Virus record (IMG/VR): IMGVR_UViG_3300033153_005734
Span: 1 to 39,723 of that record
Origin: a virus
Direction: 5' to 3' (one strand)
Length of the DNA: 39,723 bases
Position 1 is the stretch's first letter. Every line of letters starts with the position of its first letter. Positions 1 through 39,723 of this stretch are shown here, in pieces. A program made the translations under genes and the position numbers. The notes under the pieces were generated by a model. That model searched no databases. It was not told the origin of the DNA and saw only the letters and a program-made list of their open reading frames with translations.

Positions 1-350
1 GGATTATTGCCTTGAAGACCTGAAATAGTGACATATCTTTCTCTGGGTTGAACGTTCCCTGAAAAAGTGTATCGTGCCGAATCAATCCCCGTCTTTATAG
101 CCTCATGTCCTGTTTCAGCATAACAATATATTCTATTGTTTATTCCAGTATTCCAACCTTCAATTCGAAAACCGGTACTATCAAGAGTACCAGAAGACCG
201 ATGATATGTAGTCATTGTATCATTTGCTGCTTGTAAATCATAAGCAGTATCATTCCAGAGTTTCCAAGAAGGAAAAGCATTAGCCCAAGTTGAACCATCA
301 CCTAATCCATCAACTACATCTGGATCTATATATTTAATTATACTAGCCAT
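1..350 (-). CDS. Tail fibre/spike-like protein, N-terminal part (runs off the left edge)
   Basis: This is the first 116 codons of a gene that continues beyond base 1. Its ATG (348-350) overlaps the TAA of the upstream gene as TAATG. The reading frame begins MASIIKYIDPDVVDGLGDG and continues STWANAFPSW. The GDGSTWANAF.SW pattern near the N terminus is typical of right-handed parallel beta-helix proteins in virion fibres and spikes. It follows a run of other adsorption-type genes in the same direction, which fits a receptor-binding or tail-associated role. The fold is inferred from this short motif only, and the main body of the protein is outside the window. Confidence 0.55.
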   Translation of the reverse strand, partial: MASIIKYIDPDVVDGLGDGSTWANAFPSWKLWNDTAYDLQAANDTMTTYHRSSGTLDSTGFRIEGWNTGINNRIYCYAETGHEAIKTGIDSARYTFSGNVQPRERYVTISGLQGNN

Positions 351-1192
351 TATTGTTTTCCATCAAAATCATCTTTATTAGATTTTCTAGGGTTAAATTT
401 AGGAACTCCTATTACTTTATTTCTACTAGCGAGATTTTCTTTTGTAGTTCTTCTCTTACTAAAATCAGGTGTTCCTTTTATACTTTTTAAGCTACCAAAA
501 GAAGATGCTGTCACTCTTATATCTTCAAATGCTAACTTTCTACCACCACGTATTTCTTTTTGATATTGAGGATCAGTTAAGCCAGTAGCATAATTAAATA
601 ATTCTTCTACTTCTTCTGGCTCTATAAAATCTACAAACTGAGTTATTAATCCTCTTGTCTGTGATAATGCACTACCAGAAATAAGTAATATTTCACCATC
701 TGGTGTTACTACAAAGAAAGCTTCAGCTAGTGTATTAGATAATCCACTAAGAACTAATTCACCAAAAGGAACATTAGTATAGAAAGATGTTTGTAATGTA
801 GGTGCTATACCATCAAAGATTATTTCACCAGAGCCAGCATAAATTGCTTCAAATATACCAGCTACAAGTGTAGCAGCAGAACCATTTAATATTATTTGAC
901 CAGAAGCACCATAAGAAAGATTAAGTTCTCTTGCTGCTATACCACTTACAAGTATTTGTCCAGCAGGAGTCATTTCAAATTCTAGTTCTCTTTGTGCAAT
1001 ACCACTAACTAATAATTCACCAGTTGCTTGATAAATATAATCTTCTAATATTCTTTGTGATAAGGCAGAGCCTGAGATGAGTAATGTGCCAGCACTTGTT
1101 ACGGCTATTTCTTGTAGATCAGCCCAACCAGCTGTAACGAGTGATACACTTGTGCTTGTAAAACCTTCGGTGATTATTGCGTTTCTTGGCAT
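350..1192 (-). CDS. Beta-repeat virion protein with seven G-[EQT]-[IL]-x-x-S-G repeats
   Basis: A 280-residue protein of unknown function. Residues about 35-176 hold seven repeats spaced 20-28 residues apart, with cores such as GTLLISGSALSQ, GELLVSGIAQREL, GQILVSGIAAREL, GQIILNGSAATL, GEIIFDGIAPTL, GELVLSGLSNTL and GEILLISGSALSQ. Each reads as a strand-turn-strand unit, so a stacked beta structure is likely. The last 90 residues lose the repeat and are basic (RGGRKLAFEDIR, FSKRRTTKE, NPRKSNKDD). It lies among fibre-type genes, so a tail or decoration protein is the best guess. It has no signal peptide, membrane segment or recognised domain. Confidence 0.6.
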   Translation of the reverse strand: MPRNAIITEGFTSTSVSLVTAGWADLQEIAVTSAGTLLISGSALSQRILEDYIYQATGELLVSGIAQRELEFEMTPAGQILVSGIAARELNLSYGASGQIILNGSAATLVAGIFEAIYAGSGEIIFDGIAPTLQTSFYTNVPFGELVLSGLSNTLAEAFFVVTPDGEILLISGSALSQTRGLITQFVDFIEPEEVEELFNYATGLTDPQYQKEIRGGRKLAFEDIRVTASSFGSLKSIKGTPDFSKRRTTKENLASRNKVIGVPKFNPRKSNKDDFDGKQ

Positions 1193-1207
1193 ATGTAGTT
1201 ATCTTTT

Positions 1208-4200
1208 CTAAGTTGCTGCGTTAACGGACGTTGTTGCGTCACTATCAAATATCATTTCACCAGCAGGAAGATAAATATATTCACCTTGCTCTCTATGAGT
1301 TCTAGCTGAGTGATATATAACTACAGAATCACCATCTGGATCATATTGATAACTTGCTTGTGGATAAATTTTAGTTCTTTGATAAACATTAGTTTCTGTA
1401 CTATCTCCCAAACTATCAAGAAGTAAAAATACTGCTACAGTATCTCCTGGCATATTACTAGATGAAGCACTATAGAAATATTCTCTATTATTATTTATTA
1501 GTCTATCTCCGCCAGCAAGACTCCAAGTTTGTTGTAACATTGTATAAGCAGATGTATCGCCTACTACATAATCCCAAATAGCCTTTGATGTACTTACAGA
1601 AGAAACTTCTACACAATCTATAAATAGATTATGAGTACCAACATACCAATCCCATAAATCGTCATTATGTATAATTCTAAATTTTACTTCATTATTATTT
1701 GTTCTATCAACATGACGTTCTTCAAATTGTTGAGAATAATCAACAGAATCTTCCATATTACCATTCATAAATCCTTCTGATATTTGTTCCCATGCAACCG
1801 CATTATAATCATATACCCATAAATCTAAATAATGATCTGGATATGCATTATAAAATTGTATTCCAGTATAATAACCATAAAGATTAAAAGTTCCAGGTTT
1901 ATGATTAAGACTAGGAAGATTAAAAATCATCTCTATTTCTAATCCATCAGTTTCATCTTCTGTGATTTGCCAATAAATACCATCTCGTCTATTTATTGAT
2001 AAATTACTTCCAGTTTCTGTTCCATATATCATTGTTGCTGAAATAGATTGATCTGTAAAACTTGAATCTTGTATTCTTAAATCTGCTTTAGTAGCAAGAT
2101 CAGCTCCAAATGATCCAATATCATTAGCATATTCAGATTTCATAGCTCTCCAAATATTATGAGGAATAGTTTCTAATGCTAATAAATGATTTTCTATTAC
2201 AGTTAATGTTCCAGGTTCGGTTTCATCCCATAAATTACCATACCCTTCTAAGTAATATGTACCACCAGTACATGAAGGATAAAAACTAAGTTCTCCACCT
2301 TTCATATTTAAGTCAACATATCCATCAGTTACAAGGTCTTCAACTTGTACCCATCCAGATAATACATCTAATGATATTGATGTTCCTGCTACACCTCTCA
2401 TATAAAAGACACAAAAATCACCTTCTACCACAACTTCAGTTCCAGCAAAGGTTCCACCAGCTTTAACATACAAATCACCATCAGTACGACAAGCATGTGA
2501 ATTACCTTCTAAGTCTGTTACATTGTTTATATAACAACTTCTAAATTCTATTCTTACATTATCTAACCATCTCCCAGCTTCAGGTGGAACAACGGCATTT
2601 TCTATTCCAGTTACTTCACAACGTTCAAATGTCATACGATCTATTAGTTGACCATTAAGATCAACTGTACTATCATTTATAGCACCTATTCCTGTGAATG
2701 AATAACCACTAAGTTCACGATCTAATGCTATAGACCCAGTGAATATAATATTACGAATGTTTCTTAATAAGGCTATAGTCATAGCATCTGCCATGTTATC
2801 AACAGGAGCTGCTCTTGTTCCTTTAGGATAAAAAGCACCAGAAGTTCCATTTATAGTATCAATATATACACTACCATCATATTGTAAATCTACAGGTGTT
2901 GCTAATCCATCAATATCAATAATCAACCCATCTTGTTCCGTAGTATTGTTAGTAAGTTTAGCAGTTCCAGCAATATGAATCTCGCCTTGAGTTACGGTGC
3001 TGTCTAGAGTTACTTCACCAGCACCTACATATAGCTCTATAGATGTAGTTGAATCGCCTAGATTTTCTATTTGAATACCACCATTAAAGTCAATCAACTG
3101 AGCATTAGCACCACCAGCGTTCATATCAATAGTTGTGAGTGAAGGTTCTTCTGAACCATAACAACTTAAGAATGTTGCTGCAGAATCACCCATAGTTATT
3201 GTACCTTGAAGTATTGTTCGAAATGCTAATCCATTCATTCCAGTAGCATTATAAATAATACCATCTCTAATAATAACTCCTGAATCTAAAACTCCTGTTA
3301 CTGTACATTCATTTATTTCACAGTTAGTTATATCAGCACTAGCTCCAATAGTTAAAGTTGTTTGCCCAGCGTTTTCTCCAACTAAAGTATAGTTAGATAT
3401 ATCTTCATCAGTTAATGTTAAATTTCCAAGAATACTTATTTGAGTAAAACCTCTTTCCACGGCTATAACGACAGCATCTGCTACGTTGTCAACTGGATTA
3501 CTTAATGTTCCAGCTGGGAAAATTGTTCCTGTATCACCATTTGCTTGATCTATAAATACTTCACTCAAAGAAGCTTTTTGTATATTAGTTGGGTTTAATA
3601 ACTCATCTATTACATTAGCGGTAGCAGTAGAGTTATCAGTTAATTTAGCTAATCCACGACAAACTATTGTTCCATTTGTTATTGTTGAATCTAATATTAT
3701 TTGTCCAGAGTTTATATCTAAAGAAATATCATCATCACCATTTTTATTATAAAGTCTTATACCACCATTATAATCTCTTAAAGCAAGAGATTGTCCTGAA
3801 TCACCACAATTTATAGATGGAGTAGATTCTCCAGGAATACCTGAAAATGAATTAGTTATTTCAGCCGCTGCATAACCGCCTAATGTGATTGAATCTCCTA
3901 TAGTACAATGACGTATTACTCCATTAACATAGTTAAGATATTCTAGATAACAATGTTCTATTTGTGAACCACCATCTAAAATACCTGTTACTGTTGCTTC
4001 TCTAAACTCACAGTTTAATACATTAGCACTATCACCAATGGTTATTATTGTTTGTGTAGTATTAACACCAATCAATGTCATATCACTTACATCATCTCCA
4101 CCACCTAATGTTAAATCACCAATAATATTTATTTGACCAAATCCTCTTGCTGCTGCTATTACTACAGCATCAGGAATATTATCTGATGGTCTTCTTAAAG

Positions 4201-4663
4201 TTCCTGTTGGATAAATAGAACCACTTACAGCACTTCCTGTTATATTCCCTTGATCCACTGTAACAGCAGCTCCATATTCACCAAACTCAATAGCAGCACT
4301 TGTTACTAATCCAGCTGAATTAGCTGAACGAACTGATACTTGATTAACATTTACCACATCACCAACATTACTATTAGCACTAATAAGGTTTACCGCATAC
4401 TGATCGTCTTCAAAAGTTACTGTGTAGCCATTTAAAATTTCAACTGTACGTGCTAAGTCTACACCTCCTACACTTAATGGTGGGTTATGATCGTGAGTTT
4501 TTACATATGTAATTCCTTGTTCATTGTCTTCTAAATCTTTAAGTGTTAATCTAAAAGCATTTAAATCCAGTTCATAAATTGGAACTGGATTTACCTGAAT
4601 CTGATTCATATCAACTTTAAATACACTTATAACCTTGGTAGGCCAATTAATCGTTATTGCCAT
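1208..4663 (-). CDS. Large tail fibre/adsorption protein with three beta-helix repeats
   Basis: 1151 residues. The N-terminal 130 residues (RLTLKDLEDNEQGITY, GYTVTFEDDQYAVNL, NVNQVSVRSANSAGLV) match, from memory, a tail-associated domain common in phage structural genes. Then follow three diverged copies of a roughly 230-residue module, starting near 134, 369 and 602. Each opens with [VI]D-x-x-N-G/x-x-x-G-x-x-[FY]P-x-GT and P-x-DN-x-x-DA-x-x-IA. The many short strands and G-D-S turns suggest a pectate-lyase-like beta-helix. The last 300 residues look like a separate globular beta domain, possibly the receptor-facing tip. Tail function is inferred from family resemblance and neighbours. Confidence 0.75.
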   Translation of the reverse strand: MAITINWPTKVISVFKVDMNQIQVNPVPIYELDLNAFRLTLKDLEDNEQGITYVKTHDHNPPLSVGGVDLARTVEILNGYTVTFEDDQYAVNLISANSNVGDVVNVNQVSVRSANSAGLVTSAAIEFGEYGAAVTVDQGNITGSAVSGSIYPTGTLRRPSDNIPDAVVIAAARGFGQINIIGDLTLGGGDDVSDMTLIGVNTTQTIITIGDSANVLNCEFREATVTGILDGGSQIEHCYLEYLNYVNGVIRHCTIGDSITLGGYAAAEITNSFSGIPGESTPSINCGDSGQSLALRDYNGGIRLYNKNGDDDISLDINSGQIILDSTITNGTIVCRGLAKLTDNSTATANVIDELLNPTNIQKASLSEVFIDQANGDTGTIFPAGTLSNPVDNVADAVVIAVERGFTQISILGNLTLTDEDISNYTLVGENAGQTTLTIGASADITNCEINECTVTGVLDSGVIIRDGIIYNATGMNGLAFRTILQGTITMGDSAATFLSCYGSEEPSLTTIDMNAGGANAQLIDFNGGIQIENLGDSTTSIELYVGAGEVTLDSTVTQGEIHIAGTAKLTNNTTEQDGLIIDIDGLATPVDLQYDGSVYIDTINGTSGAFYPKGTRAAPVDNMADAMTIALLRNIRNIIFTGSIALDRELSGYSFTGIGAINDSTVDLNGQLIDRMTFERCEVTGIENAVVPPEAGRWLDNVRIEFRSCYINNVTDLEGNSHACRTDGDLYVKAGGTFAGTEVVVEGDFCVFYMRGVAGTSISLDVLSGWVQVEDLVTDGYVDLNMKGGELSFYPSCTGGTYYLEGYGNLWDETEPGTLTVIENHLLALETIPHNIWRAMKSEYANDIGSFGADLATKADLRIQDSSFTDQSISATMIYGTETGSNLSINRRDGIYWQITEDETDGLEIEMIFNLPSLNHKPGTFNLYGYYTGIQFYNAYPDHYLDLWVYDYNAVAWEQISEGFMNGNMEDSVDYSQQFEERHVDRTNNNEVKFRIIHNDDLWDWYVGTHNLFIDCVEVSSVSTSKAIWDYVVGDTSAYTMLQQTWSLAGGDRLINNNREYFYSASSSNMPGDTVAVFLLLDSLGDSTETNVYQRTKIYPQASYQYDPDGDSVVIYHSARTHREQGEYIYLPAGEMIFDSDATTSVNAAT

Positions 4664-4687
4664 TATGACATTACCTTTCCGAAAAAC

Positions 4688-4915
4688 TTAAGAAGTTCCA
4701 CCACTGAATACAATAGTTTGTATTGTAGCTAGTTGTTTTTTTAATAAAACAATATCATTATCTCTAGACATAATCGTATTTTGTAAACTGATTACTTTTT
4801 GTTCCAATTCTCTTACTAATTTTCTAGTTTCATTTGAATGACTTATTGTTGTATTCACATTTCTTGTTGTTACTTCTTCAAAAGCCTTTCTTAATTCTTT
4901 GTCGCCTGTTGCCAT
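4688..4915 (-). CDS. Small coiled-coil protein of the fibre cluster
   Basis: 75 residues with one long predicted helix (about residues 5-67): KELRKAFEEVTTRNVN, then RKLVRELEQKVISLQNTI and LLKKQLATIQTI, with hydrophobic residues at heptad spacing. It ends in a short FSGGTS tail. It lies between two very large fibre genes, with 2 bases to the upstream gene and 24 to the downstream one. Small coiled-coil proteins in such positions often act as fibre trimerisation, hinge or assembly factors. Here that is inference from position and heptads only. Confidence 0.55.
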   Translation of the reverse strand: MATGDKELRKAFEEVTTRNVNTTISHSNETRKLVRELEQKVISLQNTIMSRDNDIVLLKKQLATIQTIVFSGGTS

Positions 4916-4917
4916 TT

Positions 4918-6804
4918 TTATTCATCCCTTATAAGTTGTATTGTTGTTGTAAAACCAGTAGAACTATCAACTATTCCTGATACTGGTTGACTAGTATAAT
5001 AATATGGAGTTCCTTCAGCTTCTCTTACCCTTCCAGTTATTGGTTGACTAATAGGAACTGGTCTTTCATCATAAACTGATCCTGAATCACCTGTTAGTTC
5101 ATTTATAAAAGCAAATGTAGAAGTAATAGTTCCTGTTGCTGGAGATATTAGAATAGCTTCATTAGTAATATATGTATAACTATCACCTGATAAAACTGAT
5201 ATTGAATAAGCACCGTTATATACATCTTCATTAGCACCACGTATTATTACATCATCACCTGTTGATAATCCATGTGAAACATGATAAGCCCAAACACTAT
5301 CACCAGAAGTATCACCAGTAGATAATGTTACACTTTCTTGATAAGGAAAGTTTGATCCATTAGTAGGATAAATTAAAACTCTTGCTCCAATAATACTATC
5401 ACCAGAAGTAATATCTTTTACTTTAATATAAGTTGTAACAGGATCTGTTACTATTGTAGTTGTAGCACTTGTTCCATTTCTTACTGTTGGTGTAATTCCA
5501 CCACTTACAGTTATTGTCACTAGTCCTCCACTATTATTATATACGCTTTCTTTTCCAGTTGATCCATCTGTTCCAGCATATCCAGTATAAGTAAAGTTTG
5601 TAAATGTATAACTACCAGTTGCTTCTATATAAATAGCATGTCCTGAATCACCAGAAACAAAAGTTAAATCACTCCAAGCTCCTGTTCCTTCTCCATCAAG
5701 TAATACAGCACCAATAGGATAGGTAGAGTTTGAAATAGTATTACCTGTAAATGTAACTACGCCAGGATCTATTTGTCCAATAACATTAAATGTATTACCT
5801 GTTATTGTATGATTAAATGCGAAACTATCTCCACCAAAAATAATAGAATCACCTAAACCAGTGAATGTACTATTTGTAATAGAAAGTTCTTCTATACCAT
5901 AAAGACCAAGAGTTCCATCTGAAAAGTTACAAGAAACATAAGGACCAGCAGTTGTTATAACTGCTGCATCTAAAATAAAATGGGTTGAATCACCAGTGTC
6001 AGTATCACCCATAACATGTATATAATATTTGTCATCACCAATATATCTATTCTCAAAAATTAATGAAACATTTGAATCTTCAAACCAAGAAGCTCCATTT
6101 GAATCACCAAAATTTAATGGCCCTTGTAATCCATATACACCAGTAGAATATTCTCTTATTATTCCATGAGCTTTTCCTGTTGATTTATCTCTATCTTCTG
6201 TTACTATTTCTAAAAAGTTTCCTCTATTACCTGTAGTTCCACCTGTTACTCTTAAACCATCATTTCCATATCTAATAATATCTACCCATTCATTAAAACC
6301 ACCAGCAAGGGCTTTTGAATCTACTTGGAACCAAGCACCAACTTCTGTTAAACCAGTAGTAAAATCTAATCCTGTGTCACCAGATTGAATAGTATATTCA
6401 GCATCAGCTAATTTATTAAGATAACCACCACCTGTGTCTATAACAAAACAAGCAAATGTTACTTGATTATCTGAATGTTTAAATACTAATCTATCATTTC
6501 CCTGTTGCCATAATGTTACTTGATTAGTTCCATCACCAAGAAATATAGAATGAACATCATTAGCATATCCTATTTGTGTAGCAGAGTTATTTGTCCAAAT
6601 ATATATTAATGTCTCTACCATTGGAACTGCTGCACCTGTCCAATATATTCCTTCTGCTCCACCTGAACCAAGAGTACTGTTTGGTAATGCTATAGAACTT
6701 GATGCTTCTGCATAATCAAGAGTTTCGGCAGTACCGGCATTCCAGTTTGTATCTGCGTTTGCGTCATCTAATACTGTCCTTAAATCTGTGACTGTAACTG
6801 CCAT
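4918..6804 (-). CDS. Tail fibre/spike-like beta-rich protein
   Basis: 628 residues, Gly/Ser/Thr/Asn rich, with short repeated strands in the central part (FTGLGDSIIF, NTFNVIGQIDPG, TFTGNTISNSTYPIGA) that suggest a beta-helix. The C-terminal 170 residues (IIGARVLIY, HGLSTGDDVIIRGANE, YNGAYSISVLSG, SPATGTIT, SQPITGRVR) match a domain I recognise from many phage structural proteins. It carries 12 GD[ST] tripeptides. Its 5' end overlaps the 3' end of the upstream gene (6780-6804) by 25 bases. A role in adsorption or baseplate decoration is inferred from these family features. Confidence 0.7.
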   Translation of the reverse strand: MAVTVTDLRTVLDDANADTNWNAGTAETLDYAEASSSIALPNSTLGSGGAEGIYWTGAAVPMVETLIYIWTNNSATQIGYANDVHSIFLGDGTNQVTLWQQGNDRLVFKHSDNQVTFACFVIDTGGGYLNKLADAEYTIQSGDTGLDFTTGLTEVGAWFQVDSKALAGGFNEWVDIIRYGNDGLRVTGGTTGNRGNFLEIVTEDRDKSTGKAHGIIREYSTGVYGLQGPLNFGDSNGASWFEDSNVSLIFENRYIGDDKYYIHVMGDTDTGDSTHFILDAAVITTAGPYVSCNFSDGTLGLYGIEELSITNSTFTGLGDSIIFGGDSFAFNHTITGNTFNVIGQIDPGVVTFTGNTISNSTYPIGAVLLDGEGTGAWSDLTFVSGDSGHAIYIEATGSYTFTNFTYTGYAGTDGSTGKESVYNNSGGLVTITVSGGITPTVRNGTSATTTIVTDPVTTYIKVKDITSGDSIIGARVLIYPTNGSNFPYQESVTLSTGDTSGDSVWAYHVSHGLSTGDDVIIRGANEDVYNGAYSISVLSGDSYTYITNEAILISPATGTITSTFAFINELTGDSGSVYDERPVPISQPITGRVREAEGTPYYYTSQPVSGIVDSSTGFTTTIQLIRDE

Positions 6805-7247
6805 TCTTTTACTATCCTATCGTATAAAATCATTACTACACATTGATTTGCCCATAGCACTCCTGCGTTTTGTATAGTAGGAATAGTAACAGCTAAATCT
6901 TCTTCCCTTTTATGTGCTGCTAAAGGATTATAATGTGCCGAACCAAATATGTATAAAGCATCTTTTGGATGTTCAAACTCTCTTAAATCTGTTCCACAAT
7001 TTGTTATTGGATAAGCAGGATTATATGGTTCAACATAAATATGCTTTACGTCTTTATTAATTTCTAAAATCTCTTTAAGAGTTTCTTTTTCATAGAGATT
7101 TGTTTTTCTAATGTTATTTTTTATTCCAGAAACAGGCCACATATACCATTCAGTTACACCAAAGTCCCATAATGGTAAGCCCCAAAAATGATGTTCCATT
7201 ATTGGGGCCATATATCCTATTTCCCAATGACCTACAACTTTTACCAT
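6780..7247 (-). CDS. Conserved phage protein, possibly SPOUT-methyltransferase-like
   Basis: 155 residues, not beta-rich like its neighbours. The N terminus is aromatic (PIMEHHFWGLPLWDFGVTEW, then YMWPVSG). The C-terminal half reads EHPKDALYIFGSAHYNP, then LAVTIPTIQNAG and ANQCVVMILYDRIVKEW. This resembles the order of the C-terminal half of TrmH-type SPOUT methyltransferases (hP-x-alyvFG-E, v-IP, a hydrophobic helix ending lYd-x-x-r), although the canonical N-E-G-x-G and S-L-N-V residues are replaced. The fold call is by eye and weak. The gene ends 25 bases inside the next fibre gene, so the two are probably translationally coupled. Confidence 0.4.
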   Translation of the reverse strand: MVKVVGHWEIGYMAPIMEHHFWGLPLWDFGVTEWYMWPVSGIKNNIRKTNLYEKETLKEILEINKDVKHIYVEPYNPAYPITNCGTDLREFEHPKDALYIFGSAHYNPLAAHKREEDLAVTIPTIQNAGVLWANQCVVMILYDRIVKEWQLQSQI

Positions 7248-7265
7248 TGTTATTTATTTCCTTTT

Positions 7266-8996
7266 TTATTCGTCCGTGGTTCTTATAACACTGATAGACT
7301 GGTTATTGTCAGCAAATGACCAAGCAGAGATAAACTCTTTAATAGGTGTTGAATCTCCATCTCTTACTACTACTACTAAGTTTCTATTTCCTGAGTATAC
7401 ACCAGTATAAGGAAATCTTGAATCACCAGGAAGAGTATCACCATATGTTATATAAACATTATTTCCTGAATCTCCACCTACAATATCAAAGTCTTCATTA
7501 CCATCTGTTGATGAAATAATAAATGTATCACCAGCTGTCCAACTTGAATATTCAAGTCTTCTTTCAAACCCATCATTATCAAGTACTCTTATTGTTCCAG
7601 TTGCTGGAGTATCAGCAGGAATAGCTACTTCTTCACTATCACCAACTTCTATAAAAGTAGCATTTGCTGAGTTGAGATATGTTTTTAATGTAAGTTGATT
7701 TTTAAGTATAGCAGGGTTTCCCTCTACATCTGTTGCTGATCCATCCCAAGGTGCTACAAGTACTCTATCCTCTAAAGGAATAAGACCTGTAACAGTATTA
7801 GTTACATTATTTGGTGGATTCTTAACTACATTTTTTAAGTCGAATAAAGTATCATTATTTGTTAAGTCTAAGTATTCAATACCTACACCATAAGCACCAA
7901 TGATAGCACTACCAGTTGAAGCTCCAATAAATGGAGTTGAAATAGTAGCACTTCTATCAACTATTGCTCCTATTGTAGCAGAATCACCACCTTGAATCAA
8001 TCCTAATGCTGATGTTGCTGTTGGTGCTACACCTCTAAATAATTGGAACCAAACTGTATCGCCACTATCGGCTAATACTTGTCCCACACCAGAAGTATCA
8101 CCAAATCCCCAAGTAATTGAATCACCTTCATCAAATGTTCCCCAAAGGCTTGTATATGATACTTGATGTGTTATACCTCTAAATAATTCTGCTGAAATAC
8201 CATATAACTCTGTATCTCCACCATCTCTTGTAATGGCTTTAGCATATTCATATAAATCATTTATACTAAATGTTGATCTATCCCATTCACTATAAAAGTA
8301 TTCATCTACAGCATCATTATTTACATCAATAGCTACATATCCTGGTGTAGTATTTGAAATACCCCATTCTTCTGCTGTATCACCTGATGTATTATTAAGG
8401 TCTGATGCATCTGAAAGAGCTAATACATTATTACCTCTTGATGAACCATTGATTAAGAACTCACTATATGTGAATCCATTTCTTCTACAAGTTCCTAAAA
8501 TTCTTCTACCATCAATATCAGATCCTTCACTTGTAACTTTCAGCATGAATCTATGTGAAATACCAGCAGTAGCAGAAGGATTAACTCCTACTCCACTTTG
8601 ATTCCACCAATCGTCAGATGTTACTACTCCATCTTGTATAATTTGTATTTGAACATCTGCGTTTCCGAAATTTACTATTCCATCCCATACTGTATCACCT
8701 CCACTTTGAATAATAGAACCATCAAAAAGATGTTCTGAAGATGCATCATCTATATTATAATTTCCAAGTAATGTGATAATGTTATCAGTTGAACGAGCAG
8801 ATGGATTCTCGTTTGTGATATCAAGTTCGTCATCACCAGCAGCTACGGCATCATCTGCCAAGTCTTGTAACCATCTGTGAAAGTTAATAACTGTATCGTA
8901 TGTAGGAGTTCCTGTTGCGTGAGTATCACCAATGTATCTAATATCTCCTGCTGCACGATCAACAGTCCAATCAGTATCGTTAAATGTATAAGCCAT
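7266..8996 (-). CDS. Virion structural protein, tail fibre/adsorption type
   Basis: 576 residues starting MAYTFNDTDW; an AGGAGA site lies 12 bases upstream of the ATG. Recognisable blocks are FHRWLQDLADDA, HLFDGSIIQSGGD, DGIVNFGNADVQIQIIQDG, GISHRFMLKV, DIDGRRILGT and GFTYSEFLINGSSRGNNVLA. I recall these from a structural protein family frequent in marine and other environmental phages. Fourteen GD[ST] tripeptides are spread along the chain, the highest density in the window. It starts a run of fibre-type genes read leftward, so a tail-fibre role is the best inference. Confidence 0.7.
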   Translation of the reverse strand: MAYTFNDTDWTVDRAAGDIRYIGDTHATGTPTYDTVINFHRWLQDLADDAVAAGDDELDITNENPSARSTDNIITLLGNYNIDDASSEHLFDGSIIQSGGDTVWDGIVNFGNADVQIQIIQDGVVTSDDWWNQSGVGVNPSATAGISHRFMLKVTSEGSDIDGRRILGTCRRNGFTYSEFLINGSSRGNNVLALSDASDLNNTSGDTAEEWGISNTTPGYVAIDVNNDAVDEYFYSEWDRSTFSINDLYEYAKAITRDGGDTELYGISAELFRGITHQVSYTSLWGTFDEGDSITWGFGDTSGVGQVLADSGDTVWFQLFRGVAPTATSALGLIQGGDSATIGAIVDRSATISTPFIGASTGSAIIGAYGVGIEYLDLTNNDTLFDLKNVVKNPPNNVTNTVTGLIPLEDRVLVAPWDGSATDVEGNPAILKNQLTLKTYLNSANATFIEVGDSEEVAIPADTPATGTIRVLDNDGFERRLEYSSWTAGDTFIISSTDGNEDFDIVGGDSGNNVYITYGDTLPGDSRFPYTGVYSGNRNLVVVVRDGDSTPIKEFISAWSFADNNQSISVIRTTDE

Positions 8997-9054
8997 TTTT
9001 TATAAGTCTCCTATTTTTTATTTTCTAAATATATCTTTACTGTTAAGTATTTGT

Positions 9055-10179
9055 TTATGCTCTTGTGGCACTTTCAAATGCCATTTGTGTAGCTGCGGCG
9101 GCTGCTCTTGCTACTCTTATATTTATTACTCTCTTTATTGCTTGATAACTTTTATTACCAGGACTTTGTATATAAATAGGAGGCATTCTTAATGATTTTG
9201 TAATCTCTGTTATAATAGCCTTATGTACATCAGGACTGTTTTGTAAGTTAGGTGATATTTTATCAAACTCTTCTTTCGCTTGTTTCATATCCTTATTAGT
9301 TATTGCTAAATAAACATATTTTAATTCATCTGCATACTTATCTTTTGTAACAATCATTTCTTGTTTTACTTTACTTACTCTAGCATCAGTCTTTACTTCT
9401 CGTATTACTTTACTAGGATTAAATAATTCTCTAGTTCCCTTAGCTATTTTCTTCCATAACCCAACTAAGCCCTTAGCAGCTCTAATGCCACCAAGTATTA
9501 ATAAAGTACCTCCAAAAGCTCCAGCTAATCCAGTAGCTCCATAACCTAATGCACTAGCTATAAAACTAGCTACGTCTTCATTAAGTTCTCTTTCTATTTG
9601 TTCTGTTTCTTTTTCTTCTAAATATTTTTCAAATTCCATATTTCCCTCTAACTTCATTTTCTTTTTAGCTGCTATTTTATCTAATTTTTTCTTTATTTCT
9701 GGAACAGTTTTAGGCCAATGTTTTACCATATCATCTTGCCATTTAGTATTAATCAAAGTTTCTGTGCCTTTATTAAAATCAAATTCATCCCAATATCTAC
9801 CAGCTAAATAAATATAAAATCCATCTTCATCATTTTTATGTTTATTCTTAATTAAATCATCTAAACCTTTATTAAAATCAAAATCTTTTTCATTTTTACC
9901 AGCATAATAAATTTCTTTAGATGTCATATCTTCTAAATCTTTATTTTCCATATTTCCCTCTAACTTCATTTTCTTCTTAGGTAGCTTAGTAGCTGTATCT
10001 TTTATTTCTTTAGTAGCATCTTTAGCGCCTTCTATACTTTCTAAATATTCATCTATTTTTGTAACAACATCACGATAAACTTGAAGCTTTTCAGATTCAC
10101 TTTGCGACATCCAACTACTAGCAGTTCGTCTTAAAGATGTTTTTATTAAACCTAATTCTTTTCTTGTAAACTTTATCAT
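9055..10179 (-). CDS. Multi-domain protein with KKKMKLE tags, FDFNKG repeats and a hydrophobic segment
   Basis: 374 residues. Residues 1-50 (FTRKELGLIKTSLRR) resemble the N terminus of the adjacent small protein (LTEKEIKYITELLDD). A basic tag (TKLPKKKMKLEGNME) at 65-78 recurs as AAKKKMKLEGNME at 170-182, encoded by an exact 30-base direct repeat. Between them are two copies of a segment centred on FDFNKG (about 90-112 and 124-146). Residues 204-241 are hydrophobic and Gly/Ala-rich (GATGLAGAFGGTLLILGG) and probably membrane-inserting, followed by a basic stretch. An injected or membrane-interacting virion protein is possible. No enzyme motif is seen. The start overlaps the upstream stop by 4 bases. 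Confidence 0.6.
   Translation of the reverse strand: MIKFTRKELGLIKTSLRRTASSWMSQSESEKLQVYRDVVTKIDEYLESIEGAKDATKEIKDTATKLPKKKMKLEGNMENKDLEDMTSKEIYYAGKNEKDFDFNKGLDDLIKNKHKNDEDGFYIYLAGRYWDEFDFNKGTETLINTKWQDDMVKHWPKTVPEIKKKLDKIAAKKKMKLEGNMEFEKYLEEKETEQIERELNEDVASFIASALGYGATGLAGAFGGTLLILGGIRAAKGLVGLWKKIAKGTRELFNPSKVIREVKTDARVSKVKQEMIVTKDKYADELKYVYLAITNKDMKQAKEEFDKISPNLQNSPDVHKAIITEITKSLRMPPIYIQSPGNKSYQAIKRVINIRVARAAAAATQMAFESATRA
9634..9663 (-). repeat. 30-base direct repeat coding for the KKMKLEGNME tag (copy 1)
   Basis: Identical over 30 bases to 9946-9975, 312 bases apart (a multiple of three), within one gene. It encodes the second basic tag of the 9055-10179 protein. The identity suggests recent duplication or ongoing homogenisation. 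Confidence 0.8.
9946..9975 (-). repeat. 30-base direct repeat coding for the KKMKLEGNME tag (copy 2)
   Basis: Second copy of the repeat at 9634-9663. Related but diverged DNA encodes the C-terminal tags at about 10176-10245 and 27481-27527. Confidence 0.8.
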
Positions 10180-10385
10180 AAAATTTCCTTCAATATATTT
10201 TCTAACTTCAACTTCTTTTTAGGTAACTTAGTCGCTGTAGATTTTACCATTTGACTGTTTATCTTATTAAATAGTTTATCAGCAAATCCTTCAAAACCTT
10301 TTGCGTCATCACTTCTGAATGATCTTTCATCATCCAATAATTCAGTTATGTATTTTATTTCTTTTTCTGTAAGTTCTAATTTCAT
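10176..10385 (-). CDS. Small protein ending in the KKK[ML]xLE tag
   Basis: 69 residues, start ATG preceded by GAGGATAAG. The N terminus MKLELTEKEIKYITELLDD resembles that of the next gene. The C terminus STATKLPKKKLKLENILKEIL is the same tag that occurs inside the downstream protein and at the end of the 27465-27812 protein. It looks like a single-domain version of the downstream protein's first part, so one probably arose from the other by duplication. Function unknown. Confidence 0.55.
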   Translation of the reverse strand: MKLELTEKEIKYITELLDDERSFRSDDAKGFEGFADKLFNKINSQMVKSTATKLPKKKLKLENILKEIL

Positions 10386-10394
10386 CTTATCCTC

Positions 10395-12821
10395 TTAAAA
10401 GAATTCTAAGAACAATGGTTCTTGATTCTTCATTAATCTCTCGAATAACATTTGTCTTTCATTAAAACCTTCTTGTTTTAAATCTTCTCCATTAAGTTGA
10501 AGCATCTCTGCTCCACCAGGAATACCTGATTTAAATGTAGAACGAATATTACCTAATACTATCTTTGCTTCGGCCAATGTCATTTGTCTTATCCAATAGT
10601 TATTAACTAACTCTTCTGCTGTTAAACTTCCTCTATATCTAATAGCTATATTCAAATCAGATGGTTCAGGCCATATAAATAATCTACCATTAAGTATTTC
10701 CCATTTTATTTGTGTACCAAGAATAACATTGATATCTTCTTCTGTTGTTATTGTTACATAATAATCTGTCATCATTTGAGAGAAACCAGATTTATATCTC
10801 TGGAATAAATATGATACATAAAGATTAGTAATCAAGTCAGTACGTCCAGCATAATAACTAAATGGGAATCTAGGTCTCATTATTATATCTATAATATTCT
10901 CTGCTCCACCAACAGTAGTTGGAATTTCCCATCCCTCTGTAAAACTACCACTTAATGCGGTATACATAATATTCTCTTCAAAGTTTTTTCTTCTATTATA
11001 GTTGTATATTGCATCTGCTAAACAATCTTCTAATTGTTCATCCGTTATTTCAGCAGGAATTAACGGCTCTCCTAATTTTGCTCTTATATATCTAAATAAT
11101 TCACTATAATCAACTGTGCTTCCAGTAGCTATTTCTCCAATATCATCAGCAATATAACCCCACATAGTTCCTATTGCATCAAATGTATCACTAGCTGAAA
11201 CAGATATTGTTGCATCAGTTCCAGTGATTGTTGTTTGTAATACTAAATGTCCTGCACCATCATCTGTTGCAGCAGCTAATCCACTAATACTATCTCCATC
11301 TATAGCTGCTTTTATTTCAGCTAAAGTTACTGCTGTTGTATCACCAGCACCATCTTTTAAATTAACTGTTTGAGATCCAGTACCAGTAGTAATAGTGAAA
11401 TTATAGTTACTTGATAAATCAACTGCTGTTGTTAAATCAATAGTTCCAGTTATAATAGCTGTTTCAGCAGCACCAGTTTCTACTACTATACTTATTTCAT
11501 CTATCCATATTAAAGTTTGTCCATCGGATTCAAAATAAGCTCTTACTATTAAATCAGCATCTGCATTAAATGATAAGCCAGCGAACTGAGTTTCCATTAT
11601 ACCAGGAGTTACTGATTGAGAATAACTACCATCTGATACTCTCCAAGCACCTGATAAATAATAATACCAAGTAGCTCCAATCTTTACTACATAATGAGTA
11701 TTTGGACTTGAAGTAAGATTTAAGTCTACAACTTCACCTTCTATAAATCCTGTTCCAAAATAAATATCTACATATGGATTAGTATCATCATATTGTTGCA
11801 TAGCAACAGTTTCAACTGTATATGCTCCATTGTTTTGATATTCATTATATGCTAATAATTCATCATATCTATATGTATCACCAACATTAGATTGTAAGAA
11901 TAAATATGTACTATCACCTCTACTAAATCCAGTAGCTACTAATCCAAATTGTGTTCCATTTATAAATAATTGTGCTAATGATTCATTCCAATCTAATTCA
12001 AAAGCATACCAATTAAGATAATAGTTACTCCATAATCCTAAATCTTGATTTACTTGTGTATCTCCATCATTATCATACATTCTTAATATAATATGAGAAG
12101 AAGTGTCATGTATAAGAGATATTCTATTTGAATCTCCTGTTCCATTATAAAGACTTAATATTTCAGCATTTGCTACAGGAGCATTAGGTATAACTGCTGT
12201 TCCAACTGCTGTCATTAATGTAATAAGATTATTACCACTAGTAGGAGCTTCTATAGAAATACTATCTCCTAATGTATCAGAAGTTATTCTGATTGTAGAA
12301 TCGCCTGTTACAGTAGCGGTTGCTCCTGTAATAGATAAGTTTATAGCATTACTAATATCTACCATCGCATCACCAGTATCTAATGCTGCATATGTATCAC
12401 CAAATAATGTTCCACCAATATAAAGTTTAAAGTAATATGAATCACCAACAGGGATTGTTGGCGCTGTAGTTGCTGTGAACTCTTGATATCCACCATCATT
12501 ATTAAAATTAGGTCTCATTCTAAATTTAATAGATCCTTCTGTTGTCATTGTTTCAAAGTTAGTTATATTATATCTAACATATCCACCATTAGATATTAAT
12601 ACGTGTTGTCCAAATACGCCAAAGTTTTCAATACTTACGGTATCGCCAGAGACAGCAGTTGTTGTTCCTATTGCATAATCAGCAGCAATCTCACTATCGA
12701 ATGATGTAGCAAGTATTAAATCACTTGGATATCCAGCTAGTTCTATTCTACCAGTTGTGTCTCCGTAGAATGAACTATCATTACTATAATCTAAATAGTT
12801 AAAGCTTTCAGTAACAGCCAT
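10395..12821 (-). CDS. LamG-like adhesion domain fused to a neck/connector domain
   Basis: 808 residues with two different halves. Residues about 60-330 look like a LamG/concanavalin-like beta sandwich (GSIKFRMRPNFNN, LYNGTGDSNRISLIHD, WYAFELDWNESLAQLFINGT). A beta-rich linker follows. Residues 572-808 (YSELFRYIRAKLGEP, EITDEQLEDCLADAIYNYN, ENIIDIIMRPRFPFSYYAG, LGTQIKWEILNGRLFIWPEP, NNYWIRQMTLAEAKIVLGNI) match a phage neck or head-tail connector family as I remember it. The 12 GD[ST] motifs all lie in the first part and none in the neck part. The stop lies 9 bases from the next gene's ATG. The neck call is the firmer of the two. Confidence 0.65.
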   Translation of the reverse strand: MAVTESFNYLDYSNDSSFYGDTTGRIELAGYPSDLILATSFDSEIAADYAIGTTTAVSGDTVSIENFGVFGQHVLISNGGYVRYNITNFETMTTEGSIKFRMRPNFNNDGGYQEFTATTAPTIPVGDSYYFKLYIGGTLFGDTYAALDTGDAMVDISNAINLSITGATATVTGDSTIRITSDTLGDSISIEAPTSGNNLITLMTAVGTAVIPNAPVANAEILSLYNGTGDSNRISLIHDTSSHIILRMYDNDGDTQVNQDLGLWSNYYLNWYAFELDWNESLAQLFINGTQFGLVATGFSRGDSTYLFLQSNVGDTYRYDELLAYNEYQNNGAYTVETVAMQQYDDTNPYVDIYFGTGFIEGEVVDLNLTSSPNTHYVVKIGATWYYYLSGAWRVSDGSYSQSVTPGIMETQFAGLSFNADADLIVRAYFESDGQTLIWIDEISIVVETGAAETAIITGTIDLTTAVDLSSNYNFTITTGTGSQTVNLKDGAGDTTAVTLAEIKAAIDGDSISGLAAATDDGAGHLVLQTTITGTDATISVSASDTFDAIGTMWGYIADDIGEIATGSTVDYSELFRYIRAKLGEPLIPAEITDEQLEDCLADAIYNYNRRKNFEENIMYTALSGSFTEGWEIPTTVGGAENIIDIIMRPRFPFSYYAGRTDLITNLYVSYLFQRYKSGFSQMMTDYYVTITTEEDINVILGTQIKWEILNGRLFIWPEPSDLNIAIRYRGSLTAEELVNNYWIRQMTLAEAKIVLGNIRSTFKSGIPGGAEMLQLNGEDLKQEGFNERQMLFERLMKNQEPLFLEFF

Positions 12822-13006
12822 TATTTAACCTCTATTTGTTTTGTTAACAAGATCTCATATCTTCCAGAAGAAGATATACTTAATATACGTCCTTCAAAGA
12901 TCCCTTCGTGTAGTATTTCTACTTCACAAGATCTTATTTCATCATCTTTTCTCTCTGTAATCTTTCTTGTCTTGTCAGTTTGTCTTATTGTTATTATTCT
13001 ATTCAT
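12821..13006 (-). CDS. Small hypothetical protein
   Basis: 61 residues (MNRIITIRQTDKTRKITE...), basic N-terminal half and a beta-rich C-terminal half (EGRILSISSSGRYEILLTK). Its stop overlaps the ATG of the LamG/neck gene as TAATG, so it is probably the first gene of that leftward operon. It is divergent from the plus-strand LGK cluster across a 66-base gap. No family recognised. Confidence 0.45.
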   Translation of the reverse strand: MNRIITIRQTDKTRKITERKDDEIRSCEVEILHEGIFEGRILSISSSGRYEILLTKQIEVK

Positions 13007-13038
13007 TGTTTCTGGTTTTATCTTTACTTAAAAAACAA

Positions 13039-13067
13039 TGGACTAAAAATATAAAATGTTTTATAAT
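13039..13067 (+). promoter_or_regulatory. Sigma70-type promoter, LGK cluster 1
   Basis: TGGACT (13039-13044), a 17-base A/T spacer and a perfect TATAAT (13062-13067). Only five bases separate the -10 box from the ATG at 13073, so the transcript should start at or within a base or two of the start codon: a leaderless mRNA. Confidence 0.7.
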
Positions 13068-13072
13068 AAGAT

Positions 13073-13273
13073 ATGAATGGAAAACTATACGCTTTAGGTA
13101 AAATATTTAATGACAAAAGAATGAGCGATTATAGATTAGATTATATTAGCTTTATAGAAGGACCTTCATATCATATTGCCATGATATATCTTGTTGATGG
13201 AGAAGGGCGTTATAGTTATCAAGAAAAAAATGGGCATAGATTATGTTTTTATTGGAGAAGTAGTGAGTGGTAA
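13073..13273 (+). CDS. LGK family micro-protein 1
   Basis: 66 residues, opening MNGKLYALGKIFNDKRM. The N-terminal N-x-K-L-x-x-L-G-K-[IV]-F motif defines a family with 13 members in this window. After the motif the chain is short and strand-rich (SYHIAMIYLVDGEGRYSYQE), with no recognised domain. It is the first gene of an eight-gene overlapping series, and its ATG lies so close to the TATAAT that translation is probably leaderless. Its TAA overlaps the GTG start of the next gene. Function unknown. Confidence 0.65.
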   Translation: MNGKLYALGKIFNDKRMSDYRLDYISFIEGPSYHIAMIYLVDGEGRYSYQEKNGHRLCFYWRSSEW

Positions 13274-13463
13274 ACTAGAGTTTATAGGAAATTTATTTAA
13301 AGCTGAAATGGAAAAAGCTCATGTTAAATATTATCGTGCTGATAGTGGGAAAATGGTGACATTAGTTTATGCTTATCCTAAAGAAAATAGTTCTGGAATG
13401 TATCATTATAGATATGATAGTGTTCATGATATATGCTTACACTCTTTTATTCATGAACACTAA
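13263..13463 (+). CDS. LGK family micro-protein 2 (GTG start)
   Basis: 66 residues. The start chosen is GTG at 13263, giving MSGKLEFIGNLFKAEMEK, because it aligns with the family motif and has GGAG six bases upstream. An in-frame ATG at 13191 would add 24 unmatched residues lying inside gene 1. The first codons overlap the end of gene 1 by 11 bases. The body is strand-rich (KMVTLVYAYP, GMYHYRYDS). Function unknown. Confidence 0.55.
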   Translation: MSGKLEFIGNLFKAEMEKAHVKYYRADSGKMVTLVYAYPKENSSGMYHYRYDSVHDICLHSFIHEH

Positions 13464-13629
13464 ATTAAAATGTTTAGGAGAAATTTGGCTTACTGATTTA
13501 TTTGATAAATGTTTGTATGTTGATGAAATTTGTGTTGTAGAAACTGGAAGACATAAATCTGTACAAGTAACAGTAAAAGGATTAAAAATAAATCTCGGAG
13601 AGATATTTAATTTTGGGAAAGAAGAATGA
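13453..13629 (+). CDS. LGK family micro-protein 3
   Basis: 58 residues: MNTKLKCLGEIWLTDLFDK, then a short strand-rich body (KSVQVTVKGLKINLG). The start ATGAACACTAA contains the stop codon of gene 2, an 11-base overlap also seen at genes 8 and 11. There is no Shine-Dalgarno site, so translation likely depends on ribosomes finishing gene 2. A longer in-frame reading from 13369 lies within gene 2 and does not match the family. Function unknown. Confidence 0.55.
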   Translation: MNTKLKCLGEIWLTDLFDKCLYVDEICVVETGRHKSVQVTVKGLKINLGEIFNFGKEE

Positions 13630-13829
13630 ATAAAAAACTAAAAGCATTAGGCGAAGTCTTTAAGAAAGGTAAAATGCTCGGTTCAGGAGAGTTACTTTCT
13701 GTATATTTTTATCCTGGTAATATTAAAGCATTTGTTGTAAGTGTTAAAATATATAACGAAAAATATAAAAGAGATGAACATAAATATGTTTGGGGTAGCT
13801 ATGAACAAGAAATTAGAAATCTTAGGTAA
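13626..13829 (+). CDS. LGK family micro-protein 4
   Basis: 67 residues, MNKKLKALGEVFKKGKML, basic and strand-rich. Its ATG overlaps the TGA of gene 3 as ATGA, the classic coupling arrangement. A purine-rich GGGAAAGAAGA precedes it. The last ten codons are read in another frame by gene 5. Function unknown. Confidence 0.6.
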   Translation: MNKKLKALGEVFKKGKMLGSGELLSVYFYPGNIKAFVVSVKIYNEKYKRDEHKYVWGSYEQEIRNLR

Positions 13830-13971
13830 AATATTTCTTAATAAGAAAATCAATGAGGCTAAAGCTGAAGTTTATGTTATATCTTATGATGTAATTAATC
13901 TGGTTATTCTATTTTGTCTTGATGAAGAAGAAACTCTTTATATAGAATGGAGATGGGGTGAAGATGAATGA
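13801..13971 (+). CDS. LGK family micro-protein 5
   Basis: 56 residues, MNKKLEILGKIFLNKKINEA, with an acidic tail (CLDEEETLYIEWRWGEDE). It starts 29 bases before gene 4 ends, so the conserved motif is encoded in an alternate frame of gene 4. GGGG lies about six bases upstream. The DNA coding for LGKIF contains a 15-base string shared exactly with genes 1 and 8. Function unknown. Confidence 0.55.
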   Translation: MNKKLEILGKIFLNKKINEAKAEVYVISYDVINLVILFCLDEEETLYIEWRWGEDE

Positions 13972-14215
13972 GAAACTAATATTCTTAGGGTGTTTATTTA
14001 ATACAGGAACAACTTCTTTTACTCCTGTAATGTTATTTCATCTTGATCCGGATATAATATTTTATACAAACTATGTATCTGATCCGTTTACTTTTCATGA
14101 AAATAATGGAAGAACGGGTGTTGCTCAGTATATTTATTATGATGAGAAAAATAAAACTGGTATTGAAGAATATAATAATGGAATAAAGAGATGGGAACCG
14201 ATAATAGTAAACTAA
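13964..14215 (+). CDS. LGK family micro-protein 6
   Basis: 83 residues, MNEKLIFLGCLFNTGTTSF; a divergent copy in which Cys-Leu replaces Lys-Ile. The ATG at 13964 is preferred over a GTG two codons earlier because it aligns with the family and follows GGGGTGAAG. It overlaps gene 5 by 8 bases. The body contains an Asp/Tyr-rich stretch (YYDEKNKTGIEEYNNG). Function unknown. Confidence 0.55.
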   Translation: MNEKLIFLGCLFNTGTTSFTPVMLFHLDPDIIFYTNYVSDPFTFHENNGRTGVAQYIYYDEKNKTGIEEYNNGIKRWEPIIVN

Positions 14216-14391
14216 GAGCGTTAGGAAAAGTATTTATAGATAAAGACATATTCTCAGATGATATAGATAATCATATAACAGTAGCATTTTCTCCAGCATA
14301 TTGTCTTAAAAAGTTTTATATTTGGTATTATCCACGAGGGTTTAAATGGATGAGAACAAATAAGGTATTTAAGTTTCGTAATGAACAGTAA
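14191..14391 (+). CDS. LGK family micro-protein 7
   Basis: 66 residues, MGTDNSKLRALGKVFIDKD, with three extra residues ahead of the motif. It overlaps gene 6 by 25 bases. The body is aromatic (YCLKKFYIWYYPRGFKW). Its 3' end overlaps gene 8 by 11 bases with the ATGAACAGTAA arrangement. Function unknown. Confidence 0.55.
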   Translation: MGTDNSKLRALGKVFIDKDIFSDDIDNHITVAFSPAYCLKKFYIWYYPRGFKWMRTNKVFKFRNEQ

Positions 14392-14569
14392 AATAAGAGC
14401 ATTAGGTAAAATATTTTTAATTAATGATATGTCTATACATTTAATAGATATTGAACTTAAAGGGAAAGAAATATGGTTATGGTTTGGCTTATTTGGAATG
14501 AAACATACTAGATATAAAATGGTTTTTAATTTTAAAGAGGTAGAGGTTGCTAAAAAAGTTAAAAAATAG
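14381..14569 (+). CDS. LGK family micro-protein 8
   Basis: 62 residues, MNSKIRALGKIFLINDMS, then an aromatic/hydrophobic middle (GKEIWLWFGLFG) and a lysine-rich end. Last of the overlapping series. The promoter of the AAA+ ATPase gene lies over its 3' end. It has no Shine-Dalgarno site and starts within the stop region of gene 7. Function unknown. Confidence 0.55.
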   Translation: MNSKIRALGKIFLINDMSIHLIDIELKGKEIWLWFGLFGMKHTRYKMVFNFKEVEVAKKVKK

Positions 14570-14575
14570 TATAAT
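14547..14575 (+). promoter_or_regulatory. Sigma70-type promoter for the AAA+/VWA operon
   Basis: TTGCTA (14547-14552), 17-base A-rich spacer, TATAAT (14570-14575), 27 bases before the ATG of the ATPase gene. A strong GGGGAAGG ribosome-binding site follows, so unlike the LGK promoters this one makes a normal leader. Confidence 0.7.
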
Positions 14576-14602
14576 TAAATATACATAAAAAGGGGAAGGT
14601 GA

Positions 14603-16087
14603 ATGGATAAAAATACCATTGCGTTCAAGGTTCAGGACGCTGTAAATTTTGGTTTTAATAACTTTGGATTAGATAAAACTAGAGTATCAAAAATCAGTAA
14701 CGTAAGCGTTGATTACGTTGAACTAAATACAGAAATAGAAAGACTAATAGAACTCGTAAAGAAAGGAAGGAAGTTTGAAAACTTTCATTCCCTTTTCATT
14801 TATGGGCCTACTGGTGTTGGTAAATCAGAACTCACAAAAAAGATAGCAGAAGCACACGGCTGTATCTATCATAAACTTGAGATCCAAAAGATTCCAATAG
14901 AAGAATTTGAAGGATTTCCATATCTTGAAGATAGAGACGGAACTAAGGTTACTCGTCTCGCAAGTCCAACTGTATTGCCACCATCAGGTGATGACAGAGT
15001 TTGGCTTCTTCACTTAGATGAGTTCAATAAAGCTGATTCAGATAAAATGGCGGCTGTAATGAATTTAGTTCTTACGGGTGAGATTGGTGGTAGTGCCGAT
15101 TTTAATAGCGAAACTGGTAAATCAGAAAAGTATCGTCTTCCAGAGAAGACTATTATAGTTGGTTCAGGAAACTTTAAGACTCAGGAAAATACTGAGAACC
15201 TTAATCTTGTTAATCAAATGGATATTGCTACCTCTGAACGTTTTCACAGGACAGTTCTACTTGATTATAATGCGGAGAGTTGGTTGGAGAACTTTGCTAC
15301 TAAAAGATTTTCTTTTCATTTTAATGGAGACAATCATACGGTATCAAGCAGAGTATCTCCGATAATTTTATATTATGTAATGGATAAGATGCGGGAGGAA
15401 GGTAATAGATCCCCTTTTACTATTCCTATCTCGTTTCGTCCAGATGAGGGCGGTGGGGAACGAACATCCTCACCGCGCTCCTGGACACTTGTATCTGATA
15501 ATATGTTATTGGATGCAGTTGTAGCTTGGGAAAAATTAAGGAATGAAGATTACGATAAATATTGTGAATATGAGGGGAAAGCAGTAGAAGTTCACGATGA
15601 TATTAGCCGTGGTTTTGATATGTTCTTTCAAGATCCAAATAGTCAAATCAAGTTCCTTGAAACACAAGCGAATGAGTTTGGTTTAGAAGGATATAAGATA
15701 GTAGCTGAGATAATCTCACGTTATGCTTATTTCGCAGACAATAGAATTCTTGCAGAAGAAGTTGTATTTGAATATGAGAAAGTAAAGAATAGAGTTCTTG
15801 AAACAAAAAATAAAGCAGGAGTAATTCTTTATCTTCTAGTAAGTATGGGATATTTAGTAGATAAACTTGAGAAAGAAGGTAACGACTTAAAACGTATAGC
15901 AGCAAGTATTTCAACATTCTTTGAAGATACTGATATTTCATCTGAGGATATTTGTGCTTTCATTCACATAGTAAATAATTCTACAAATGAAGTAGCAAAA
16001 GAAGTTCATAGCTTATTGAACACATTTTCTAAGAGGTATAAAAATGCATTCGGGGACTTCTATTACACCTCTAAACGAGAAATTTAA
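14603..16087 (+). CDS. MoxR-type AAA+ ATPase
   Basis: 494 residues. Walker A is GPTGVGKS (68-75), Walker B is VWLLHLDE (133-140) with FNKAD after it, sensor-1-like VGSGN lies near 185, and an arginine-finger candidate is in TSERFHR. MoxR-type AAA+ ATPases work with VWA-domain partners as chaperones that remodel or activate target complexes, and a VWA gene lies just downstream. The C-terminal half is helical. It has its own promoter and ribosome-binding site, and its end overlaps an LGK gene by 44 bases. The phage target is unknown. Confidence is high for the ATPase and moderate for the MoxR clade. Confidence 0.85.
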   Translation: MDKNTIAFKVQDAVNFGFNNFGLDKTRVSKISNVSVDYVELNTEIERLIELVKKGRKFENFHSLFIYGPTGVGKSELTKKIAEAHGCIYHKLEIQKIPIEEFEGFPYLEDRDGTKVTRLASPTVLPPSGDDRVWLLHLDEFNKADSDKMAAVMNLVLTGEIGGSADFNSETGKSEKYRLPEKTIIVGSGNFKTQENTENLNLVNQMDIATSERFHRTVLLDYNAESWLENFATKRFSFHFNGDNHTVSSRVSPIILYYVMDKMREEGNRSPFTIPISFRPDEGGGERTSSPRSWTLVSDNMLLDAVVAWEKLRNEDYDKYCEYEGKAVEVHDDISRGFDMFFQDPNSQIKFLETQANEFGLEGYKIVAEIISRYAYFADNRILAEEVVFEYEKVKNRVLETKNKAGVILYLLVSMGYLVDKLEKEGNDLKRIAASISTFFEDTDISSEDICAFIHIVNNSTNEVAKEVHSLLNTFSKRYKNAFGDFYYTSKREI

Positions 16088-16265
16088 TAGGAAACTTAGA
16101 CAACTAGGAAAATTGTTTTTAAGTAATAAAACAAATGACCCTTTAATATTTGAAGATGAAAAGAATATTATATATTTTAGAACTATATCATACGTTGATA
16201 GTTTTGATACATATGATATAGTTACATCAAAAAGAAGAGAAAATGAGACCAGAAAAAATAAGTAA
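16044..16265 (+). CDS. LGK family micro-protein 9, inside the AAA+/VWA operon
   Basis: 73 residues, MHSGTSITPLNEKFNRKLRQ followed by LGKLFLSNKTND. The motif is preceded by about 12 extra residues. It overlaps the ATPase gene by 44 bases and the VWA gene by 23, so all three are read from one transcript and coupled. An AGAGG site precedes the ATG. The C terminus is basic (SKRRENETRKNK). Its position between partner genes suggests a link to that complex, but function is unknown. Confidence 0.6.
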   Translation: MHSGTSITPLNEKFNRKLRQLGKLFLSNKTNDPLIFEDEKNIIYFRTISYVDSFDTYDIVTSKRRENETRKNK

Positions 16266-17829
16266 ATTAGCAATGTATACACAGATACACGAACCTCTTG
16301 TTTATCTGTTCATTATCAATACAGATTTTGTAGAAGATGATGGAACAGTATTGGGTGAATTTGGTATGGCTGGTGTTACTACAAGAAATAAACGTATTAA
16401 GTTTTTTTATAACTCAAGATTACTTGGATTAGTAACAGAAGAACTATTCTTTGTTGTTCTTCACGAAGCATATCATATCTTTAAAAAGCATTTGACAAGG
16501 TTTCCAGATTTACAACAAGAAAACATGACTATTCTTAATATAGCACAAGATGTTGTTATCAATGAAGAAATAGCGGCCCTACCTATGCACAATTCAACTA
16601 CTGGCATTAAACCAAAAATATTAGATAGTGCTTGTAGAGTAGAACCAGAATATCTTGCTTTACATGAAAAACTTGGGCCGAAAGAATCTTTAACTACAAG
16701 AAGACTATATAACTATTTATATAATAAGAAGATCAATAAGAAGGATCTTCTTAAGAAGGGTAGTTTTGTAAGGATTAAAGGAACAGATAAATACGGTAAA
16801 ATAACTAATACACAATCTTCTAAAGGTGAAGATTATTACGAAGTAGATGTAATGTCTAAAGATGATTTTAAAGAAGAAGTAATGGGTGGAAAAGGTGCTG
16901 GAAGTTATCACAATCAAACCTTTCATGAAGATGAACTTATTCCTGTAGTTAGAGGTAGAGATACCAGTGATAAAGGAAAGCCAGTAGATTTTGATATTGA
17001 AGTAATTGATCCTATTGATGTTCATATAAAACAAGATGAGTTGGATGATATTGAACAAGAAGTATTAGCCAAGAAAATATTTGAACAAGCAAAAGATATG
17101 GAGAAAAAGGCTGGCAAGTCTGCTGGATCAAATGAAGGTCATTTTACTAAGAGTATTGAGGATATATTCAAGTCAAAAGTAAACTGGAAGAAAGAATTAA
17201 ATAAGCATTTGAATGTATTCACAGCTAATAACTGTATGACTAAAACTACAAGACCAAGTTTCATTACTTATCCTTGGAATCCTAAAAGTAGATATGGTAT
17301 TTTATGTAAACATACAATATCAGAAGTTGGTAATAAACAAAAGTTTATTATTATTGGTGTTGATACTAGTGGTAGTGTATTTTATGATAAACAAGAAATG
17401 GCTACATTCTTTACTGAGGTAGATGCTTTAGCAAAATGGTTTGAGTTTACTAAAGAAGGAACTGTATTAACAGTTCAATGGGATGCTAAAATAGCAGAAG
17501 GAATAAAAATATATCGTAAGGGAGATTGGAAAACTTATGATTTAAAAGGTGGTGGTGGAACTATTCCACACGCATTATTCGAATATCTTACTGAGATATA
17601 TAAGAAAAAAGGTAATCGTTATATAGTAAACGAAAATGATGTGAAGTTTATTATTGATGAACCAAAGAAACTTCCTTTCGTTATTGTATTGACTGATGGT
17701 TATTTTTATTCTCCATTCAGGAAAAAGGATCTTGGTATATATAAAGATTGTCATAAGAATGTTTTATTCTTCACAAAGCAAGACAACTATATTGGCAATG
17801 ATTTAAAGAGAATTGTATATGAAGGTTGA
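16243..17829 (+). CDS. Metallopeptidase-like plus VWA-domain protein, partner of the AAA+ ATPase
   Basis: 528 residues. The N-terminal part has a zincin-type motif (VVLHEAYHIFKKH, HExxH at 74-78), as in DUF2201-type proteins. A basic, charged middle follows (FVRIKGTDKYGKITNT). The C-terminal VWA-like domain has an intact MIDAS D-x-S-x-S in IIIGVDTSGSVF (about 372) and the strand IVLTDGYFYSP (about 485). In related pairs the VWA protein gives a MoxR ATPase its substrate specificity. It shares the ATPase operon through the overlapping LGK gene. Whether the HExxH site cleaves peptides is not shown. Confidence 0.8.
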   Translation: MRPEKISKLAMYTQIHEPLVYLFIINTDFVEDDGTVLGEFGMAGVTTRNKRIKFFYNSRLLGLVTEELFFVVLHEAYHIFKKHLTRFPDLQQENMTILNIAQDVVINEEIAALPMHNSTTGIKPKILDSACRVEPEYLALHEKLGPKESLTTRRLYNYLYNKKINKKDLLKKGSFVRIKGTDKYGKITNTQSSKGEDYYEVDVMSKDDFKEEVMGGKGAGSYHNQTFHEDELIPVVRGRDTSDKGKPVDFDIEVIDPIDVHIKQDELDDIEQEVLAKKIFEQAKDMEKKAGKSAGSNEGHFTKSIEDIFKSKVNWKKELNKHLNVFTANNCMTKTTRPSFITYPWNPKSRYGILCKHTISEVGNKQKFIIIGVDTSGSVFYDKQEMATFFTEVDALAKWFEFTKEGTVLTVQWDAKIAEGIKIYRKGDWKTYDLKGGGGTIPHALFEYLTEIYKKKGNRYIVNENDVKFIIDEPKKLPFVIVLTDGYFYSPFRKKDLGIYKDCHKNVLFFTKQDNYIGNDLKRIVYEG

Positions 17830-17854
17830 CATAAAAATATAAATGTTGTATAAT
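17826..17854 (+). promoter_or_regulatory. Consensus sigma70 promoter
   Basis: Perfect TTGACA (17826-17831), a 17-base spacer and perfect TATAAT (17849-17854). The spacer closely resembles that of the 13039 promoter. It overlaps the last codons of the VWA gene and drives the gene at 17878. Confidence 0.85.
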
Positions 17855-17877
17855 AAACAAAAGAACAGGTGGTGAAA

Positions 17878-18306
17878 ATGGCGAAGAAGAAGTTAGAATG
17901 GTTATTAGCAAGAAAGTCTACGGACGAACTTGTTAGATTACCAAGTGACGAACATCCAGAATATGATATGATCCTTAAACACATAGAAGAGGCTTATCCA
18001 AGGACTGAACATCCAGATATGGTAGGAGCATTATTTCCAGAAGGATATAAGATTGCGGCAGTTCTTTTGTTTGACGATCAAAAGGATTCAAAGAATGATA
18101 AGTGGGAATTTATTATTTATGATGTGACTAAGGATTTGGGAATAGAAGCTGGTACTATTACATTAGATAATCTTGATGCTTTTAATGAGACTGAAACTAT
18201 GGAAGATAAACTTGAAATTATTAAAAGTATATCTGGTCATTATGAAGAGATCATAAAGGAATCTGTATCTATTATCAGACAATATAAAGGCAACGGAACT
18301 TCATGA
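17878..18306 (+). CDS. Hypothetical acidic protein
   Basis: 142 residues from the ATG at 17878 (MAKKKLEWLLARKSTDELV), chosen because AGGTGG precedes it at proper spacing; a GTG three codons upstream would overlap that site. The protein is rich in Asp and Glu and mostly helical, with a central strand pair (YKIAAVLLFDD, KWEFIIYDVTK). No motif recognised. The consensus promoter just upstream suggests strong early expression. It overlaps the next gene by 4 bases (ATGA). Confidence 0.6.
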   Translation: MAKKKLEWLLARKSTDELVRLPSDEHPEYDMILKHIEEAYPRTEHPDMVGALFPEGYKIAAVLLFDDQKDSKNDKWEFIIYDVTKDLGIEAGTITLDNLDAFNETETMEDKLEIIKSISGHYEEIIKESVSIIRQYKGNGTS

Positions 18307-18566
18307 TATTAATCACAATATTGTTTTTTATGTATTTAGTCATAATGAATTCGCTGAAATATGTGGAGATGGTTGATGATGATAGTTATATATATGAATG
18401 GCTTTTTGGAGTATCTAGATTATCATATATTTGTAATATAGTTCCAATCATTCCAGAAATTATTACTTTACCTATTTGGTTAGTAAAAGGAATAATAATG
18501 TTATTTTTCTATTTAAAAAATAGTATTTCTGATTCTTGGAAAGATTATAAAAAAGATTTAAAATAA
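18303..18566 (+). CDS. Small membrane protein
   Basis: 87 residues with an N-terminal hydrophobic segment (MILITILFFMYLVIMN) and a second hydrophobic stretch around 44-72 (IVPIIPEIITLPIWLVKGII), ending in a lysine-rich tail. It is coupled to the preceding gene by ATGA and followed by a terminator at 18571. Two membrane spans are likely. Function unknown. Confidence 0.55.
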   Translation: MILITILFFMYLVIMNSLKYVEMVDDDSYIYEWLFGVSRLSYICNIVPIIPEIITLPIWLVKGIIMLFFYLKNSISDSWKDYKKDLK

Positions 18567-18597
18567 AAAAAGCCCCTCGCAAGAGGGGCTTTGTTAT
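18566..18597. terminator. Bidirectional Rho-independent terminator
   Basis: Stem AGCCCCTC (18571-18578) and GAGGGGCT (18583-18590) with a GCAA loop. On the minus strand a run of seven T follows, so it strongly terminates the capsid gene. On the plus strand it closes the AAA/VWA operon. Confidence 0.9.
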
Positions 18598-18611
18598 TGA
18601 TATAAATCAAA

Positions 18612-20156
18612 TTATATTCTAAGGTTGCTTATGGTAAGTTTACCATAATGCCATTGGCCACGAACTACTTTATGTAGAGCGTAACGAGAGAAGAATCCCC
18701 GAATACTATTGAAGTTATCAGGATCTGTTACCAGACCAGATACCCAGTTTACATAAGGAGCGTAAACTACACCAGCACCGTAGGTACTGTTGTTACTCTT
18801 GTATCCAAGAAGTACTTCATCGCTGTTTCTGTTAGGATCAACAAAAACTTGAAGGCCACTTGCAAGTCTACCAGCTTCGAATACATTAAATGTTCCACCA
18901 GAGATTTCTCCCTTGAAGTCAGGAAGCATATTAAATACTGCCGCGATTTGTGGAGACACTACTGCCCATGAAGCAGGTCCTTGTCTATTATAAGAAGCGA
19001 TTTTCGCGCTAATTTGATAGATCTTTTGAGTCATAGCTCTATGTCTATCTAGATAGTTTCCGCTAGCATTGTTTCCAGTGTTAGGACTATCTGCTGTCCA
19101 GTCGTGAATAAATGAAAGTGATGATTGAACTTGGTCACCAATAAAACTTATGATTTCACGGTCGATTTCATAGTTCATTTCCATGCTAGCTACCTTAACC
19201 AATTCACCTTCTACGTCGATCTTGTGGTAAGCTCTCATGTCTTGCTCAGCTTCTTTTGTCCAACGAACTTTCAATTTACGTTCGGTTGTTTCAACAGTTT
19301 CACTGCCGATTGAGAATTCCATCTCTGGAATATCATTTGATGCTTCTTGGTTGTATACTAAGTATACAGTTACTTCTTCGCCACCAACCCATGCTGAACT
19401 TGCATCTGCAACATCTCTCAATAAAATGTCACCAGTAGCTACATTATAATATGTATCATATGCGCCAGACCATGTTGGTGCGCCACCGCCAGCTACTACA
19501 GGTTGCATAGTAGTTGCGAATTGTGTTCCGTCAGCATTGTTATAAACTTCAATTCTCTTAAGTGTAAATGTAGATACTCCATTAGCATCAGCTATAGTAT
19601 CACCTAAAAATGCTGAGATTTGTGTTCCACAATCAATAAGAGTACTGTCACCAGTAGTCGCTATTGTAGTTGTGAAAGGTCCGATTTTTTCACTTGTATA
19701 CCAAGTTGCAAAAGCGGGTGTTCCCTGTTGAATAACACCTGTGTATTCATCATCGGCTGTAATTCCACCCTTTGTATTTGTGAAATCGTATCTGATGTAA
19801 TAAATAACACCAGTTCTTGCTTGAATAGGTTGTATAGAAACAAGCTTATTAGCAATAAGGGTAGGGTATACACGTCTGATAATAGGGAATAAGATTCTAG
19901 GAATCAGGTTAGTACCCGCGTCCGTAGAAACTGTTGGGGCTTCTGTAAGAACTTCTTCACCTTCGTTTAATACGTTAGTTTCAAGCCATCCCTCAGAAAC
20001 TTGGTTGTTCGCCAACATTTGATCGTATGAATTCTCAAGAACCAACGATACATTATATTTTTGTTCATAATCATCAATATCTTCTGTTAGCCAATCCCAT
20101 CTGTTTACAAGTCGTTGCTCTTCAGCAATTCTTGCGTCTTTACTCATATAAGGCAT
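18612..20156 (-). CDS. Major capsid protein, T4 gp23-like
   Basis: 514 residues from the ATG at 20156 (MPYMSKDARIAEEQ), chosen because GGAGG (20166-20170 on the complement) lies nine bases upstream; the upstream ATG at 20213 has no such site. The block IPRILFPIIRRVYPTLIANK followed by LVSIQPIQARTGVIYYIRYD matches the gp23 N-arm and early HK97-fold region. LTE|A (70-73) fits the T4 prohead protease consensus, close to gp23's cleavage after residue 65; LNE|G is a few residues before it. A putative loop (residues 175-260) carries GDS and GDT. It is flanked by terminators, so it forms its own transcription unit. Confidence 0.92.
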   Translation of the reverse strand: MPYMSKDARIAEEQRLVNRWDWLTEDIDDYEQKYNVSLVLENSYDQMLANNQVSEGWLETNVLNEGEEVLTEAPTVSTDAGTNLIPRILFPIIRRVYPTLIANKLVSIQPIQARTGVIYYIRYDFTNTKGGITADDEYTGVIQQGTPAFATWYTSEKIGPFTTTIATTGDSTLIDCGTQISAFLGDTIADANGVSTFTLKRIEVYNNADGTQFATTMQPVVAGGGAPTWSGAYDTYYNVATGDILLRDVADASSAWVGGEEVTVYLVYNQEASNDIPEMEFSIGSETVETTERKLKVRWTKEAEQDMRAYHKIDVEGELVKVASMEMNYEIDREIISFIGDQVQSSLSFIHDWTADSPNTGNNASGNYLDRHRAMTQKIYQISAKIASYNRQGPASWAVVSPQIAAVFNMLPDFKGEISGGTFNVFEAGRLASGLQVFVDPNRNSDEVLLGYKSNNSTYGAGVVYAPYVNWVSGLVTDPDNFNSIRGFFSRYALHKVVRGQWHYGKLTISNLRI

Positions 20157-20230
20157 TCCAATTTTCCTCCGTTTGTATTTTGTCTTTTCAAAGGTTATCT
20201 TTACGCTATCCATTTTTTTGCAGTTTAATG

Positions 20231-20275
20231 TAAAAAAAAGTAAAAGCAGCCCAAATATGAAACTTGAGCTGCTTT
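20231..20275 (-). terminator. Rho-independent terminator after the scaffold gene
   Basis: Minus-strand stem of 11 pairs, 20274-20264 with 20254-20244 (AAGCAGCTCAA against TTGGGCTGCTT, one G-T pair), a nine-base loop, then TTTTACTTTTTTTT. It separates the scaffold gene from the capsid gene. Confidence 0.85.
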
Positions 20276-20303
20276 ATTGTTATGTGATTTTAATCTATGA
20301 GGA

Positions 20304-21143
20304 CTATTGTCTGTTAACTCTACTTCTAATTATATCAATTACGGAGTTCGTCTTGGGAGCTGAGTTGTCGTCTTCTGCACCCTCTTCGCCCTCTTTAATG
20401 TAGGTCTCAAATTCCTCATCTGTGTCTTCCTCGGTTGCTTCTTCTTCGTCTTCATCGTCCTCCTCATCATCGTCCTCATCATCATCATCTTCATCGTCAT
20501 CATCTTCATTATCATCTTCTTCATCATCATAATCGTCGTCGTCATAATCTTCGTCATCATCATCGTCATCATCTTCGTCCAAACCTTCTAGGTCTTTAAT
20601 GATGTCATGAAATTGCTCAGTAACTTCGTCCGATCCGCCTTCTTTGATAAGTGAGATAAGAATGTTTTGAGTTTTTTCTGAATACGGTGCTACTAGTTCT
20701 GCAAGAGTTCTAGCGCCTTCATTGATTCGTGCTTCCTCTTGAAGTTCCTCTACTTGCTCTTTAAGAGTTTGTAGTTCATTTGCATAAGTATTACCAAGAT
20801 AATCCTCATCAAGTGTAGGAGCAACAAGTTCTTTAATGCTTTCAAGTACTTGTAGTTCAGGGTTATTTTCATATACTTCTGAAAGTACTTCTGCTCTGAT
20901 CACATCTTTAGACTCTTTAAGAGCTTCAAGTAGCTTTCCAGCAAACTCTTCTTTAAGTCTTTCTCTATATTCAAGATTACTTTCCTCAAGTTCTTGAACC
21001 ATTTTTTCTTTCTCTTCTTCAGCTTCTTCCATAAGTGATGCTGTGACTTCATTCTTCCAAGCCTCAAGCTTTTCTCTTAATAGAGTTTCAGCTTCTGGAG
21101 TAAGATCCTCGTTGAGAATATCAACGGTGTTTTCATCTGCCAT
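20304..21143 (-). CDS. Prohead core scaffold protein, gp22-like
   Basis: 279 residues, helical and extremely acidic. Residues 1-185 are heptad-rich helices (LTPEAETLLREKLEAWKNEV, NELQTLKEQVEELQEEARIN). Residues 187-240 are almost only Asp and Glu. The gene sits between protease and capsid genes exactly as gene 22 does in T4. INE|G (140-143) fits the core protease consensus, so the protein is probably degraded during maturation. A GGAGG site lies 7 bases upstream of the ATG. Terminators on both sides and a leader hairpin suggest separate control of dose. Function is inferred from synteny and composition. Confidence 0.8.
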   Translation of the reverse strand: MADENTVDILNEDLTPEAETLLREKLEAWKNEVTASLMEEAEEEKEKMVQELEESNLEYRERLKEEFAGKLLEALKESKDVIRAEVLSEVYENNPELQVLESIKELVAPTLDEDYLGNTYANELQTLKEQVEELQEEARINEGARTLAELVAPYSEKTQNILISLIKEGGSDEVTEQFHDIIKDLEGLDEDDDDDDDEDYDDDDYDDEEDDNEDDDDEDDDDEDDDEEDDEDEEEATEEDTDEEFETYIKEGEEGAEDDNSAPKTNSVIDIIRSRVNRQ

Positions 21144-21187
21144 TTATTTTCCTCCAATAAATTTTTCTGTGTTTACTAATAATGTAT

Positions 21188-21223
21188 GACACAAGGCGGG
21201 TTCCCAGAAAGGGAATGTGTGTC
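21188..21223 (-). promoter_or_regulatory. Leader hairpin upstream of the scaffold gene
   Basis: Minus strand: outer stem GACACA (21223-21218) with TGTGTC (21193-21188), inner stem TTCCC with GGGAA, no T-run after it. It lies in the 5' leader between the preceding terminator and the scaffold start. It could stabilise the mRNA or bind a regulator; role unknown. Confidence 0.5.
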
Positions 21224-21247
21224 GTTCATAGATATCTTTCCATGTCA

Positions 21248-21277
21248 TGAAAAAAGGGAGCTTTTCAGCTCCCTTTG
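21248..21277 (-). terminator. Rho-independent terminator after the zinc-finger gene
   Basis: Stem AAAGGGAGC (21276-21268 on the complement) with GCTCCCTTT (21261-21253), loop of six, followed by further T residues on the minus strand. It begins within a few bases of the stop of the gene at 21280. Confidence 0.85.
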
Positions 21278-21279
21278 TG

Positions 21280-22071
21280 TTATTTTTTCATAGCTCTTAG
21301 TTTAGCCATCTCATCATCGTCACTTTCACCATCTCCATCATAATCTTCACTATCACCATCATCTTTTTTCTTGTCCTTCTTTTTTCCTCCGCCCTTAAGC
21401 TCCTTAATCTCTGCCTTCAGCTTCTTAATTTGTTTTTTAAGTTTAGCTACTTCTCCGCCAGATTCTTCTTTTGAATCGCCTTCAGAGTCGTCGTCAGAAC
21501 TTTTTTCGTCATCTTCATCTTCAATATCGTCAGATTCTGTATCTTTAGCATACATTTTCTTTTCGCTACCACCATCAGAAGGTTTCTTTTTCTTTCCTTC
21601 TAAGATTTCATCATCATACTCAAAACCTTCGACTTTAAAATCTTTAGTCATTTTATTTATTTGACCAATAAGTTTCTTTATTTGCTTTAACTGTTTAACA
21701 CTTGCGTTAAACTTAGCTGCCGTAAGCCCTTTCTTAAAGAAAGCAAGCTGTTTTTCTTCTTTATCTGTTAGATTTCTTTCCATCTTTTTAGCTTCTAAAT
21801 TTTCTACTCCAGAAGTTATTCTTTCTATACTTCCTTCAACAAGCTCTTCTTCAAATTCTTGAAAATCTTCTCTCATAGCCTTGCAGTAATAACTCTTTTT
21901 AGAGTTTCTACCATCTTTATGCATGTCATATTCTTTCTTATTCTTAAAAGACTTGCCACACATATTACAAGGGTATTCCCCATCACTCTCTTTCTTTGTC
22001 ATCTCATTGATATATTCTTGCTTGCCGATCTGTCCTGTCCGTAGCAGAATATCATTTATAAATCTTTCCAT
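21280..22071 (-). CDS. Zinc-finger, lysine/acid-block protein of the prohead core region
   Basis: 263 residues. Near the N terminus lies a single finger-like motif (YPCNMCGKSFKNKKEYDMH) followed by YYC, giving C-x2-C-x12-H with a later Cys. The middle is helical and basic (KGLTAAKFNASVKQLKQIKK). The last 110 residues alternate acidic blocks (DDIEDEDDEKSSDDDSEGD) with lysine coiled-coil blocks (VAKLKKQIKKLKAEIKELK). LVE|G and ILE|G fit the prohead protease consensus. It lies between protease and scaffold, a place where T4 has no extra gene. A core or internal DNA-binding protein is likely; exact role unknown. Confidence 0.65.
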   Translation of the reverse strand: MERFINDILLRTGQIGKQEYINEMTKKESDGEYPCNMCGKSFKNKKEYDMHKDGRNSKKSYYCKAMREDFQEFEEELVEGSIERITSGVENLEAKKMERNLTDKEEKQLAFFKKGLTAAKFNASVKQLKQIKKLIGQINKMTKDFKVEGFEYDDEILEGKKKKPSDGGSEKKMYAKDTESDDIEDEDDEKSSDDDSEGDSKEESGGEVAKLKKQIKKLKAEIKELKGGGKKKDKKKDDGDSEDYDGDGESDDDEMAKLRAMKK

Positions 22072-22080
22072 CTTTTTCTC

Positions 22081-22698
22081 CTATAGACCGAACACATCTT
22101 CCCAAACTTTAGAGAACTTTGCTGTTGCGCCGAGAACTACATTAGATGTATGATTCTCAAGTTCTTCTCTTACATAATTTGGAAAGGATTCCTGTGAGGG
22201 ATCGAAAACTATATCAATAGCTTTCATGCGGTAGCCAGGTTTTACGTTTACATATCCGGTGCCTTCCTTAACAAGTGGCCCATAATACGGCTCAACACTT
22301 CCAACGCCTCTGGTTGATACTCCAAGTCTTACATTCGCTTTCATTAACTCTCTTAATGTTCTTCCTGGTTCTGTATCTAAAGCTTCCGCTTCTCCTAATA
22401 CAGCACCATCATCAGCTATATGAAGTTTAGTAATAACGTGGGATATTCCCTTTACGTTGATTTTTGGACTTGGTGGATGGTCAAGCTCACCTACTAGTCC
22501 TCTATTTGAAATAGACTCACTAATCGCATTAATACAATCTTCCATTACTGCTCTAGTGTATATTCTTTTGTTCTTATTGGGGTGATCTACTCTTGAGAAA
22601 ACTCCTCTAAGTAAGAACTTTTTGTCTCCTGCTTGTTCATCTTCAAAGAGTTCATATCTTTCAATAAAACTAAAGTCTTCTAAAAACATTTGTTCCAT
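22081..22698 (-). CDS. Prohead core protease, gp21-like
   Basis: 205 residues from the ATG at 22698 (MEQMFLEDFSF); a GGGAG site lies in the end of the upstream gene and a TTG five codons earlier is less likely. Conserved family blocks are RGVFSRVDHPNKNKRIYT (31-48), GLVGELDHP with the likely catalytic His (74), and RLGVSTRGVGSV with the likely catalytic Ser (128). Gp21-type proteases cleave scaffold, core and capsid proteins after [LI]-x-E inside the prohead, then degrade themselves. The neighbours carry matching sites. Confidence 0.88.
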   Translation of the reverse strand: MEQMFLEDFSFIERYELFEDEQAGDKKFLLRGVFSRVDHPNKNKRIYTRAVMEDCINAISESISNRGLVGELDHPPSPKINVKGISHVITKLHIADDGAVLGEAEALDTEPGRTLRELMKANVRLGVSTRGVGSVEPYYGPLVKEGTGYVNVKPGYRMKAIDIVFDPSQESFPNYVREELENHTSNVVLGATAKFSKVWEDVFGL

Positions 22699-22699
22699 T

Positions 22700-23236
22700 T
22701 TACTTACTCCCAAAAGATGCTAGTTGGTTTTTTAATTCACCCTTAACCTTACCAACCCAAGCTTTCCTTTTCTCTGTTGTTTCTGCTTTTTTAGAAGCTT
22801 TTGCAGATGCTTCTTTTTGTGCAACAGATTTTCTAGACCTAGAAATTTTTTGAGCTTCTGGTTTAGCTGCTGCTTTACCGATATTTTTATTTACTTGCTT
22901 TCTTAATCCTTTAATCCTAGAAATTTTACCTCTAAGTTCTTTTAAAGATGCCGCGATCTTATCCTTATCTCCCATTCCACCAACAAGTGCTTTTCTAATC
23001 TTACTAGCTTCGCCAGCTAACTTGTCATGTTCTTTTCTCCATTGAGAAACATCAGGGGAAAGACTTTCGCCTTTAACTGCACCAATCTTTTTATATGAAC
23101 CACCATCCATAGCAACACCATTGTCTATTTTACTTACTATTTTCTTCACATAAGTATCAGACTCTTTCTCTTCATTAAGTCCATTAAGGAGAGCATCAAA
23201 TTCTATATCATCAATTGTTTCTTTTACAACCATCAT
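22700..23236 (-). CDS. Basic prohead core-type protein
   Basis: 178 residues. The first 40 are acidic (ETIDDIEFDALLNGLNEEKE). The rest is strongly basic and Lys/Ala/Ser-rich (RGKISRIKGLRKQVNKNIG, KISRSRKSVAQKEASAKASK), resembling histone-like or internal head proteins. It occupies the slot of T4 genes 67/68, between portal and protease, and ends one base before the protease ATG. It probably packs in the core or binds DNA, but no family is recognised. Confidence 0.6.
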   Translation of the reverse strand: MMVVKETIDDIEFDALLNGLNEEKESDTYVKKIVSKIDNGVAMDGGSYKKIGAVKGESLSPDVSQWRKEHDKLAGEASKIRKALVGGMGDKDKIAASLKELRGKISRIKGLRKQVNKNIGKAAAKPEAQKISRSRKSVAQKEASAKASKKAETTEKRKAWVGKVKGELKNQLASFGSK

Positions 23237-23244
23237 GTTTCTCC

Positions 23245-24390
23245 TTATAGTGTTAAGATAGCTACTGCTTCTTTTATTACGTCTGGTCTTGTTCCTTCTT
23301 CAAGTCCCTTTTCTACTCTTGCAATAAGAGTTTCAAGTTTCTTTTTAACATCTTCATCTTCAATCTTCTCTGCTACGCTCTTAAGTTCGCTAGCAATTTT
23401 CTTCATAGAAATGCCTTCTACTTCTGGAGCTTTCTCTTCTTTGTCATCTTTCTTATCATCCTTTTCTGCATCAACATCTACGTCCATCTCTTCATCATCT
23501 GCTTCTGAAAGATATTCTTCTCTCATTTCAGCAAGGTCAAACTTTTCAAAAAGCATATCAATTCCTTTAATAAGAAGACTCATATCTTCTCTAAGGTCTC
23601 TAGATGCTAGAATAGCTTTTCCAAATAATGTTTTTCTGTCACCAGAATCAAGATAGAAAACTTGTGGGTAATCTTCAAGTAATGATTTAAACTTCTCAGT
23701 TCCTTCTTCTACATCATCAATCAATGTTGATGCTGCTTCATTAAATGATTCTTTAAACTCTGCTTTCTTCCATAGCTCATTAGCTTTTTCTACTGCTGTT
23801 TTATTAACGATAGGTGAACTTTCTGTTTCTACAAGAGAAACATTAACTGGATTTTCCCAATCAAAAAGTTTAATATCTGTTAATGGATGAGTAGCTAATC
23901 TTGCTTCATAAAGTTTGAAAGCACTGTCTTTTCTTAGTTCATCAATGCTATCTTCATCAATAACATCTTTGACTAATGACCAATCAGTTGTTTCTGAAAA
24001 GTCTTTAGTTGCCATAGCTCCATTAATAAGCTCAGCAATATAACGTTCTTGATCCATTACATCTTCTTTGTAAGAATCTGCAAGTTCAACTGCGTTACCT
24101 TCTTCATCATCAAAGTATTCATATACTTTGTCTCTGAAATCATTCTCTTCTCTTTCAAGTCCTACTTCTTCAAAGTTCTCAATCCTAAGTTGAAGATCCT
24201 TCGCATTGAAATCATAATCAGCAATATAAAACTTGCCATCCTCATGATCCAGAAGTATTAATGAATCCTCATACATATTTACAAGAACTCCGTTAGAAGA
24301 AGAGTTTACTACTGATGCAACTACTTTTTGCATACTGTCGTTTGAGTAAAGGTTTAGATTCTCAAACTCTTTTAATGTAAATTCTGCCAT
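23245..24390 (-). CDS. Acidic prohead core-type protein
   Basis: 381 residues, helical and acidic. Residues 1-90 contain strands (GVLVNMYEDSLILLDHEDG, KFYIADYDF), followed by long helices. Near residue 300 there is an Asp/Lys block (DDEEMDVDVDAEKDDKKDDK), and the end is a helical bundle (MKKIASELKSVAEKIEDEDV). LSE|A and LEE|G match the core protease consensus. Position between portal and protease suggests a core component like gp67/gp68. No sequence family recognised. Confidence 0.6.
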   Translation of the reverse strand: MAEFTLKEFENLNLYSNDSMQKVVASVVNSSSNGVLVNMYEDSLILLDHEDGKFYIADYDFNAKDLQLRIENFEEVGLEREENDFRDKVYEYFDDEEGNAVELADSYKEDVMDQERYIAELINGAMATKDFSETTDWSLVKDVIDEDSIDELRKDSAFKLYEARLATHPLTDIKLFDWENPVNVSLVETESSPIVNKTAVEKANELWKKAEFKESFNEAASTLIDDVEEGTEKFKSLLEDYPQVFYLDSGDRKTLFGKAILASRDLREDMSLLIKGIDMLFEKFDLAEMREEYLSEADDEEMDVDVDAEKDDKKDDKEEKAPEVEGISMKKIASELKSVAEKIEDEDVKKKLETLIARVEKGLEEGTRPDVIKEAVAILTL

Positions 24391-24392
24391 TT

Positions 24393-24842
24393 TTATCCTC
24401 CGATATATTTGTCTACCTTTCTTTTAAAAGGTCTGACTGTTCCGTTTGCTATATCTTCAAAGGAAAGTCGTATAAAACTCCCTTCGTCCTTATAGTATTT
24501 TTGTTTAACGTCTTCTCTCAACGAGAGGTTGACGCATTTGGCGGTTAAACCATTTGTTTCTACTACTTGGATGAAATCGCCCCTTGAGAGATTCTTAAAA
24601 AATGTTGTCATTTTATTTTCTTCTTTAACAAAGACTGCTTTATCACGACGAGAAACGGCTAATGGTTTTGTAAAAACCTTACCGTCAAATGAGATATTCC
24701 TTTTGTCTTTTGGAATACTGCTGTCTGGGTAGACAGACTTAACTATTTCAAAGATCTGATCTTTCTCGAAGCGAGGGAACTTTTCTTTAAGTTCCTCCAA
24801 TAATGAATTTATCGTATATACTGAACGATTATGTCTATCCAC
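24393..24842 (-). CDS. Hypothetical protein of the head module (GTG start)
   Basis: 149 residues (MDRHNRSVYTINSLLEELKE...). It starts with GTG preceded by AGAGG at good spacing. The N-terminal half is helical; the C-terminal half has strands and positive charge (GDFIQVVETNGLTAKCVNLS, RPFKRKVDKYIGG). It ends two bases before the acidic core gene, so the two are co-transcribed. It lies directly after the portal gene. Function unknown. Confidence 0.55.
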   Translation of the reverse strand: MDRHNRSVYTINSLLEELKEKFPRFEKDQIFEIVKSVYPDSSIPKDKRNISFDGKVFTKPLAVSRRDKAVFVKEENKMTTFFKNLSRGDFIQVVETNGLTAKCVNLSLREDVKQKYYKDEGSFIRLSFEDIANGTVRPFKRKVDKYIGG

Positions 24843-24865
24843 TTCACTTCCTCTTTATCTTTCCA

Positions 24866-26833
24866 TTAGCCTAAAACTATTGTCTTAGTTCTATATTTTG
24901 TTTCGTCTTTGTCTTTATCTTTATAGGACTCATAAATCTCTACACTTGCAGATTCACCATTGTCAAATTTAATTCCACCAAACTCATTTATTATAAATTG
25001 TCTTCTTATATTATTAGTCTTTGGTATAATTTCTTTATCATCAAAAATATCTACTATGTCTTCTACTATCTGATTCCATTCGCCAACACTCTCTATAGGT
25101 TTAACCTTATTCTTCTCATTAATATGTCTAATGATCTTAAAGAAATCTTTTTGATTCTCTAAAATAAACTCTTTACCTAATAAAGTCATCATCGTACTAG
25201 CTGCCAATTCTTCTGGTGTTGTTCCAGCTGGTGGAACCGCTCCTGCCTCACCTTCTGGTGGAGCAACTCCTGCTTCTCCAGGCACTGGTTGCTCTAATCC
25301 AGGAACTTCTTCCTCTCCAGGAAGAGGACCTTCAGCACCAGTTCCAGGAACTCCTGTAGCTCCAGGTACATCTTCTCCTGGTGGTGCGTTTTGTGCTTCT
25401 ATTCTTCTATATAATTCTATATCAGCAATCTCTGCATCAGATAGCTTAAGAATATTCTTAAGCATCCATTGATTACTAAAGATATTAAGTTGTTGTATTG
25501 ATGCTAATAGGTTCATCTTTTGACCCATTAAATCTATCTCTGTTATTTCTTTTATATTTGAAGGAGGAGTAAGCTCAATTTCATACTCATTAAGTTGTTC
25601 TTTCTTATATCCAGCAAAGAACAATTCTAATGCTGCTAACTTATTTAACCCTTTGATTACTTGTGATTGAACACGTTCAATAAAACGTGAGAACTTGATA
25701 TCTAATTGACTTAAACTTCCTCTACTTCTATCAGCTTCATCACCCATATAAGCAGGTGGAATATTCATTGTTCTTAAAATCTTATCCCTAAAGTATTTCA
25801 TATCATCAATGTTATGTAATGCTTCGCCACCTTGTAATGTTTCAATCTTTGTTCCTTGTTGTCCTTCTCTTACAGGAACAAATATATCATTAGTAATAGA
25901 TAACATACGAGATTTCTTATTTATATTACCATTCTCATCTATAAAAGAACTTGTTCTATATGAGTTCTTTACTTTTTCTAAGAAACGTTTTGCTTCTATT
26001 TTGTTTAAGTTACCTACATCAATATAGAATACTCTACGTTCAGGTGCTCTTGATAATCTATATACAATCATTACATCTTCTAAAAGATTTAGTCTTCTAT
26101 ATGTTTTTAATCCAGAATAAAGTAAACTAGCTCCATAAGGTGAGAACTGTTTATTCTCTAGTTTAAAGTGAATGATTTGCCAAGGTTGAAGTTTATAAAG
26201 AACTTCTTTACCACTTTCAACTTCATACCCATATTTTCTTGTGTCTTTATGCTCTGGTGCTGGTACTTGTGATTTATATGTATAATAAGATAATCTACCA
26301 TTCTCTTCTAATCTATCTACCTTCTCTGGTTCTAAATATCTAATGAAAATAACATTCTTAGGATTCTTATAATCATTAACTACTACTTCATAAAAGTTAT
26401 CACCCATCTTACAAGTTTCAAAAAGAATAGACCAAAGCTCATTATTCATATCAAGTTTATCCATAAATAATTCAGTCAATAAGTTCTTTACTTCTTCATC
26501 ATCAGAGTAAATCTTTATTGCATTACCTTCTGGATTTGTTTGTGAACTATCATCAGCAACAATCTCTAATCCTCTATGAATAAACTCTGATGTATCCATC
26601 TCTCTAAAATATTCATAACGAATCTTTCTTTCTCTAGATTTATCATCTTCATGATCAAATAAACTAAATCCAACCTGACCTATTCCATCATCAGTAATAT
26701 ATATTTCACCTTTCTTTGGTGGATTTTCTGATTTTAAATCAGCCTTTAAATCATCTATTTGATTAAGTTTTGCTTGTATTGCTTCTGGTTGTCCAGGTTT
26801 TACTATAACTTCTTTTCCATTAATTAATGGCAT
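24866..26833 (-). CDS. Portal protein, gp20-like
   Basis: 655 residues. Blocks typical of T4-type portals are REMDTSEFIHRGLEIVADDS, LYSGLKTYRRLNLLEDVMIV, YRLSRAPERRVFYIDVGNLN, DDMKYFRDKILRTMNIPPAY and GDEADRSRGSLSQLDIKFSR. The portal forms the dodecameric ring through which DNA is packaged, and starts prohead assembly. Residues about 485-543 are a Pro/Gly/Glu-rich low-complexity insert, followed by a 110-residue C-terminal domain not seen in T4. It lies after the terminase gene and before the core genes, as in T4. Confidence 0.9.
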   Translation of the reverse strand: MPLINGKEVIVKPGQPEAIQAKLNQIDDLKADLKSENPPKKGEIYITDDGIGQVGFSLFDHEDDKSRERKIRYEYFREMDTSEFIHRGLEIVADDSSQTNPEGNAIKIYSDDEEVKNLLTELFMDKLDMNNELWSILFETCKMGDNFYEVVVNDYKNPKNVIFIRYLEPEKVDRLEENGRLSYYTYKSQVPAPEHKDTRKYGYEVESGKEVLYKLQPWQIIHFKLENKQFSPYGASLLYSGLKTYRRLNLLEDVMIVYRLSRAPERRVFYIDVGNLNKIEAKRFLEKVKNSYRTSSFIDENGNINKKSRMLSITNDIFVPVREGQQGTKIETLQGGEALHNIDDMKYFRDKILRTMNIPPAYMGDEADRSRGSLSQLDIKFSRFIERVQSQVIKGLNKLAALELFFAGYKKEQLNEYEIELTPPSNIKEITEIDLMGQKMNLLASIQQLNIFSNQWMLKNILKLSDAEIADIELYRRIEAQNAPPGEDVPGATGVPGTGAEGPLPGEEEVPGLEQPVPGEAGVAPPEGEAGAVPPAGTTPEELAASTMMTLLGKEFILENQKDFFKIIRHINEKNKVKPIESVGEWNQIVEDIVDIFDDKEIIPKTNNIRRQFIINEFGGIKFDNGESASVEIYESYKDKDKDETKYRTKTIVLG

Positions 26834-26836
26834 CTC

Positions 26837-27481
26837 TTACTCCTTTCGATCCTTTTCTTTTAAGTAACTCGTTTTATCTAAATATTCCCATATCCAATCT
26901 GTATCTTCATTAGCTTCAATAAACTCAGCTAAATCATGTGTATCATAATATTTGATTTGAACCTTTTGTCCTGGTTTCATCTCATCTGTATCACCATACA
27001 TATAGTTCTTATTAGTATATTTATATGGAACTTTAATCTTAGGTAATATTTGTTTATGTGATGTATTACCTGAGAATACATAAAACTTCTTTTTCTTTCC
27101 ATCTATAGCATATCTTAAATATCCACTAGTAGTATTTACTAACTTAGTTATTTCAGATTGAGATGGATTAACAAACACTTCATATATATTACCTAAATCA
27201 CTTTTTACTGTATCCAACCATTCCTCTTTTAACTTCTTACCAGATATTCTTTGTATTACTTTTTCCGCAGTGTTATATCTCTTATCTATGTTGCGATTAA
27301 CCGCATTGCCTACTCTTTTTTTATGACTTCTCTCAATCTTACCACCTCTAGCTAAAGGGGTATCTCTTTTCCTTCTTAACCTTTCTATACGATCCATTTG
27401 ACTTGTATCAATGTCATCTTTACCGTGATATTTTATCATTTTCTTTTTGAGTTTTCTAGTTTTCTTACTGTAGTATTTCAT
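26837..27481 (-). CDS. Basic protein with a YEVFVNPS domain
   Basis: 214 residues. The first 90 are very basic (MKYYSKKTRKLKKKMIKYHG, RIERLRRKRDTPLARGGKIE). The second half (NIYEVFVNPSQSEITKLV, then YLRYAIDGKKKKFYVFSGNT) resembles a small domain I have seen in many phage and bacterial proteins of unknown function. A C-terminal strand-helix part follows. It lies between terminase and portal and overlaps the upstream gene by 17 bases. Possibly a head or DNA-binding protein; role unknown. Confidence 0.55.
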   Translation of the reverse strand: MKYYSKKTRKLKKKMIKYHGKDDIDTSQMDRIERLRRKRDTPLARGGKIERSHKKRVGNAVNRNIDKRYNTAEKVIQRISGKKLKEEWLDTVKSDLGNIYEVFVNPSQSEITKLVNTTSGYLRYAIDGKKKKFYVFSGNTSHKQILPKIKVPYKYTNKNYMYGDTDEMKPGQKVQIKYYDTHDLAEFIEANEDTDWIWEYLDKTSYLKEKDRKE

Positions 27482-27812
27482 TCATAAAACTCTCTAATGT
27501 CATTTTCTTCTTAGGTAATCTAGTTGCTGTCTTTTTTATTTCTTTAGTTGCTTTTTTCACATCTTCAACATTCTTTGAAAGGATTTTATCTTCTAACTCT
27601 TGGCGAACTTTCATTTGAATTGGATTGCCTTTTATGTTATCAAGACCTACGCTTACATAAATAGTTTCATCATTGCCAATAAAATCAATATAATATTTAT
27701 GCCCTTTATATTCAACTTTAAATAATGTAGAACCTCTGCCAGCTATTAATGCATCTACTACTTCTAAGCCAGAGACAGCTTTCATTTTCTTTTTAAGTTC
27801 TTTTAATGTCAC
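27465..27812 (-). CDS. Small protein ending in the KKKMxLE tag
   Basis: 115 residues. Residues 1-80 form a small alpha/beta domain (GLEVVDALIAGRGSTLFKVE, YYIDFIGNDETIYVSVGLDN). A linker KKATKEIKKTATRLPKKK precedes the C-terminal MTLESFMNEILQ. The linker and tag match internal sequence of the 9055-10179 protein (DATKEIKDTATKLPKKKM) and the C terminus of the 10176-10385 protein. It overlaps both neighbours (4 bases with the terminase gene). Function unknown. Confidence 0.55.
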   Translation of the reverse strand: MTLKELKKKMKAVSGLEVVDALIAGRGSTLFKVEYKGHKYYIDFIGNDETIYVSVGLDNIKGNPIQMKVRQELEDKILSKNVEDVKKATKEIKKTATRLPKKKMTLESFMNEILQ

Positions 27813-29680
27813 TTACTAACCATCCAGTTATATTGTTCAGAGGACATTCCGTGTCTATTTTGAATTATATCCGTATCCTCTTCTTCACCAAAGAATACAT
27901 CAAAGACATCATCATTTCCTCCACCTTTATCTTTACTATCATATTCTATAATATTTCCATTGTCTTGTATTAGAAAGGATTCACCCGCATCTTCTACTTT
28001 ATTACGTAGATATACTGCTAATGCCATAGCAATCAAAGCATCATCATGTGCTCCACTTGCATGATCAGGCTTAGTTCCATCCCATATCCAAGTAGTCATC
28101 TCATAATGTAATCGTTTAGAATAAACTTTAAACTCATCCCATAACTCATCTACTAAGAACCAGTCTATTAGTTCATTAGTTAATAACTTACGTGTCTTAC
28201 CATCAGTAATCCATCCAGTCATACGGGATATATTATTCTTTGTTTTCATTTGTTTAAATACATTAGCATATGGCTCATAATCATCATAATAAACTTCATT
28301 AAATACTGCTTCGCCAATACCATTACATTCTATTACTACAAATGCTTGATTATAATATTGTGCTATTTGTTTAATAAATCTACCAAATAACTTAGTAGAA
28401 ATAAATCCTTTATATTCTGCTACTTGTTCATAAGATTCAACATCCATTACTTGAAGAGAACTTGAGTCTTTTCCTGTTCCTGTACTAACATCAGCTCCTA
28501 TTATATATCTATGTTTAGGGATAGGAAATTTCCATACCCATAAATTATCTATATTATTATTACCAAGTTTATTCTTACTAATAGGTTCTTTAACATCAAC
28601 ATTAACTCTCTTAAGAATTTCTTCATTAAATACTGAATGCTCTCCTACTATAAAACTATGTAATACTTCTTGCTTATAAAGAACTTCTTGTAAATCATCC
28701 ATTTGCTTTTTAAGCCAAGGATTATCTCTCCAACCTTCTGATGCTATTGGATCAAATAAAAATTTATATTTAGATTTTATTATCTCACTCTTATAATAAC
28801 CATCTGTTATTGCTTCTAATAACTTCTCATTATATCCTTTTTGTGGACCAGGAACATACGCTGTATCTGGTACTTCCCACCAATCAATAGATATAAGTTT
28901 TGTATCATCTTCTAATCCAGACTTTGCTGATACTACTTGTTCGTGATAATAAGCTCCAGGACCGGCTACTCCATTAGGGGTAGAGATTATTATGAACTGA
29001 CCACCTGTTCTACCAAGTGTTGGTTGAGCAGCAGCAACGATTCCACGAACCATTGTTTCAGATTGATAATGAGCGGCTTCATCAAGAACTAAAAGTGAAA
29101 GTGAATCTGAACGTCCAGCATTTTTTGATTGACTCTCAGAAAGAACTTTTGAACCATTTGTAAATTCTAAAACTTGTAAGTTATTTCTTTTAATAGGAGT
29201 CTTTAAAAACTCAGGCATTCTCTTCATAGTCGCATCCATTTTAGATACAAATACTTGTGCCTTAAGTTGTTTCAATGATACTACATCTATTGATTCAGCA
29301 TCATGAAAGTTAGCTCTCCATAAACAATAAAGAGAAGTAACAGTAGACATTCCACATTGTCTTGTTTTTTCCACTACCATCTTCTGATAATATAATAACT
29401 CTTTTAATGCCTCTTCTTGGAAGTAATATAGTTTAAATGGTATAATACCCTTACCAGGAAAGTCTATCCATGCATATCTTTTAATAAAGTATAATGGTGA
29501 ACTCTTACATAAGAACCACTCTACACCTGTATCTACTTGTTCTGTCTTACCATTATTATATGTTGTCACTATTATTTGTTCAGACATATGATCTATTGCG
29601 TCAATTAACGTTACTTTTATATCATAATCTTTGATTTTGTTCTGTATACTGTCTAGGAAGTCGCTTGTTGATTGTTTCAT
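27809..29680 (-). CDS. Terminase large subunit, gp17-like
   Basis: 623 residues. The ATPase part has a Walker A-type loop in VEKTRQCGMSTVTSL (103-117), slightly non-canonical with Met where Lys is usual, and Walker B LSLLVLDE (194-201). The nuclease part has the expected acids: D397 in YIIGADVSTG, E451 in VVIECNGIG, and D546/D547 in GAHDDALIAMAL. The large terminase pumps DNA through the portal and cuts the concatemer. It is the first gene of the leftward head series, with only a weak AAGG site upstream. Confidence 0.92.
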   Translation of the reverse strand: MKQSTSDFLDSIQNKIKDYDIKVTLIDAIDHMSEQIIVTTYNNGKTEQVDTGVEWFLCKSSPLYFIKRYAWIDFPGKGIIPFKLYYFQEEALKELLYYQKMVVEKTRQCGMSTVTSLYCLWRANFHDAESIDVVSLKQLKAQVFVSKMDATMKRMPEFLKTPIKRNNLQVLEFTNGSKVLSESQSKNAGRSDSLSLLVLDEAAHYQSETMVRGIVAAAQPTLGRTGGQFIIISTPNGVAGPGAYYHEQVVSAKSGLEDDTKLISIDWWEVPDTAYVPGPQKGYNEKLLEAITDGYYKSEIIKSKYKFLFDPIASEGWRDNPWLKKQMDDLQEVLYKQEVLHSFIVGEHSVFNEEILKRVNVDVKEPISKNKLGNNNIDNLWVWKFPIPKHRYIIGADVSTGTGKDSSSLQVMDVESYEQVAEYKGFISTKLFGRFIKQIAQYYNQAFVVIECNGIGEAVFNEVYYDDYEPYANVFKQMKTKNNISRMTGWITDGKTRKLLTNELIDWFLVDELWDEFKVYSKRLHYEMTTWIWDGTKPDHASGAHDDALIAMALAVYLRNKVEDAGESFLIQDNGNIIEYDSKDKGGGNDDVFDVFFGEEEDTDIIQNRHGMSSEQYNWMVSK

Positions 29681-29692
29681 TGTATAGTTACC

Positions 29693-29721
29693 TTGCCAAA
29701 AAATAAAATATGGTTTATAAT
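29693..29721 (+). promoter_or_regulatory. Sigma70-type promoter, LGK pair
   Basis: TTGCCA (29693-29698), a 17-base spacer and TATAAT (29716-29721), seven bases before the ATG at 29729. As at 13039, the transcript should be leaderless or nearly so. It faces away from the terminase gene. Confidence 0.7.
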
Positions 29722-29728
29722 TATATAT

Positions 29729-29971
29729 ATGAATGTAACTGAAACCAATTCTAAATTATGGCTGTTGGGAAATTTTTTCCTTGATGATTGTTTTACATAT
29801 GGATATGAACAGTTTTCCCTTTATGATAAAGTCATTCAGAGTATTGATATTGCGTTTGATGTGGATAATGTTAATATAAATATAACAGGTGATAGAAGAC
29901 CTTGGCAATATCAACATCCTATATTTATAAAAGGTCATTTTATCGCTATGTATGGAACTGATGAACAATAA
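29729..29971 (+). CDS. LGK family micro-protein 10
   Basis: 80 residues, MNVTETNSKLWLLGNFFLDD; the start at 29729 is chosen because the -10 box lies just upstream, which rules out the ATG at 29672. The body is strand-rich and acidic (VIQSIDIAFDVDNVNINITG). It is the first of two overlapping LGK genes embedded on the plus strand between minus-strand terminase genes. Function unknown. Confidence 0.6.
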   Translation: MNVTETNSKLWLLGNFFLDDCFTYGYEQFSLYDKVIQSIDIAFDVDNVNINITGDRRPWQYQHPIFIKGHFIAMYGTDEQ

Positions 29972-30302
29972 ACTTTGGTTATTAGGTAAAGTATTTATAC
30001 ATCATGGATATCAAGTATCTATCTTTGATCCTAATAAAAGAAAACTCTTTCCTGAAGATAGTTTAGGGGAAATGATTTTAAAGTTTTTACCTGATCTCTA
30101 TACTCTTGAAATATGGTCTACTTCTGATGAAAGCCTATTTGATTTTGATAATGGAGATAATTCTTTAATAGCTTGTATTAATTCAGAAAATGGGTCTGAT
30201 AATGGTAATGGAAGAAGTGGAGTTTATTCTTTTAAAAATGATTCTATTGTCTTTAATCTGATCCGTCATCTCTCAGATCAGCGGCAAGTCGGATATCATT
30301 AA
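29961..30302 (+). CDS. LGK family micro-protein 11
   Basis: 113 residues, MNNKLWLLGKVFIHHGYQ. Its ATG at 29961 lies in ATGAACAATAA, which contains the stop of the preceding gene; the ATG three codons earlier is less likely. The body contains DESLFDFDNGDNSLIACINS and a polar Asn/Gly stretch. Its last 50 bases run into the 3' end of the opposite-strand gene at 30253, a convergent overlap. The first 15 residues resemble LGK protein 10 (KLWLLG), so this pair is a recent duplication of the leader. Function unknown. Confidence 0.55.
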   Translation: MNNKLWLLGKVFIHHGYQVSIFDPNKRKLFPEDSLGEMILKFLPDLYTLEIWSTSDESLFDFDNGDNSLIACINSENGSDNGNGRSGVYSFKNDSIVFNLIRHLSDQRQVGYH

Positions 30303-30684
30303 CATCAAAGCCAGCTTTTTTAGCAGGAGTAGCACCTAAAAATATACCTACGTTACCACCACGTTCTTCTGCCCGAGCTTTAACTTTAAGTAGTTCTATT
30401 ATATTCTTACTTGCTTCTATTTTAAGTTCTAATGATTTAGTTAATGCTTCTTTAGATGCTGTGGTATGATCTTGATTCATAGCTAAACTAGCATAGAAGA
30501 GATCAAAGATTTGATCAGCTTTCTCTCTATCACCTTGAACCATATCAACTAGTTCTTTAGATATTTCATCTTGATCTGTTACATCAAGAGCTTTATTTTC
30601 TTCTGGAACTAAATCACTAGAAGAAACAGTATTATCTATTTCTTCTAGTTCTATTTCACTAATGGCTTTGTCTATATCACTCAT
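30253..30684 (-). CDS. Candidate small terminase subunit
   Basis: 143 residues. An acidic N terminus (SEIELEEIDNTVSSSDLVPE) is followed by a helical core (REKADQIFDLFYASLAMN, then SLELKIEASKNIIELLKVKA) and a tail (VGIFLGATPAKKAGFDVNDI). The position just upstream of the large terminase, the size and the helical-hairpin-like core fit T4 gp16, which loads DNA onto gp17. Sequence similarity to gp16 is too low to be sure. It overlaps the convergent LGK gene. Confidence 0.45.
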   Translation of the reverse strand: MSDIDKAISEIELEEIDNTVSSSDLVPEENKALDVTDQDEISKELVDMVQGDREKADQIFDLFYASLAMNQDHTTASKEALTKSLELKIEASKNIIELLKVKARAEERGGNVGIFLGATPAKKAGFDVNDIRLAADLRDDGSD

Positions 30685-30706
30685 TTCTTTTTAACCTTTT
30701 GGTAAA

Positions 30707-31159
30707 TTACTTCAACCGAATACCGAACGGTGGATCTATTTCGATTAACCAGCTTTCGTCGTACTCTACAATAAAAGGGACAGGGGCACCACCTACTGAG
30801 GACCAAAGCATGTTACTATAAACATCTCCTCTCATTGGATTAGCCCAAACAGCACGAACACCAATGTCTACAGTTGGTGATAAAGCCAAACTAACATCTA
30901 CATTATCAAATGTCAGAGTATCAGTAGTACCAATCAGAATAAATGAAGAAATATTCTCTGGATTAGCTATTACTGTAAGTGTAGCTCCTACGTATATCTC
31001 ATACGATACCTCTGCTGCTGGAATTACCGCTGACTGAACATTAGCGGGAGCATCCCATTCTACGTTTACTGTCCCATCTGGATTTGGGAAAGTACGTACC
31101 TGCGCGAAAGCCATTACTGACATAAAAACCATCGCCAAAATCAAAATCAGTTTTTTCAT
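30707..31159 (-). CDS. Secreted protein with a fibronectin-III-like domain
   Basis: 150 residues with a clear Sec signal peptide: MKKLILILAMVFMSVMAFAQ, probable cleavage after AFA. The mature part reads like an FnIII/Ig-like beta sandwich (DGTVNVEWDAPANV, VSYEIYVG, TDTLTFDNVDVS, VDIGVRAVWA). No lipobox. A GGAGT site precedes the ATG. Phage proteins exported this way may act in the periplasm or cell envelope, for example in superinfection exclusion or lysis control, but no specific function can be assigned. Confidence 0.6.
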   Translation of the reverse strand: MKKLILILAMVFMSVMAFAQVRTFPNPDGTVNVEWDAPANVQSAVIPAAEVSYEIYVGATLTVIANPENISSFILIGTTDTLTFDNVDVSLALSPTVDIGVRAVWANPMRGDVYSNMLWSSVGGAPVPFIVEYDESWLIEIDPPFGIRLK

Positions 31160-31173
31160 CTTATTTACTCCTT

Positions 31174-31848
31174 TTATCTTATTCCTTCAAATATCTCGGT
31201 ATTGTATTGACTTAATTCATTAACAAAACCGCGTATTTGATTGTTTTTTATTCCATAAGAACGACCCCAAGTATATAAATCACTTTTACTAATAAACTTC
31301 TTAGTCTTTCTCAAGTAATCTATAATCAATGAAGCTATTCTATTATACTCGTCCCTCTTCTTCCCTAAATAATTCTCATCTATGATCCCGAACAACGTAT
31401 CTTCTAAGTTGTCAAAGAATAGATCGTAATTAATTTCTTGCCTATTTTCCAATGTAGTATTATAATCCTCTATGTTTTGATGGTTTCTATGTTTCTTCTT
31501 TCTATCAGTATAGTTTAATAAACTAATTTTAGCAATGATACTAAAGTAATTAAATGTTGTTCCCTTCTCGGGATTAAACTTCATAAAATTTGTATAGCAC
31601 GCATGAATTCCGTGTTGCATTAAATCATCATAATCTTCAAAGATATAATATCTATATACTATTATGATAGCATTAACTATCTTCTTTATTTCTTTAAGAA
31701 GTTTCCGTTCTAGTTTCCTGTCTGTTATTAATACGTGTTTTATATCATCAGGATGACACGTAGTAACACCTTGATACTCAAAAAGCATTGTTTGAAATTC
31801 TTGTTCGTTAAAGTAGTTTTTTGTTTTTTTAAGTTCTGTTTCTGCCAT
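31174..31848 (-). CDS. Late-transcription sigma factor, gp55-like
   Basis: 224 residues. Residues 70-122 resemble sigma70 region 2: FEDYDDLMQHGIHACYTNFM then KFNPEKGTTFNYFSIIAKIS and LLNYTDRKKKHRN, the part that binds core polymerase and the -10 element. No region 4 is visible, as in T4 gp55. Gp55 directs host RNA polymerase to late promoters, so this protein is probably the switch for the minus-strand virion genes. The ATG overlaps the upstream stop (TAATG). Confidence 0.75.
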   Translation of the reverse strand: MAETELKKTKNYFNEQEFQTMLFEYQGVTTCHPDDIKHVLITDRKLERKLLKEIKKIVNAIIIVYRYYIFEDYDDLMQHGIHACYTNFMKFNPEKGTTFNYFSIIAKISLLNYTDRKKKHRNHQNIEDYNTTLENRQEINYDLFFDNLEDTLFGIIDENYLGKKRDEYNRIASLIIDYLRKTKKFISKSDLYTWGRSYGIKNNQIRGFVNELSQYNTEIFEGIR

Positions 31849-32498
31849 TAGTTCCCAAATAAAGAGTTTCTATAATAAACCAGTTGTTTATTAAATTGTT
31901 CTATATCAAATTCACCAGGAATAATATTATTATCCTTTTTCATTGAGATAGACATTGCTGTACTGCCGCTTTGTTTATTTACTCTAAGGCCAACTGAGTC
32001 AGCTTTTTCTTTTCCATAATCAATGTCTACGAAAATCTTATCACCTTCATTCACTATAGTATCTAAAGGCTTAGCTCCAACACCAGCTACTGATAATATG
32101 ATTTCTTCAACTAACTCATTTATAATAGGTTTTCCACCTTCATTATTATCACTAAGATAGTCCACTAAGTCTTCTAATGTTTGAATATTATCTGCTTCAT
32201 CTGCTGGAACCACCATTTCACCAGCAGCAGAAGTTTTTAATATCTCTTCATTTAAAGTAATGTCCATGTCTATATAAGATTCAGTAGGAGATATAGTAGC
32301 ACCGGCAGCTCCAGTAGTTGCTACATCTGTAGTATCGCCTTCTGGCTCCTCTTCTTCTTCTGGTTCTGCTCTTCTTTCAGGAAAACCTTGTATTAAGATA
32401 TCAGTCTTATAAAATGCTTTAAGACTTTTTTTATTCTTATCCTTATTAGTTTCTGGTTCCTCAGAAAGAATCCCATCTATTATATCAGTAATCTTCAT
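31848..32498 (-). CDS. Hypothetical acidic protein upstream of the late sigma factor
   Basis: 216 residues from the ATG at 32498 (MKITDIIDGILSEEPETNKD), chosen because GAGGGTTAAA precedes it. It has an acidic, Pro/Ala/Thr-rich linker (AEPEEEEEPEGDTTDVATTG) and an ordered C-terminal part (ILSVAGVGAKPLDTIVNEGD, KIFVDIDYGKEKADSVGL). It ends at the sigma factor ATG. In T4 the gene-45/33 functions assist gp55, but nothing here resembles a clamp, so function is unknown. Confidence 0.5.
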   Translation of the reverse strand: MKITDIIDGILSEEPETNKDKNKKSLKAFYKTDILIQGFPERRAEPEEEEEPEGDTTDVATTGAAGATISPTESYIDMDITLNEEILKTSAAGEMVVPADEADNIQTLEDLVDYLSDNNEGGKPIINELVEEIILSVAGVGAKPLDTIVNEGDKIFVDIDYGKEKADSVGLRVNKQSGSTAMSISMKKDNNIIPGEFDIEQFNKQLVYYRNSLFGN

Positions 32499-32499
32499 T

Positions 32500-32706
32500 T
32501 TAACCCTCTTCAAGTATAGTTTCAGCTATGTCTGTTATATTATTTATAAAAAGGATTAAGTTTTTCAAGTCAGGGAAAATAAACCCTGTCTTACCAGGAT
32601 CTCCTACTTCATAAACTTCAACATAACCGTCTTCGGCAAAGAATAGTTCATAATCCTTTCCCTTAATGGAGAATGTGTGTGTTCCATCTTTTACTTTGCT
32701 TACCAT
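32500..32706 (-). CDS. Small hypothetical protein behind a strong hairpin
   Basis: 68 residues: MVSKVKDGTHTFSIKGKDYE then LFFAEDGYVEVYEVGD, a small beta domain, and a helical end (NLILFINNITDIAETILEE). The likely ribosome-binding site (AAGGG) lies in the 3' arm of the hairpin at 32713-32777, so translation may be regulated by that structure. No family recognised. Confidence 0.55.
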   Translation of the reverse strand: MVSKVKDGTHTFSIKGKDYELFFAEDGYVEVYEVGDPGKTGFIFPDLKNLILFINNITDIAETILEEG

Positions 32707-32712
32707 ATTAAA

Positions 32713-32777
32713 AACCCTTACAGATGTAAATTGGCAAGAAAGAACTCCTTACCTCTATCTTTACATATATAAGGGTT
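32713..32777 (-). promoter_or_regulatory. Long hairpin sequestering the ribosome-binding site
   Basis: Minus strand: AACCCTTA pairs with TAAGGGTT, TGTAAA with TTTACA and GGTAAG with CTTGCC, nested around a nine-base loop, with TTTTT just after. The 3' arm holds the AAGGG in front of the ATG at 32706. It could act as a terminator for the upstream LGK gene, a translational switch, or both. Confidence 0.6.
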
Positions 32778-32799
32778 GAGAAATGTACATAAATGTAGT

Positions 32800-32988
32800 T
32801 TAATCAATTAATGGTTTTTTAAATTGAAAAGTTGTTGAATTAAAGCGTTGACCTATATCACCGTCATATACGCTATATGAATATAATGCTATACATCCAG
32901 CATCTTCGTCCATTTTAAAAATATGATACGGATATTCATCCAAATATTTACATAAAAAAATCTTTCCTAACGCTGTTAGTTTAGTCAT
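32800..32988 (-). CDS. LGK family micro-protein 12
   Basis: 62 residues from the ATG at 32988: MTKLTALGKIFLCKYLDEY. A TTG four codons earlier lies inside the upstream gene's end and is less likely. The only other minus-strand LGK copy in the window is number 13. The body is strand-rich (GCIALYSYSVYDGD). It lies four bases after the preceding gene and is followed by the hairpin at 32713-32777. Function unknown. Confidence 0.6.
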   Translation of the reverse strand: MTKLTALGKIFLCKYLDEYPYHIFKMDEDAGCIALYSYSVYDGDIGQRFNSTTFQFKKPLID

Positions 32989-32992
32989 AAGT

Positions 32993-33181
32993 TTAATCAA
33001 TTAAGTCAGAAAAATCGTCCCATCCTTGATTTACACATAATAAAATCAAATATCCAATGATATCTGCTATATCATTTTTCCTCAATTCATCAGCATTCTG
33101 TACTCTTTTAAGTTTATCATCTAATCTAACTAACAGATTATCTAATGCTTGTGCATCTATTGTTTTTTCTATCTCTGTCAA
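32993..33181 (-). CDS. Small helical protein (TTG start)
   Basis: 62 residues starting with TTG, preceded by AAGGATTAAA. MTEIEKTIDAQALDNLLVRL is followed by DDKLKRVQNADELRKNDIAD and IIGYLILLCVNQ. The pattern of a charged helix, then D-x-x-x-Y-x-x-L-L resembles the helical end of MazG-like or DUF1599-like nucleotide-related proteins, but the acidic metal-binding set is incomplete. Function unknown. Confidence 0.45.
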   Translation of the reverse strand: MTEIEKTIDAQALDNLLVRLDDKLKRVQNADELRKNDIADIIGYLILLCVNQGWDDFSDLID

Positions 33182-33182
33182 T

Positions 33183-33521
33183 TTAATCCTTTAAGTATCT
33201 ATTGATTGAATCTTGAGGTTGAAATGTATTACCGTCAATTCTAATATTAAGTTGTTCTAATATGATTTTAACGTCTTCTATTACTTGAACCTTATTCCAA
33301 TCTATTTTTTTCCAATCAGGATTAAGTGCTGATGTTGCTGTTGATGTTGTTTGCTTTGGTGCTGGTTTAGGTTGTCTAATCGGATCTACTATTTTTTGTA
33401 ATAGTGCATCTTCTTGTGCTTCCCTTGCTTTAATCGCTGCTTGTTTCTTAATCTCATCTATTTCTGCTTTAGGTTTTTTATTAGCATCAGTAGGTCCTGC
33501 TATTTTGTCGCTTGTTGTCAT
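33183..33521 (-). CDS. Hypothetical protein with a disordered N-terminal half
   Basis: 112 residues. Residues 1-68 are Lys/Ala/Pro/Thr-rich and probably disordered (KKPKAEIDEIKKQAAIKARE, PIRQPKPAPKQTTSTATS). The C-terminal 40 residues may fold (WNKVQVIEDVKIILEQLNIR). Its ATG overlaps the upstream TGA (ATGA) after a GGAGTGG site. Function unknown. Confidence 0.45.
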   Translation of the reverse strand: MTTSDKIAGPTDANKKPKAEIDEIKKQAAIKAREAQEDALLQKIVDPIRQPKPAPKQTTSTATSALNPDWKKIDWNKVQVIEDVKIILEQLNIRIDGNTFQPQDSINRYLKD

Positions 33522-34024
33522 TTATACCACTCCTTTAATTTATTTTCTAAAAACTTTTGTGTATTAGGATGAAATAACAAATGATCCTTTTGTATCTCAT
33601 ACCATTGTCTGGGATTTGTCTTGGCATTCTGCGATTTACCAGCGCCTTCCCAATCACATATCATTTCTAATATATCTTTCTTTTTCATTTCATGAACGGA
33701 AATACCACCTACATCTTTATCCTTTGCTATACAATGATGTTGCCAGTGGTGTGAATTATTTCTTACGTGATGAAACCATGCCTTCTCAAAATCTGGATTG
33801 CCAGTATCATGAGGTTTATAATATCCATTCTCATCCCTTATTGGTTTATTATCACTAAAAAAAAATTTGGCGTAAGGGATAAATTCTTCCTTAAGATTTA
33901 ACTTACTTAAGTCATGAATTATTCCGCGCCAAATTAATCCGTGTTTCCAACAAGAGAGCATTACATAAAATCTGTGTCTAAATAAATATTTACTATAGTT
34001 AAAGTAATGTTTTACTTGAACCAC
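33518..34024 (-). CDS. DUF5662-like protein
   Basis: 168 residues starting with GTG. The pattern RGIIHDLSKLNLKEEFIPYA (HD-x-SK), FEKAWFHHVRNNSHHWQHH and ILEMICDWEGAGKS matches, from memory, the DUF5662 family of phage proteins. The His/Asp clusters suggest a metal-bound HD-like helical fold, possibly hydrolytic. The substrate is unknown. It overlaps both neighbours, so it belongs to the same leftward operon as the radical SAM gene. Confidence 0.6.
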   Translation of the reverse strand: MVQVKHYFNYSKYLFRHRFYVMLSCWKHGLIWRGIIHDLSKLNLKEEFIPYAKFFFSDNKPIRDENGYYKPHDTGNPDFEKAWFHHVRNNSHHWQHHCIAKDKDVGGISVHEMKKKDILEMICDWEGAGKSQNAKTNPRQWYEIQKDHLLFHPNTQKFLENKLKEWYK

Positions 34025-34251
34025 TTCTTCCTTTTAGGTAGATAAATATGGTTCTTCAAAGCTTTTTTATCTTCTATTCTTCTATATATAGCACCAACTG
34101 GCATTAATATAAAACCTAGGAATAACATAATAAATGCATTCCCCCAATCAATTTTATCATCTGTCGCAAATGACATTACAATAAAAGAGGAAAAGATAAA
34201 AAGATTAAACAATCCTGCTAATATTAATAAAATAACAATCACTTTAATCAA
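34012..34251 (-). CDS. Small two-span membrane protein
   Basis: 79 residues if started at TTG 34251; a GTG at 34242 is equally possible and better spaced from the AAGGAG site. Two hydrophobic segments (VIVILLILAGLFNLFIFSSF and NAFIMLFLGFILMPVGAIY) are separated by a short acidic loop, with a very basic C terminus (NHIYLPKRKKWFK). It overlaps both neighbours. Function unknown. Confidence 0.5.
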   Translation of the reverse strand: MIKVIVILLILAGLFNLFIFSSFIVMSFATDDKIDWGNAFIMLFLGFILMPVGAIYRRIEDKKALKNHIYLPKRKKWFK

Positions 34252-34480
34252 CTCCTTTTACATCATCTAATGTAACTTTCTTTTTTATCTCTTCTATATA
34301 TGCGTAGTCACAGTCTATAGCACCTTTTAAATCATGAGCCATAAATAAATCTAATCTATGACCTATTCCTGTTAAAGCGTTTTCTTCATCACCATCTGTA
34401 AAATAAAATTCTTCTTCTTTAGTTAGTTCTATTTCACCATATTCAAACTGAATTACTGGTATCTTATATTTTACTTTCAT
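34244..34480 (-). CDS. Hypothetical protein following the radical SAM gene
   Basis: 78 residues from the ATG at 34480 (MKVKYKIPVIQFEYGEIELT), which overlaps the radical SAM stop as ATGA and follows GGAAGGTGG. N-terminal strands, then an acidic patch (KEEEFYFTDGDEENA) and helices. Tight coupling makes it a candidate partner or substrate of the radical SAM enzyme, but this is inference. No family recognised. Confidence 0.5.
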   Translation of the reverse strand: MKVKYKIPVIQFEYGEIELTKEEEFYFTDGDEENALTGIGHRLDLFMAHDLKGAIDCDYAYIEEIKKKVTLDDVKGVD

Positions 34481-35361
34481 TCTGGCCACCTTCCTATTCT
34501 ACCTATTGGTTCTCCTGTATCAAAAGAACTCTTATACATTAAACCTGTTGTCAGATCTAAATATTTAGACATTATTTCTGGCTCATACAAACTTAACTTT
34601 AAGTATTCCTTACCTTTAAGATAAGGAAAGAAGTTTGCTCCAAAAGCAATATCTGAAATATCATATTCATTATCAACTAATTCTTTAATTTTGTCAAAGA
34701 AATATTCGTGTTCAAATGTTTGACCTTTCGCTCTACCTTGATTCATCATAGGAAGAACTACAAAGTATTTAATATATCCTTTCCAATCATGATAAATATC
34801 CATAAAATCATCTACTGATTCTTTATCACTAATAAGATTATGGAAGTTAGTAAAAATATCTTCTTGAATAAAAGTTCCAGCACAAGATTGCCAATGTCCT
34901 TTAAGATGTTTATGACAAGTAATAGCTACTCCCTCACAATATTCTTTAGTGGCTTTTACAATGTCGTCTGTTTCTTTTGGATTTGAAATAAACATTCCAT
35001 TAGTAGTATAGTTAGGAGCAATACCAAAATCTCTAGTCAGCTTTAATATGTCAAGAAACTGAGGATGCATAGTTGGTTCTCCACCGCCATAAGCAATTTG
35101 AAATGGTCTTTCATTTTCACTCATTGGCTCAAAGAATGTTTTAAGTTTCTCTATAGCATCTATCTCATTATTAGCTCCACCAGAGTTCTGATAACAATAA
35201 GAACATTTTCCATAACAATTATCTGTGAGTTTAATGTCATAAAACTCTGGATAATCTAAATCTTCAATCGGCTTATCTGTATCTAAAGCAATACGCATAG
35301 TCTTACCATTGAAATAAATACTCTTATAATTCTTCTCTTTAAAGCACCTTGTCTTTATCAT
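34477..35361 (-). CDS. Radical SAM protein
   Basis: 294 residues. The [4Fe-4S] motif is DNCYGKCSYCYQ, with C-x3-C-x2-C at 49, 53 and 56. GGGEPT (92-97) is the SAM-binding GGE-like motif; YTTNGMFIS (near 118) and ITCHKH (near 148) follow in family order. Such enzymes start radical chemistry with SAM to modify peptides, RNA or cofactors. The Cys spacing rules out the QueE type. The last 100 residues show no clear SPASM cysteines. The gene overlaps its upstream neighbour by 23 bases and is one gene away from four DVITNSS paralogues. Confidence 0.85.
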   Translation of the reverse strand: MIKTRCFKEKNYKSIYFNGKTMRIALDTDKPIEDLDYPEFYDIKLTDNCYGKCSYCYQNSGGANNEIDAIEKLKTFFEPMSENERPFQIAYGGGEPTMHPQFLDILKLTRDFGIAPNYTTNGMFISNPKETDDIVKATKEYCEGVAITCHKHLKGHWQSCAGTFIQEDIFTNFHNLISDKESVDDFMDIYHDWKGYIKYFVVLPMMNQGRAKGQTFEHEYFFDKIKELVDNEYDISDIAFGANFFPYLKGKEYLKLSLYEPEIMSKYLDLTTGLMYKSSFDTGEPIGRIGRWPE

Positions 35362-35575
35362 CCTTCCCCTTCCTTTTCCTCTTCCTTGCTAATCTTTTTA
35401 TTTCTTTCTTTTCTTTTTTTGTTAAGAACGTCATTCTAGAAACTTCTTTTCTCATTCTTTCAACATCTGCTTCTGTTATGTAACCAATATGCCCAGGTAA
35501 ATAACTTAAAACTAATTTACGAACAAATTCATCCATTTCTTTTTCATGCTCTTCTTTAGTTGGTGGTCTTTTCAT
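35339..35575 (-). CDS. Small basic hypothetical protein
   Basis: 78 residues: MKRPPTKEEHEKEMDEFVRK, a helical middle (EADVERMRKEVSRMTFL) and a very basic end (KKEIKRLARKRKRKGKDDKD). Overlaps the radical SAM gene by 23 bases and the upstream DVITNSS gene by 4 (ATGA). Possibly nucleic-acid binding. No family recognised. Confidence 0.5.
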   Translation of the reverse strand: MKRPPTKEEHEKEMDEFVRKLVLSYLPGHIGYITEADVERMRKEVSRMTFLTKKEKKEIKRLARKRKRKGKDDKDKVL

Positions 35576-36039
35576 CCTAAATGGAATCTTTCTGCATTAA
35601 ATGCTGATTCTATTAAATCATATAACTCAAATGGAATGGAGTTGTCTCCATTAGATTCTATAATAATCTTACCTATATATTTTTTCTCTCTCATATTTTT
35701 CTCGATGATTTTATTTTCTTCTATTTTTACTTTTTTATTCCATTCATCCCAATCATTATTCCCTCTACCATAAGGACTATTTGATGGATAATCATTTTCC
35801 CACCATACCATTTTACTTAAATAAGTTCTTACATCCTCATCAGAGTTTAGTTGATAAACATTACCGAAGCAATAGTTGAAAGAATAGTTATTTCCACTAC
35901 CTCTATTATAAGCATTGAGAAACTCTACTAATAGTTCTTCTACAAAATCTAAACTCTTCTTAGTATCACAAACAAACAGCTCGGATGAACTGTTTGTGAT
36001 TACATCAATAAGAGAATGCTCTGTTATTTCTAATATCAT
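35572..36039 (-). CDS. DVITNSS family protein 4
   Basis: 155 residues. The N terminus (MILEITEHSLIDVITNSSSE) carries the motif shared by the next three genes. After LFVCDTKKSLDFVEELLVEF the sequence diverges. An acidic/aromatic middle (KMVWWENDYPSNSPYGRGNN) and a C-terminal strand (YIGKIIIESNGDNSIPFELY) follow. A GGATAG site precedes the ATG. The motif is too close to the start to be a domain core and may be a recognition sequence. Function unknown. Confidence 0.55.
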   Translation of the reverse strand: MILEITEHSLIDVITNSSSELFVCDTKKSLDFVEELLVEFLNAYNRGSGNNYSFNYCFGNVYQLNSDEDVRTYLSKMVWWENDYPSNSPYGRGNNDWDEWNKKVKIEENKIIEKNMREKKYIGKIIIESNGDNSIPFELYDLIESAFNAERFHLG

Positions 36040-36050
36040 CTTACTATCCT

Positions 36051-36542
36051 TTAACCATCCATATAAGCTTCTACGCTAAATAAAGTCTTTATTTTACTCC
36101 ATATATCCATAGAAGTTTTATCATCTTCATTCTTTGGTTTTACTACCAACCAAGTGTCATATTCAACTTCATCATAATTTGTTGAGAAGTCTTTCCATCT
36201 TCCAGTTTCTTTTACATAAGGCAAAAGAACGCCGTTCTCAAAATTTGTTTGTTCTTTTCTATCTGTAATAGCATCATACTCATCCATTAAGACTTTTTCT
36301 TTCTCATCTTTTGGATCATCACAAGCACCATCAATAAATCTTTCCATAAGATAATCCCAATCCATATCAACTTCAACTGAATACAAATCTTCTGCCTTTT
36401 TATCTGATTCTGCTACTCGTAATATTTCATTGATAATATCAAACATCCCTTTTACAGCACCACCATTCATAGTGATAAAAACTGTAGTTGAACTATTTGT
36501 TATCACATCTATTAGTGAATGAACTTTTACTTTTAATTCCAT
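36051..36542 (-). CDS. DVITNSS family protein 3
   Basis: 163 residues: MELKVKVHSLIDVITNSSTT, then VFITMNGGAVKGMFDIINEI. It is the closest relative of protein 2; they share the motif, KGMF-[DE]-[VI]-I-[DN]-EILRVA-x-SDKKAED, and the C-terminal Trp-rich part (ETGRWKDFSTNYDEVE). An AAGGAGA site precedes the ATG. Acidic overall. Function unknown. Confidence 0.6.
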   Translation of the reverse strand: MELKVKVHSLIDVITNSSTTVFITMNGGAVKGMFDIINEILRVAESDKKAEDLYSVEVDMDWDYLMERFIDGACDDPKDEKEKVLMDEYDAITDRKEQTNFENGVLLPYVKETGRWKDFSTNYDEVEYDTWLVVKPKNEDDKTSMDIWSKIKTLFSVEAYMDG

Positions 36543-36552
36543 TATACTCTCC

Positions 36553-37065
36553 TTAATTACTTGTTTCTACTATCTCAAATAAACAAGTTATTTTATTCCA
36601 AATATCTATAGTAGATTGGTCGTTATTCTTTGCCGTTATTTTAAGAAAAGTTTCTCTAGGAATATCATCATAATCATGAGTGAACTCTTTCCATCTACCA
36701 GTTTCTTTTAGATATGGAGTTACAATAGCTTGTTCATACTCATTTCTTTTATTCCAATCTTTAATAGCTTCGGCATTCTCTATTAAAACCCTTTCAGTTT
36801 CATTATAACAATCATTCTCTCTCTTTTTTGAATAATCAGAATAATGATAATATTCCATAAAACCTTCTGTAAGTTTATCCCAATCCCTTTCTACTTCAAT
36901 ATCAAAAATATCTTCTGCCTTCTTATCAGATTTAGCTACTCGTAATATTTCATCAATGACTTCAAACATTCCTTTTACTGCGAAACTATTCATTACAAGA
37001 AACATTTCTGTAGAACTATTTGTGATTACATCAATGAACGAATGAATCTTTACTAACATTTCCAT
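36553..37065 (-). CDS. DVITNSS family protein 2
   Basis: 170 residues: MEMLVKIHSFIDVITNSSTE, then MFLVMNSFAVKGMFEVIDEI. Clear full-length paralogue of protein 3 (DKKAEDIFDIEVERDWDKLT, LKETGRWKEFTHDYDD). An AGGAGAAG site precedes the ATG. Same operon, 10-base spacing to its neighbours. Function unknown. Confidence 0.6.
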   Translation of the reverse strand: MEMLVKIHSFIDVITNSSTEMFLVMNSFAVKGMFEVIDEILRVAKSDKKAEDIFDIEVERDWDKLTEGFMEYYHYSDYSKKRENDCYNETERVLIENAEAIKDWNKRNEYEQAIVTPYLKETGRWKEFTHDYDDIPRETFLKITAKNNDQSTIDIWNKITCLFEIVETSN

Positions 37066-37074
37066 ATTCTTCTC

Positions 37075-37419
37075 CTAATAATAATCTACACATTCTATTG
37101 TAAATAAAGCTTCCATACTCTTAGTCATTTTCTTAACTAGTTCTGGATCAGTCTTAAAAATTTCTGGAACTTCTTCACCTTCATAATCTTCTGGACAGTT
37201 AAGATAATCTTCAATCCTAGAGCCAACGGTTATCCCTCCACCATCACTTGATACATGTATTTCAAATATATCCCTAATGTCTATATCAGTATTAGCAATA
37301 TAAGTAAGGCTATTTATAATCTCTTGTAAATTTTCCTTAATCTTTTCTTTGCTTGCCGAATAAATCTCTGTAGAACTGTTTGTTATTACATCAACAAACG
37401 AATGAATTTTAAACTCCAT
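37075..37419 (-). CDS. DVITNSS family protein 1
   Basis: 114 residues: MEFKIHSFVDVITNSSTEIY, then a helix (KEKIKENLQEIINSLTYI) and a short acidic C-terminal part. Shorter and more diverged than proteins 2 and 3, sharing mainly the first 20 residues. An AGGAGG site precedes the ATG. It directly follows the PRPP synthetase gene. Function unknown. Confidence 0.55.
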   Translation of the reverse strand: MEFKIHSFVDVITNSSTEIYSASKEKIKENLQEIINSLTYIANTDIDIRDIFEIHVSSDGGGITVGSRIEDYLNCPEDYEGEEVPEIFKTDPELVKKMTKSMEALFTIECVDYY

Positions 37420-37428
37420 CTTTTCCTC

Positions 37429-38382
37429 CTATATTTTGTGTTCAACCAACTCACCAACTGAACGGTCTTCATTTATACTTATTATAACATCACCTAATAA
37501 ATCGGCAATGCTTGTTAATTCAAAACAATCAGGCAAAGATTCGTGCTGGATCGAATCAGTGCCATAAATTTTTCGGAAAGGGGAGTTTATAATTTTCTCG
37601 ACTGCATTCCCTGACAATATTAAGTGTGTCGCAAGGCAATCTACATTAAGTGCGCCGTGCTTTTCTAGTTCACTTGCTACTTCGGTTATGCTTCCAGCAG
37701 TGTCTATCATATCATCTATTACTAGACAATTTCTTCCTTCTACTTCTCCTACAAAATGCATCATTTCAGCTCTGTTCTTTGCATATCTACGCTTATCCCC
37801 AAAAGCTATCTCCGATCCAAGTATATTAGCATAGTATCTAGCTTTAGCCATACCACCAATATCAGGAGATACAATTACATAATTGTTTTTCTTATGCAAT
37901 TTAAATAAGTCATCTATAAATATTTTTGCTGTGCTTATATTATCACAGCGAATGTCAAAAGCAGCGGTGCTTTGAGGACTGTGCAGTGAAACTGTCACAA
38001 CCCTGTCAGCCTTCGCCGCTTTAAACAAATCAGCCATAAGTTTGACTGTAATAGGCGTTCTCGGTTTAGATTTCCTATCCTGCCGTGAGCCGTATAGGTA
38101 GGGGGCTACCAAGGTTATTCTACGTGCAGACGCTTCCCAAGCGGTGTGAGCCATTATTAACAACTCCATTGCATCCTTGTTAGGATCACCGTTGAAAGTT
38201 TGGACTATAAAAACATCTTTGCCACGAATCGAATCTAAGTAACGAACATAAATTTCTTTATTAGAAAAATCATATATTTCGCTTCTTATTAATTGACAAT
38301 CGTTATAAGATTTAATATGATTATAAATACCATCAGTTAATCCATAGTGAGAACGCCCTGCAATCAAAGCTATTTCTGACAC
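37429..38382 (-). CDS. prs: Ribose-phosphate pyrophosphokinase (PRPP synthetase)
   Basis: 317 residues, normal family length. Makes PRPP from ribose 5-phosphate and ATP for nucleotide and NAD synthesis. Motifs in order: FIVQTFNGDPNKDAMELLIM (58-77), the ATP loop GSRQDRKSKPRTPIT (98-112), VVTVSLHSPQ (128-137), and the PRPP-binding loop LVIDDMIDTAGSI (220-232). All key residues appear intact. It starts with GTG overlapping the bS21 stop (TAGTG), so the two are coupled. Phage Prs usually boosts nucleotide or NAD supply during infection; no nicotinamide phosphoribosyltransferase is seen in this window. Confidence 0.92.
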   Translation of the reverse strand: MSEIALIAGRSHYGLTDGIYNHIKSYNDCQLIRSEIYDFSNKEIYVRYLDSIRGKDVFIVQTFNGDPNKDAMELLIMAHTAWEASARRITLVAPYLYGSRQDRKSKPRTPITVKLMADLFKAAKADRVVTVSLHSPQSTAAFDIRCDNISTAKIFIDDLFKLHKKNNYVIVSPDIGGMAKARYYANILGSEIAFGDKRRYAKNRAEMMHFVGEVEGRNCLVIDDMIDTAGSITEVASELEKHGALNVDCLATHLILSGNAVEKIINSPFRKIYGTDSIQHESLPDCFELTSIADLLGDVIISINEDRSVGELVEHKI

Positions 38383-38597
38383 TATCTACCTCTTCTATTT
38401 TTTTCTTTTTCTCTCTCTTCTCTAAGAGCATTCTCTGCTCTTCTTTTATTCCTCATTTTAGTTTGATGTCTTTTAGTTGACGGCTTCATAAAATATTGCC
38501 TATCCCTGAATTCCTTTAGAATACCAGAATCATCTACCTCTTTCTTGAATCTCTTTAAGAGACCATCAAAGGATTCACCTTCACGAAGTTTTACCAT
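38382..38597 (-). CDS. rpsU: Ribosomal protein bS21
   Basis: 71 residues, full length for bS21: MVKLREGESFDGLLKRFKKE, then GILKEFRDRQYFMKPSTKR, with a basic tail (ENALREEREKEKNRRGR). In bacteria bS21 joins the 30S subunit near the mRNA exit and anti-Shine-Dalgarno region and helps initiation. Phage copies are known and are thought to bias host ribosomes to phage messages. The gene is first in a long operon, with an AGGAAGG site and a consensus promoter upstream, which indicates strong expression. Confidence 0.9.
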   Translation of the reverse strand: MVKLREGESFDGLLKRFKKEVDDSGILKEFRDRQYFMKPSTKRHQTKMRNKRRAENALREEREKEKNRRGR

Positions 38598-38626
38598 TGT
38601 TGCCTTCCTTTTTTTCTGTATATTTT

Positions 38627-38655
38627 ATTATAACTTTTATTTACATTTCTGTCAA
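38627..38655 (-). promoter_or_regulatory. Consensus sigma70 promoter for the bS21-prs operon
   Basis: Minus strand: perfect TTGACA (38655-38650), a 17-base spacer, perfect TATAAT (38632-38627). The leader to the bS21 ATG is short and holds AGGAAGG. A terminator structure lies directly upstream, insulating this operon. Confidence 0.9.
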
Positions 38656-38669
38656 GCATCACCATAGAA

Positions 38670-38748
38670 AAAAGAGGCACAAATCGTTTTTAATACAAAA
38701 AAAGTCCCGACTTATTTGCTACAAGCAGAGCCGGAAGGTGCCTCTTTT
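38670..38748 (-). terminator. Nested terminator structure or small RNA
   Basis: Minus strand: inner hairpin CCGGCT...AGTCGG (38734-38705) with TGC/GCA inside, then GACTTTTTTT; outer 11-pair stem AAAAGAGGCAC (38748-38738) with GTGCCTCTTTT (38680-38670), followed by T residues. Two alternative stop points end transcription from 38786-39637. The region 38598-38785 has no gene. Confidence 0.6.
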
Positions 38749-38785
38749 AAAAGGGATTAAGGTTCCCAGTTGACCTATAATATAT

Positions 38786-39085
38786 TTATGCGTTATCTAA
38801 TTTAATAACAAACTTTCCTTTATTCTCAATCACTATTATTTTTGTTCCATCTAATAGGCTTACCTTAAAAGAAGTATAGTAATAAAAATCTTTTATTTCT
38901 GAGGCTGTTACTATTTTACCTGTAAATGGATCTTGAAAATCTGCCACAATACCCATGTCAAAGGCTTGTGGCGTTGCGGGTTTTTGTTGTGGGTATCTTT
39001 GAAATGCTTTTCGTAAGTCTTCATACGTCCTAAATCTAGTATAGGATGGTTGAGTAAATACTTTTTCTTTATTATTTTTTCTCAT
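38786..39085 (-). CDS. Hypothetical protein
   Basis: 99 residues (MRKNNKEKVFTQPSYTRFRT...). A basic N-terminal part with aromatic residues, then a strand-rich part (TGKIVTASEIKDFYYYTSFK, VSLLDGTKIIVIENKGKFVI). Its ATG overlaps the upstream stop by 4 bases. It is last before the nested terminator. No family recognised. Confidence 0.45.
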   Translation of the reverse strand: MRKNNKEKVFTQPSYTRFRTYEDLRKAFQRYPQQKPATPQAFDMGIVADFQDPFTGKIVTASEIKDFYYYTSFKVSLLDGTKIIVIENKGKFVIKLDNA

Positions 39086-39387
39086 TCTTTCAGGTCTATG
39101 AATCCACTTATTCCATATTGATCTTTTTTTTCTTCATAAGAGCCGTCTATCTCTAATTCAAAATCTCCCCACTCTAGTTGAGTAGATTCTCTTCCAGTAG
39201 GAAATATTTCTATTTGATTTGTGAGTATCTCAGTTAATATCATTGCTGTCTTATGTATAACTTTACTTGGGATAGGTTCAGCAGTATAGCCGTTCCATCC
39301 CTTTTCAAGTTCTTCATATCCATATAGTCTTATAAACAAATTAGGATTAAGAAAAATAGCTCCTATATGAGCTAACTTCTTATTCAC
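39082..39387 (-). CDS. LGK family protein 13 with a W-N-G-Y domain
   Basis: 101 residues. The N terminus is MNKKLAHIGAIFLNPNLFIR, a diverged LGK motif. Unlike the other copies it continues into a domain I recognise as widespread: KGWNGYTAEPIPSKVI, then IEIFPTGRESTQLEWGDFEL and EIDGS. In other bacteria and phages this pattern (GWDGY-A-PI ... P-x-G...QLEW...LEI) occurs in small proteins, some near toxin-antitoxin genes. Here it shows that the LGK leader can be attached to an unrelated body. Function unknown. Confidence 0.6.
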   Translation of the reverse strand: MNKKLAHIGAIFLNPNLFIRLYGYEELEKGWNGYTAEPIPSKVIHKTAMILTEILTNQIEIFPTGRESTQLEWGDFELEIDGSYEEKKDQYGISGFIDLKE

Positions 39388-39637
39388 TTTCTATTTCAAT
39401 TTCTTTAGCATAAAGAACTGCACCATAAGAAACAGCGTTAACCGCAAAATATACATCCTTATAATCACGTATAGTAACTTTTTCTGGTCTAAAGAAATGC
39501 TCATCTATATAAGATTTCATAAAACTTATAGCTGCTTCTTTTGTGCTTTTATAACATAGTTCTTTAGTATGTATATCGTCTGGATCTCTCATTGTATCTG
39601 CTGAATTGTGTTCAGTATAAATTCTATATGCTTTCAT
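39380..39637 (-). CDS. Hypothetical protein
   Basis: 85 residues from the ATG at 39637 (MKAYRIYTEHNSADTMRDPD), chosen because GAGGAATAAA precedes it. Alpha/beta pattern with a helix (KSTKEAAISFMKSYIDEHFF) and C-terminal strands (YGAVLYAKEIEIESE). It overlaps the LGK13 gene by 8 bases. No family recognised. Confidence 0.5.
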   Translation of the reverse strand: MKAYRIYTEHNSADTMRDPDDIHTKELCYKSTKEAAISFMKSYIDEHFFRPEKVTIRDYKDVYFAVNAVSYGAVLYAKEIEIESE

Positions 39638-39638
39638 T

Positions 39639-39723
39639 TTATTCCTCTTCTGGTTGTAGATGAGCAAATCTTTCATTCTTTGCTAATGGATTTTCATTAA
39701 ACCCACTATAAACTTCTAACTCA
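39639..39723 (-). CDS. C-terminal end of a gene crossing the right edge
   Basis: The last 27 codons are visible, ending FNENPLAKNERFAHLQPEEE and TAA at 39641-39639. It ends one base before the next ATG, and its last codons provide the GAGG ribosome-binding site for that gene. Too little remains for identification. Confidence 0.45.
   Translation of the reverse strand, partial: ELEVYSGFNENPLAKNERFAHLQPEEE

Follow-up and report, generated by a model that had tools for sequence, protein, structure and literature searches.

A constant N-terminal leader on fast-changing microproteins in one phage group

Thirteen small genes with a shared N-terminal leader and mostly dissimilar bodies were characterised in a virus record of 39,723 nucleotides (39.7 kb), analysed over its whole length and referred to here as the window. 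The best-supported part of the result is evolutionary: a constant N-terminal element is carried by rapidly changing microproteins with early-type promoters. Our preferred reading, held tentatively and at a probability of roughly 45%, is that these are undescribed phage microproteins of the early, host-polymerase phase, used against the host and built from a constant docking leader and a fast-changing effector body. Each protein would consist of a short leader (K-[LI]-x-x-L-x-x-[ILV]-F, probably helical), serving as the docking element through which all members would reach the same partner or place, and a small body acting as a diversified effector in host takeover or counter-defence. Gene number would grow through tandem duplication, in operons whose genes overlap and are translationally coupled, after which the bodies would diverge or be replaced behind the leader. 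The docking role, the effector role and the early timing are inferred from sequence.

Phage genomes contain large numbers of small early genes without names, for most of which no role has been assigned. A shared leader would offer a handle on them: used as bait, a single peptide could identify the partner common to dozens of proteins that are otherwise beyond recognition, and the use of a constant address on a replaceable body could be examined in phages other than T4.

Phage setting

The window is part of a phage genome whose head genes are of T4 type (major head protein, portal, prohead protease and large terminase). The T4-type prohead protease was identified at 22081-22713 (match to phrog_207, head maturation protease, E 2e-41). 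Its nearest annotated head-protein relatives, at ~25-27% identity, belong to huge metagenomic phages, Rhodothermus phage RM378 and Flavobacterium phages.

Three further observations concern this region. Residues 85-95 of the major head protein (18612-20213, minus strand) hold an N-terminal-region VLTE/A that resembles a T4-type prohead protease site by its letters rather than by alignment to the mapped T4 site. Adjoining the head genes, a protein with a weak match to sigma-70 region 2 (31174-31848, minus strand) is a candidate late sigma factor, and its gene is kept in all relatives covering that region. Genes for a radical SAM protein and a ribose-phosphate pyrophosphokinase lie in the structural region (34477-35361 and 37429-38382, minus strand).

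Leader motif and its thirteen members

All 13 leader genes were found where a preliminary description of the sequence had placed them, eight in a row and the others elsewhere, on both strands (Table 1). Across these members the leader reads K-[LI]-x-x-[LI]-G-x-[ILVF]-[FW]: K1 and G6 are invariant, positions 2 and 5 are always L or I, position 7 is K, N, E, C or A, and position 9 is always F or W. It usually starts 2-3 residues past the start codon (6, 8 and 16 residues in for the genes at 14191, 29729 and 16044). The motif count is far above that of 20 simulated windows with equal trinucleotide statistics (13 vs 0-3, mean ~1.4), and when anchored to the N-terminus the motif was matched 13 times, against 1 match for the reversed motif and 0 and 1 for two permuted ones. 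The first wording of the motif was too narrow, because a related phage (G004) has ~22 genes with a shifted leader without Gly; within the window the strict LGK[IV]F ending is present in only 6 of the 13.

Leucine and glycine codons of the leader vary freely (GGT/GGA/GGC/GGG; CTA/TTA/CTT), so conservation and selection are placed at the protein level. A DNA-level signal hidden in the leader codons, such as a promoter or RNA element, was ruled out by this synonymous variation.

The helical moment of the leader supports a helix in G004 (z 3.3) and does not in the window clade (z 1.5), where a strand-like periodicity was found (z 3.0). Structure predictions of two members were unusable (pLDDT 58.9 and 42.3).

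The eight array genes form an overlapping tandem operon, head to tail, with overlaps of 4-29 nt: the gene at 13801-13971 begins 29 nt and that at 14191-14391 begins 25 nt inside its predecessor, and the other five junctions measure 4-11 nt.

Table 1. Leader genes, promoters and neighbouring machine genes in the window. Leader genes start at the nearest in-frame start codon, i.e. at the lower coordinate on the plus strand and at the upper one on the minus strand (GTG at 13263 and 39387).
Feature	Positions	Strand	Length (aa)	Start of protein or promoter sequence	Remark
Leader microprotein 1	13073..13273	+	66	MNGKLYALGKIF	
Leader microprotein 2	13263..13463	+	66	(M)SGKLEFIGNLF	GTG start
Leader microprotein 3	13453..13629	+	58	MNTKLKCLGEIW	
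Leader microprotein 4	13626..13829	+	67	MNKKLKALGEVF	
Leader microprotein 5	13801..13971	+	56	MNKKLEILGKIF	Starts inside gene 4
Leader microprotein 6	13964..14215	+	83	MNEKLIFLGCLF	
Leader microprotein 7	14191..14391	+	66	MGTDNSKLRALGKVF	Body related to microprotein 8
Leader microprotein 8	14381..14569	+	62	MNSKIRALGKIF	
Leader microprotein	16044..16265	+	73		Between ATPase and VWA genes, overlaps both; positional counterparts in G003, G001, G004
Leader microprotein	29729..29971	+	80	MNVTETNSKLWLLGNFF	G012 ortholog, body 32% identical
Leader microprotein	29961..30302	+	113	MNNKLWLLGKVF	
Leader microprotein	32800..32988	-	62	MTKLTALGKIF	
Leader joined to GWNGY...FPTGRES domain	39082..39387	-	101		LR756508 homolog without KLxxLG segment
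Sigma-70-type promoter	13039..13067	+		TGGACT-N17-TATAAT	-10 box ends 5 nt before first array ATG; same spacing in G003, G001/G002/G006
Sigma-70-type promoter	14547..14575	+		TTGCTA-N17-TATAAT	Ahead of ATPase gene; kept in G003
Sigma-70-type promoter	29693..29721	+		TTGCCA-N17-TATAAT	-10 box ends 7 nt before 29729 ATG; kept in G012
MoxR-like AAA ATPase (AAA_5)	14603..16087	+			Directly 3' of eight-gene array
VWA/metallopeptidase-like protein (DUF2201)	16243..17829	+			

Relatives and distribution

Related phage contigs were located via the ATPase, the terminase and the portal. Leader genes not previously described were found in G003 (four, three of them in an array and the fourth between the ATPase and VWA genes), in G012 (five), and in G001 and G006 (two, KLSFLGLLY and KLVYLGLLF, with KLSLLAELF as the counterpart located between the ATPase and VWA genes). 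In G004, a more distant relative (terminase 56%), the leader has the shifted form K-[IM]-x-x-L-x-x-[LIVMA]-F (in short, K-I-x-x-L-x-x-L-F) and occurs in several arrays. These are groups of six (4059-5518), two (7538-7872), six (70375-71198) and three genes (75166-75603), with three more genes upstream of the ATPase and a single one between ATPase and VWA. The reversed motif gave no match in G004.

The leader is uniform within a phage and shifts as a set between phages, with L2 in 23/24 and G6 in 24/24 members of the window clade, and I2 in 19/20 and G6 absent in G004. A docking role is proposed because of this pattern, which is as expected of a shared partner or of a lineage-specific founder; the uniformity can also follow from recent descent, with one founder per lineage. 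It is conceivable, though on present evidence unlikely, that the leader is a phage-wide address label, in which case many unrelated microproteins would be read by one partner (a phage machine, the capsid core or a host factor), the label would drift in concert (L2/G6 to I2/non-G6) and bodies would be freely swapped.

The array directly upstream of the ATPase is kept in G003, G001/G002/G006 and G004, and in the same lineages one member lies between the ATPase and VWA genes, as in the window. This arrangement favours an explanation in which the neighbouring MoxR ATPase-VWA machine would recognise the leader as a tag and the members would be adaptors or clients of that machine. We consider it improbable, as constant co-occurrence was not found: G005, G016, G018 and G019 have the ATPase and VWA genes with no leader gene there, the family was not found anywhere on the 201-kb G018 contig, and other members lie far from the ATPase. 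Since leader genes are present in some relatives and none were found in these four, the distribution is patchy inside one phage group.

Pattern scans of IMG/VR (a strict one; a looser one with 104 stretches, 72 of them newly inspected; and one for the G004 variant, with 53 stretches) returned, beyond chance matches, only this one phage group. The 12 matches in GTDB were all chance hits or unrelated proteins, and tblastn of two members against GenBank phages gave nothing, or weak matches (E 8) inside a different gene. As far as pattern scans can show, nothing convincing was found outside the group, to which the leader would appear to be confined.

Insertions were seen in conserved genes of several relatives. 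The MoxR-like ATPase gene of G003 (L003:2491-4983) has an in-frame intein-like insertion right after the P-loop (GPTGVGK/C...HN/TE), and G019 has a similar one. In G018, G019 and G021, insertions of ~1 kb, which are probably inteins or introns, interrupt the large terminase matches (L228/L229, L236/L237 and L239) near residues 109 and 544.

Variable bodies and gene turnover

Body similarity was low among the 78 pairs of window members (mean z 0.28), with a single pair above 3 (14191/14381, z 5.1). A leave-one-out (jackknife) profile test on 20 members gave a median p of 0.37, with 3/20 below 0.05 and a borderline combined p of 0.046. Bodies of orthologs in relatives are homologous, at 69, 59, 37, 36 and 32% identity; terminase and portal are 86-87% identical in G012. 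Clearly related bodies were also found in recent G004 duplicates (70670/71198, z 15.9; 4526/5333, z 7.2). Together with the one window pair, these duplicates show that the family consists in part of fast-diverging paralogs.

The body of the gene at 39082 is a domain without a Pfam or NCBIfam name. Its only homolog in the GenBank and plasmid searches, with no plasmid match, is in LR756508, a 484-kb metagenomic phage, where the protein starts as the domain itself. A PDB search with the 39082 profile gave weak matches only (best E 0.17).

The earlier idea of a constant leader on different bodies is therefore upheld in part. It agrees with the undetectable similarity among most paralogous bodies and with the occurrence of the 39082 body elsewhere without a leader, and it does not describe the recent duplicates. 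Bodies homologous throughout, which the preliminary description had regarded as speaking against the idea, were found for orthologs and recent duplicates and were undetectable for most paralogs.

Over five ortholog pairs, dN/dS was 0.17 in the leader (45 codons) vs 0.56 in the body (328 codons). Purifying selection is thus stronger on the leader than on the body, as a rough estimate given the small number of codons and the high dS. Flanking genes had a dN of 0.03-0.07, the terminase comparison covering 118 codons only because of a stop in G012. That terminase frame (G012:C1:8457-10325) contains one in-frame TGA, attributable to sequencing error, a frame break or recoding.

These data bear on a rival account, in which the genes form an ordinary paralogous family that evolves very fast and shares one small fold. 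The leader would then be an N-terminal element, conserved because it packs in the core, and the rest would drift under weak constraint, without any docking. The account draws on the recent duplicates with homologous bodies, the borderline combined p and body sizes that are mostly similar, and we judge it possible but rather doubtful: most paralogous bodies lack similarity, the 39082 body is a different domain, and an invariant K1, with G6 in one clade, would be unusual for mere core packing.

Traces of turnover were seen in the DNA. Alignment of the window with G003 extends over the promoter of the first array gene and its leader (13009-13108, 80%) and stops at the last leader codon, the bodies beyond being unrelated; a second alignment covers the 13801 leader and a few codons beyond (83% over 53 bp). 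Genes of the G004 arrays have leaders that are 82-91% alike at the DNA level, and their bodies mostly differ. In G001, an exact 31-nt repeat carrying a ribosome-binding site occurs at two member-gene junctions, just ahead of start codons 2 kb apart, and the body of one member contains a perfect 39-bp tandem duplication. These traces fit tandem duplication, recombination at junctions and fast body change.

Promoters

Near-leaderless promoters, in which the -10 box ends 5-7 nt ahead of the ATG, were often found before clusters and are present in five lineages: the window (2), G003, G001/G002/G006, G012 and G004. In G004, one site (4253) has TTGACA, and two more (4059 and 7872) have weaker -10 boxes and were picked out by eye. 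Simulated windows held a mean of 0.11 near-leaderless promoter sites. Sigma-70-like sites overall were no more frequent than in shuffles; only near-perfect sites at a fixed spacing before genes were taken as informative. Judged from their position, these promoters would start transcripts at or next to the start codon, and a host-type RNA polymerase would thus produce near-leaderless mRNAs. The promoter type alone suggests early timing, and action of the bodies on host targets is suggested by their fast change together with the promoter type. The same arrangement precedes other small G004 genes and therefore marks a gene class beyond the leader family.

A search for T4 late promoters (TATAAATA, one mismatch) gave 201 matches vs 180 by chance, which is close to chance. 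Outside the leader clusters, a perfect sigma-70 consensus promoter (17826-17854, plus strand) lies ahead of the conserved gene at 17869-18306.

Known families and closest systems

The absence of a described family with this leader signature was borne out among Pfam-A, NCBIfam and PHROGs, where no match was significant (best PHROG E 0.013 and best Pfam E 0.023, both below the cut-off). A literature search, with incomplete coverage of subscription papers, found no family with such a leader.

Among the closest known systems, T-even internal proteins are a highly diverse set in which only the N-terminal capsid-targeting sequence is conserved; they act against host nucleases, and their diversity has been attributed to host defences (PMC3012670). 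T4 propeptides with the capsid-targeting sequence measure 10-20 residues (PMC5694885). The leader family resembles the T4 internal proteins (IPI, IPII, IPIII, Alt) in its short constant N terminus, its small and very diverse bodies, and a phage background with T4-type head and prohead protease. It differs from them in lacking a common protease site and basic bodies, in gene organisation (up to eight genes per overlapping operon) and in the G004 arrays that lie away from head genes. Gp53 and gp54 of the giant phage SPN3US are likewise diverged paralogs with an identical 15-residue N terminus, likened by their authors to T4 capsid-targeting sequences (PMC5694885); unlike the leader family, they are large head proteins, only two in number, with cleaved propeptides of >100 residues and an AxE site.

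By analogy, the leader could be a capsid-targeting sequence and the members internal head proteins, packaged in the prohead core and injected with the DNA like those of T4. The T-even precedent, the presence of T4-type major capsid protein, portal and prohead protease, and the several members that adjoin head genes point in this direction. We nevertheless regard it as decidedly improbable, given that the bodies are mostly neutral or acidic, that two G004 arrays (70-76 kb) are away from head genes, and that an (L/I)xE site closing the leader, with cleavage after the glutamate, is inconsistent: over the 40 residues from the leader start, LxE or IxE occurs in only 6/13 window members, and its position varies. 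Because this cleavage site was looked for and not consistently found, membership among the T4 internal proteins is not claimed. A processing signal, one of the roles first suggested for the leader, is likewise unsupported, since no common protease site follows it.

A further likeness concerns the bS21-encoding phages of Chen et al. 2022 (PMC9723584). Those large phages carry bS21 in the neighbourhood of TerL, MCP, protease and portal, and no leader family is mentioned in the part of the paper considered here. Their bS21 is on the strand opposite to the structural genes, whereas in the window it is on the same strand. The window gene for ribosomal protein bS21 (38382-38597, minus strand; Pfam E 4e-17) is preceded by a perfect TTGACA-N17-TATAAT promoter at 38655-38627.
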